A stretch of 44,454 bases of DNA from Dactylosporangium sp. (GTDB taxonomy: Bacteria > Actinomycetota > Actinomycetes > Mycobacteriales > Micromonosporaceae), in NCBI GenBank assembly GCA_013041765.1, contig JABDRL010000359.1, positions 1 to 44,454 of the forward strand, written 5' to 3'. Below the pieces are notes generated by a model that was not told the DNA's origin, ran no database searches, and worked only from the letters and a program-made list of their open reading frames with translations. The position numbers were made by a program, and so were the translations under genes. Every line of letters begins with the position of its first letter. The first letter of the stretch is position 1. This document shows positions 1-44,454 of the stretch, one piece after another.

Positions 1-212
1 CCCAGATTCCGGGCACCACCCGAATGCCCGGCGACAGCCGGCGGCGTCGCGGCGTCGCGATCCGGCGACGTGCGCCCCGGCTGACGTGGGCGGGGTCCCA
101 CCGGTGCGGTTGCTGCCCGCCGTCGCCGGCAGCGGCACCAGGGGCCCCGCCCACGACCGGACATCGCCCGGCCGCGGCCGGCCGGGCCGTGACGCCACAC
201 ACTGGAGGACCA

Positions 213-962
213 ATGCACAGCTCCGCGCGCAACCGCGTCGCGCTTGTCACCGGGGGCTCCCGCGGCATCGGCCGGGCGATAGCCCTGCGGCTCGCACACG
301 ACGGCTTCGACCTCGGCATGTGCTACGCCGCGGACACGGCCGCCGCGGAGGAGGTGGGCAAGCGGGCCGTCGAGCTGGGCCGCCGGGTACACGTCCGGAA
401 GGCGGACGTGTCCGACGCCGCAGCGGTCCGGACACTGGTCGAGGAGACCGCGGCGGAACTCGGCCCGATCTGCGCCGTGGTCACGGCGGCCGGCATCACC
501 CGGGACAAGCCCCTGGCGCTGATGCCGGACGAGCACTGGAACGCCGTGCTGAGGGTGAACCTCGACGGCGTCTACAACGTCTGCCGGGCGGTCGTCTCCG
601 ACATGATGGAGCGTCGGTCGGGGGCGATTGTCAACGTGTCGTCGATCGCCGGGGTGCATGGCAACGCGATGCAGACCAACTACGCGGCCTCAAAGGCCGG
701 CATCATCGGATTCACCAAGTCGCTGGCGAAGGAAACCGGCCGGTACGGCGTGCGGGCCAACGTGGTGGCGCCCGGCTTCATCGAGACGGACATGACCGCG
801 GTCCTGCCCGAGAAGATCGTCAGCCGGGTCCGGCAGCAGATCCCGCTGTCCCGCCTCGGCCGCCCCGACGAGGTGGCGAACCTCGTCTCGTTTCTGCTGT
901 CCGAGCAGGCCAGCTATGTCACCGGCGCGGTCTTCCACGCCGATGGCGGCATGGTCCTCTGA
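213..962 (+). CDS. fabG: 3-oxoacyl-ACP reductase-like short-chain dehydrogenase (FabG family)
   Basis: A 249-residue classical SDR that should catalyse NADPH-dependent reduction of a 3-oxoacyl thioester in the cytoplasm. The cofactor motif TGGSRGIG lies at residues 11-18. The catalytic Ser is in the VNVSS strand and the YxxxK pair is in NYAASK. The PGFIETDM loop and the C-terminal [11 protein letters not shown] are typical of FabG. I chose ATG 213 because GGAGG lies 4 bases upstream and the usual FabG N-terminus follows; the open frame extends upstream to base 24 but that stretch is arginine/proline-rich and unlike the family. It stands alone and converges on the broken nuclease locus with a 23-bp gap. 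A polyketide or PHB reductase role is equally possible, because no acyl-carrier or synthase gene is visible in the window. Confidence 0.85.
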
Positions 963-985
963 CCCACCGGAGCCGGGTCTGGCGC

Positions 986-1126
986 TCAGCGGCCGGTCGC
1001 GACCCGGTACCGGGCTATCAGGTCGGCGGATACCCGGCCTCGGGCCGCGACCGGCAGACCCTGGGCCTTGGCCCACGCACGTACGTCGGAGGGATCGACG
1101 TCCCGATCCGGGAGGGCGGCGTTCAC
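986..1126 (-). other. Lsr2-like C-terminal DNA-binding segment, 46 codons
   Basis: Reads DPSDVRAWAKAQGL followed by ARGRVSADLIARYR, the signature of the Lsr2 C-terminal domain (an AT-hook-like RGR motif inside a small helical fold that binds AT-rich minor groove). It could begin at GTG 1126-1124, which overlaps the ATPase stop as GTGA and would be a translationally coupled mini-protein. Alternatively it is the detached C-terminus of the ATPase, split off by a frameshift near 1185-1200. The second reading is favoured because the same frame upstream of the GTG also has normal composition, whereas the ATPase frame becomes Arg/Ser-rich before its stop. There is no convincing ribosome site for the GTG. 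Confidence 0.6.
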
Positions 1127-3601
1127 CCGCGGCGGGCCGCTCGATGCCGCGAATCCACTGACCTGCTGGATCGCCGGGCCCGCGACTGGGCGGTGACGGC
1201 ACGAACCTCGTCCGGGTCGAGCAGCCCGGGCACCACGGGCGGAGGACTCAGCGGCGCCACGGTGACATCGGCCCGCCCGAGGTCCTCGGCGAGGCCCGCC
1301 ACATGAGCGTGGTGGGTGAACACGACGATCTGCATGGCCCCCGGCGATCGGGTGGCCGCATCGGCCATCGCCTGAAGGGCACATCGCGCCCGGTGGTCGT
1401 CGAACGTCATCAGCACGTCATCGAAGACCACCGGCAGGGGGATCTGGCCATGTCGATGACGCTCGGCCTGCCGCTGGCCGATACTGGCCAGGCGCATCGC
1501 GAGAAACACCTGGTCGGCGGTGCCCTCCGGCAGCGCGCGGGCGCCGAAGGGCTCGCCGTCGCCGCGGACGACCTCCAGGAACCGGCGATCGGCACCGTCG
1601 TCGTTGGCCTGGAGCGCCACCCACCGGCCGGCGGTCAGCTGTTGCAGGATCCGGCCGGCGTCGTCGAGCAGCGGGCTGGCATGCCGGCTCGTCGTCCACC
1701 CGGGCCGAGGCCGCCTGGCACGCGGCCACGAGGGACGCGTGGCGCTCGGCGGCACCATCCAGCTGGGCCGCCAGATCGGCCGGAACGCTCAGCTCGTCCA
1801 GCACCAGGCCCACCTCGCGGTGCTCGGTCTGCCCGGTCAGCGCGGCGAGGGCCTGCCGCGCCTCCCGCAACCGGTCGCCGGTCTCCCCGGCCAACCCGTG
1901 TGCCCGCTCGGCATCGCTGATCCGGGCCTCCAGCTGGGCCTGGAGGCCATCGAGAGCGTCCCCCTCAGCCAGGAGATCGTCATCGACGGTCACGGCGTCG
2001 CCCGCTCGGGTCAGCCGAGCGATCTGGTCGCGAAGCCGTGCCTGCCCCTGACTCCCGGTTTCAATGATCGCGACAGCCTCGTCATGGCCGAGCAGCGAGT
2101 CGTGGTCGCAGGCCACGCCCCGCGCCCGCACGGCGGCCAGGTCCTGTCGTACGGCCCGCAACCGATCGGCGTGCTCCAGGCAGCGACGGCGTTCGACCAG
2201 CGAGGACAACGCCCGGGCGGCCTCGGCCTCGCGGTCGACTGCCGCATCCCGCCCGGCGGCGAGATCCTGAAGCCTGGTCTCGGCCGCGACGACCGCGGCC
2301 GATCGGACAACCGCGGCCGATCGGACAACCGCCTGCTGGAGGTCCTCCCGCCGGCGCCGGTATTCCTCCATGGCCACCCGGATCTGGACGCTCTTGTTGC
2401 CCCGGTGACTCTTGAACAGCTGGTCGGCGCGCTGGTCGAGGTCTCTGCGGAGGCGTTGCGCCCCGCTTCCCTGGCGGGCCGTGAACACCAGCTCGGCCAG
2501 GTCTCCGGTCCCGGCGCAGACCTGCTGGCCACCCTCACGCAGCAGGTGATGGGTGAGGCCGAACCGGCACAGCCACTGGGCACGGTTGTCGTCCCCGTCG
2601 GCCCCCCACGGGTTGGGCACCGCCCGGATGCCGTCGGCGTCGAAGAGCCCTCGGCCGATGCGGAGCAGCCGGTCGGCCGAGGTGGTGGTATCGCCGCCGG
2701 CGGCGGCGTCCGGCACGACGTCCGCGGTGAGCCGAAGCTGGGCCCGGGGGACCACATCAGCCAGCGGGTGACGCTGTGGCATGCCCCACAGCAGATCGGC
2801 CAGCGCGCCGTCGAGACCCTCGCGCCCGCCGACGGGCACCTCGACGACCGCCCAGCGCGTCACGTCCAGCGCGTGGAAGTCGACCCTCGCCCCCGTTCCG
2901 GGATCCAGGTCGACGACCAGCGCTCCCTTGGCCCCGGACTCCCTGGGATGGCGCCCCTGGAGATTCCCGCTGTAGGCGACGGTGTGTTCCCCGTCGATCA
3001 GCACCCCGCGCTGGTGAACGTGCCCCAGCGCGAAGTAGTCGTATCCGGGCGCGGTCAGGTCGGCCAACCGGCATGGTGCGTACCGGGCGTGCCCCTCCGC
3101 GCCGTCGACACTCGTATGGAGCAGGCCCACGTTGACCATGCCCTGGACCCGCTGCGGATACGATGCCGCCAGGTTCTGCATCACGGCCTTGGTCGCGAAC
3201 CCCTGACCGTGCACGACCAGCCCGAGGTCGTCGTCGGCCACGCTCTGCGGGCATGCCGTGGTCATGCTGGTGACCCCGCTGGGCAGCCGCAGGGCACGAG
3301 TGATCTCGCTCGCCGCGTCGTGATTGCCCGCGACCAGGAACACCCGGATGCCCCCACCGCTGAGGCGATCCAGCTGCCGGACGAAGAACCGGCCCGTACT
3401 GTAGTCATGCCAGTCGCCGTCGTAGATGTCCCCGGCCAGCAACAGCACGGGTGCCAGCTCGTCGATGGCCAGATCGACCAGGTTGGTCAGGGCCTGCCGG
3501 GACGCCGAGCGCAGCCGCGCGGCCAGCGCGTCATCGCGGAGCCGCGACAGGCCCCGCAGCGGACTGTCCAGATGCAGATCGGCGGCATGAACCAGGCGCA
3601 C
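986..3601 (-). pseudogene. Broken SbcD/YhaO nuclease + YhaN-type ATPase locus with Lsr2-like tail
   Basis: GTG 3601 (GAGGAG upstream) opens a metallophosphoesterase with intact metal motifs: DLHLD, GDIYDGD, GNHD and GHVH. This matches SbcD/YhaO DNA-repair exonucleases. The same frame then runs directly into the middle of a YhaN-like SMC-type ATPase (FGLTHHLLREGG, then a coiled coil). The ATPase N-terminus with its Walker A loop is absent, so an in-frame fusion-deletion has joined two genes that are normally adjacent. Near 1670-1690 the frame is lost, by 1 inserted or 2 deleted bases. The ATPase C-terminus continues in the next frame with LPEGTADQVFLAMRLA and the Walker B VVFDDVLMTFDD. Its stop at 1123-1125 overlaps a third-frame stretch encoding an Lsr2-type DNA-binding tail ending at 986. 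An ATPase without a P-loop and with a broken frame should not work. The nuclease domain alone could still be made. Confidence 0.8.
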
Positions 3602-3754
3602 GGAGAAGCTCCTCGGACCCGTCGAGAGAACATCAATGATCAGCGATCACGTGGTGCACGGTGTCTCGTAGCGATTCACTCACATCCTGCGGGAAAGGTT
3701 GACCATGCCTACCCGATCGGGTGATCGTGCCACACCCCGCGCCGGTCGGCCGCG

Positions 3755-3796
3755 GCCGAGCACCAGCCGGCTCCAGGGAGCAGGCTGGTGCTCGGC
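3755..3796 (-). terminator. Strong hairpin with perfect 14-bp arms, probable terminator
   Basis: GCCGAGCACCAGCC (3755-3768) pairs perfectly with GGCTGGTGCTCGGC (3783-3796) around a 14-nt loop. It lies downstream of the hypothetical gene ending at 3864 and upstream of the nuclease start at 3601, both on the minus strand. A terminator for the mutM-hypothetical pair is the simplest reading. There is no U-tract, which is common for actinobacterial hairpin terminators. Confidence 0.5.
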
Positions 3797-3863
3797 TGGA
3801 CGGTCTCCTGTTCCTCGGGTGTTGCACCGGCACGCCGGGTGCGCCCGGAATCCGGACGCATGG

Positions 3864-4352
3864 TCATCCGGTGGGTCGGACCAGGCACACGGCGGTCCGG
3901 ACCTGATCGGCGAGTGCCGGCAGGTCGTCCCGCATCCCGAAGTGCCGGTCCCACAAGGTCTGGCAGCGCAGTGTGATGGTGACATGGTGGCCTTGCGTGA
4001 ACGTGGTCTCGGCCCGCAACCGGCCGTCGTGCCGCATCCGGATGGTCACCGTGGCCAGGCGGTCACCGAGGCCGACCGCCCCGGCCCTGCCTCCGGCGCC
4101 GAGTCCGGCGAGCTGGTCGGCGAACCGCAGCAGGCCGTCCCACGCGACGAAGAGGGTGTCGGATGCCGGCCGAGGCTCTGGCTCCGGTCCCGGGGCGGCG
4201 AGGAGCGTGTCGCGGGGAACATCGATCCGGCAGTGGGCGTGCCGCGGATCGCCGTCGGGTTCGTCCATCCAGCTCCGGCCGCTGCCCGCCGCGAGGCGTA
4301 GACCAATCCCGTGCACCGGGTCGAAGAAGGCGATCCTTTCCTCGCTGATCAC
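3864..4352 (-). CDS. Hypothetical protein coupled to mutM
   Basis: 162 residues; I do not recognise the family with confidence. The sequence is acidic/hydrophobic with beta-strand patterns ([14 protein letters not shown], then [17 protein letters not shown], then HVTITLRC). It resembles small actinobacterial proteins in which an acidic helix precedes a beta sheet. GTG 4352 overlaps the mutM stop as GTGA, so translation is probably coupled to MutM. It has no signal peptide or membrane segment. Codon use matches its neighbours. Functional linkage to base-excision repair is suggested only by this coupling. Confidence 0.65.
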
Positions 4353-5275
4353 GGCATTGCCGACCTTTTGGCCGGTTTCGCCACCCGGGCTCGGTCATCT
4401 CCCGGGGGTGCGGGGTCGCGGGGGCGCGGTTGGCACCGGGGGCAGCTGAACGACGAGCGGTTCATGAACGGATCCCGCCGGATCGGCGTGGCGCAGCGGG
4501 GACAGGGCCGCCCGGCCCGGCCGTACACGTTGAGCGACTGGTCGAAGGCCCCGCTCTGGCCGTTCACCTGCACGTAGAGGGCATCGAAGGAGGTCCCGCC
4601 GGCGGCGAGCGCCGCCGCCAGCACCGCGCGAACTGCGGCCAGCAGCCGCTCGGCGGCCGGTCGGGTCATGCTCTGCGCCGGCCGGGCCCAGTGCAGCCGG
4701 GCCGCCCACAACGCCTCGTCGGCGTAGATATTGCCGATGCCGGAGACCAGCGTCTGGCCCAGCAGCGCCCGCTTCAGGCCGGTACGTCGCTGGCGGAGTG
4801 TCCGCACGAACGCCGCCTCGTCGAACGCCGGGTCCATCGGGTCCCGGGCGATGTGGGCCACCGCGCGCGGCACCGCCGTCGCGGCGTCACCCACCAGCGG
4901 TTCGACGGCCAACCCGCCGAACGTGCGCTGGTCGACGTACCGTAACTCGCGTTCGGCGTCGGTGAACCCGATCCGGGCCCGCAGGTGCGCCTCGGCCGGC
5001 GAGTCCGGGGCGCACACCAGCAGTTGCCCGCTCATGCCCAGATGGGCGACGAGCGCCTCGGTGCGGTCCGGCCCGAGCGGGAGCCACAGGTACTTGCCCC
5101 GACGGCACGCGGCGGCCAGGGTGGCGCCGACCAGCCGGCCGGCCAGGTCATCCGGGCCGGCCAGGTGGCGGCGGATCGCCCGGGGATGGCAGACCTCGAT
5201 CCGGGCCACCGTGCGGCCGGTGACCGACCGCTCCAGACCGCGCCGGACGGTTTCAACCTCGGGGAGTTCAGGCAC
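4349..5275 (-). CDS. mutM: Formamidopyrimidine-DNA glycosylase (Fpg/MutM)
   Basis: A 308-residue bifunctional base-excision repair enzyme that removes 8-oxoguanine and formamidopyrimidines and then cleaves the abasic site. The mature N-terminus [12 protein letters not shown] supplies the catalytic Pro and Glu immediately after the initiator. CRRGKYLW (Lys near 61) is the conserved DNA-contacting lysine. [10 protein letters not shown] is the helix-two-turn-helix core. The C-terminal zinc finger has CPRC and a second CPRC about 18 residues later. GTG 5275 is fixed by the need for Pro at position 2. The gene lies 89 bases after the upstream regulator and is coupled to a hypothetical gene downstream. 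In many actinobacteria mutM follows rnc; that partner is absent here. Confidence 0.95.
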
Positions 5276-5364
5276 GATCCGACGATAGGCGTTGCTGGGC
5301 GGGGTCGACGACGCCGTCGAGCCATCGGTGGACGTCGGCGCACCGGAACCGGGGCCCGGTGCAC

Positions 5365-6171
5365 TCAGGCTCCCCAGGGGCTCCGCTTGCGGGGCCGGCT
5401 GGCCCAGCTCAGGCCGCGGCGGATCAGCCCTCGCGCGGGCCGGCTCCCGGCCTGGTCGTTGACGAGGTCTCCGGAAGCGATGCCGAGATCGGTGGTGAGG
5501 CCGGTGAAGCCCTGCTCGCGAGCCTCCATGTCCGCGCCGAAGAGTCCGAGGATCTTGCGCTTGTGGTCGCCGACGGTCCGCACCGACAGGTGTCGCCGTC
5601 GTGCTATCTCGGCGTCGCTCAACCCGTGGCCGAGCAGGACGAGTGTCGCTTCCAGGGTGGCGGACAGGCGGACGTCTCGGCATCGGCGTGCCAGCTGGAG
5701 GAGCGCATCGGTCAGGCCGGAGTGCTGGACGTGGCCGTAGCTGGCGATCTCGACGACCGCGGTGACGAGGGCCTGCGGGTCGTCGTGGTACTTGCTGACG
5801 TACCCGGCAGCTCCCGCCGCGACGCATCGGGCGACCGGCTCGGGGCGGGCGTCGGCGGTGTACACCAGGACCCGTTGTCCGAGGTCTCCCGTGATGCGGC
5901 GGACGGCCCGTACCCCGTGCAGGACCGCAAGGTCCCCGGTGCGCCGGTTGAGGCACAGGTCGAGGACGACGACGTGGCAGGGCGTGCGCTGGAACGCGAA
6001 GAACGACTCCACGTCGGGGTATCCACCGACCTGCTCGAGGACGAGATCGCTGCCCGGTCCCGGCGGGGCTCCCAGGCCCGTTCGGTAGCGGGGCTCGTCG
6101 TCGATGACGACGTACCGTACCGGGTCCCCAGACTCCGCGAGAGGTAGGGCAGTGGGGAACGTCTCGGTCAT
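5365..6171 (-). CDS. Two-component response regulator, NarL/LuxR-type
   Basis: 268 residues: an N-terminal receiver (acidic pair D24-D25, predicted phospho-acceptor D71 in VVVLDLCLN) and a C-terminal LuxR-type helix-turn-helix ([25 protein letters not shown]). The helix-turn-helix is recognisable but divergent: GDHKRK replaces the usual KTH/KNH. The C-terminal tail after the HTH is about 55 residues, longer than usual. ATG 6171 overlaps the stop of the upstream degenerate sensor as ATGA. The intact kinase two genes upstream is its likely phosphodonor. The target genes are unknown; the whole cassette lies just downstream of the penicillin-binding protein fusion and a secreted protein. Confidence 0.8.
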
Positions 6172-7031
6172 CGGATGGTCCTCGGGGTCGGGGCGACGAC
6201 GTCGGAACCATCGGAGGGCGGGTTCCGACGTGGTCGCGGTGGAGCCGTCGGCGGTTCCCCGCGTGCGGGAACTCCGTCGACGAAGGACCGCATGCGCTGG
6301 TACATCGAGCGTCGCTGGTCGGCGAGTCCGGACCGGGTGCGATCGTCGGACACGGTAGGGATCTCCGGACTCAGGAAGGGCAGGACCTGCCGGATGGTCT
6401 CCCGACCGGCCTCCCGTTCCAGGGCCGCGACCCGGGCGGTGGTCCGGTCCGCCTCGTCGGCCAGGTTCCGGACCAGCCGGGCGAAGACGAGGGAGGCCAC
6501 GGCGAACCCCGGATACATGAGCGAGTTGCTGATCGCGGCGGCGACGGTCACCCGCTGCGGCCAGGCCGGGACAGCCACCGCAACGAGATGGAGGACTCCG
6601 AGCCCGGACGACAACAGCAACGTCGGGGACAGGTTCCTCAGCGAGAAGCCGATGAGCGTCCCCGCGGACAGGGCGGCCGTGTGCAGTCCGACGCTCCACG
6701 GCGTCAACCGCTCCGCAGCCGGGGCGCAGGTCACGGCGATGGCAAGGGACCCGATGCCCACCGTGCCGTCGAGGAGAAGCAGCGGGGGCGGGAACGGTGT
6801 GCGGATCCTGCGTACCACCGTCGTCATGATGACGACGGACTCGAGGATGAATACGCTCAGGCAGGCCAGGGGAAGCCAGTTCTTTTCGACTGCGGGGAGG
6901 ACCCGGGACGCGGTCGCGAGGATCGCCTGGACAAGGCTCACCGAACGGATCACGGCGAACCCGAGCGTCAGAACCCTCTCGGCCTGGGCCCGCGAGGCCA
7001 CCACGCCGCCGACCGTACTGCCCGCTGTCAA
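6168..7031 (-). CDS. Degenerate sensor-kinase paralogue (membrane part only)
   Basis: 287 residues with about six predicted membrane helices followed by a short cytoplasmic helical stretch. It is clearly paralogous to the adjacent kinase: both share RLTPWS, GF.LR.LS and the post-membrane block ending in SFVD. In the kinase this block contains R-A-T-V-H-D; here the aligned residues are R-E-T-I-R-Q, so the phospho-acceptor His is Arg214. The protein ends soon after and has no ATPase domain. It may be a pseudo-sensor that modulates the neighbouring kinase. The start is taken as TTG 7031 with AGGGA just upstream; GTG at 7004 or 7001 is an alternative. It follows the kinase by 39 bases and is coupled to the regulator by an ATGA overlap. 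Confidence 0.65.
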
Positions 7032-7070
7032 TTCCCTCGTAGCGTGGGGGACCCCGCGGCGGCCGGAGGC

Positions 7071-8327
7071 TCAGGGCAGTCGCCGAGGAACCCGGATGGT
7101 CACCTCCGTGCCGTGTCCCCGTCCCGATCTCACCGTCGCGTGACCGCCGATTTCCCCGAGATGGTGGCCGAGGATCTGGGTGAGGCCGTAGCCGAACCGG
7201 GTCCGGGCGGGGTCGAAACCCGGGCCGTCGTCATGGACGGTCGCCACGATGGTCTCGGGGTCGCCCCGGGTGCGAACCGTGACGTTGGCGTCCGGGGCGT
7301 GCTGCTCGATGTTGGCGAGGACCGTGTCGACGGCGCGGAGGAGCCGCTCCAGACCGTCACGGTCACATCGTGTTCCCCGGGGGAGGCCAGAGGCGCTCTC
7401 GATACGAAGCCGGCGGTGGAGACCGACGACCTCGGACAGACTGGTATCGAGATCTGGAGTGGATCCGGCGTCGTCGACGAAGGACTGGATCTGCCGGTAC
7501 TTGGCCGCGCGCTGTCGGATGAGCGCGGTCCGGGTCATCTCGTCGGCTTGGGCGAGGCCTTCCGGGCACAGGTGCAGGTACGGGAGAAGATCGTGAACCG
7601 TGGCGCGGGTGCGGTTCCGTTCGAGCTCCCGGATCCTGCTCCGTGCCGTGTCGGCCCGGTCGGCGAGGCGTCGGACGAACCAGGCCAGGGCCCACCCGAC
7701 ACCGGCGTGTTCCAGATAGGCGCAGGCGTTGACGGCGGCTTCGGCTGGGAGCAGCTCCCACGGGGAGGGGAGGGATGCCGGGCCGCTGAGGATGGCGGAC
7801 AGGTAGCACGCGGCCAGCGCGCCGCCAGCGAGCAGCGCACCGGAGAGAGTCCGCAGGCAGAAACCGGCCAGGAGCGCGCTTGACATGCTGACCGTGAACA
7901 GGCCGTTGCTCCAGGGCGTCAGCCGGTCCTCGACCGGAGTACCGTCGATGATGATGATCATCGGTAGCAGGATGCTCACGGCGTCGAGCAGGAGCAGTCT
8001 CTGACACCCGGCGGTCGCTCCGCGACGGATCAATCGGGCGCCGACGGCAACGGATACCAGGGCGACTCCGCAGAGACACCCCAGCGGTACGGGGAGCGGG
8101 GAGAACAACACCGACCGGACGGACAGCCCGACAGCGGTCTGGACCAGGAAGAACGCGCGGACCGTCACGAACCAGATGGCCAGGGTACGGTCGGCGCGGG
8201 CCCGCGCCGACACCGCCGGCTGGTCGTGATCGGTCCCGGCCGGGCTGCCGGACGGCCGGTCCCAGCACCGCCAGGCGCCGCTGGCGTTCGTCCAGATACG
8301 GCGCAATCTCGGCTGACCCAGGGACAT
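7071..8327 (-). CDS. Membrane sensor histidine kinase
   Basis: 418 residues. About six membrane helices lie between residues 50 and 220, followed by a HisKA_3-like helix with the phospho-acceptor His245 in RATVHD. The C-terminal ATPase has an N-box (NIEQHAPD), G1 (DDGPGFD), G2 (GYGLTQIL) and a final GRGHGTEVTI. It lacks a periplasmic sensing domain, so it probably senses a membrane or envelope signal. ATG 8327 was chosen over GTG 8348 because GGAGG lies 5 bases before it. It is the only complete kinase in this cassette and should phosphorylate the LuxR-type regulator two genes downstream. Confidence 0.85.
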   Translation of the reverse strand: MSLGQPRLRRIWTNASGAWRCWDRPSGSPAGTDHDQPAVSARARADRTLAIWFVTVRAFFLVQTAVGLSVRSVLFSPLPVPLGCLCGVALVSVAVGARLIRRGATAGCQRLLLLDAVSILLPMIIIIDGTPVEDRLTPWSNGLFTVSMSSALLAGFCLRTLSGALLAGGALAACYLSAILSGPASLPSPWELLPAEAAVNACAYLEHAGVGWALAWFVRRLADRADTARSRIRELERNRTRATVHDLLPYLHLCPEGLAQADEMTRTALIRQRAAKYRQIQSFVDDAGSTPDLDTSLSEVVGLHRRLRIESASGLPRGTRCDRDGLERLLRAVDTVLANIEQHAPDANVTVRTRGDPETIVATVHDDGPGFDPARTRFGYGLTQILGHHLGEIGGHATVRSGRGHGTEVTIRVPRRLP

Positions 8328-8369
8328 GGAGACCTCCGTGGCGACCACCGCCTACTGAGGTTAGGGCGC

Positions 8370-8405
8370 GAGGGCTCCCGGGAGTACACACCCCCGGGAA
8401 CCCTC
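8370..8405 (-). terminator. Hairpin downstream of the secreted-protein gene
   Basis: A 13-bp stem with one mismatch (arms 8370-8382 and 8393-8405, core CCCGGG/CCCGGG) and a 10-nt loop. It lies 46 bases past the stop of the minus-strand secreted-protein gene and 43 bases before the kinase start. It probably ends the upstream transcript and separates it from the kinase-regulator operon. Confidence 0.55.
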
Positions 8406-8450
8406 AGGACCGTCGGAGACCGCAGCCGAGCAGACCGACGTCATGCGGCC

Positions 8451-8921
8451 TCACGCCCGGGTGCTCACGTTCGACGTGATGTGGTGCCACGTATCGGTCG
8501 GCTTGTCGTAGGTCCCGGCGAACCAGCCCAGCGTGCCTGCCTCGTCGAAGTTCTTCTTGCACACACCCCACTTGCCGCCACCGAGGGAGTTGATGCAGAT
8601 GCCCCGCCGCACGATTTCCATGGAGATACCGTTCGGAACGGCCAGGATCCAATCGGCGGCCGCCGAGTACCCGTCCACCTTGGTGTCCTTCACCCAGAAG
8701 TCGTCGCTGCCCTCCACATAGCACGCAATGGCTTGGACATCGCCTGACCCGATGTATGTGGAGCTGGTGCACTTCGTGAACGACGGTGGGGTGCCTGCCA
8801 CGGCGGTGTTCCACTCGTAGACCGGCGTGGTCACCGACGCCGATGCCGGGGCCGCCGTGAACGCCACCAGACCCGTTGCCATGACGAGCGCCACGATCGC
8901 GGAAAGTCCCTTCCTCACCAT
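8451..8921 (-). CDS. Small secreted protein with four cysteines
   Basis: 156 residues. The N-terminus is a classical Sec signal peptide (MVRKG, hydrophobic core, then APASAS with cleavage near residue 29). The mature part of about 127 residues contains four cysteines (KCTSS, IACYV, GICIN, GVCKK), suggesting two disulfides, and several aromatic residues. I do not recognise the family. ATG 8921 has a very good ribosome site (GGAAGGAGAG). It has its own 314-base leader and a downstream hairpin, so it is probably transcribed alone. Its position between an envelope enzyme and a sensor kinase makes an extracellular or wall-associated role likely, but this is inference. Confidence 0.75.
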   Translation of the reverse strand: MVRKGLSAIVALVMATGLVAFTAAPASASVTTPVYEWNTAVAGTPPSFTKCTSSTYIGSGDVQAIACYVEGSDDFWVKDTKVDGYSAAADWILAVPNGISMEIVRRGICINSLGGGKWGVCKKNFDEAGTLGWFAGTYDKPTDTWHHITSNVSTRA

Positions 8922-9235
8922 GATCTCTCCTTCCGGTGAAGCGACAGGTAGATCCAACAGACAGCCGCCCGTGGGGGTCGTCTCTCGGCCGCCATCCAGG
9001 AGACGTGGCATCCGCTGGGTGGCGGATTTCAGCGCGGATCGCCTCCGCGAATGCCACGTCTCCCGGTCCGGCCCTCGCGCGGGCCGTCACCGGCATACTC
9101 CCGTCCGGCGGGGCCGGGAAGAACCGCAGTAGGTCGGTACTTTGACGGGACCCGCTGGACGGCTTGTCGAATGCCTGCACCCGGTCCCTGACGCGGCCCG
9201 AGGCCTCCAGGGCAGCGTCGGGTGCGACACCGGCG
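8922..9235. other. Intergenic leader of the secreted-protein gene
   Basis: 314 bases between the fusion gene and the secreted-protein gene, both on the minus strand. I see no gene I can support. The minus-strand reading frame stays open through much of it without a recognisable start or family. It must hold the promoter of the secreted-protein gene, but I cannot assign -35 and -10 boxes with confidence. Confidence 0.4.
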
Positions 9236-12049
9236 TCACGACGCTTGCTGGCGGGGAGCCGGCGTGGGGACGACCGGTGTTTCGGTATGCGCCGAGGCCG
9301 AGGCCGTGGGCGTCGGCGTGGCCGTTGGCGTCGCCGTGGCCGTGGCCGTGGTGACGGCGGGGAGGTCGAAGGCCCATCCGTCATCCAGGAGCTGCGGGAT
9401 GAGGGTCCGGAGCGCATGAACGGTCTGGGTGCGGTCTCCGCCGCCGTCGTGCAGGAGCATGATCCCGCCCGGTTCGAGCCGCTCCTGTGCTGCCTGCACG
9501 ATGGCGTCGGCTCCTGGCCTGTTCCAGTCCTCTGGATCGACGGTCCAGGCCAGGGGAGTCAGGCCAAGGTCGGCACCGACCGTGGCGGAGGATCCCCAGC
9601 TGCCGTAGGGAGCGCGGAAGTAGTCGATCCTCGCGTCCGGCGCGGCCGCCAGCACCGCGGCGGTCATCGCAGACAGGTCACTGCTGACCTGTGCTGCGGT
9701 CATGGGTGACAGGTCGTCATGGTGCATCGAGTGATTGCACAGGGCGTGCCCCTCCGCGACCAGGCGAAGCACCGCGTCCGGGTGGTCTTTGACCTGGTCG
9801 CCTACCATGCAGAAGGTTGCTGTGATGCCGTACTGAGCGAGCAGGTCAAGGACCTGACCGGTGTACTCCGACGGTCCGTCGTCAAAGGTCAGTGCGACCG
9901 TTTTCCCTCCGGAGCGGGTGCGGTCCACCAGCGTCATCTCCTGGGTCGTGGTGCCCGTGCCGGGCCGTGGGGTGGTAGCTCTCGCAGCTCCGGCGTCACC
10001 GATGCTGGTGCTGCCGACGTGCCCCGGGGCCGGCAGCCGCGCCGGTGGTTTCCCGTCCAGCGCCTGGGCCATGAAGCCTCGCCACAGCCGGGCCGGCAGA
10101 CCATCGCCGGTCATGGGGGAGCCCCCGGCATCTCGGATCGGCCCGGGCCGCTCGCCGCCGATCCAGACCACGGTGGCGAGCTGAGGCGTGTATCCAGCGG
10201 CCAGGGCATCCTGGTTGTCCGCGGTGTTTCCCCATTGCTGGGTTCCGGTCATCAGCGCCGCCGGATGGCCGCCCGGCCCGCCTTCCCGCTCGGCGACGTG
10301 GTGCAGGACGGTGGTGACGTCGGCGGCGACCGCGCGATCGACGACCCGGACGGTGGCGGTTGGCCTGATGCGCCAGCTCTCGCCGCCGATGCCGGTGACC
10401 GACTCGACGAAGTGCCGGTCGGCTCGGATGCCTCCGGCGGCCAGCGTCGCGTATGCGCTGGCGAGATCCGCTGGGGAGACCGGATAGCGCCCGAGGGCGA
10501 TGTCCGCGCGAGTACGTCCGGGGCGCGGCTCGCCCTTGACGTCCACCATGGAGGACACGCCACCGTATGCCGGTGAGATCCCCATGTCGATGGTCCATCG
10601 CCGGACGCGGGCGGCGCCGAGGTGTGTTGCCAGGGCGTAGAACGGTGTGTTCAACGATCGCATCATCGACTCGTCAAGTGTGCAATTCGGACATTGGGCT
10701 CCGCCCCGGTTGTGCAGCGGCGCTCCCAGCCGATCGGGGAAGACCCGGGGTGAGGAGCCGTCCCACCGGGACAGGTACGACACGCCCTCACCCAGGCCGG
10801 CGGCGAGCACCAGCGGTTTGAAGGTGGACGCCGGCGGGTGCGGTGCGCCGGCGTCGTCGTAGAAGCCTTGCCCCCGCCGGCCGCCGTAGTAGGCGCGTAC
10901 CCCGCCGGTTGCAGGATCGACCGATACCAGGGCTCCGCGCAGTCCGGCCGAGGTCTCCACGTGGCCGGTCATGCGGTCAATGGCGTCCTGCTGGGTATCG
11001 TGATCGATGGTTGTCACCACGTTCAGCCCTGCCGTGCGCAGCGTCTGTGGAGAGATTCCCCGGCGGGACAGTTCCCGCTCAACGGCGTCGACGATGAGTC
11101 CGTTTGGCCCGCGCAGGGATTCCGCGGCCGCCGAGGGGGAGAGGACGTCCGGGTAGGCAAGGCGCCTGGCGCTGACATTGTCCAGCCAGGACAGTGATGC
11201 CATCGTGTTGACGACCCACCGCCACCGACGCTGTGCCGCTGGCAGGTCCACGGCGGGGTCGTAGCCCCAGGGATCCTTGATGATCGAGGCGAGGACCGCC
11301 CCCTGGGCGACGGTCAGCCGGTCGGTCGTCGTGCCGAAATAGGCCTTCGCCGCGGCTGCGATACCATACGCGCCCCGACCGAAATAGATGGTATTGAGGT
11401 AGCGTTGTAGAATCTCGTCCTTGCTGCACCGCCGCTCGAGTTTCACCGAGAGCACCATCTCGTTGGCCTTGCGACGGACGGTGCGTGTCTGCGTCAGGTA
11501 CGCGTTCCGGACGTATTGCTGGGTAATGGTGGACGCGCCTTGGCTGCCGCCGAACAGATTGGCCCATGCGGCGCGTGCGATTCCTCGGGTCGACAGACCG
11601 CGATGGTCGTAGTAGCCGCGATCCTCTGCCGCGAGTATCGCATCGCGAACGGATTCTGGCACATCCGATAGCGGCACGTCGGTCCGGTTGGCGGTGCCCA
11701 GCCTGGCCAGTACGGTATGCCCGTCGCGGTAGTACAGGACTGATGCCTGAGGAACCTGGGGGTCATCCGGCAATGGCACCTGGGCGGCGTATATGACAAC
11801 CGCGCCGGTCAGCATCAACATGACGACCGTCATCGACACCATGAACCGTCGAAGAACCCGCCAGATTATCGATCCGCCGATCCGCGGCGAGCCCAGAAGC
11901 GGGACCCTCGCAAGGGGTGTGCATGTCGTGATGCGATGCCATGATCTGCTGCCCGAACGAGCGAGCGATCGCGCTACATCAGACAGATCGCCAGGTAACT
12001 GGTGAAGTGACCTTCGACGATGCGTTGCCTTCAATCTGAATCTACGCAC
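9236..12049 (-). CDS. Class A penicillin-binding protein fused to a polysaccharide deacetylase
   Basis: 937 residues. A cytoplasmic basic N-terminus is followed by one membrane helix (about 69-89). The GT51 glycosyltransferase follows (catalytic Glu142 in AEDRGYYDHRG, GASTITQQ 171-178, RKANE and YLNTIYFGRGAYGI). Next is a transpeptidase with Ser408-Thr-Phe-Lys411 and Ser465-Leu-Asn467. A NodB-type deacetylase follows: TFDDGP 721-726, His773/His777, RAPYG 812-816, VDPEDW and LLHDGGG, so all five motifs are present. A Thr/Pro/Ala tail ends the protein. It should polymerise and cross-link peptidoglycan outside the membrane and deacetylate N-acetyl sugars. The third transpeptidase motif, normally KTG, reads Met600-Thr-Gly, so cross-linking may be impaired. 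GTG 12049 has AGGAG 6 bases upstream. The gene is divergent from an OmpR-type regulator with shared direct repeats between them. Confidence 0.93.
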   Translation of the reverse strand: MRRFRLKATHRRRSLHQLPGDLSDVARSLARSGSRSWHRITTCTPLARVPLLGSPRIGGSIIWRVLRRFMVSMTVVMLMLTGAVVIYAAQVPLPDDPQVPQASVLYYRDGHTVLARLGTANRTDVPLSDVPESVRDAILAAEDRGYYDHRGLSTRGIARAAWANLFGGSQGASTITQQYVRNAYLTQTRTVRRKANEMVLSVKLERRCSKDEILQRYLNTIYFGRGAYGIAAAAKAYFGTTTDRLTVAQGAVLASIIKDPWGYDPAVDLPAAQRRWRWVVNTMASLSWLDNVSARRLAYPDVLSPSAAAESLRGPNGLIVDAVERELSRRGISPQTLRTAGLNVVTTIDHDTQQDAIDRMTGHVETSAGLRGALVSVDPATGGVRAYYGGRRGQGFYDDAGAPHPPASTFKPLVLAAGLGEGVSYLSRWDGSSPRVFPDRLGAPLHNRGGAQCPNCTLDESMMRSLNTPFYALATHLGAARVRRWTIDMGISPAYGGVSSMVDVKGEPRPGRTRADIALGRYPVSPADLASAYATLAAGGIRADRHFVESVTGIGGESWRIRPTATVRVVDRAVAADVTTVLHHVAEREGGPGGHPAALMTGTQQWGNTADNQDALAAGYTPQLATVVWIGGERPGPIRDAGGSPMTGDGLPARLWRGFMAQALDGKPPARLPAPGHVGSTSIGDAGAARATTPRPGTGTTTQEMTLVDRTRSGGKTVALTFDDGPSEYTGQVLDLLAQYGITATFCMVGDQVKDHPDAVLRLVAEGHALCNHSMHHDDLSPMTAAQVSSDLSAMTAAVLAAAPDARIDYFRAPYGSWGSSATVGADLGLTPLAWTVDPEDWNRPGADAIVQAAQERLEPGGIMLLHDGGGDRTQTVHALRTLIPQLLDDGWAFDLPAVTTATATATPTATPTPTASASAHTETPVVPTPAPRQQAS

Positions 12050-12100
12050 CTGGATCTCCTACGTCGTGTCCGATGTATGGCGCAAGGTACGTCTGGGGCG

Positions 12101-12116
12101 ATGAAGGAATAGTGAA
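12101..12116 (-). promoter_or_regulatory. Direct-repeat operator facing the PBP-deacetylase gene
   Basis: Read on the minus strand: TTCAC, six bases, TTCAT, with half-sites starting 11 bases apart. It sits 51 bases before the GTG of the fusion gene, with a possible -10 (CATACA) near 12074-12080. An 11-base period is what OmpR/PhoB-type DNA-binding domains use, and the half-site resembles the GTTCACC repeats of Streptomyces PhoP boxes. Confidence 0.5.
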
Positions 12117-12179
12117 GAAGTGGTGCCTGACGGATGCGGGATTCGGAATCAGCGAATCGCACCCATCGTTGACGAGTCC

Positions 12180-12195
12180 TTCACAGGTTCTTCAT
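12180..12195 (+). promoter_or_regulatory. Matching direct-repeat operator facing the OmpR-type regulator gene
   Basis: TTCAC, six bases, TTCAT on the plus strand, the same architecture as the site at 12101-12116 but oriented toward the regulator. It lies 62 bases before ATG 12258. An A+T-richer stretch with a possible -10 (TATGTA) follows about 15 bases downstream. It suggests autoregulation and co-control of the divergent fusion gene. Confidence 0.5.
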
Positions 12196-12257
12196 GGCAT
12201 GTGTTTCAATATGTACGCATCTGGCCAGGCTGGCGATGGCTCGGCGAGCGCCGGGAG

Positions 12258-12965
12258 ATGAACGACGGGGGCCCGACGGTGGCACGGATACTGGTCGCGG
12301 AAGACGACCGGAAGCAGGCCAACCTCATGCGGGTGTACCTGGAACGCGACGGTCACAGCGTGCTGACCGTCGCCGATGGGCGAGCGGCACTGGACCAGTG
12401 CCGGGCACGCCGTCCGGACCTGGTGGTGCTCGATGTCATGATGCCGCTGGTGGACGGGCTGGACGTGTGCCGGATCCTGCGTGCCGAGTCCAACATTTCG
12501 ATCCTGCTTCTCACCGCGCGCTCAACCGAGCAGGACATCCTGCTGGGCCTGGACCTTGGCGCTGACGACTACATCACCAAGCCGTACAGCCCGCGTCAGT
12601 TCACCGCCCGGGTACGGGCGGTGTTGCGGCGGGCGGGCGCCGCGGCGCCTCGCGACGCGGACGTCCTCCGCGTTGGAGATCTCCAGGTCGACCCGAGCCG
12701 GTTCGAGGTGCGGCTGGGCGCTCGTCCGGTGACGCTGACCGCGAAGGAATTCGGCATCCTGGAGGTGCTCGCCCGTGAACCAGGCCGGGCATTCACCCGG
12801 GCTCAGATCATCCAGCAGGCCTTTGGATTCGACCACGACGTCCTCGAACGCACCATCGACGCACATGTCATGAATCTGCGGCGCAAGATCGAGGAGAACC
12901 CGGCCGAGCCCCGGTATGTGCAGACGGTCTACGGCCGCGGGTACCGCGTTCCGGAGGAACCGTGA
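12258..12965 (+). CDS. OmpR/PhoB-family response regulator
   Basis: 235 residues: a receiver with the acidic pair D16-D17, phospho-acceptor D59 (VVLDVMMPL), the conserved Thr of LLLTARS and Lys of DDYITKPYS, then a winged-helix DNA-binding domain ending in YVQTVYGRGYRV. It should bind tandem 11-base repeats as a head-to-tail dimer; two such repeats lie just upstream. ATG 12258 is taken as the start, but GTG 12279 (protein beginning VARILVAEDD, with a G-rich stretch upstream) is just as plausible. The stop overlaps the kinase GTG as GTGA. Likely targets are its own operon and the divergent PBP-deacetylase gene. Confidence 0.88.
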   Translation: MNDGGPTVARILVAEDDRKQANLMRVYLERDGHSVLTVADGRAALDQCRARRPDLVVLDVMMPLVDGLDVCRILRAESNISILLLTARSTEQDILLGLDLGADDYITKPYSPRQFTARVRAVLRRAGAAAPRDADVLRVGDLQVDPSRFEVRLGARPVTLTAKEFGILEVLAREPGRAFTRAQIIQQAFGFDHDVLERTIDAHVMNLRRKIEENPAEPRYVQTVYGRGYRVPEEP

Positions 12966-14607
12966 GGTTCCAGCTACGGGTACTCGGCCTGGTCGGGATG
13001 GTCGCGGTGGTCGCGACGGGAGCGACCTCGTGGATCACGCTGGGAGTGACGTCACGCCTCTGGGGGAAGTCGGAAGAGGCGGCCCGCCGCGAGGTCGAGG
13101 TCATCACGCAGACCCTGGTCGCATACGGTCGACAGCACGGCACCTGGGAAGGCGTCGACGCCGCCGTCACGGACCTGACCCGCCGGACCGGCCAGCGGAT
13201 CCGGCTGGTCACCGAGTACGACGAGGTCGTGGTCGACAGCGACAACCTGGCCGGGCGGGCCGCCCGGCCGCCGCCACATCGCCAACACTCATCGACCCTC
13301 GACCGGTACTTGATCTTCCAGCCGGACCGTTCCCCAGGGAACTGGCCGTCCTTACCGGCGCCGAGATCGACCGGGCCATCCGCGACATCCGCCGTGCCGC
13401 CTGCCTGACCCGCAGCGGAAGCGAACCGGAGACGACCGCGGACACCTACGGAACGCCGTCCCCGGAGGCCGGACCCGACGCGTCCCGGCCGATGGATGTC
13501 CAGCACTGCGGCACCCTGGTAGGGGTCACCGCCCAGGAACGGACCGAGATCCTCGGCGAGGCTCTCGCCTGCGCCAGGATGTCCTCGGGTACCTTCCGCC
13601 CCTGCCTGACCCGGCTGTTCACCGACCGGATCAGCCCGGTGGCACCCGTGCCGCTCCTGCTCTACCTTGGCGCGGTCGGGCGGCAGCCACTGCGCACATT
13701 GGCGTTCCCGCTGCTGGTGACGGCCAGTGTCGTGATGGTTGTGGCTGTCGCCGGCGGTGTCCTCCTCAGCCGGCGGGTACTCCGCCCGGTGGGTACGCTC
13801 ACCACCGCCGCGCGCCGTTTCGGCGACGGCGATCTCGCTACCCGGGTACGAGTCTCCGGACACGACGAACTCGCCGAGCTGGGCTGCTCGTTCAACCGCA
13901 TGGCCGAATCGATCCAGAGCGCAGAGGAGCGGCAGCGGCGCATGGTCTCCGACGTCGCGCACGAGCTGCGGACTCCGCTGGCCAACCTGCGCGGCTACCT
14001 GGAGGCGCTCAAGGACGGGGTGATCGCGCCAGCGCCGGAGGTCTTCACCTCGCTGCATGACGAGGCCGTGCTCCAGCAGCTCATCGTCGAGGATCTGCAG
14101 ACACTGGCGCTGGCGGAAGCGGGAACGCTGACCTACCAGCGAACCCTCGTCGATCTCGCTGAGTTGCTGGAAGGCTGCCGGGCGGCCCACCAGGCGGTCG
14201 CCGCCGCGGGCGAGATCCGGCTGGTTGTCCGGCAGCCCGGCCCGGCCCGCGTCGTTGCCGACCACGGCCGGCTTCGTCAGGTACTCAGCAACCTCATCAC
14301 CAACGCGATCCGGCACACGCAGGCCGACGGCACGGTCACGCTGGCCGCCGAGTCCCACGGGACCACCGTGATCATCAAGGTGAGCGATACCGGTTGCGGG
14401 ATCGCGGAAGCCGATCTGCCATGCGTGTTCGACCGGTTCTGGAGAGCCGACGCGGCCCGGCGGCGGTCCACCGGCGGCAGCGGCCTTGGCCTGGCGATCG
14501 CTCGACAGATCGTGCTGGACCACGGTGGCACCATCACGGTGGCCAGCCAGGTTGGCCAGGGCACGACCTTCACGGTCACGCTCCCGGGCTACGACCCAGC
14601 GCGCTGA
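12962..14607 (+). pseudogene. HAMP sensor histidine kinase, frameshifted
   Basis: Partner kinase of the preceding regulator (GTGA overlap). The first frame encodes a membrane helix (about residues 6-28) and the start of an extracytoplasmic sensor up to DSDNLAGRAARP. The rest of the protein continues in another frame from about 13265 (TSPTLIDPRPVLDLP). It contains a second membrane helix, HAMP, an H-box (VAHELRTP, His codon 13960-13962), an N-box (NLITNAIRHT), G1 (DTGCGIAEADL) and G2 (GSGLGLAIARQ). Restoring the frame needs one base (or minus two) in the C/G-rich stretch near 13250-13270. Everything else is intact. It is therefore either a very recent pseudogene or a one-base sequence error. 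As written, only the N-terminal 148 residues would be made from the proper start. Confidence 0.8.
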
Positions 14608-14692
14608 ACCAGGCTCGCGCGCGGGGCATTCTGACGTCTGCCGTGCTCGATATGCTCGGTCCCGCTGTCATCGAGGGGCTGGAGGGTCTGGC

Positions 14693-15646
14693 GTGACGAT
14701 CGGCGCGAGTGGCACGGTCGAGGCGATCGGCCGGGGATACCGGGGCACGGAGGACTACTGGCGCATCCGTCAGCTGCTCGTCGATACCCATCGCAGCACC
14801 CCGGCCGGTCTGAACTGGGAGATCCGCCGGTGGGACGGCTGGTACTGGACCGACGCCGAGGGCGGTCGGAACCGCGGCGAGGCCCGATCCGATGTGCGGC
14901 TATGGGAAACCGCCGATGGGCGTCTGGTGGGCGCGGTGTGTGGCGAATCCGCTGCCGCCGCCCATCTCCAGGTGCACCCGGACTTCCGCTTCCTCGAAGC
15001 CGAGATGCTCAGCTGGGCCGAGGGCCACCTGGCCGGCCGCACCGCGGAGGGACAGCGGCAGTTGCACACCCGCGCGCTGGACGGTGACGAGCCGCGGTTG
15101 CGCCTGCTGCGCGAGCGCGACTACCAACCCACCTGGGGCGAGGCCTGCCGGAGGATGCGGATCGATCCCCATCGCCTGCCCGAAGCCTCCCCGGTCGCCG
15201 GCTACCGTCTGCGTGGGCTTCGGCCGCGCGATGTGCGGGACTACCGGCGCATCGCCGATGTGCTGAATGCCGGCTTCGGGCGGACCTGCCACACGGCGGG
15301 GGAGTTCGCGGCCCTGACCGGTTCGCCATTGTTTCGGGCGGACCTGCACCTGATGGCCGAGGCCGCCGACGGGTCATGTGCCGCGTTCGTCGGGCTGGCC
15401 GTTGACGAGGCGAACCGGTTCGGCATCGTCGAGCCGGTATGTACCCATCCGGGTCACCGGCGGCGCGGACTGGCCGCCGCATTGATCCGGGAGGGGATCC
15501 GCCGGATCGCCGCGCTGGGGGCCACGGTCCTCACCCTTGACACCGGCGACGATCCGGCGGCCAACGCCCTGTACGAGGCGGTCGGGTTCACCGAAGTGCA
15601 CCACGGGCACGTCCACCGCCGGCTCCTGGGGGACCGTCCCCGGTAG
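14693..15646 (+). CDS. Tandem GNAT-fold N-acetyltransferase
   Basis: 317 residues with two GNAT-like halves. The N-terminal half (about 1-160) is divergent, with a WEIRRWDGWYW stretch and an acetyltransferase-like LVGAVCGES strand. The C-terminal half (about 170-317) has the acetyl-CoA loop HPGHRRRGLAAALI and the closing helix NALYEAVGF. It should transfer an acetyl group from acetyl-CoA to an amine; the substrate cannot be told from sequence. GTG 14693 is supported by GGAGG 7 bases upstream. It starts 85 bases after the kinase and may be cotranscribed with it. Tandem-GNAT architecture resembles mycothiol synthase, but the motifs here do not clearly identify that enzyme. Confidence 0.8.
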   Translation: MTIGASGTVEAIGRGYRGTEDYWRIRQLLVDTHRSTPAGLNWEIRRWDGWYWTDAEGGRNRGEARSDVRLWETADGRLVGAVCGESAAAAHLQVHPDFRFLEAEMLSWAEGHLAGRTAEGQRQLHTRALDGDEPRLRLLRERDYQPTWGEACRRMRIDPHRLPEASPVAGYRLRGLRPRDVRDYRRIADVLNAGFGRTCHTAGEFAALTGSPLFRADLHLMAEAADGSCAAFVGLAVDEANRFGIVEPVCTHPGHRRRGLAAALIREGIRRIAALGATVLTLDTGDDPAANALYEAVGFTEVHHGHVHRRLLGDRPR

Positions 15647-15701
15647 CTGGCAACTTGGTCACCGGTCACCGGGACGTGGCCATGGGCAGCAACCGGACCG
15701 G

Positions 15702-16715
15702 GTGGTGCTGGCGGACGGGCCCGGCACCGCCCGGCGGGCGGCCACCAACAGCGGGCCGGGCGACACCGACGCGGCCCGCGCGGTAGCCGCGACGCTGACC
15801 GCGATCCTGCGACGCGAGGTGTCCGCGCTGTGGCGCCGGGGCTGGCAGCCCGCCGACGTTGTTCGCATGGCCCGGCGCGACCACGGTGCCAGGCCCGGGC
15901 GTCGTCGTCGACGCTATCGCCGCTCAGCTGCGTACCTATGCCCCCACCACCATCGACGAGCGCTGGGAGGCCCAGCTGCGTGACCTCGGCGCGGTGGTCT
16001 GGTGGTCCACCGACGATGCGTATCTCGCGGCGCTGGGCGAGCGCGAGGGACTGGCCCGCCCGGAGCTGATCCGCTGCGTGCTGGAGGTGTTGCACGTCTT
16101 CAGTACCTGCCCGGAGATCGAGATCCTGTGCCCGCCGCCGGGGCAGGGCCGGCGCGGCTCGCTCGGCCCGGGCGCGGCCGGAGCCCGGGCGACCGACCCG
16201 CGTCAGCTGGACCGGGTGCGGGCGTTGCTGGCCAAGGCGGAGTCGACCAGCTTCCCGGAAGAGGCCGAGGCGTACACGGCCAAGGCCCAGGAGCTGATGG
16301 CCCGCCACCGCATCGACTGCGCGCTCTGGAAGCGGCGGCCGGCGCGAACCGGTGCCGTTCGGTCTGGTCCAAGTCCCTCGGACATGCCACGGTGCTCGGA
16401 TTTCCTTCCGATGTGGACGCCGTTGAGTTGCTGTTCACCTCGCTGCTGGTGCAGGCGACCGGGGCGATGGTGCAGGCGACCCGGCAGGCGACCGAGCAGG
16501 CCACTCGGGATATCTCCGGTCGGCCCGAGGCCGACCGGCTGCTGCCGGTGCTCGCCGACCGGGACTCGGCGGTCGGCGCGATGGCCGACGAACTCTTTCC
16601 CGACCTCACCGGTCAATCGGTGTCGATCACCAACAGGGACGGGTGGGCCTCGGGGCGGGCCGCCGCGGACCACGCTCGGCTGACGACCCGGCGGGCGGTT
16701 GCCGCCGAGGCCTGA
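15702..16715 (+). pseudogene. DUF2786-family gene, multiply broken
   Basis: Three reading-frame pieces match one DUF2786-type protein in order. Piece 1 (from about GTG 15702) has ALWRRGWQPADVVRMARRDHG. Piece 2, after a frame change near 15897-15902 in CCCGGG, has VVVDAIAAQLRTYAP and the DUF2786 core RVRALLAKAESTSFPEEAEAYTAKAQELMARH. Piece 3, from about 16345, has VWSKSLGHATVLGFPSDVDAVELLFTSLLVQAT and ends at 16715. Two stretches normally present appear to be missing: the segment between the core and VWSKSLG, and the conserved RAFLLG-like stretch after LLVQAT. The combination of one frameshift and internal deletions indicates a real pseudogene. The function of intact members is unknown. Confidence 0.75.
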
Positions 16716-16937
16716 GCCGGACGGCGGGCACCTGCCGGGGTGCTCGCAGATTGACCATCTCGTACTTGGACCCGCCGCTCCACCGCAATGTGTGCTGGTG
16801 AGGGAGCGGTCGCCAGACTGCCTCGGCCATCGCCAGTCACGGGCCATTCGGCCCTATTGTCATGGGTCGTTGGACGGAAAACTGGAATGTTCCCCTGAAC
16901 GCCCAACCGGACTATCGCGTTCATGGAGGTGACGGCG

Positions 16938-17279
16938 ATGTACGACAGGGAAACCTTCGAAGCGCGGCGTGACCGAGCCGCGCGGATGACCCGAACCAGC
17001 TCTTCCCACGACCCCGTGGCCCGCTATCTCGGCGTGGCGGGCTATGGCGGCGGAACCCGACCGCAGCCACCACCACAGCCCCCGGCCCCGCCAGGGGTAC
17101 CGCCCCCGGACCAGCCTGACCCGTCGGCATCGACGACGGAGCGGCGCACCGCCCGGGAAGCCGACCAGGTCATCGACCGGGTGCTGGCCGACACCGAGAC
17201 CCGACCCAGGGCTCCGGACAAGGGACGCCGGGGCTGGCGCAAACGGTGGTGGTCGCCCTACTCCGGCTCCACCGATTAG
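16938..17279 (+). CDS. Small proline-rich hypothetical protein
   Basis: 113 residues. ATG 16938 is preceded by a near-ideal ribosome site, GGAGGTGA at 16925-16932. The N-terminal 40 residues are charged (MYDRETFEARRDRAARM). A Pro-rich linker occupies about 45-70 and a basic C-terminus (GRRGWRKRWW) follows. No signal peptide or membrane helix is seen. I do not recognise a family. The tail could contact membrane phospholipid or nucleic acid, but that is a guess. It converges on the giant kinase gene with a 44-bp gap. Confidence 0.6.
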   Translation: MYDRETFEARRDRAARMTRTSSSHDPVARYLGVAGYGGGTRPQPPPQPPAPPGVPPPDQPDPSASTTERRTAREADQVIDRVLADTETRPRAPDKGRRGWRKRWWSPYSGSTD

Positions 17280-17323
17280 GGCTGGTTCCGCCCCGCGGGA
17301 GCCTCGGCGGCCGGTGCCGGGCT

Positions 17324-20300
17324 TCAGCCCGTCCGCACCTGGTCCCGGCCGGTCTGCTTGGCCCGGTAGAGGCACTGGTCGGCTCGGGCGAGCAGGGTGT
17401 CGAGGCCCCCGTCTGCCGGCGTCAACGCGGCGACGCCGATGCTGACGGTCACCGGCAACAGACCCGACCGGGTCGGCACCGGCTGCTCGGCCATGGCGCC
17501 GCGCAGCCGCTCGGCCAGCCCGGTCCCGGCGTCGAGGTCGGTGCCGGGCAGCAGGATCGCGAACTCCTCGCCACCGTACCGACCGAGGATGTCGGTGGTT
17601 CGGATCCCGTCGGCAAGACGGGTGGCGACGGAGCGGATGACATCATCGCCGGTCAGATGCCCGTAGGCGTCGTTGACGCGCTTGAAGTGGTCGATGTCGA
17701 TCATCGCGGCGGTGACGGGCCCCGAGTGCCGGCGGGCCTCGACCAGGGTCTGCTCGGCCGTCTCGAAGAACTGCCTGCGGTTGGCCAGGCCGGTGAGTCC
17801 GTCGGTGCCTGCCAGGACCTGGACCCGGGCGAACAGGGCGGCGTTGTTGTAGGCCGCCATGCCTTGAGCGACGAGCGCCGCGGCGACGTTGACCTCGGCG
17901 TCCTGGTACGCGTCGCTGGCCGTTGAGGTGAGCACCAGGACCCCGAGCGTGGCGTCGCGCGTGGCCAGCGGCAGCGCGAGCCAGGACTTGACGGATCCGA
18001 GGTGCTCGCCGATTGCCGCGGGGAGTTCGCTGCCGCGCGCCGTGGTCGCCGTGGTCAGGCTTGTCAGCCGGCGTATCGCCGGCTGGGCGGCCAGCAGGCG
18101 TTCACGGCGCGCCAGCTGGCCGTGGGGCGCCAGCCGCATCGCGATGCCGGCGGGGGCCGGTGTGAGCAGGCAGGCATCCTGTCCGGGCGCGATCCGGACC
18201 GCCTGCTCGAGCAGGCAGGCCAGGACCTCGTCTGGATCGAGCAGAGCCGACATCCTGGTCAACGCGTCGTGCAGCATCTCGGCGAGATCCCGCTGCTGCC
18301 TGGCCTTCTCCACCGATACTTCGAGTTGGGCGGCACGGGCCGTCTCCAGCGACATCGCGACATGCTCGGTGATCGCGGTGAGAATGTCCGCATCTTCGGC
18401 GGTGAAGATACCTTTGGCCACCTGACTGTCGAGATACACCACGCCGAGAACCCGACTGTCGAGCTGGAGCGGGGCGACCAGGATACTGCGCAGGCCGTGG
18501 ACGACGGCGCTCTGCGCGCCGAGCGCCGCTCCCTCCTCGGTGCCGGTGACCACGATCGGCTCCCCGGTGGCGGCCACCCGTTCCACCAGCGATCTGGTGT
18601 ATCCGGTGAACTCCTCGACGTCGTTGCCGGCCGCGTCCCGGCCGACGTGCGGCACCAGCTGGTGGGCCGGGTCTGCCTGGCCACCGGCCGGATCGGCGAC
18701 GGTCAGGAACAGCAGCGCCCGCTCGGCGGCCAGCACCCGGATCGTTTCGTCCAGCGCGATGCGGGCGAGTGCTTCCGGGTCGACCACCCGCATGGCCGCC
18801 TTGCTGACCGCGGCGAGCGCCCGCAACCGGTGGTGGTCCGGCCTGGTGCCCGCGGTCGAGTCGTGCGCCCAGGGGGCGCGCTGGACAACGCCCACCGCCG
18901 GGAGGTCGAACTCGCCGCAGACCCAGCGCACCCGGTGCGGCCAGCCCTCCGCGAGCGCGACATGCTGGGCGTAGGCCGCCTGCCTGGTCGCCTCGGCCTC
19001 GTGCCCGAGCACCCGGAGCGCCCTGGCCCTGGTCCTGGCCGCTTCGTAGGCGAGCATCGGGGCATCCGGTTTCAGCGCCGGCATCGTGGCGAGCATCTTC
19101 AGGCAGCGCTGCGGCCGACCGTCGACCAGCAGCAACTGGGCGCGGGCCAGCCGTGCCGCGCACCGGACGAACTGGGTGTCCGCGACGCGGCGCAGCTGGC
19201 GAAGTGCCTGCCCGGCCGCCGCACGATGCTTCCGGCGCTGCCGGTCGTCCGCGGGCAACCGGCACTGGGCGATCCGGCCGAGGGCATAGTGCACCCAGAA
19301 CATCCGGTGCTGGCGGATCATGAGCCATGGCCGCAGGCCCAGCCCGAGGACCTCCTGGGCCACCCGATCGAACGACTCGGTGAAGTCCTCCTGCTCGACG
19401 CAGGCGTACAGCTCGGCGAGCAGGAAGTTGACGTGTCGGCCGATGCTGCCATGCTCGGTGAGCATGGGGCGCACCCGGCGGAGCGTCGCGCCCGCCGCCG
19501 CTGCCCGTCCGGCGGCGGCGTCGATCACCGCACCGACCGTGATCATGCTGCTGATCTCGCCGTCGGAGCCGCGCCGCTGCGTACCGCGCTCGTACCAGCC
19601 CGCCGCCTCCCTGGTGCGTCCGGCCACGACGGCGTCCCAGGCCAGGCTGGTGTAGCCGTCGTCCTGCAGACCCGAGTCGAGCCACCGGCCGTGCTCGGCC
19701 ATGACCTGGGCCCAGCTGTCGCCGTCGTCCCGGCCCACCATGTAGGTGGCCGCACCCCGGCACCACCGGATCGTCGCCATCGGCTCCGGATCGCCCAGTC
19801 GCCCCGTCTCGGCCTCTGCCCGGCGGAAGCTGCGCTTCGCGGCGCCCCACAACCGGAACGTCGCCGCACAGAACCCGAGCCCGGCGTGCCCGTAGGCGTA
19901 CGTCGGGCCAGGGCCCAGACGGTGCAGCGGGTACATGGTCCGTGGGTAGTGATTGACCAACACCGACGGTTGCATGGTTTCTATGCCGACGTACCCGGCC
20001 AGGATGTGCAACGCGACGGTCAGTTCGTGCCGTCTGGCCTGCTCGCCACGGGCGGTTCCGGCGCCGATGCCGGTCATCGTGCCGATCAGCCCGGCGGCGA
20101 AGTGCCCGAGTGTCGAGGCCAGCGCCAGTAGCTGGTGTCGTGGCACCGATGCGCGGAGTTCGGCAAGGCCCTGAGACGCGGCATCGAGCGCTGCGGGGGC
20201 GTTCCAGGTGGTGCGGTGAACCCCGCCGAGGTGGTAGAGGATCTCCGCCCGTTCGATCGGAGCGGTCTCCGCCCGCAGCGCCCGCTCCAGCTGCTCCTGC

Positions 20301-22711
20301 GCCTCGGCGTACCGGCCGTCGCGGAACAACGCCTCGCCGAACAGGCGCAGGAACCTGGCGTCCAGCGCCGTTCCGGTGCCCGCCGCGTGTCGCAGGAACA
20401 GCACCGCCGCGGCCGGGGCGTGGTCGGCCAGGGCGAGCCGTCCCGCGGCGAGGCAGGCCGCGAAGACCTGGGGCTGGGCACCTGCCTGCTCGGCGAGCAG
20501 CCAATGGTGCGCCCGCTCGTACGCGGCACGGGGCCGCGGGTCGGCCTGCTCGGCGAGCGCGTCCGCGATGCGCCGGTGCAGGACGCGGCGCTGCCGCTGG
20601 TCCAGGTCGTGGAGCAGGGCCTCCCGGATCTGGTCGTGCAGGAAGACGACGTCCCCGTCGCCGCCGCGCTCGACCAGCCGATGCTCGGCCGCCTCGGCGA
20701 CGGCGGCCAGCACCAGGTCGAGGTCGGCGTCACAGACCCGGGCCAGGACCGTCGGGTGGAACCTCGTCCCCACCCCGGCCGCGGCGGCCAGCAGGCGCCG
20801 GCTGTCGGCGCCGAGCGCGTCGACCCGGGCGATGACGAGGCCCAGTACGTCCTGCGGTAGTTCGAGTGCACCGAGGCCCTCCGCGTCGAGCACCCACGTA
20901 CCCCAGCACGGACGCAGCAGGCCAGCATCGACGATGACGCGCAGGTACTCCAGCGCGACGAACGGGTTGCCAGCTGACCGCACGGCCAGCAACCGCGGCA
21001 GCGCCGAACGGGCACTGACGCCGGGCAGCTGCGCGGCGACCAGGTCAGCGACGCCCCGCTCGTCGAGCGGGCCGAGCGTGATGTCCAGGTCGAGCGCCGC
21101 GCCGAGCGAGGCGCAGAACGCGTCCGTCGCGGCGAGACCGGCCTCGTCGTCGCGGGCGGTGCACACCACGAGCAGCGGCGCGTCGGGCCCCGCCGCCATC
21201 AGCCGGGCGACGATGCGGCTGGTGACGGCGTCGATCCACTGCACATCGTCGAGGTGCAGCAGCAGCCCTCCGGCAGCGCCGGCCAATGCGCGCAGGAAGT
21301 CGACGACGGCCACGGTGAAGTGCTCCGGTCGCTCCCCGCCGCCAAGGTGGGTATCGCCAAGGTGGGTACCGCCGAGCAGATCGTCCAGCGCCGGGGCGAG
21401 CGCCCCGAGCAGCGGCGCCGCCGTGCCCGCCGCCGAGCGCAGCAGGCCCTGCCAGTGCACCCGCTCCGGCTCGGGGAGGTCGGCCAGCGTGCGCACTGCC
21501 TCCTCGACCGCCGACCGCAGCGGCGCCAGCGGCACGGCCTCGTCTTCTGGGCTTCTCCCCGACAGCACGAGCGCGCCCTGGTCCTGGACCAGAGCGGCGA
21601 GTTCCGCGGCGAGCCGGCTCTTGCCGGACCCGCCCGGTCCCCGGATCACGCACACGCCCCCGCGCCGCTGGCGCGCCTGCTCCCAGCGCGACACCAGCCG
21701 GGCACGTTCCCGGTCCCGGCCGCACAGCGGGTGCTCCTGCCGCCGGTGCGGGGCACGCCCCGGCCGCCCCGGGGCAAAGACCGCGGCCGGATCGGCAACC
21801 AGCCGGCGCAGATCCGATGCCAGGTCCTCGCCGCTCTGGTACCGGTCGTCGGGGTCCTTGGCCAGCAACATCGCCACCATGGCGCCGAGGGCCGGCGGTA
21901 CCGCCGTCGCCAACGACCGCAGGTCCGGTGCCGCCGCCGCGGCGTGCATCCGCAGCAGCTCGCCTGGATCATCGGCTGGGAACGGCGGTCTGCCGGCAAG
22001 GCACTCGAACAGCACGACGCCGAGCGAGTACAGGTCCGACCGGCCGTCCACCGGCCGTTTCAGCATGCCGGACTGCTCCGGCGGGGCGTAGACGAGCGTG
22101 CCGGCGACCGTCGTGCCCGGGTGGCCGCCCTCCCAGGCCGCCAGGCCAAAATCAATGAGGCTGGCGTGACCATTGCCGGTCACCATGATGTTCTGTGGCT
22201 TCACATCGCGGTGCACCAGCCCTCTGCGGTGCACCTCAACCAGCGCCGCCGTGACATCCAACGCCAGGTGCGTCGCGGTTGGCGGCGGCAGCACGCCGTC
22301 GACCAGCAGATCGGCCAATGACCGGCCGGTCACGAGGTCCATCACCAGGTACGGGCGGCCATGGACCTGACCGACATCATGGATGCGCGGCAATCCCGGG
22401 TGGTCGATGCTGGCCATCATCGCCGCCTCGCGGCGGAACCCCACCAGCGCCTGCTCGGTGGAGCGGCCGTCGCCGGCACTGTGCTGGAACACCTTCACCG
22501 CGTAGTCGGCGGCACCCCGCCGCACCCGGTACACGACCGTGGTGGCGCCGCGGCCGAGTTCACCCAGGACATGCAGACCAGGCAGATCGAGGTCCGGCCC
22601 CGGTCCACGCGACAGGTCTCCGCGCCGGCCGGAACCAACCCAGGCACCAGGCTCCGTCCGGGCGGTCACGCACACCTCATCGACGAGACCACCGCCGACT
22701 TGACCCGTCAC
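17324..22711 (-). CDS. Ser/Thr kinase - AAA ATPase - GAF - GAF - diguanylate cyclase multidomain protein
   Basis: 1795 residues. Kinase domain about 45-305: GRGATT 53-58, Lys73, HRDVKPQN with Asp169, DFG 187-189. AAA_16-type ATPase about 327-700: Walker A GPGGSGKS 358-365, Walker B LLLHLDDVQWID. A long helical repeat region of TPR/MalT type spans about 700-1250. Two GAF domains follow (about 1270-1450 and 1460-1640). A GGDEF domain closes the protein with active-site GGEEF at 1713-1717 and an intact RxxD inhibitory site (RTTD) nine residues before it. It should both phosphorylate proteins and make c-di-GMP in response to a ligand or redox signal sensed by GAF. No membrane helix is seen. The start is uncertain: GTG 22711, or the internal GTG near 22669, which has GAGG upstream. 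An imperfect 15-bp tandem repeat lies in it at 21341-21370. Confidence 0.9.
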   Translation of the reverse strand: MTGQVGGGLVDEVCVTARTEPGAWVGSGRRGDLSRGPGPDLDLPGLHVLGELGRGATTVVYRVRRGAADYAVKVFQHSAGDGRSTEQALVGFRREAAMMASIDHPGLPRIHDVGQVHGRPYLVMDLVTGRSLADLLVDGVLPPPTATHLALDVTAALVEVHRRGLVHRDVKPQNIMVTGNGHASLIDFGLAAWEGGHPGTTVAGTLVYAPPEQSGMLKRPVDGRSDLYSLGVVLFECLAGRPPFPADDPGELLRMHAAAAAPDLRSLATAVPPALGAMVAMLLAKDPDDRYQSGEDLASDLRRLVADPAAVFAPGRPGRAPHRRQEHPLCGRDRERARLVSRWEQARQRRGGVCVIRGPGGSGKSRLAAELAALVQDQGALVLSGRSPEDEAVPLAPLRSAVEEAVRTLADLPEPERVHWQGLLRSAAGTAAPLLGALAPALDDLLGGTHLGDTHLGGGERPEHFTVAVVDFLRALAGAAGGLLLHLDDVQWIDAVTSRIVARLMAAGPDAPLLVVCTARDDEAGLAATDAFCASLGAALDLDITLGPLDERGVADLVAAQLPGVSARSALPRLLAVRSAGNPFVALEYLRVIVDAGLLRPCWGTWVLDAEGLGALELPQDVLGLVIARVDALGADSRRLLAAAAGVGTRFHPTVLARVCDADLDLVLAAVAEAAEHRLVERGGDGDVVFLHDQIREALLHDLDQRQRRVLHRRIADALAEQADPRPRAAYERAHHWLLAEQAGAQPQVFAACLAAGRLALADHAPAAAVLFLRHAAGTGTALDARFLRLFGEALFRDGRYAEAQEQLERALRAETAPIERAEILYHLGGVHRTTWNAPAALDAASQGLAELRASVPRHQLLALASTLGHFAAGLIGTMTGIGAGTARGEQARRHELTVALHILAGYVGIETMQPSVLVNHYPRTMYPLHRLGPGPTYAYGHAGLGFCAATFRLWGAAKRSFRRAEAETGRLGDPEPMATIRWCRGAATYMVGRDDGDSWAQVMAEHGRWLDSGLQDDGYTSLAWDAVVAGRTREAAGWYERGTQRRGSDGEISSMITVGAVIDAAAGRAAAAGATLRRVRPMLTEHGSIGRHVNFLLAELYACVEQEDFTESFDRVAQEVLGLGLRPWLMIRQHRMFWVHYALGRIAQCRLPADDRQRRKHRAAAGQALRQLRRVADTQFVRCAARLARAQLLLVDGRPQRCLKMLATMPALKPDAPMLAYEAARTRARALRVLGHEAEATRQAAYAQHVALAEGWPHRVRWVCGEFDLPAVGVVQRAPWAHDSTAGTRPDHHRLRALAAVSKAAMRVVDPEALARIALDETIRVLAAERALLFLTVADPAGGQADPAHQLVPHVGRDAAGNDVEEFTGYTRSLVERVAATGEPIVVTGTEEGAALGAQSAVVHGLRSILVAPLQLDSRVLGVVYLDSQVAKGIFTAEDADILTAITEHVAMSLETARAAQLEVSVEKARQQRDLAEMLHDALTRMSALLDPDEVLACLLEQAVRIAPGQDACLLTPAPAGIAMRLAPHGQLARRERLLAAQPAIRRLTSLTTATTARGSELPAAIGEHLGSVKSWLALPLATRDATLGVLVLTSTASDAYQDAEVNVAAALVAQGMAAYNNAALFARVQVLAGTDGLTGLANRRQFFETAEQTLVEARRHSGPVTAAMIDIDHFKRVNDAYGHLTGDDVIRSVATRLADGIRTTDILGRYGGEEFAILLPGTDLDAGTGLAERLRGAMAEQPVPTRSGLLPVTVSIGVAALTPADGGLDTLLARADQCLYRAKQTGRDQVRTG

Positions 22712-23032
22712 CGGGTACCTGTTCTGCGGTTTCTACCGCCGCGCCAGGGAAGGACTCGTGCTGGCGCGCCATCCGGTACGTCCCCGGTCCCAGCGAGATC
22801 GGGCCGTGCTCCTCATGTGCCAGCCGGCCACAAAGATCAACGGTGACGACGCGAAGCCCGGCCGGGCACACCGCCGCACCTCGTGAGGGAGAATGCGCCA
22901 GTGATCACGACGACACCCGCCGCGAGCGGGCGGCTGGCGGACGCCTCCCGGCTCGACCGTCCCGCCCGGGACCGCTGTCCGAACCCCACCTCGCCCACCA
23001 GGGCCTGACCAGTGACCCGGGGAGTGACACCT
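22712..23032. other. Divergent intergenic region, no gene seen
   Basis: 321 bases between the divergently transcribed giant kinase and the RibD-type reductase. I find no supportable gene on either strand. It must hold both promoters, but no clear -35/-10 pair or palindrome stands out by eye. Confidence 0.4.
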
Positions 23033-23725
23033 GTGGGTAGGCGACCCTACGTCCTGCTCAGCTGCGCGATGTCGATCGACGGGTACATCGATGACACCAC
23101 CGCGGAACGCCTGATGCTGTCCAACGACGCCGACTTCGACCGCGTCGACGGCGTCCGAGCCGGCTGTGACGCCATCCTTGTCGGCGCCGCCACCATCCGC
23201 AGGGACAACCCCCGCCTGCTGGTGCGCTCCGCAGCACGCCGGGAGGCCCGGGTGGCGCGGGGGCTGCCCGCCGCTCCGATCAGGGCCACTGTCACCGGTC
23301 GAGGTGACCTCGATCCGGCCGCGCGGTTCTTCGCCGCCGGGGACGGCGAAAGCATCGTCTACGCGGCGACGCGGGCGACGCCCAGGATCCGGGAACGGCT
23401 CGGCGAGGCGGCGACGGTCGTCGATGCCGGCGAGCCTGTCGACCTGACGCGCATCCTGGACGACCTCGCCGCTCGGGGGGTTGGCAAGCTCATGGTCGAA
23501 GGCGGCCGGAACATGCACACCCAGTTCCTCACCGCCGGCCTGGTCGACGAGCTTCACCTGGTGATCGCCCCGTTCTTCGTCGGCGATTCCCAGGCCCCGC
23601 GCTTCGTTCACGACGGATGTTTTCCGTGGCACCGCGACCAGCGGGCCCGGCTCGCCGAAGTCGTCGCCCTCGACCACGTTGTCCTGCTGCGCTACGCCCT
23701 CTCCGACCGCTGCGACACGGCCTGA
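23033..23725 (+). CDS. RibD C-terminal-type (dihydrofolate reductase-like) reductase
   Basis: 230 residues of the RibD C-terminal domain family, which reduce a pyrimidine or pterin carbonyl/imine with NAD(P)H. Seen are the N-terminal substrate strand YVLLSCAMSIDGYIDD, the ILVGAATIRRDNPRL motif, and KLMVEGGRNMHTQFL with the conserved Glu-Gly-Gly cofactor loop. There is no deaminase domain, so it is not a complete RibD. GTG 23033 is preferred because GGGGAG at 23019-23024 is correctly spaced; GTG 23012 is possible. No riboflavin genes are nearby, so a role in flavin synthesis is not shown. A short hairpin follows its stop. Confidence 0.85.
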   Translation: MGRRPYVLLSCAMSIDGYIDDTTAERLMLSNDADFDRVDGVRAGCDAILVGAATIRRDNPRLLVRSAARREARVARGLPAAPIRATVTGRGDLDPAARFFAAGDGESIVYAATRATPRIRERLGEAATVVDAGEPVDLTRILDDLAARGVGKLMVEGGRNMHTQFLTAGLVDELHLVIAPFFVGDSQAPRFVHDGCFPWHRDQRARLAEVVALDHVVLLRYALSDRCDTA

Positions 23726-23740
23726 TGCCGGGTTCCGGCA
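23726..23740 (+). terminator. Short perfect hairpin after the reductase stop
   Basis: TGCCGG, GTT, CCGGCA immediately after the TGA. It has a six-bp stem and a three-base loop. It plausibly ends the reductase transcript ten bases before the promoter of the next gene. Confidence 0.4.
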
Positions 23741-23750
23741 GCCGGCGACC

Positions 23751-23779
23751 TTGACATTGATATTGACCGATGTCAGGAT
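23751..23779 (+). promoter_or_regulatory. Sigma-70-type promoter of the GH43 gene
   Basis: TTGACA (23751-23756), a 17-base spacer, and CAGGAT (23774-23779), close to the actinobacterial housekeeping consensus TTGACA-N17-TAGGAT. It is the clearest promoter in the window. Transcription would start near 23786, about 97 bases before the ATG. Confidence 0.7.
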
Positions 23780-23821
23780 GCCGCTACATCATGGGCGGCG
23801 GTGGCGGCGTGTCGCCCTGGG

Positions 23822-23835
23822 TGTGAACGTTCACA
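23822..23835 (+). promoter_or_regulatory. LacI-family operator palindrome
   Basis: TGTGAACGTTCACA is a perfect 14-bp palindrome with the central CG step typical of LacI/GalR-family operators. It lies about 36 bases after the predicted transcription start of the GH43 gene, where a bound repressor would block elongation. No LacI gene is in the window, so the regulator must be elsewhere. Confidence 0.7.
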
Positions 23836-23882
23836 TTGAGGCCTGGTCGCCACGACCAGCGTTAACACCAGGAAAGTGAGTC

Positions 23883-25265
23883 ATGATGTCTATCCGTCGA
23901 CGGTATGTCCACCTGCTCCTGGCCACATCCATGATCTCGGCTGTCGCCGCATCCGTTGTCGTCAACGACGCGCCGGCTCGGGCCGCCAGCACGGACTCCG
24001 CCTATGTCATGGGCTACTTCACCGAGTCCCCGAGCGGCACCGGCGACAACTACGGCCTGCACCTGGCCGTCAGCACCGATTCCCGGCACTGGACCCCGCT
24101 GAACCAGAACGCTCCGGTCGCGACGCCGACCGCCGGCACCGGCGGGCTGCGCGACCCGTTCATCCTGCGCAAGACCGATGGCACCTTCGTCGTGATCGCG
24201 ACAGATCTCAACGGGCAGAACTGGTCCGAGAACAACCAGTACATCCACGTCTGGGACTCCACCGACCTGCGGAGTTTCACCAACTACCGCAGGCTGAAGA
24301 TGCACTCGATGACCACCCACACCTGGGCTCCCGAGGCGTTCTACGACGCCTCCCGGGGGCAGTACGGCATCGTGTACTCCGCGTACAACGGCATCCGTGA
24401 CGTCATCATGGTCAATTACACGACGGACTTCCTGACGGTCGGCGACCCCCAGGTGTTCTTCGATCCCGGCTTCAACGTCCTCGACGCGACCATGGCCACC
24501 AGCGGGTCGACGAACTACCTGTACTTCAAGCGCACCTCCGACAGCACACTGATGGGGGCGAAATCGTCGACGCTCGATCCCGGTAGCTTCAACGGCGGCG
24601 TCTACACCGGCGCCTACGGCAGTAGCATCGAGGGCCCGATCGTCGTGCAGAGCCTGAGCAGCGGTACGTGGTATCTCTGGGGCGACAACTACAGCAAGCA
24701 GTTCCGCGCCTGGCAGACCAGCGACATCGACGGCGGATCGTGGACGGCGGTCAACCAGGTCGGCTACAACCAGCCGCTGAATTCCAAGCACGCCACCATC
24801 GCGCCGATCACGTCGACGGAGTACGCGAACCTGGTCGCCAGATGGGGCTCGCCGAGCTGGAACCGGGTCAGGTCGTACAACTATCCGACCCGGTACGTCC
24901 GGCATGCCGACTACGTCGGCCGCATCGACGCCTACCCGTTCGACCCGTACGCCGACTCGCAGTGGACACTGGTGCCCGGCCTCGCGGACTCCACGGCCGT
25001 CTCGTTTCAGTCGGTGAACTACCCGACCCGATACCTGCGGCACTACAACTACGAGGTGCGGTTGGAGGTCAACGACGGCACCAGTACCTTCGCCCAGGAC
25101 GCGACGTTCTACCCGACCAGCGGCCTGGCCGATTCGACGAAGACCTCATTCCGCTCATACAACAACTCGACCCGCTACCTGCGCCACTACGGCTACGTCC
25201 TGCGGATCGATCCGATCTCGACGGCAACGGAGCAGCAGGACGCCACCTTCATGATCGAGTACTGA
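23883..25265 (+). CDS. Secreted GH43-type glycosidase with CBM42 (AbfB) domain
   Basis: 460 residues. Signal peptide 1-35 ends APARAAS. The five-bladed propeller catalytic part (about 36-320) shows the GH43 triad context: Asp91 in LRDPFIL (base), Asp in NVLDATMA (pKa modulator) and Glu in SSIEGPIV (acid). The C-terminal about 125 residues carry three internal repeats of the AbfB/CBM42 type (SYNYPTRYVRH, SVNYPTRYLRH, SYNNSTRYLRH), which bind arabinofuranose side chains. It is likely an extracellular arabinofuranosidase or arabinanase acting on plant arabinoxylan or arabinan. ATG 23883 (or 23886) follows AGGAAAGTGA. Expression should be induced by sugar release of a LacI-type repressor. Confidence 0.88.
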   Translation: MMSIRRRYVHLLLATSMISAVAASVVVNDAPARAASTDSAYVMGYFTESPSGTGDNYGLHLAVSTDSRHWTPLNQNAPVATPTAGTGGLRDPFILRKTDGTFVVIATDLNGQNWSENNQYIHVWDSTDLRSFTNYRRLKMHSMTTHTWAPEAFYDASRGQYGIVYSAYNGIRDVIMVNYTTDFLTVGDPQVFFDPGFNVLDATMATSGSTNYLYFKRTSDSTLMGAKSSTLDPGSFNGGVYTGAYGSSIEGPIVVQSLSSGTWYLWGDNYSKQFRAWQTSDIDGGSWTAVNQVGYNQPLNSKHATIAPITSTEYANLVARWGSPSWNRVRSYNYPTRYVRHADYVGRIDAYPFDPYADSQWTLVPGLADSTAVSFQSVNYPTRYLRHYNYEVRLEVNDGTSTFAQDATFYPTSGLADSTKTSFRSYNNSTRYLRHYGYVLRIDPISTATEQQDATFMIEY

Positions 25266-25466
25266 ACGCCGTGACCCAACGTCCCTCGGCAGCGAGGCAC
25301 TGGGCGTGTGGTTTGCCGGCAGAATTACCTGTTGTCCCGTCTTCTACCGTTGACTGGCAACCACTCTGCTTACCTCGTACCACCGTCAAGGTCTCACAGG
25401 CTGGCTCGGCGGCGACGACCAGAAACGCGGCGAGGGCTTGTCCGCAGGCCATGCGCTGGGTGAAGG

Positions 25467-25844
25467 CTACGCCCGGTCCCGGAAGCCGTCGCGGAACCGG
25501 CGCAGCAGGCCGCCCTCCACGGGCAACGGCGGCAGCGGAGGGGGCGCCGCGGCCCGCTGCCGGGCCGTCGGTTGGACGTAGTCGGTGCGTGCGATGGCGT
25601 CAACGACCTGCCGCTCGTCGAAATCCTCGGAGCCATCGATCACGGGAACGAACCCGACCAGCACGCCGTTGCGCAGCACCTGGGCTTCGAGCCCGGCTGT
25701 GCCATCGGTATCCCAGATCGCCTCGCGGCCGTCGCTCAATACGATGCGCACGCCGATCTGGGCGACCCCGACCCTCGCGACATGGGCGGGAACGCCGCGC
25801 TCGCGCAGTGCGTCAACGACTCGTCGTGCCCTGTTCTCGTCCAT
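25467..25844 (-). CDS. Conserved hypothetical protein
   Basis: 125 residues; soluble, no signal peptide. The N-terminal helix-strand unit (RVVDALRERGVPAHVARVGV) is followed by the strand IRIVLSDGREAIWDTDG and another (LEAQVLRNGVLVGFVPVI). A Pro-rich linker and a short basic tail (GLLRRFRDGFRDRA) close it. The well-formed alpha/beta pattern and normal codon use argue that it is real. I do not know its function. ATG 25844 lacks an obvious ribosome site. It converges on the GH43 gene across 201 bases in which I see nothing else. Confidence 0.7.
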   Translation of the reverse strand: MDENRARRVVDALRERGVPAHVARVGVAQIGVRIVLSDGREAIWDTDGTAGLEAQVLRNGVLVGFVPVIDGSEDFDERQVVDAIARTDYVQPTARQRAAAPPPLPPLPVEGGLLRRFRDGFRDRA

Positions 25845-25967
25845 AACTATCCAACGTAGCGCGGCCGATCTCTTCCATACCTCCTGGCCGCGTTCTCTGA
25901 CGAAGTCTCGGTAGGGCTACTCCCCGGTGGCGTTGATCATCAGCTCCTCGACCGGGCCGAGCCGCTC

Positions 25968-25991
25968 GGCCACCCGGCCACCCGGCCACCC
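25968..25991 (+). repeat. Three tandem copies of GGCCACCC
   Basis: An 8-bp unit repeated perfectly three times at the 5' edge of the glyoxalase-family pseudogene. Eight is not a multiple of three, so copy-number change shifts any frame running through it. Confidence 0.8.
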
Positions 25992-25993
25992 GG

Positions 25994-26391
25994 GTGGCGA
26001 ACACCTTTCTACCAGGAGCTGACCGGCTGGCCGGTCAGCTACGACTCCGACGGCTACGTGTTCCTGGACCCCGGGGCCGATACCAACGCCGGCAGCCACA
26101 ACCTCGGCGTCGGCTTCCAACGCGTCGACCACTACCGGCCCCCGACCTGGCCAGACGGATCGCCGCCAGCGCAGGCTCACCTGGATTTCTACGTCGAAGA
26201 CCGGGCCGCTGCCGGGCGGCGGCTGGAGGCACTGGCGCGACCAGAGCCAGTGTCCAACCGGGTGGGGACCGCTGGCGGGTCTACCTCGATCCGGCCGGGC
26301 ACCCCTTCCGCCTCAGCACCCCTTCCGCCTCAGCATCCCGGGAGCCTTCGACGAGGGCGCCGCTATCGGCTGGCGTCACTCACTATTCTGA
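25994..26391 (+). pseudogene. VOC/glyoxalase-family protein, broken
   Basis: Pieces of one small VOC-fold protein lie in order in different frames. VANTF at 25994 is followed by FYQELTGWPVSYDSDGYVF after an apparent extra T near 26006. Then come GVGFQRVDHYRPPTWPD and HLDFYVEDRAAAGRRLEAL. A base appears lost near 26230, after which GATRASVQPGGDRWRVYLDPAGHPFRLS follows in the next frame. A perfect 17-bp tandem duplication (26300-26316 and 26317-26333) breaks the frame again. The frame of the second copy gives the natural ending SIPGAFDEGAAIGWRHSLF with its stop at 26389-26391. A proper start is missing. Intact relatives bind a metal in a beta-alpha-beta-beta-beta fold and catalyse varied reactions. 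Confidence 0.75.
26300..26333 (+). repeat. 17-bp perfect tandem duplication inside the VOC pseudogene
   Basis: The unit CACCCCTTCCGCCTCAG occurs twice without a gap. It encodes part of the PAGHPFRLS end of the VOC fold. The duplication is out of frame and is by itself enough to change the C-terminus. Confidence 0.9.
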
Positions 26392-26588
26392 TGGCATGCT
26401 GCGGAGACGGGGCGCGGCGACGGGCGTCCGGAGAGGTCAGTCCCGGGCCGGTCGCGCGATCCGTGACATCGGCGGAGGCGGCATGTATCGATCTTGCGCC
26501 TCCCGTCATCGTGGACACCGGTGTCTCCGACCGCGAACGGCCCGTGCCGAGCACCAGTGCCGCGAATGGGAGTGGTGCGGAGGAAACC

Positions 26589-27878
26589 ATGGAGCAACCT
26601 GGGCCTACCTGCTCACTGTGCGGCCGTTCGCTGGACGAGACGGGGCACCTGTCCGGGGACCCGGTCACCGGGGACCGGCTCTGCCCCTCCTGTGCCGAGG
26701 GATGGCCTGCGGACGTGTTCTTTCCGACCTCGGCGATCGCGCGGCTCCAGACCGCGGCAACGCTGGTGGTGGACCCGGACGAGGCGGGCGACGATCCCGA
26801 GCCAGATCCGCTGGACGCCCAGCTGGAACACTTCGTGCGGTCGGTCCCGGTGGCCGCGGTGGCTCGGGACCGGCACCACGAGGTGACTCTGGCCTCCGTG
26901 GACCTGTACGACGAGGGTTTCCTGCTCCGCATGACGGCGCGCTACCCGGTGGGCGGCGGGGCAGGGCCGGCGCGGGGATGCTCCGACGACATCGCCGAGG
27001 TGCTGAAGCTCGTCAGGATTACGATCACCGATAACCGGCGGAAGCCCTACCAGTGGGCGATATGTGGCGCATCGAGCGGCTCGGACGGTGCTTGGTCCGT
27101 CGACACCGTCCGGTGCGCCCCGGTCCCCGGGCCGGAGGTGACCGCGATCCGGATCGAGGTGACGCTGCCCTTGTCCGGGGGCGGCGTCCCCGGACCCTTC
27201 GTCTTCGACGTTTCGCTCACCGCGTCGGCCCCGCCCCCTCTCCCGGCGACGGAGCACCGGCTGCAACGACTGGCCGAGGCTCCCGTCCCGCCCTTTCCCC
27301 GGCCGTTGTCCGCCGCGGTGCTGGCACCCGACGATGTGCCCCTGCCCGACCTCGCGGCGTTGCGGGATGTGATCCCGATCAACCAGAGGGCCACCCGGCG
27401 CGACATGACACTGGCCCTGCTCACGCTCGAGGATTTCGCGGAGGGCCTGCGGCTGCGGCTGATCGCGGCCAGGTCGACCGGTGCTCCGCCCGCGGATCAT
27501 GCGGATCACGCGGAGACGGGCCGCTCCGCACCGGGCCCGCCGGGAGGCGGCGGATTCGAGCGTTTCCTGCCGACCCTGCATGGCGGCTGGCTGGTGCTCA
27601 CCGATGACCGGGGCAACCGCTATGGCCTGCGGCAGAGATCATCACTGTGGCAACGGTCCCGTGCGGGTATCGGTGACTTCCGGGAGATCGTTATGGAATC
27701 CCCGGATTGCCTGCATCCGGGGGCCGTTGGACTGCGACTGTGTGCCCCGGCACTGATCTGGCACGATCCGCCCCTCGGCGTGGTCGGCTCGGGGGACGAA
27801 GCACGATACGAGTATGACATGGGTCCATTCATCATGGTATTTCCCGTGCAGCGATCCCGCCGGAACCGGCCGAGGTGA
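26589..27878 (+). CDS. Zinc-ribbon protein of unknown function
   Basis: 429 residues. The N-terminal CSLC and LCPSC pair (about residues 8-43) forms a zinc ribbon of rubredoxin-knuckle type. The rest is a soluble, beta-rich sequence with two similar-looking halves: each has an acidic loop followed by strands such as DRHHEVTLASVDLYDEGFLLRM and TRRDMTLALLTLEDFAEGLRLRL. These two segments resemble each other and suggest an internal duplication. ATG 26589 has GGAGG at 26578-26582. The frame is open further upstream to ATG 26391, which overlaps the VOC stop, but no ribosome site is seen there. I do not recognise a family; a nested hairpin follows. Confidence 0.7.
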   Translation: MEQPGPTCSLCGRSLDETGHLSGDPVTGDRLCPSCAEGWPADVFFPTSAIARLQTAATLVVDPDEAGDDPEPDPLDAQLEHFVRSVPVAAVARDRHHEVTLASVDLYDEGFLLRMTARYPVGGGAGPARGCSDDIAEVLKLVRITITDNRRKPYQWAICGASSGSDGAWSVDTVRCAPVPGPEVTAIRIEVTLPLSGGGVPGPFVFDVSLTASAPPPLPATEHRLQRLAEAPVPPFPRPLSAAVLAPDDVPLPDLAALRDVIPINQRATRRDMTLALLTLEDFAEGLRLRLIAARSTGAPPADHADHAETGRSAPGPPGGGGFERFLPTLHGGWLVLTDDRGNRYGLRQRSSLWQRSRAGIGDFREIVMESPDCLHPGAVGLRLCAPALIWHDPPLGVVGSGDEARYEYDMGPFIMVFPVQRSRRNRPR

Positions 27879-27894
27879 TGCGGGAGTCGAGGAG

Positions 27895-27952
27895 GCTCCT
27901 TCGCACTTCGGTTCTGGGTGTCGAAGCCTGACCGTCGCAACAGAAGGAGCCG
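27895..27952 (+). terminator. Nested inverted repeat after the zinc-ribbon gene
   Basis: Outer arms GGCTCCTTC (27895-27903) and GAAGGAGCC (27944-27952) are perfect. Inner arms CTTCG (27907-27911) and CGAAG (27923-27927) sit inside. It begins 16 bases after the stop of the zinc-ribbon gene, so terminator function is likely. The outer arms also look like short terminal inverted repeats, but no target duplication or transposase is visible. Confidence 0.4.
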
Positions 27953-28132
27953 AGGCTATCCTACGCGCTCGATGCCGATCCGGACCCGCTCGACGTCCTC
28001 GATCTGTCCCGGCACCGGGGACCACCGCCAGTGCCCGGCTGGCTCTCGGGCAGGACTGAGCGGGTCCCCGGCGCGTGGCGGCCCGGGAGGAACCCGGTTC
28101 GTCGCGGGCGGCGGGCGCCGTATGGTCACGGC

Positions 28133-29047
28133 ATGTCGCTTCGGGAACTGATCGTTCTGGGCACCGCCAGCCAGGCGCCGACCCGGACCCGCAACCACAA
28201 CGGCTACCTGCTGCGCTGGGACGGCGAGGGGTTCCTGTTCGACCCGGGCGAGGGCACCCAACGGCAGCTGACCCATGCCGGAGCGTCCGCCACGGACATC
28301 ACCCGGCTGTGCCTGACGCATTTTCACGGCGACCACTGCCTGGGTGTGCCGGGCGTGATCCAACGGCTGTCGCTGGACCGGGTGGACCATCCCGTGTCCG
28401 CCTATTTCCCGGCCTCGGGTACGGAGTTCTTCGCGCGGCTGCGGCACGCGTCGGTGTTTCACGAGACCGCGGTGCTGCGAGAAGAACCGGTGGCCGCCGA
28501 CGGCGCCGTGGCGAGCGCGGCCTTCGGCACGCTCTGGGCGCGGCGGTTGGACCATCGGGTGGATACGTACGGATACCAGATCGTGGAGCCCGACGGCCGG
28601 CGGATGCTGCCCGAGCGCCTGGCCAGGTACGGGATTTCCGGCCCGGACGTGGGTCGGCTGCAACGCGCCGGCGGCATCCAGGTCGCCGGCCGGGCCGTCA
28701 GCCTTGCCGAGGTCAGCGAGGTCCGCCGGGGCCAGCGGTTCGCGTTCGTCATGGACACCCGGCTGTGCGAGGCGGTGTATGCCCTCGCCGAGGACGCCGA
28801 TCTGCTGGTGATCGAGGCCACCTACCTGCGGGCCGACGCCGACCTGGCAGCCGCGCACGGGCATCTGACCGCGGCCCAGGCCGCGCGGGTGGCGGCCGAG
28901 TGCGGGGTGCGCCGGCTGGTGCTGACCCATTTCTCGCAGCGCTACGACGACCCGGCGAGGTTTCACGCCGAGGCGGCCAGCGCCTTCGACGGTGAGATCC
29001 TCATTGCCGAGGACCTGGCCCGGGTCCCGGTCCCCCGACGTCGTTGA
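28133..29047 (+). CDS. rnz: Ribonuclease Z (tRNA 3'-processing endonuclease)
   Basis: 304 residues of the metallo-beta-lactamase fold. It removes 3' trailers from tRNA precursors in the cytoplasm. The zinc-binding motif HFHGDH is at 63-68. Further ligands are the Asp in FVMDTRL and the His in LTHFSQRY near the C-terminus. [25 protein letters not shown] is characteristic of actinobacterial RNase Z. ATG 28133 starts the conserved [14 protein letters not shown]. The gene appears monocistronic. The 254-base gap before it holds the nested hairpin and an unrecognised coding-like stretch. Confidence 0.93.
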
Positions 29048-29100
29048 AATCCCCCCCCGGCCGGCGGGAGAGCACCGTCCACACCGCTCAGGCCACGGGC

Positions 29101-29355
29101 CTACAGCGCCTGGTGCACCGTGCCAGAGCAGCGACAGCCCTGCTCAGCTGGTTGTCCGCGAGGAAACGGCGGCGTCGGGCGGGCCCACGCCACGATGCTT
29201 CTGAGCATCCTGCCGAGGCCTGGTCCCGGGCGGACCAGGTGGACCCGCCGGCCAGCGGCCTCGCCGCGTCCGCCGACGGCCGGTGCGCCCGCCTGCGCCA
29301 GCTCGGCCTCGCGGCGGACGAGCCGCGCCGCGAAGTAGATGACCGCGCCATTCAT
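29101..29355 (-). CDS. Possible small hypothetical protein
   Basis: 84 residues starting at ATG 29355 with a good ribosome site (GGGGAG six bases upstream). The first 30 residues (MNGAVIYFAARLVRREAELAQ) look like a genuine amphipathic helix, and third codon positions are strongly GC-rich. The C-terminal half is Pro/Arg-rich and less convincing. No family is recognised. It occupies most of the otherwise empty 29048-29483 interval, and I see nothing else there apart from a run of eight C just after the rnz stop. Confidence 0.35.
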   Translation of the reverse strand: MNGAVIYFAARLVRREAELAQAGAPAVGGRGEAAGRRVHLVRPGPGLGRMLRSIVAWARPTPPFPRGQPAEQGCRCSGTVHQAL

Positions 29356-29483
29356 GAGGTTCTCCCCGATAGTCCATGATCTGGGCTGCTTCTTGGAGCC
29401 CGGGGACCGCGTCGTCCCGTCACCGACGACGCTAGAACCTGGAGCGCGCTTCAGGTCAAGTCGTTTTCTGGGCGTCCTCCGCG

Positions 29484-29906
29484 CTAGCGTCCCGATCGGG
29501 GCGAGGGCAGCGGCTGCCAGGACACGACCGTGGGCCGGGCACCGGTGACGGCGAACTCGCGGGCGGCCTGGCGGGCCACGCTCACCGGGACCGCCGAGCG
29601 GTCGGGCATGGTCCACACGCCGCCCAGACGAAACGCCACCGACGACGCGGCGGGCGCTGTCGCAACGCTGCTGAGGGCCTCCCCGGCGACATTGTCGTAC
29701 CAGCAGACGACGCTGAGATCCGGGTGGGCCAGGCCGATGTCGAGCACCCGGTGCTCGTCGATGCTGACGATTTCCACCAGGGGCGGGGCCTGCTGATGCC
29801 GGGGGTCCGCGGCGAGCCGGTCGAGGACACGGTCGAGTTCTCCGGTGCTGGTGACGGTGACGGGGTCTTCGCGAGGATCGACGTAGACCATGACCGGCTG
29901 ACGCAT
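29484..29906 (-). CDS. Imm1-family immunity protein
   Basis: 140 residues. The Imm1 hallmarks are an early strand VMVYVDPRED, the ELDRVLDRLA helix, the LSVVCWYDNVAG strand and the C-terminal motif RPTVVSWQP. Imm1 proteins neutralise deaminase or nuclease toxins of contact-dependent systems, but in actinobacteria many are orphans, as here: no toxin gene is within the window. ATG 29906 follows GAAGGGA. A short copy of the C-terminal motif lies just upstream on the same strand near 29950-30000, which hints at a lost tandem paralogue. Confidence 0.75.
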   Translation of the reverse strand: MRQPVMVYVDPREDPVTVTSTGELDRVLDRLAADPRHQQAPPLVEIVSIDEHRVLDIGLAHPDLSVVCWYDNVAGEALSSVATAPAASSVAFRLGGVWTMPDRSAVPVSVARQAAREFAVTGARPTVVSWQPLPSPRSGR

Positions 29907-30091
29907 GCGTCGGTTCCCTTCAGATTGTGACCGCCAGCACCCCGACCCTGCCGCCTCGCGATGCTGGTCCGGCTGCGGCTGCCACGATACGCACGTTGGC
30001 CGATATCCGCCGGGGTGTTCCGGCCCGGATGGTGCGTGGCCGGCCCCGGCCGGCGACCCGGCACCGCGGATCTCCGCCCGGGTCGGGTGGC

Positions 30092-30871
30092 TCATGGGGC
30101 GAATCCGCCGTTGCTGAGCAGGAGTTGCCCGTTGATCCAGCCGCCCTCGGGGGAGCACAGGAACGCGACCAGGTTCGCGCAGTCCCGCGGCTGGCCGAGA
30201 CGGGCCAGCGGGGTGGCGCGGATGACGCCGGCCTGCATCTCCCGGCTCATCCACCCGGTGTCGGTCGGCCCGGGATTGATGACGTTGGCGGTGACCCCGA
30301 GATGGGCCAGCTCCCTGGCGGCCGCGAGGGTGATCCGGTCGAGGGCGCCCTTGCTCGCCCCGTACGGCAGGTTGCCAACGGTGTGGTCGCTGGTGAGACT
30401 CAGGATCCGGCCGGTGCCGTGGGGTCCGTCGAACCGGCGGGCGTACTCCCGGATGAGCAGCCAGGTCGCCCGGGCGTTCACCGCGAAGTGCCGGTCGAAG
30501 CTGTCGACGGTGGTGGTGAGGATGTCCGAGTCGACAGACTCGCAGTGGCACATCACCAGCGCGGTGACCCGGCCCAGACCGTGTTCGACGGTGTCGAAGA
30601 TCCGGGTGGGGGTGTCGGGGTCGCTCAGGTCCGCCTCGACGGCCAGGGCGCGTGACCCGAGTGCCTCGGCCCGCCGGGCGAGAGACCCGGCGGTGGCCGG
30701 ATCGCCGCCCCAGGGCATGCGCTCGTCGTAGGCGTTCCACGCGGTGAACGCCACCTCCCAGCCGTTCCCGGCCAGGGCGACGACGACGGACGCCGCGATC
30801 CCGCTGGTCCGGCCGGCGCCGGTCACCAGCGCCAGCGGGCGGGCGGCTCGGCCGGTGTCCGGTGCGGCCAT
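30092..30871 (-). CDS. Short-chain dehydrogenase/reductase
   Basis: 259 residues, Rossmann fold. The cofactor loop is TGAGRTSGIA. The catalytic Ser is in LTSD and the YxxxK pair is in YGASK. NPGPTDTGWM and the end NGQLLLSNGG are typical of classical SDRs. The substrate is unknown. The Asn of the usual NNAG motif is replaced (MCHCES), a departure seen in some SDR subfamilies with less certain activity. ATG 30871 shares one base with the MFS stop (TGATG), so the two are coupled. Confidence 0.82.
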   Translation of the reverse strand: MAAPDTGRAARPLALVTGAGRTSGIAASVVVALAGNGWEVAFTAWNAYDERMPWGGDPATAGSLARRAEALGSRALAVEADLSDPDTPTRIFDTVEHGLGRVTALVMCHCESVDSDILTTTVDSFDRHFAVNARATWLLIREYARRFDGPHGTGRILSLTSDHTVGNLPYGASKGALDRITLAAARELAHLGVTANVINPGPTDTGWMSREMQAGVIRATPLARLGQPRDCANLVAFLCSPEGGWINGQLLLSNGGFAP

Positions 30872-32130
30872 CAGCTGCCCCCCTGATCTCCGGTGGTCTG
30901 CGGCGTCGGCTCAGAACTGTACCGAGGGGCGCGCGTGCGCAACCCCCAGCCCATCATCGGGAGCGCGATCGTCGCCGCCACGGCTCCGGAGACCAGCAGC
31001 GGGACCGTTCCGTCCGCGCCCCAGGCCAGCCCGGCCCACAGCCCGGCCAGCAGGACCCCGAGCCCCGTCAGGCACTGAAACACCCCCTGGCCGCTGCCCT
31101 GGAGGTGTTCGGGCAGCAGCCGGGAGATCCACGCCTTGCCGACGCCATCGGTGCCCGCGGCGAACCCGCCGTAGCCGACCAGAAGCACCAGAGCGACCAC
31201 GGGCGACCGGGTCAGCCCGAGCCCGAGGTACGCGACCGCGAAGCAGCCCAGGCCGATGCCGAACACCGTGGCCGGGGACAGCCGATCCGCCAGGGCGCCA
31301 GCGGGGAGGCTCAGTGTGGCGTAGGCCAGGTTGAACAGCACGTACGCCCCGATGACCCCGGGGACGGAGAACCCGATCTCGTAGAGCCGGAGCAGGAGCA
31401 GCGCATCGGGGAAGTTGACGAGCGCGAACCCGGCGAGGACCGCGACCACCGTCCAGTACCGGGATGGCAGCCGGCCGGGGGCGAGGAGCGAACCCCACCC
31501 GGAGGCTGGCCTGGGGGCGGGGCGGCGGACCGGCTCGCGCAGGGCGAGGACCAGCAGGGTGCTGGCCACCGCCGGGACGAGGGCGATCAGCAGCAGCGGC
31601 CGGATTCGCTCCTGGAGCAGGTGGTACAGGGCAAGCCCGGCGAGCGGGCCGATGACGGCCCCGGTCGTGTCCATGGCCCGGTGGAATCCGAAGGCCCGCC
31701 CCCGCGCCCGAGGGGGAACATCGGCGACGATCAGGGCGTCCCGGGGCGCCCCCCGGAGTCCCTTGCCGAGCCGGTCGATGCCCCGGCCGGCGAGGACGAC
31801 CGGCCACGCCCCCGCGACGGCGACCATGGCCTTCCCGAGCGCCGCCAGCCCGTACCCGAGTCCGATCAGCGGCTTGCGGGGAAACCGGTCGGCGAGCCGG
31901 CCACTGATCAGCTTGGTGACCGCCGAGGCCGCTTCGGCGATGCCCTCGACGATGCCGACGGCGGCGGCTGGCGCGCCGAGGACGGCGGTCAGGAAGATCG
32001 GCATCACCGGGTAGAGCAGTTCCGAGGCCGCGTCCTGGGTCAGCGAGACTGCGGAAACGATTCTGAGATTCCTGGTGAGCCATGGCGCGCGGGCGTGGTC
32101 GGGGCACTCGGGGGCGGGTGACCGGGTCAT
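30871..32130 (-). CDS. Major facilitator superfamily transporter
   Basis: 419 residues, about twelve hydrophobic helices. Between helices 2 and 3 lies the MFS signature GRLADRFPRKPLIGLGYG, and a related GALADRLSP appears in the second half. The RLGKGLRGAPRDALI segment is typical of a group of drug/metabolite exporters. ATG 32130 gives a short cytoplasmic N-terminus; the frame is open to 32193. It is coupled to the SDR downstream, so the pair may modify and export one compound. It is divergent from the ABC transporter across about 200 bases. Confidence 0.85.
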   Translation of the reverse strand: MTRSPAPECPDHARAPWLTRNLRIVSAVSLTQDAASELLYPVMPIFLTAVLGAPAAAVGIVEGIAEAASAVTKLISGRLADRFPRKPLIGLGYGLAALGKAMVAVAGAWPVVLAGRGIDRLGKGLRGAPRDALIVADVPPRARGRAFGFHRAMDTTGAVIGPLAGLALYHLLQERIRPLLLIALVPAVASTLLVLALREPVRRPAPRPASGWGSLLAPGRLPSRYWTVVAVLAGFALVNFPDALLLLRLYEIGFSVPGVIGAYVLFNLAYATLSLPAGALADRLSPATVFGIGLGCFAVAYLGLGLTRSPVVALVLLVGYGGFAAGTDGVGKAWISRLLPEHLQGSGQGVFQCLTGLGVLLAGLWAGLAWGADGTVPLLVSGAVAATIALPMMGWGLRTRAPRYSSEPTPQTTGDQGGS

Positions 32131-32332
32131 GACCAAGCATTCTGGTGGCCCCCGGCGGATCCGGTACCGGCGGTACGTCCATCTCTTGACCATCGGTGGA
32201 GTCCAATGTCACTCCTTCCCGGGTTTCGGTAGCCATATCCAGGCCTGTCAACGGAGAATGAGCGGGTACACAACGGACAGGCGGGGGAGGTTCCGAGCGG
32301 CGGCTACCCGGCCACGATGCGAGGAGACGACG

Positions 32333-33895
32333 GTGAACAGGACAGACGGCGCACGACCGAGGGGCCGGAGCCGACGTTGGCGGCTCGCCGCGCTCATCTC
32401 CGTGGTTGCCCTTGCGGCGACCGGATGCTCGGGGGGCGAATCGGTGGACGTGGACGGAGACTCCGGCGGCAGCGGTGGCACACTCGTTGTGGCGATCTCC
32501 AGCGAGCCCGACAGCCTGGACGTCCACGTCTCGACCGCATCGCCGACGTTCCTGGTCCTCGAAAACGTGTACGACACGCTGGTGGAGCCGGCCGCGGATC
32601 TCAGCTTCCAGCCGGCCCTGGCCACCGATTGGCAGATCAGCGAGGACCTGCTCACCTGGACCTTCCACCTGCGCAAGGACGTCACCTGGCACAACGGGCG
32701 GGCCTTCGGCGCGGACGACGTGGTCGCCAGCTTCCAACGGATCATGGATTCGGACGTCGCCGCCAACGCGTGGCGGTTCGAGTCGGTGACGGAGGTCCGC
32801 AAGGTCGACGATCTGACCGTCGAGTTCGCCCTGAACCGGCCGACGCCGAACCTGCTGGCGAACGTCGGCGGGTTCAAGGGCATGGCGATCGTGCCGCCGG
32901 AACTCATCGAGGGAGACGGCCTGGCCACCGGTGCCGTCGGAACGGGCCCCTTCACCTTCGTCAGCTACACCCCGGGCGACAAGATCGTGCTGGCGGCCAA
33001 TCCCGAGTACTGGGGGGAGGGCCCCTTCGTGGACCGGGTCGAGTTCCGCTTCATCGCGGAACCGACCACCGCGCTCACCAACCTGCGCACCGGCGACGTG
33101 CACCTGACCAACAACGTGCCGCCGCAGCAGATCGACGCGCTGAGCGACGATTCCGACGTGGAACTCGGCCGGCTGGCCAGCAACGACTACTGGTACTTCA
33201 CCTGCAACTTCGACCGGGAGCCGTTCAACAACACCGATGTGCGCCGAGCGCTGTCGTTCGCGGTGGACCGGGAGCAGATCGCGCAGGCCGCCTACTTCGA
33301 CGCCGCCACCCCGGTGCAGTCGGCGATGGGACCGGGCAGCTTCTGGGCCACCGACTACGCGCCGTTCTCCCATGATCCCCAGCAGTCGCGGGACCTGCTG
33401 GCCAAGGCGGGCGTGTCCGGGCTGACGGTGGACCTGATGCTCACCAACGAGTTCCCGCACACCATCCAGGCCGCCGAGGTCATCGCCAGCCAGTGGAAGG
33501 ACGTCGGGGTCGGGGTGAACATCCGCACGCTCGACTTCGCCAGCTGGCTCGACGAGCAGGGCAAGGGCAACTACGACTGCTACGTGCTGGGCTGGCTGAA
33601 CAACCTCGACGGCGAGTACGCCTACCACGCCCAGCACCACTCCGGCGGCGCCTACAACTTCCAGGGGTACGCCAACGCCGAGGTGGACCGGCTCCTCGAC
33701 GAGGCCCGGGTGCAGACCGACGACACGACCCGGCGCGACCGGTATGCGGCCGCGGCCCGCCTGCTCATCGACGACGTCAGCTACGCCTACCTCTACACCC
33801 CGGACACCGTGCTCGCCTGGCTGCCCACCGTGAAGGGAGTCGAGGTGCACCCGGACGGGAAGACCCGGTTGCGCGGCGTCCGGATCGGCGGCTGA
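32333..33895 (+). CDS. Peptide-type ABC transporter substrate-binding lipoprotein
   Basis: 520 residues of the DppA/OppA-type SBP_bac_5 family. The lipoprotein signal has basic residues, a hydrophobic core and the lipobox LAATGC (Cys near 35). The family landmarks are present: ENVYDTLVE, PALATDWQISEDLLTWTFHLRKDVTWHNG and VGTGPFTFVSYTPGD. It should bind peptides or similar ligands outside the membrane and deliver them to the permeases encoded next. GTG 32333 follows GAGGAG. It is the first gene of a five-gene transporter operon. Confidence 0.93.
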   Translation: MNRTDGARPRGRSRRWRLAALISVVALAATGCSGGESVDVDGDSGGSGGTLVVAISSEPDSLDVHVSTASPTFLVLENVYDTLVEPAADLSFQPALATDWQISEDLLTWTFHLRKDVTWHNGRAFGADDVVASFQRIMDSDVAANAWRFESVTEVRKVDDLTVEFALNRPTPNLLANVGGFKGMAIVPPELIEGDGLATGAVGTGPFTFVSYTPGDKIVLAANPEYWGEGPFVDRVEFRFIAEPTTALTNLRTGDVHLTNNVPPQQIDALSDDSDVELGRLASNDYWYFTCNFDREPFNNTDVRRALSFAVDREQIAQAAYFDAATPVQSAMGPGSFWATDYAPFSHDPQQSRDLLAKAGVSGLTVDLMLTNEFPHTIQAAEVIASQWKDVGVGVNIRTLDFASWLDEQGKGNYDCYVLGWLNNLDGEYAYHAQHHSGGAYNFQGYANAEVDRLLDEARVQTDDTTRRDRYAAAARLLIDDVSYAYLYTPDTVLAWLPTVKGVEVHPDGKTRLRGVRIGG

Positions 33896-33946
33896 GCCCG
33901 CCCGCCCGGACAACGGATCCCACAGCAGAAGGAGGTCTGCTCGGCC

Positions 33947-34891
33947 ATGGGCCGATACCTGCTGCGCCGGCTGCTGCATACGGTGCTGGCGATGCTCGGC
34001 GTCAGCATCGGGGTGTTCCTCATCATGCACCTGGTGCCCGGCGACCCGATCCGGCTCGCCCTGGGCACCCGGTTCGACCCCGAGGTCTACCAGGCACTGC
34101 GTTCCCGGGCCGGCCTCGATCGGCCGCTGCTGGCGCAGTACGGTACCTGGCTGTCGCATGCCGTCACCGGGGACTTCGGGGTGAGTTTCCGCAGCGGGCA
34201 GCCCGTCGGTGAGCTGCTGTGGCAGCGGCTGGGGCCCACGGCGACGCTGGCGGGCGCGGCCCTGCTGGTGGCGCTGTCCATCGCCCTGCCGGTGGGCATC
34301 CTGTCCGCGGTGTGGTCGGGCTCGGTCATCGACCGGATCGCCACGGCGTTGAGTCAACTCTGGGTGTCGGTGCCGGATTTCTGGAGCGGCATCATGTACA
34401 TCCTGCTGTTCGCCCTGGTCCTCGGCTGGTTGCCGGCCTCGGGCTACGTGTCGCCCCTCGACGACCCGGTCCAGGCGCTGCGGCACCTGGTGCTGCCGGC
34501 CCTCACCGTGGGCCTGATCTCCGGCTCGATCCTGACCCGGTTCGTGCGCTCCGCGGTGCTGGAGGCCCTCAACCAGGACTACACCCGGACCGCCCGGGCC
34601 AAGGGCCTGTCGCGATGGCAGACGGTCCGCCGCCACGTCCTGCCCAACGCCTGGATCCCGATCGTCACCGTTGCCGGTCTTCAGCTGGGATTTCTGCTCG
34701 GCGGGGTGGTGGTGGTCGAGGTGATCTTCGAGTGGCCGGGGCTGGGGCGGCTGGCCTACGACGCGGTGATCCGTCGGGACTACAGCCTGTTGCAGGGCGC
34801 GGTCCTGGTCATCGCGACGGTGTTCCTCACGATCAATCTTTTCGTGGATATCCTGTGTGGATACCTGGACCCGAGGGTCCGGCGCCCATGA
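33947..34891 (+). CDS. Peptide-type ABC transporter permease 1 (DppB-like)
   Basis: 314 residues, six membrane helices. N-terminal RYLLRRLLHTVLAMLGVSIGVFLIMHLVPGDP is the classic DppB start. The EAA loop (ALNQDYTRTARAKGLS...RRHVLPNA) contacts the ATPases. ATG 33947 follows GGAGGT. The gene overlaps the next permease by ATGA. Confidence 0.93.
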   Translation: MGRYLLRRLLHTVLAMLGVSIGVFLIMHLVPGDPIRLALGTRFDPEVYQALRSRAGLDRPLLAQYGTWLSHAVTGDFGVSFRSGQPVGELLWQRLGPTATLAGAALLVALSIALPVGILSAVWSGSVIDRIATALSQLWVSVPDFWSGIMYILLFALVLGWLPASGYVSPLDDPVQALRHLVLPALTVGLISGSILTRFVRSAVLEALNQDYTRTARAKGLSRWQTVRRHVLPNAWIPIVTVAGLQLGFLLGGVVVVEVIFEWPGLGRLAYDAVIRRDYSLLQGAVLVIATVFLTINLFVDILCGYLDPRVRRP

Positions 34892-35814
34892 CCGACGACC
34901 CCGAGGACCGGGCCACGCCCGGTGCCGGTGCCCCGATCGCCGAACACCGCACCCGCACCCGGGAGACCATCGGGATCCTGCTGACCAACCGGCTGTCGGC
35001 CTTCGGGCTGGTCGTGATGGGCCTGCTGATCTTCACTGCGGTGTTCGGGTCCATGGTGGCCCCCTACGACCCGACCAGCGTCGACATCCCCGCCCGGCTC
35101 TCGGGGCCGTCGCTGGACCACCCGTTCGGCACGGACAACCTCGGCCGGGACGTGTTCAGCCGGGTCCTGGCCGGCGCGCGGGTCTCCTTCCAGGTCGGCA
35201 TCGTGGCGGTCGGCATCTCCCTCACCATGGGGGTGGTCACCGGACTCGTCGCCGGGTTCTACTCCGGAGCGGCCGACGCCGTGCTGATGCGCGCGATGGA
35301 CATGCTGTTCGCCTTCCCCGCGATCCTGCTCGCCATCGCCGTCCTGGCGGTCCTGGGGCCGGGCATCACCAATGCCATGATCGCCATCGGCATCGTCTAC
35401 ATCCCCATCTTCGCCCGGATCACCCGGGCCAGCACCCTGGTGGTCAAGGAGGAGCTGTACGTCCGGGCCGCCCGCTCCGTGGGCGCCTCGGACCTGCGGA
35501 TCCTGCGACGGCACATCCTGCCCAACATCCTCGCGCCCATCATCGTGCAGACCTCGTTGAGCCTGGCCTTCGCCATCCTGGCCGAGGCCGCGCTGTCCTT
35601 CCTCGGGCTGGGCGTGCAGCGGCCGACCCCGGCGTGGGGCAGGATGCTCGCCGAGGGGCGTGACTTCGTCAACCAGGCCCCGTGGATGGGCATATTCCCG
35701 GGGATCGCGGTCTTCGTCACCGTGCTGGCGTTCAACTTCGTCGGCGACGGGCTGCGCGACGCGCTCGACCCGAAGCAGAAGTCCGTCATCGAGTCCCGGG
35801 GGAGGGCGGTCTGA
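34888..35814 (+). CDS. Peptide-type ABC transporter permease 2 (DppC-like)
   Basis: 308 residues. The N-terminal hydrophilic segment is followed by APYDPTSVD and HPFGTDNLGRDVFSRVLAG, a DppC signature, and five to six membrane helices. The EAA loop (ELYVRAARSVGAS...RRHILPN) is intact. ATG 34888 overlaps the stop of permease 1, so the heteromeric channel subunits are made together. Confidence 0.93.
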   Translation: MTDDPEDRATPGAGAPIAEHRTRTRETIGILLTNRLSAFGLVVMGLLIFTAVFGSMVAPYDPTSVDIPARLSGPSLDHPFGTDNLGRDVFSRVLAGARVSFQVGIVAVGISLTMGVVTGLVAGFYSGAADAVLMRAMDMLFAFPAILLAIAVLAVLGPGITNAMIAIGIVYIPIFARITRASTLVVKEELYVRAARSVGASDLRILRRHILPNILAPIIVQTSLSLAFAILAEAALSFLGLGVQRPTPAWGRMLAEGRDFVNQAPWMGIFPGIAVFVTVLAFNFVGDGLRDALDPKQKSVIESRGRAV

Positions 35815-35816
35815 GG

Positions 35817-36812
35817 GTGTCGGCCTCGGAACCGGTGTTGTCGGTGCGGAACCTGACCGTGGAGATCGGGACCCGCCGGGGGACGGCACGGGTGGTCAAC
35901 GACATCAGCTACGACGTCCACCGGGGCGAGACGGTGGCGATCGTCGGCGAATCCGGCTCCGGCAAGACCGTGTCGGCGCTGGCGCTGATGCGGCTGCTGC
36001 CCGAGCCCCCGGCCCGGGTCGGCGGGCGGGTGCTGCTGGACGGGGTCGACCTGCTGCGCGGCTCGGAGCGCGAGCTGTGCCGCATCCGCGGCCACCGGAT
36101 CGCGATGGTCTTCCAGGATCCGATGACCTCGCTCAACCCGGTGCTCACCATCGGCCAGCAACTGGTCGAGCCGATCAGGCTGCACCTGCCCCTGACGGCC
36201 GGCGCGGCCCGGGACCGTGCCGTCGAGATGCTGCATCTGGTGGGCATCCCGGCGCCGCGGCACCGCCTGGACGACTACCCGCACCAGTTCTCCGGAGGGA
36301 TGCGGCAACGCGTGATGATCGCCATGGCGCTGGCGTGCGACCCGGAGGTGCTCATCGCCGACGAGGCGACCACCGCGCTGGACGTCACCACGCAGGCGCA
36401 GATCGTCGAGCTGGTGGCCGGACTCCAGGACCGGATGGGCATGGCGGTGGTCTGGATCACCCACGATCTCGGGGTGGTGGCCGGCATCGCCGACCGGGTC
36501 GCGGTCATGTACGCCGGGCAGGTGCTGGAGGAGGCCCCCGTGGACGCGCTCTACGAGGATCCGCGCCACCCGTACACGACCGGCCTGCTGGCCTCCGTGC
36601 CCACCCCGGGGATCGACCGCCCGCACCGGCTGTTCGCGATTCCAGGGCTGCCCCCGGACCCGGTGGCGCTGCCGCCCGGCTGCCCGTTCTGGGACCGGTG
36701 CGCGGTGCGCGGCGAGCCCCGGGCGGAGTTCACGCCGCAGCCGCTGCGACCGGTCGGGTCCGACCACCAGGTGGCCTGCTCCTGCGCCGGGCCGGCGGCC
36801 CGGCATGGCTGA
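35817..36812 (+). CDS. Peptide-type ABC transporter ATPase 1 (DppD-like)
   Basis: 331 residues. Walker [10 protein letters not shown]-loop [10 protein letters not shown], signature FSGGMRQR, Walker [10 protein letters not shown] and H-loop ITHDLG are all present. The usual DEPTT reads DEATT, a harmless-looking variant. A C-terminal oligopeptide-type cysteine cluster (GCPFWDRC...VACSC) follows. GTG 35817 lies two bases after the permease stop. It overlaps the next ATPase by eight bases. Confidence 0.92.
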
Positions 36813-37803
36813 GTCCACCGGGCCGCTGCTGGCGGTCGAGGACCTGCGGGTACGGTTCCCGGTGCGCTCGACCGGACTGGTCCGCCGGCACTCCGGCGAG
36901 GTCAGCGCGGTCGACGGGGTCAGCTTCGCCATCGGGCGGGGCGAGACGCTCGGCCTGGTCGGCGAGTCCGGCTGCGGCAAGACCACCACCGGCCTGGCCC
37001 TGCTGCGGCTGGTCGAACCCAGCGCGGGCCGGGTGGCGTTTGACGGGACCGAGGTCACCACCCTTGGCGCGCGGGCGCTGCGGGCGCTGCGCCGCCGGAT
37101 GGCGATGATCTTCCAGGACCCGTACGCCTCGCTCAACCCGCGCATGTCGATCGCGTCGATCATCACCGAGCCGCTGGAGATCCATGGCCTGCACCGTGGC
37201 CGCCAGCACCGTCGGCGCCGGGTCGGGGAACTGCTGGAACTGGTCGGACTCAGCCCGGACTACGGCAACCGCTACCCGCACGAGTTCTCCGGCGGCCAGC
37301 GCCAGCGGATCGGCATCGCCCGGGCGCTCGCCACCGAACCGGACTTCATCGTCGCCGACGAGCCGATCGCGGCGCTCGACGTGTCGATCCAGGCCCAGAT
37401 CATGAACCTCCTGGAGGACCTCCAGGACACGCTGGGCCTCACCTACCTGTTCATCGCGCACGACCTGGCCGCAGTCGGGCACATCAGCGACCGGGTGGCG
37501 GTCATGTACCTGGGACGGGTGGTGGAGGTCGCCGACCGGGCCGCCCTCTTCGAGGCTCCCCGGCATCCCTACACCCGGGCCCTGCTGTCGGCGGTGCCGG
37601 TGGCGCGTCCCCAGGTCGAGCGGCGGCGCGACCGCATCATCCTGGGCGGCGAGGTCCCCTCCGCCGCGGATCCGCCCAGCGGCTGCCGCTTCCGGACCCG
37701 CTGCCCGGTGGTGTTCGACCGGTGCTCCGTGGTCGACCCGGTGCTCGCCCGGCAGCAGGACGGGCACCAGGTCGCCTGCCACCACTGGCCGGGCATAGCC
37801 TGA
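36805..37803 (+). CDS. Peptide-type ABC transporter ATPase 2 (DppF-like)
   Basis: 332 residues. Walker [11 protein letters not shown]-loop [10 protein letters not shown], signature FSGGQRQR, Walker [13 protein letters not shown] and H-loop IAHDLA are intact. The C-terminal cluster is GCRFRTRC...VACHHW. It pairs with the preceding ATPase as the heterodimeric motor. The operon is complete: binding protein, two permeases, two ATPases. Confidence 0.93.
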
Positions 37804-37807
37804 GCGG

Positions 37808-38209
37808 GTGGAACACCGGGTGTCGTACAAGGTCTACTACGAGGACACGGATTGTCTGGGCATCGTCTACTACGCGAACTATCTGAAGTTCCTGGAGCGT
37901 GGCCGCAGCGAGTTCCTCGCCGCGCACGGCACGACCGCGGCCGACTGGAACCGTGAGGGATACCTGCTCGTCGTGCACTCGATGCACATCACCTACCGCC
38001 GGGCGGCCTCGCTGGGCGAGATGCTCGAGGTGGTGTCCTCGTTCACCCTGAAATCGCGCTTCCGGGGCACCTTCCACCAGCGCATCGAGCGTGCCGGCGA
38101 GCGCATCGTCGAGGCCGGCGTCGACGTCGTCTGCCTCGACGTCGACCAGAAGCTCATCTCGTTCCCCGCGGCGCTCCAGGAGCTGGGTCAGCCCCGATCG
38201 ATCAGGTGA
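37808..38209 (+). CDS. YbgC/4HBT-family acyl-CoA thioesterase
   Basis: 133 residues, single hot-dog fold. The catalytic motif is [27 protein letters not shown], with the Asp in YEDTD as nucleophile or base. It hydrolyses short-chain or aromatic acyl-CoA. GTG 37808 follows the transporter operon by four bases, so it is probably cotranscribed. It converges with the topoisomerase A gene and their 3' ends overlap by 22 bases. A link between peptide uptake and acyl-CoA hydrolysis is not obvious. Confidence 0.88.
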
Positions 38210-40719
38210 CCGATGACCTGCGGTCCCATCGGGACGGCGGTCCCCGAACCATCCCGGCGGGCGTCCTCGGCCGGCAACTCCAGCGGATCCCCGGTGTCCG
38301 TGGACGCGGCCGGGCGTGGCCCGATCCAGGCCAGCACCAGGCGGTCCTCGCCCTTGAGGAACCGCTGGACGCGGACCCCGCTGGTGGACCGCCCCTTTGC
38401 CGGGTACGCGGCGAACGGGGTGACCTTCACGCTGAGGCCGGTGGAGGTGACCAGACTCGGCTCACCGTGCCGAGGACCGTCCGTGCGGATCGCGCCGAAG
38501 AACACCACCTCGGCATCGGCGGAGCGGTTGATCCCGGCCATCCCCCCGCCCCGGAGCCCCTGCGGGCGGACCAGCCCCGCGCCGAACCGCAGCAGCGAGG
38601 CGTCCGACGTGACGAACGCCAGGCTCTCGGTGCCGTCGGTGAGCCAGGTCGCGCCGATCACCTCGTCGCCGTCCCGCAGCCCGATCACCTCGAACTCGTC
38701 CGCGCGCACCGGCCACTCCGGTGCGCACACCTTCACCACGCCCTCGCGGGTCCCCAGGGCCAGACCGGGCGACGCGGTGTCCGGTTCCCCGAGCGGGGCC
38801 AGCCCGACGACACGCTCCCCCGGGCGCAGCGGCAGTAGCTCGGCGGTGGACATCCCACCGCGCAGCGAGACCGTGCCGGCCCGCTGCGGCAGGACCGGCA
38901 GCGGCAGGACCTCGGTCTTGCAGGCCCGGCCGGTGTTCGTCACCAGCAGGACCTGGCCCCGGGCGGTCGAGTGGACCACGGCCCGGACAGCGTCGTGCCT
39001 GACCCGGCCCCGGCGGCGGTGCCCCTCCTCTGGGGTCTCCTCGGACTCGGCGGCGGTTCGCGACACCAGACCGGTGGCCGAAAGGATCACCTGGCACGGG
39101 TCGTCGGCCACCTCCAGCGGCCCGGCGGGAACCGACGCGGCGAGGACCTCCTTGAGGTCACCGTCGACCAGCATGGTGCGCCGCGGCGTCCCGAACTCCT
39201 TGGCCACCACGGCCAGCTCGTCGGAGACCACCTGCCTGAGGACACTCTCGTGGTCCAGGATCCGGGACAGCTCGGCGATCTCGGCACGCAGGCGGCTCTG
39301 CTCGGTCTCCAGCTCGATCCGGTCGAACCGGGTCAGCCGGCGCAGCGGCGTGTCGAGGATGTACGTGGCCTGGATCTCGGACAGGGCGAACCGGCTCATC
39401 AGCCCGTCCTTGGCCGCCGGCACGTTGTCGCTGCCCCGGATCAGCCGAACCACCTCGTCGATGTCCAGCAACGCGATCAGCAGACCGTCGACCAGGTGCA
39501 GCCGGTCCTGTCGCTTCCCCCGGCGGAACGCCGTCCGGCGGGTCACCACATCCGTGCGGTGCGCGAGGAACACCTCCAGGAGCGCCTTGAGACCCAGCGT
39601 CCGGGGCTGCCCGTCGACCAGAACGAGGTTGTTGACCCCGAACGACTGCTCCAGCGGGGTGATCCGGTAGAGGTCCGCGAGCAGCGCCTGCGGGTTCACC
39701 CCGACCTTGCACTCGATGACCAGCCGGGTGCCGCTCTCCCGGTCGGTGAGGTCCTTGACGTCCGCGATCCCCTGGAGCTTGGGCGCCAGGCGCTGCCCCT
39801 TGCGGGGGCCAGAGGTGACGGCCTTGCCCCGGACCTCGCCGGTGATGGCCTCGATGATCTTTTCCGTACCGATCCCGTAGGGCAGTTCGGTCACGGTGAT
39901 GGACTGCCGGCTCCGGCTGCCCTCCACCGGCCCGATCTCGACCTTCCCCCGCATCCGGACCACGCCCCGGCCGGTCTCGTAGGCCCGGCGGACCTCGTCC
40001 AGCCCCAGCAGCACGCCCCCGGTCGGCAGGTCCGGGCCGGGGACGAACTCCATCAGCCGGTCCAGGGACGCATCCGGGTCGTCGATCAGGCACTGGGCGG
40101 CCGCGACGACCTCGGCGAGGTTGTGCGGGATCATGTTCGTCGCCATTCCCACCGCGATCCCGGAGGTGCCGTTCACCAGCAGGTTCGGGAAGGCCGCCGG
40201 CAGGACCGAGGGCTCCGACAGCGATCCGTCGTAGTTCGGCCTGAACCCGACCGTGCCCTCGTCCAGCTCCCCGACCAGCAGCATCGCCTCCCGCGACATC
40301 CGCGCCTCGGTATAGCGCGCCGCGGCCGGCCCGTCGTCCGGGGAACCGAAGTTGCCGTGCCCGTCGATGAGCGGCACGTTCAGCGAGAAATCCTGGGCGA
40401 GGCGGACCATCGCGTCGTAGATCGCGCTGTCACCGTGCGGGTGGTACTTGCCCATCACGTCGCCGACCACCCGGGCGGACTTCACGTGCGAGCGGTCCGG
40501 GCGGTACCCCTGCTCGCTCATCGAGTACAGGATCCGGCGGTGGACCGGCTTGAGCCCGTCGCGCGCGTCCGGCAGCGCGCGGGCGTGGATGACCGAGAAG
40601 GCGTATTCCAGGTACGACTCCTCGACCTCGGTGACCAGAGGATTGTCCAGTACCCGGGCACCGGCGGAGTCGAAGGCGGACAGATCGACCGCGGTCGTGG
40701 TGCCCTTGCTGCGTGCCAT
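38188..40719 (-). CDS. parC: Type IIA topoisomerase subunit A (topoisomerase IV ParC-like)
   Basis: 843 residues. The catalytic Tyr136 is in [10 protein letters not shown]. The region [14 protein letters not shown] corresponds to the quinolone-resistance pocket (Ser98 is the usual sensitivity residue). The central coiled gate and the C-terminal beta-pinwheel follow. I do not see a GyrA-box (QRRGGKG); the pinwheel instead reads [11 protein letters not shown], which favours a decatenase over a gyrase. Many actinobacteria carry this second A/B pair besides gyrAB. ATG 40719 has GAGGAGAG upstream. It is 37 bases after the B subunit gene and surely cotranscribed. Confidence 0.88.
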
Positions 40720-40756
40720 CGCTGTGTGCTCTCCTCGGGGAAGCCTCAGACCGCGC

Positions 40757-43000
40757 TCAGGCGTCGATCGTGTCCTGGTCGACCCGGCCGGCCGAGTCGA
40801 TGAGCCAGTGTCTGCGGGGCTCGACCCGCTCACCCATCAGCAGGTCGAGGACCCGCTCGGCGGCCTCGACGTCGTCGAGCGTGATCCTCCGCACCGCGCG
40901 GGTGGCGGGGTTCATCGTGGTCTGCCACAACTCGTCGGCGTCCATCTCGCCAAGACCCTTGAACCGGGGGATCGGGGTGACGATCTGCTTGCCCCGGCGC
41001 TCCAGCCGGGCCACCGTGCTCGCCATCTCCACCTGCGTGTAGGTGTAGACGGTCTGCGGCTTGCGCCCCTTGGTCGTGATCTTGTGTAGCGGTGGCATCG
41101 CCGCGAACAGCCGACCCGCCTCGATGACCGGACGCAGGTACTTGGCGAACAGCGTGATCAGCAGCGTCCGGATATGCGAACCGTCCACATCGGCATCTGC
41201 CATGATCAGGACGCGCCCGTACCGCATCGCCGCCAGATCGAACGTGCGCCCCGACCCGGCGCCGAGAACCTGCGCGATCGCCGAGCACTCCACGTTGTCC
41301 AGGACCTGCTGGAGGCTGGCCTTCTGGACATTGAGAATCTTGCCACGGATCGGCAGCAGCGCCTGGTACTCCGCCGACCGCGCCAGCCGGGCGGTGCCCA
41401 GCGCGCTGTCCCCCTCCACGATGAACAGCTCGCTGCGGGCCACGCCGGTGGCCCGGCAGTCCACCAGCTTCGGCGGCATCGACGCGCCCTCCAGGGCGGT
41501 CTTGCGCCGGGCGGCGTCCTTCTGCTGCTTCTGGGCCAGCCGTACCCGGGCGGCATCCGCGATCTTCTGCAGGACCGTGCGGGCCTCGGTCTTGGTCTTC
41601 CGGTCGTCCACCCATGCCCGCAGGTACCGCTCGACGATCGTCTGGACCACCTTGGTGATCCCCGCGGTGGACAGCTCGTCCTTGGTCTGCGACGTGAACT
41701 GCGGTTCGGGGATCCGCACGTGGATCACGGCGGTCATGCCCTCCAGCACGTCGTCGAGGGTGGGCGGCTCCTCCTTCGGCCGCAGCAGCCCCCGGGCGTT
41801 CTTCACCGCCTCGGCCAGGGCCCGCGCGGCGGCGCGCTCGAATCCCTTGCGGTGCGTTCCGCCGTGCACGTTGCGGATCGTGTTGGTGAAACACTCCACG
41901 GTCCGCTCGTAGCCCGTTCCCCACCGCAACGCGACCTCGACCTCGGCCCGCCGCTCGACGTTGGAGCGCATGATGCCGTTGGCATCCGCCGCGTTCTCCC
42001 GGTACCCGCCCTCACCGGTCACCAGCAGGGTCCCGGAGACGGCCCGGTCGGCCGCCGGGGACAGGAAATCCACCAGGTCGGTCAGGCCGTTCGGGAAGTG
42101 GAAGACCTCCTCGGTCGTCCCGTCCCCGGGAGCGTCCTCTGTGGCGTCCTCTGTGGCGTCGCGCAGCACGTAGGTGACGCCGGGGACCAGGAACGCGGTA
42201 TGGCGGAGTTTCGCGCGGACGGTCTGCGCGTCCAGCCGAGCGCCGGTCTCGAAGTAGCGGGCGTCGTACCAGTACCTGATCGACGTGCCGGTCGACGTGC
42301 CGCGCCGGATCTTTCCGGCCACCAGCAGGCCCGGCCGGGGGGTGAAGGCCGCCAGCGGACCGGGACCGTCGAACACCCCCGGGACACCGCGCTGGAACGA
42401 CATCTGGTGCACCACCCCGTCCCGGCGCACGGTCACGTCGAACCGGTGCGACAGGGCGTTCACCGCCGAGGCGCCCACCCCGTGCAGGCCGCCGGAGGTC
42501 TTGTACCCGGAGCCGCCGAACTTCCCCCCGGCGTGCAACTTGGTCAGGACCAGCTCGACGCCGGACAGACCGGACTTGACGTTGAGGTCCGTCGGGATGC
42601 CCCGGCCGTCGTCGTCCACCTGCACCGAACCGTCGGCGTGCAGGGTGACCTCGACGCGCGTGGCGTAGCCCGCGACCCCCTCGTCGGTGGAGTTGTCCAG
42701 GATCTCGTTGACAAGGTGGCTCACCCCCCGGCTGTCGGTCGACCCGATGTACATGCCGGGCCGCTTGCGGACGGCGTCCAAGCCCTCCAGGTGCGTGAGG
42801 TCATCGGCCTCGTACAGGGCCTCGCGCTGGGCAGTCAACTGGTCGTACTCCCAATCCCGGCGGTCGCGGCGCCGATTCTCGGCGGCCCGCCACGTGGCGC
42901 GGCCTCGTCTGGCAACGCGCGACTCGCGGAATCTTAATCCACCGGCGAGAGCCGGCCCGGCGGGGTCCGCTCGGCGGGGCCGGTACCAGCCTCTTCCCAC
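40757..43000 (-). CDS. parE: Type IIA topoisomerase subunit B (topoisomerase IV ParE-like)
   Basis: 747 residues. GHKL ATPase: the N-box [11 protein letters not shown], the DDGRGIP loop, [21 protein letters not shown]. The transducer is followed by TOPRIM with [13 protein letters not shown] and [13 protein letters not shown] for magnesium. The C-terminal ends [10 protein letters not shown]. It supplies ATP hydrolysis and cleavage metal for the A subunit. GTG 43000 gives an unusual basic N-terminal extension of about 60 residues before [21 protein letters not shown]; the true start could be internal. A 12-bp perfect tandem repeat (42132-42155) gives [10 protein letters not shown] in the transducer region. 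Confidence 0.87.
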
Positions 43001-43272
43001 GCCACTTCCGGCCCTCCCCGCTCCACCCGGTACGGCGACCGATACCCTGGGAGACCTGGCCCACGAGCATGGCTGGCGACCATCACCGATCGCCGGGACC
43101 TGCCGATGCTCGGCCGGGTGCGGATGGTGCCGGCCCGAACACGTCGGACCGCACCGGTGACAACGAGCATGGTCACCGGAAAACCCCGATGCGCGACGTG
43201 CCGATCAACGCCGGCGTCAGCCTTCCGGGGCACTCGCACACCACCATCACCACAGGAACGAGGAACCACCAC
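43001..43272. other. Divergent intergenic region
   Basis: 272 bases between the topoisomerase B gene and a small plus-strand gene. It should contain two promoters. I see no gene, hairpin or clear operator in it. Confidence 0.4.
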
Positions 43273-43629
43273 GTGACCACTTCCGACCAGACCCCCGACG
43301 AGCTGCGCATGGCCGAGCGCTACCTGGCGGTCCTCGCCGACATCTCCCGCTGCACCCAGATGGTCCGCAACGGCGACTGGGCCGCCCTGGTCGACCAGGC
43401 CGACGCCCTGGCCCGGCGGGCCGCCCACCTCGCCGCGGCCGCCAGCGGGCTGGCCGAGGACAACCCGCCGCGCGCCGCCACGGTGGTCGACCTCGTCTCC
43501 CGCGATCGCGCCAGTGAGGCCGCCCAGCTGCTGCATCCGCACCGGCCCAAGACGGTCGCCACGACCCCGATGACCGATCCGTTCACGCACCCCGGCACCC
43601 GTCCCGGTGCTTCCGCTGGCCGGCGCTAG
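43273..43629 (+). CDS. Small helical hypothetical protein
   Basis: 118 residues, almost entirely alpha-helical by composition (MAERYLAVLADISRCTQMVRNGDWAALVDQADALARRAAHLAAAA). No membrane helix or signal peptide; one Cys. A helix-rich tail gives way to a disordered TMPF-rich C-terminus. GTG 43273 follows GAGGAACC. I do not recognise the family; its size and pattern fit a small adaptor or regulator. It is the only gene on the plus strand between the topoisomerase pair and the MerR regulator. Confidence 0.6.
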   Translation: MTTSDQTPDELRMAERYLAVLADISRCTQMVRNGDWAALVDQADALARRAAHLAAAASGLAEDNPPRAATVVDLVSRDRASEAAQLLHPHRPKTVATTPMTDPFTHPGTRPGASAGRR

Positions 43630-43637
43630 CCACATCG

Positions 43638-44093
43638 TCAGACCAGGCGGGCCCGTGACCGGGCCGTTCTCGTCGCCGCGAGGACGACGACGACCGCCGC
43701 CAGGACCGCGACGGCGGCCGTGACCGGCGAGCGGGGGTCGTCGGTGACCCGACCGATGGCGATCCATCCGATGCCCCAGGCCATGGCCGCGGCAATGGTC
43801 GTCCGGCCGCCGAACGCCCGGGCCAGCAGGACCCCGGTGGCGCCGACGATCAGCAACGCCGCCGCCGCGGCGGTTTCCGCCAGGCCCGGGGACGGGCGCA
43901 CGCCGCTGCCCGCGACGACGGCGGCGATGTTGGCGGAGGTCGCGACGGTGACCCACCCGAGATAGAGCCCGAACGTTCCATCGAGAACGATGCTCTCCGT
44001 CGTGGTGGCCGGTGCGTATGCGGACAGCCGGCGCAGCACCAGCAGCAGCACGGCCAGCAGCGCCACGATGACGGCGAACTGGCTGGAAGCCAC
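43638..44093 (-). CDS. Short TspO-like membrane protein, probably N-terminally truncated
   Basis: 151 residues with four hydrophobic helices. The stretch GTFGLYLGWVTVATSANIAA matches the second half of actinobacterial tryptophan-rich/TspO-like proteins, which normally have two or three further helices before ALLAVLLLVLRRL. The start is GTG 44093 and the divergent MerR gene begins 53 bases away, so there is no room for the missing part. Either it is a natural short form or a truncated copy. It may be controlled by the adjacent MerR-type regulator. Confidence 0.5.
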   Translation of the reverse strand: MASSQFAVIVALLAVLLLVLRRLSAYAPATTTESIVLDGTFGLYLGWVTVATSANIAAVVAGSGVRPSPGLAETAAAAALLIVGATGVLLARAFGGRTTIAAAMAWGIGWIAIGRVTDDPRSPVTAAVAVLAAVVVVLAATRTARSRARLV

Positions 44094-44142
44094 GCCGGCG
44101 CCGGCATCCCCACGGCGCCTTGCCCACCCTTTAGGATCAACA

Positions 44143-44158
44143 GATCGTGTACACGATC
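44143..44158. promoter_or_regulatory. 16-bp perfect palindrome over the MerR start codon
   Basis: GATCGTGTACACGATC reads the same on both strands. The GTG start of the MerR-type gene (44147-44149) lies inside it, and the central TGTACA is the kind of core bound by CarH/LitR-type regulators. It lies in the 53-base divergent space and its edge, suitable for autoregulation and control of the membrane protein. Confidence 0.5.
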
Positions 44159-44454
44159 AAGCACGCCGCCGACCTGACCGGCGTCCCGGTCGCGACGCTG
44201 CGTGCCTGGGAACGCCGCTACGGTGTGGTCGTTCCCCGCCGGACCAACGCCGGCTACCGCCTCTACGACGAGCGGGTCCTGGGGATCATCACCGCGATGC
44301 ACGATCTCGTGCGGGCCGGCTGGTCCCCCAGGCAGGCCGCGGCGGAGGTGGAGCGCAGCCAGGCGGCCGGAGCCGCCGCCGACACCGGCCGCCAGCCGCC
44401 GGCCGAGCCCCGGGTCCCGGAACGGGAGACCTCCGGGGGCGCCGGTGCCCGCCC
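44147..44454 (+). CDS. MerR-family regulator, partial (runs off window end)
   Basis: At least 102 residues, incomplete at 44454. The N-terminal winged helix has the MerR hallmark YTIKHAADLTGVPVATLRAWERRYGVVVPRRTNAGYRLYDE, with the first wing and the second helix (GWSPRQAAAEV). The AWERRYG form is typical of the CarH/LitR subgroup, whose C-terminal half binds cobalamin for light sensing; that half is outside the window. GTG 44147 has no ribosome site upstream, so a leaderless mRNA is likely. Confidence 0.8.
   Translation, partial: MYTIKHAADLTGVPVATLRAWERRYGVVVPRRTNAGYRLYDERVLGIITAMHDLVRAGWSPRQAAAEVERSQAAGAAADTGRQPPAEPRVPERETSGGAGAR

Follow-up and report, generated by a model that had tools for sequence, protein, structure and literature searches.

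The window, a 44,454-nucleotide stretch of DNA from Dactylosporangium sp. (contig JABDRL010000359.1), encodes on its minus strand a 937-aa chain (9236–12049) in which a class A penicillin-binding protein (PBP) and a CE4/NodB polysaccharide deacetylase domain are joined. The fusion, here called PBP-NodB, is a genuine and old arrangement, conserved across no fewer than 22 species within a single actinomycete family. Judged by its sequence, the chain is best read as a lineage-specific class A PBP of the Micromonosporaceae, with a CE4/NodB N-deacetylase fused C-terminal of the transpeptidase domain. Each of these domains is well known; a class A PBP that incorporates a CE4 domain is new as far as the open-access papers searched show. 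An earlier note on this DNA had allowed that the architecture might already be well described; we found no description of a PBP fused to a polysaccharide deacetylase or NodB domain in the open-access papers searched, although CAZy or InterPro may list the architecture automatically.

Architecture of the PBP-NodB chain

The gene is an uninterrupted ORF with GTG as its putative start, and homologous single chains are found in other genomes (see below). Read from the N-terminus, the chain consists of one membrane helix, a GT51 glycosyltransferase domain, a transpeptidase domain and a CE4/NodB domain, all on the minus strand. A hydropathy scan shows residues 69–87 (11789–11845), which have an Arg-rich N-terminal flank, as the sole hydrophobic helix, corresponding to the single N-terminal membrane helix of class A PBPs; by analogy with the topology of those proteins, the N-terminus would lie inside and all of the enzyme domains outside. 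The GT51 domain (residues 113–283, 11201–11713; Pfam Transgly, 6.1e-60) carries AAEDRGYYDH and GASTITQQ intact, matching the catalytic Glu motifs of class A PBPs (EDxxFYxH and GASTITQQ). It is followed by the transpeptidase domain (residues 372–625, 10175–10936; Pfam Transpeptidase, 4.2e-19), whose nearest solved relative by sequence is 5crf/5cxw, labelled penicillin-binding protein 1A. A flexible linker (residues 681–712, 9914–10009) leads to the CE4/NodB domain, which was delimited by Pfam and structure matches (residues 713–895, 9365–9913; Polysacc_deac_1, 1.4e-31, over residues 713–831), and the chain ends in a low-complexity Thr/Ala/Pro tail (residues 899–937, 9239–9355). A structure prediction of the full-length chain, made from an alignment of six sequences only, reached a pLDDT of 39.4. 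ORF, Pfam matches, hydropathy and motifs thus agree with the earlier note, which had proposed a membrane-anchored GT51, a transpeptidase and a full NodB domain with all five motifs in 937 residues.

PBP-NodB shares the N-terminal membrane helix, GT51 and transpeptidase with the actinobacterial class A PBPs of the PonA1 type (5crf/5cxw), and its transpeptidase aligns end-to-end with 5crf. It differs from them in the added C-terminal CE4 domain, in the replacement of the KTG lysine by methionine in the window strain, and in lacking a PASTA domain (none in a Pfam scan of the 937-aa chain), which has been reported in some actinobacterial class A PBPs (PMC6273383).

Distribution and conservation of the fusion

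The same three-domain single chain is present in a congeneric MAG contig (L039, whose sequence is identical to that of L005 from G001), in Paractinoplanes ferrugineus, and in Actinoplanes liguriensis, cyaneus and regularis (L040–L043). A draw of 51 Actinoplanes genomes yielded 19 in which PBP-NodB is one ORF (18 of 50 without the genome used as the centre), and the domain order was confirmed at all 16 newly fetched loci. This gives a total of 22 chains, from 20 Actinoplanes genomes, the window and its congener, and hence from two genus-level groups. Mis-assembly, which the earlier note had named as a possible objection at 9900–10050, is ruled out by these independent assemblies carrying the same single chain, seven of them with the Actinoplanes gene on contigs of 9.1–12.0 Mb (near-complete chromosomes).

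Among 60 relatives, of which 36 share the family and 24 share the order but belong to different families, a full match was found in the congener only. In a draw of 80 genomes across the phylum (three order-level relatives repeated and the window's own genome included, leaving 76 others), a match running through both transpeptidase and NodB occurred in the own genome only; this draw counted single matches spanning the two domains, so that a fusion whose linker differs strongly would be split over two rows and might have escaped notice. None of the plasmid records covers 80% of the PBP-NodB query. The taxonomic mapping proposed in the earlier note therefore places all 22 chains in the Micromonosporaceae, to which the architecture is confined within the genomes sampled.

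Catalytic and metal residues of the NodB domain are intact in 22 of 22 fused chains, and the GT51 motifs are present in every member. GT51, transpeptidase and NodB are all under purifying selection, with dN/dS of 0.04–0.55 in ten pairs and mostly below 0.35.

Probable decay of the transpeptidase domain

In the window strain the first two transpeptidase motifs are intact, namely STFK (10817–10828), with the nucleophile Ser408 and Lys411, and SLN (10649–10657), corresponding to the SxxK and SxN of class A PBPs. The third, K(T/S)G, is replaced by MTG (10244–10252), and its lysine, which is retained in 20 of the 21 other NodB-fused homologues, is lost to an ATG codon (10250–10252). A single AAG to ATG change suffices for this and could have arisen by recent mutation or reflect a base error. 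In this strain, however, the DAW conserved after KTG has also become DAL, which points to genuine decay. The transpeptidase of the window strain has thus, to judge by its motifs, probably lost its function, and with both the KTG lysine and the conserved tryptophan gone, cross-linking by this chain is doubtful. The name polymerase-transpeptidase-deacetylase, given in the earlier note, may accordingly be two-thirds true here: the GT51 and CE4 motifs are intact, while the transpeptidase is noncanonical (MTG, DAL).

The window strain is one of several cases. In an Actinoplanes homologue (L116 of genome G073) all three transpeptidase motifs are gone (SAFT, SLR and EAG) while the deacetylase is complete, and the nucleophilic serine is lost in four of seven unfused members of the same PBP lineage (L008, L009, L010 and L033). 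Loss of the transpeptidase, as read from these motifs, has therefore occurred several times within the lineage. A general relaxation of the domain across the family is unsupported, given the low dN/dS in most of the pairs tested.

The deacetylase domain and its substrate

The domain has the complete set of five CE4 motifs: TFDDGP (9872–9889), with the catalytic base and the metal-binding Asp; HSMHH (9719–9733), an HSxxH motif with the metal-binding His pair; RAPYG (9602–9616); DPEDW (9524–9538); and LLHD (9446–9457), with the catalytic acid His. The Asp-His-His metal triad, the base Asp and the acid His expected of a CE4 enzyme are thus in place, and the NodB part is predicted to fold as a CE4 barrel (pLDDT 95.7; Z up to 28.0). 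The solved structures closest to this model are CE4 deacetylases, and the top matches include peptidoglycan deacetylases (Bc1960, Z 28.0; SpPgdA, 25.6; PdaC, 25.0) as well as chitin and xylan esterases (7fbw, Z 27.9; ArCE4A, 25.8). PgdA, PdaC and Bc1960 resemble the fused domain in fold, in the five motifs and in being extracytoplasmic, but they are separate proteins that are not joined to a synthase, as deacetylases such as PgdA are in most bacteria (Listeria: PMC6686043), and the fused CE4 domain falls under the curated PgdA cut-offs (NCBIfam models NF045820-22, 84–94 bits against cut-offs of 400–800). The same is true of the PdaA model (TIGR02884, 102.8 against 298) and of the NodB chitooligosaccharide deacetylase model, which gave the best NCBIfam score (TIGR04243, 182.5 bits against 240). 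With scores below all of these cut-offs and with mixed structural neighbours, sequence alone gives no substrate for the CE4 domain; it is from the tether to a peptidoglycan synthase that we infer peptidoglycan. The sequences closest to the fused domain, about 46–53% identical to it, belong to CE4 proteins of actinobacteria that stand alone as separate ORFs without GT51 or transpeptidase (Actinoplanes, Streptomyces, Thermobifida and Saccharothrix; L044–L067), and it was probably from such proteins that the domain was recruited.

These comparisons also give some room to a substrate outside the wall, either an extracellular polysaccharide such as chitin or xylan or else free oligosaccharides; the PBP would then be a mere membrane anchor, with no functional coupling between the two parts. 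The nearest standalone relatives have no assigned substrate, the best-scoring NCBIfam model is that of a chitooligosaccharide deacetylase, and an actinobacterial chitin deacetylase and an acetylxylan esterase are close structural matches; that CE4 enzymes acting on chitin, chitooligosaccharide and xylan match about equally well has to be counted against peptidoglycan. A mere anchor, however, needs no intact, selected GT51 and (mostly) transpeptidase, and an exogenous substrate would hardly explain why 22 species tether the domain beside a glycan polymerase, so that we consider this alternative unlikely.

PdaA acts on muramic acid in the formation of muramic delta-lactam, and Actinoplanes is a sporangium-forming genus. 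The fused domain might likewise deacylate muramic acid, be it MurNAc or N-glycolyl-muramic acid, and do so in a wall of a specialised kind, such as that of a spore or sporangium, as opposed to GlcNAc in the vegetative wall; the PdaA and PdaC structures match the NodB model at Z 24–25, and both the formation of sporangia and the N-glycolylated muramic acid (MurNGlyc) reported for the Micromonosporales (PMC6194230) would suit such a role. The low score against the PdaA model speaks against it, as does the fact that no spore-gene neighbourhood was recognised at the PBP-NodB loci, and CE4 motifs alone do not separate enzymes acting on GlcNAc from those acting on MurNAc. We regard action on muramic acid as quite unlikely and GlcNAc in new peptidoglycan as the more likely substrate.

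Other fusions and history of the PBP lineage

Sister PBPs of the same GT51-transpeptidase lineage (L007, L099–L101 and L121–L129) carry a class-A-beta-lactamase-like domain (Beta-lactamase2, PF13354; motifs SVVK, SDN and KNG) at the C-terminal place that NodB occupies in PBP-NodB. They are found in the Micromonosporaceae, mostly in Actinoplanes, where both kinds of fusion coexist in three genomes (G062, G063 and G064), and all 13 have kept their transpeptidase motifs. The lineage has thus gained extra enzymes more than once. That different additions share one position might suggest that the fusion is neutral or regulatory, with the CE4 domain binding glycan strands and steering the synthase without catalysis, and a CE4 pseudoenzyme, BA3943, is indeed among the structural matches; yet, unlike pseudoenzymes, the fused domains have an intact catalytic and metal site in every chain, which leaves a non-catalytic role very improbable.

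On a tree of the GT51-transpeptidase part, one change with full bootstrap support sets the NodB fusions apart from the beta-lactamase-like fusions, and by this tree the NodB fusion probably arose once. Two unfused members (L009 and L120) are nested among the NodB fusions, which suggests that the fusion was lost there and hence that it is non-essential. The tree of the NodB domain itself places the fused domains in two groups at an open fork, compatible with one or two fusion events. In another genome, G083 (L119, L147), the PBP of the lineage is unfused, and a different contig encodes a standalone NodB protein that matches at 56%, as against 50–53% for the best other standalone CE4 proteins, possibly a split form.

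Gene neighbourhood and other wall enzymes

A divergent two-component pair (12258–14607, plus strand) begins 208 bp from the PBP start and comprises an OmpR-type response regulator (12258–12965) and a histidine kinase (12916–14607). It is a possible regulator of PBP-NodB; a conserved link between the two is unsupported, as a matching pair is absent at L039–L043. Directly downstream of PBP-NodB and on the same strand (8451–9011) is a gene for a small protein with a secretion-signal-like start and no Pfam match. Further along the window are a 1795-aa chain that combines a Ser/Thr kinase domain, an AAA_16 ATPase, GAF domains and a GGDEF diguanylate cyclase (17324–22711, minus strand), and a 418-aa ORF with a C-terminal Imm1 immunity domain (29484–30740, minus strand), near which lie long ORFs without Pfam matches (30911–37830).

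At seven Actinoplanes loci (L130, L131, L133, L135–L137 and L149), which include two close relatives, tandem Big_10-YkuD L,D-transpeptidases are encoded within a few kb of PBP-NodB. Between them lie a PRC-barrel-like small protein and, at most of these loci, a lone CheY-like receiver. Five YkuD and three GT51 proteins, along with five CE4 domains, are encoded in the genome of the window strain, so that cross-linking is independent of the PBP-NodB chain.

A probable glycan polymerase with a tethered deacetylase

We favour, as the probable reading, that the protein polymerises glycan and that the peptidoglycan N-deacetylase tethered to it works on newly made strands. The conservation of the fusion and the purifying selection on its three domains fit a deacetylase tethered beside a polymerase at the outer face of the membrane. 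From what is known of the families, GT51 would polymerise lipid II at this face. The CE4 domain, attached beyond the transpeptidase through a linker of some 40–55 residues, would likewise strip N-acetyl groups, most likely from GlcNAc, before or during the joining of the new glycan to the wall; we reason that the two domains would act upon one and the same new strand. Cross-linking may be carried out by the protein's own transpeptidase in most NodB-fused homologues, whereas in the window strain, where the KTG lysine is absent, the task more likely falls to other PBPs or to the L,D-transpeptidases of that genome. The cell would probably benefit by becoming resistant to lysozyme-type muramidases, or by keeping its autolysins in check.

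NodB persists where the transpeptidase is dead (L116) or impaired (the window strain). A more far-reaching proposal, which we put forward tentatively, is that PBP-NodB deacetylates the peptidoglycan it synthesises while polymerising it; that in the window strain and in G073 it could be a dedicated polymerase-deacetylase, supplying N-deacetylated glycan to other cross-linkers such as L,D-transpeptidases; and that the C-terminal enzymes acquired by the PBP lineage differ from branch to branch.

Whether wall deacetylation takes place on new strands or on the finished wall is usually unclear. With a synthase to which a deacetylase is covalently attached, a single protein would suffice to test this question, since both activities are fixed in ratio and place. 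The natural set of fused, unfused, transpeptidase-dead and beta-lactamase-like-fused members likewise allows one to ask why a class A PBP needs its transpeptidase. For the Micromonosporaceae that carry it, the fusion may mean that the wall is chemically modified while it is being made.
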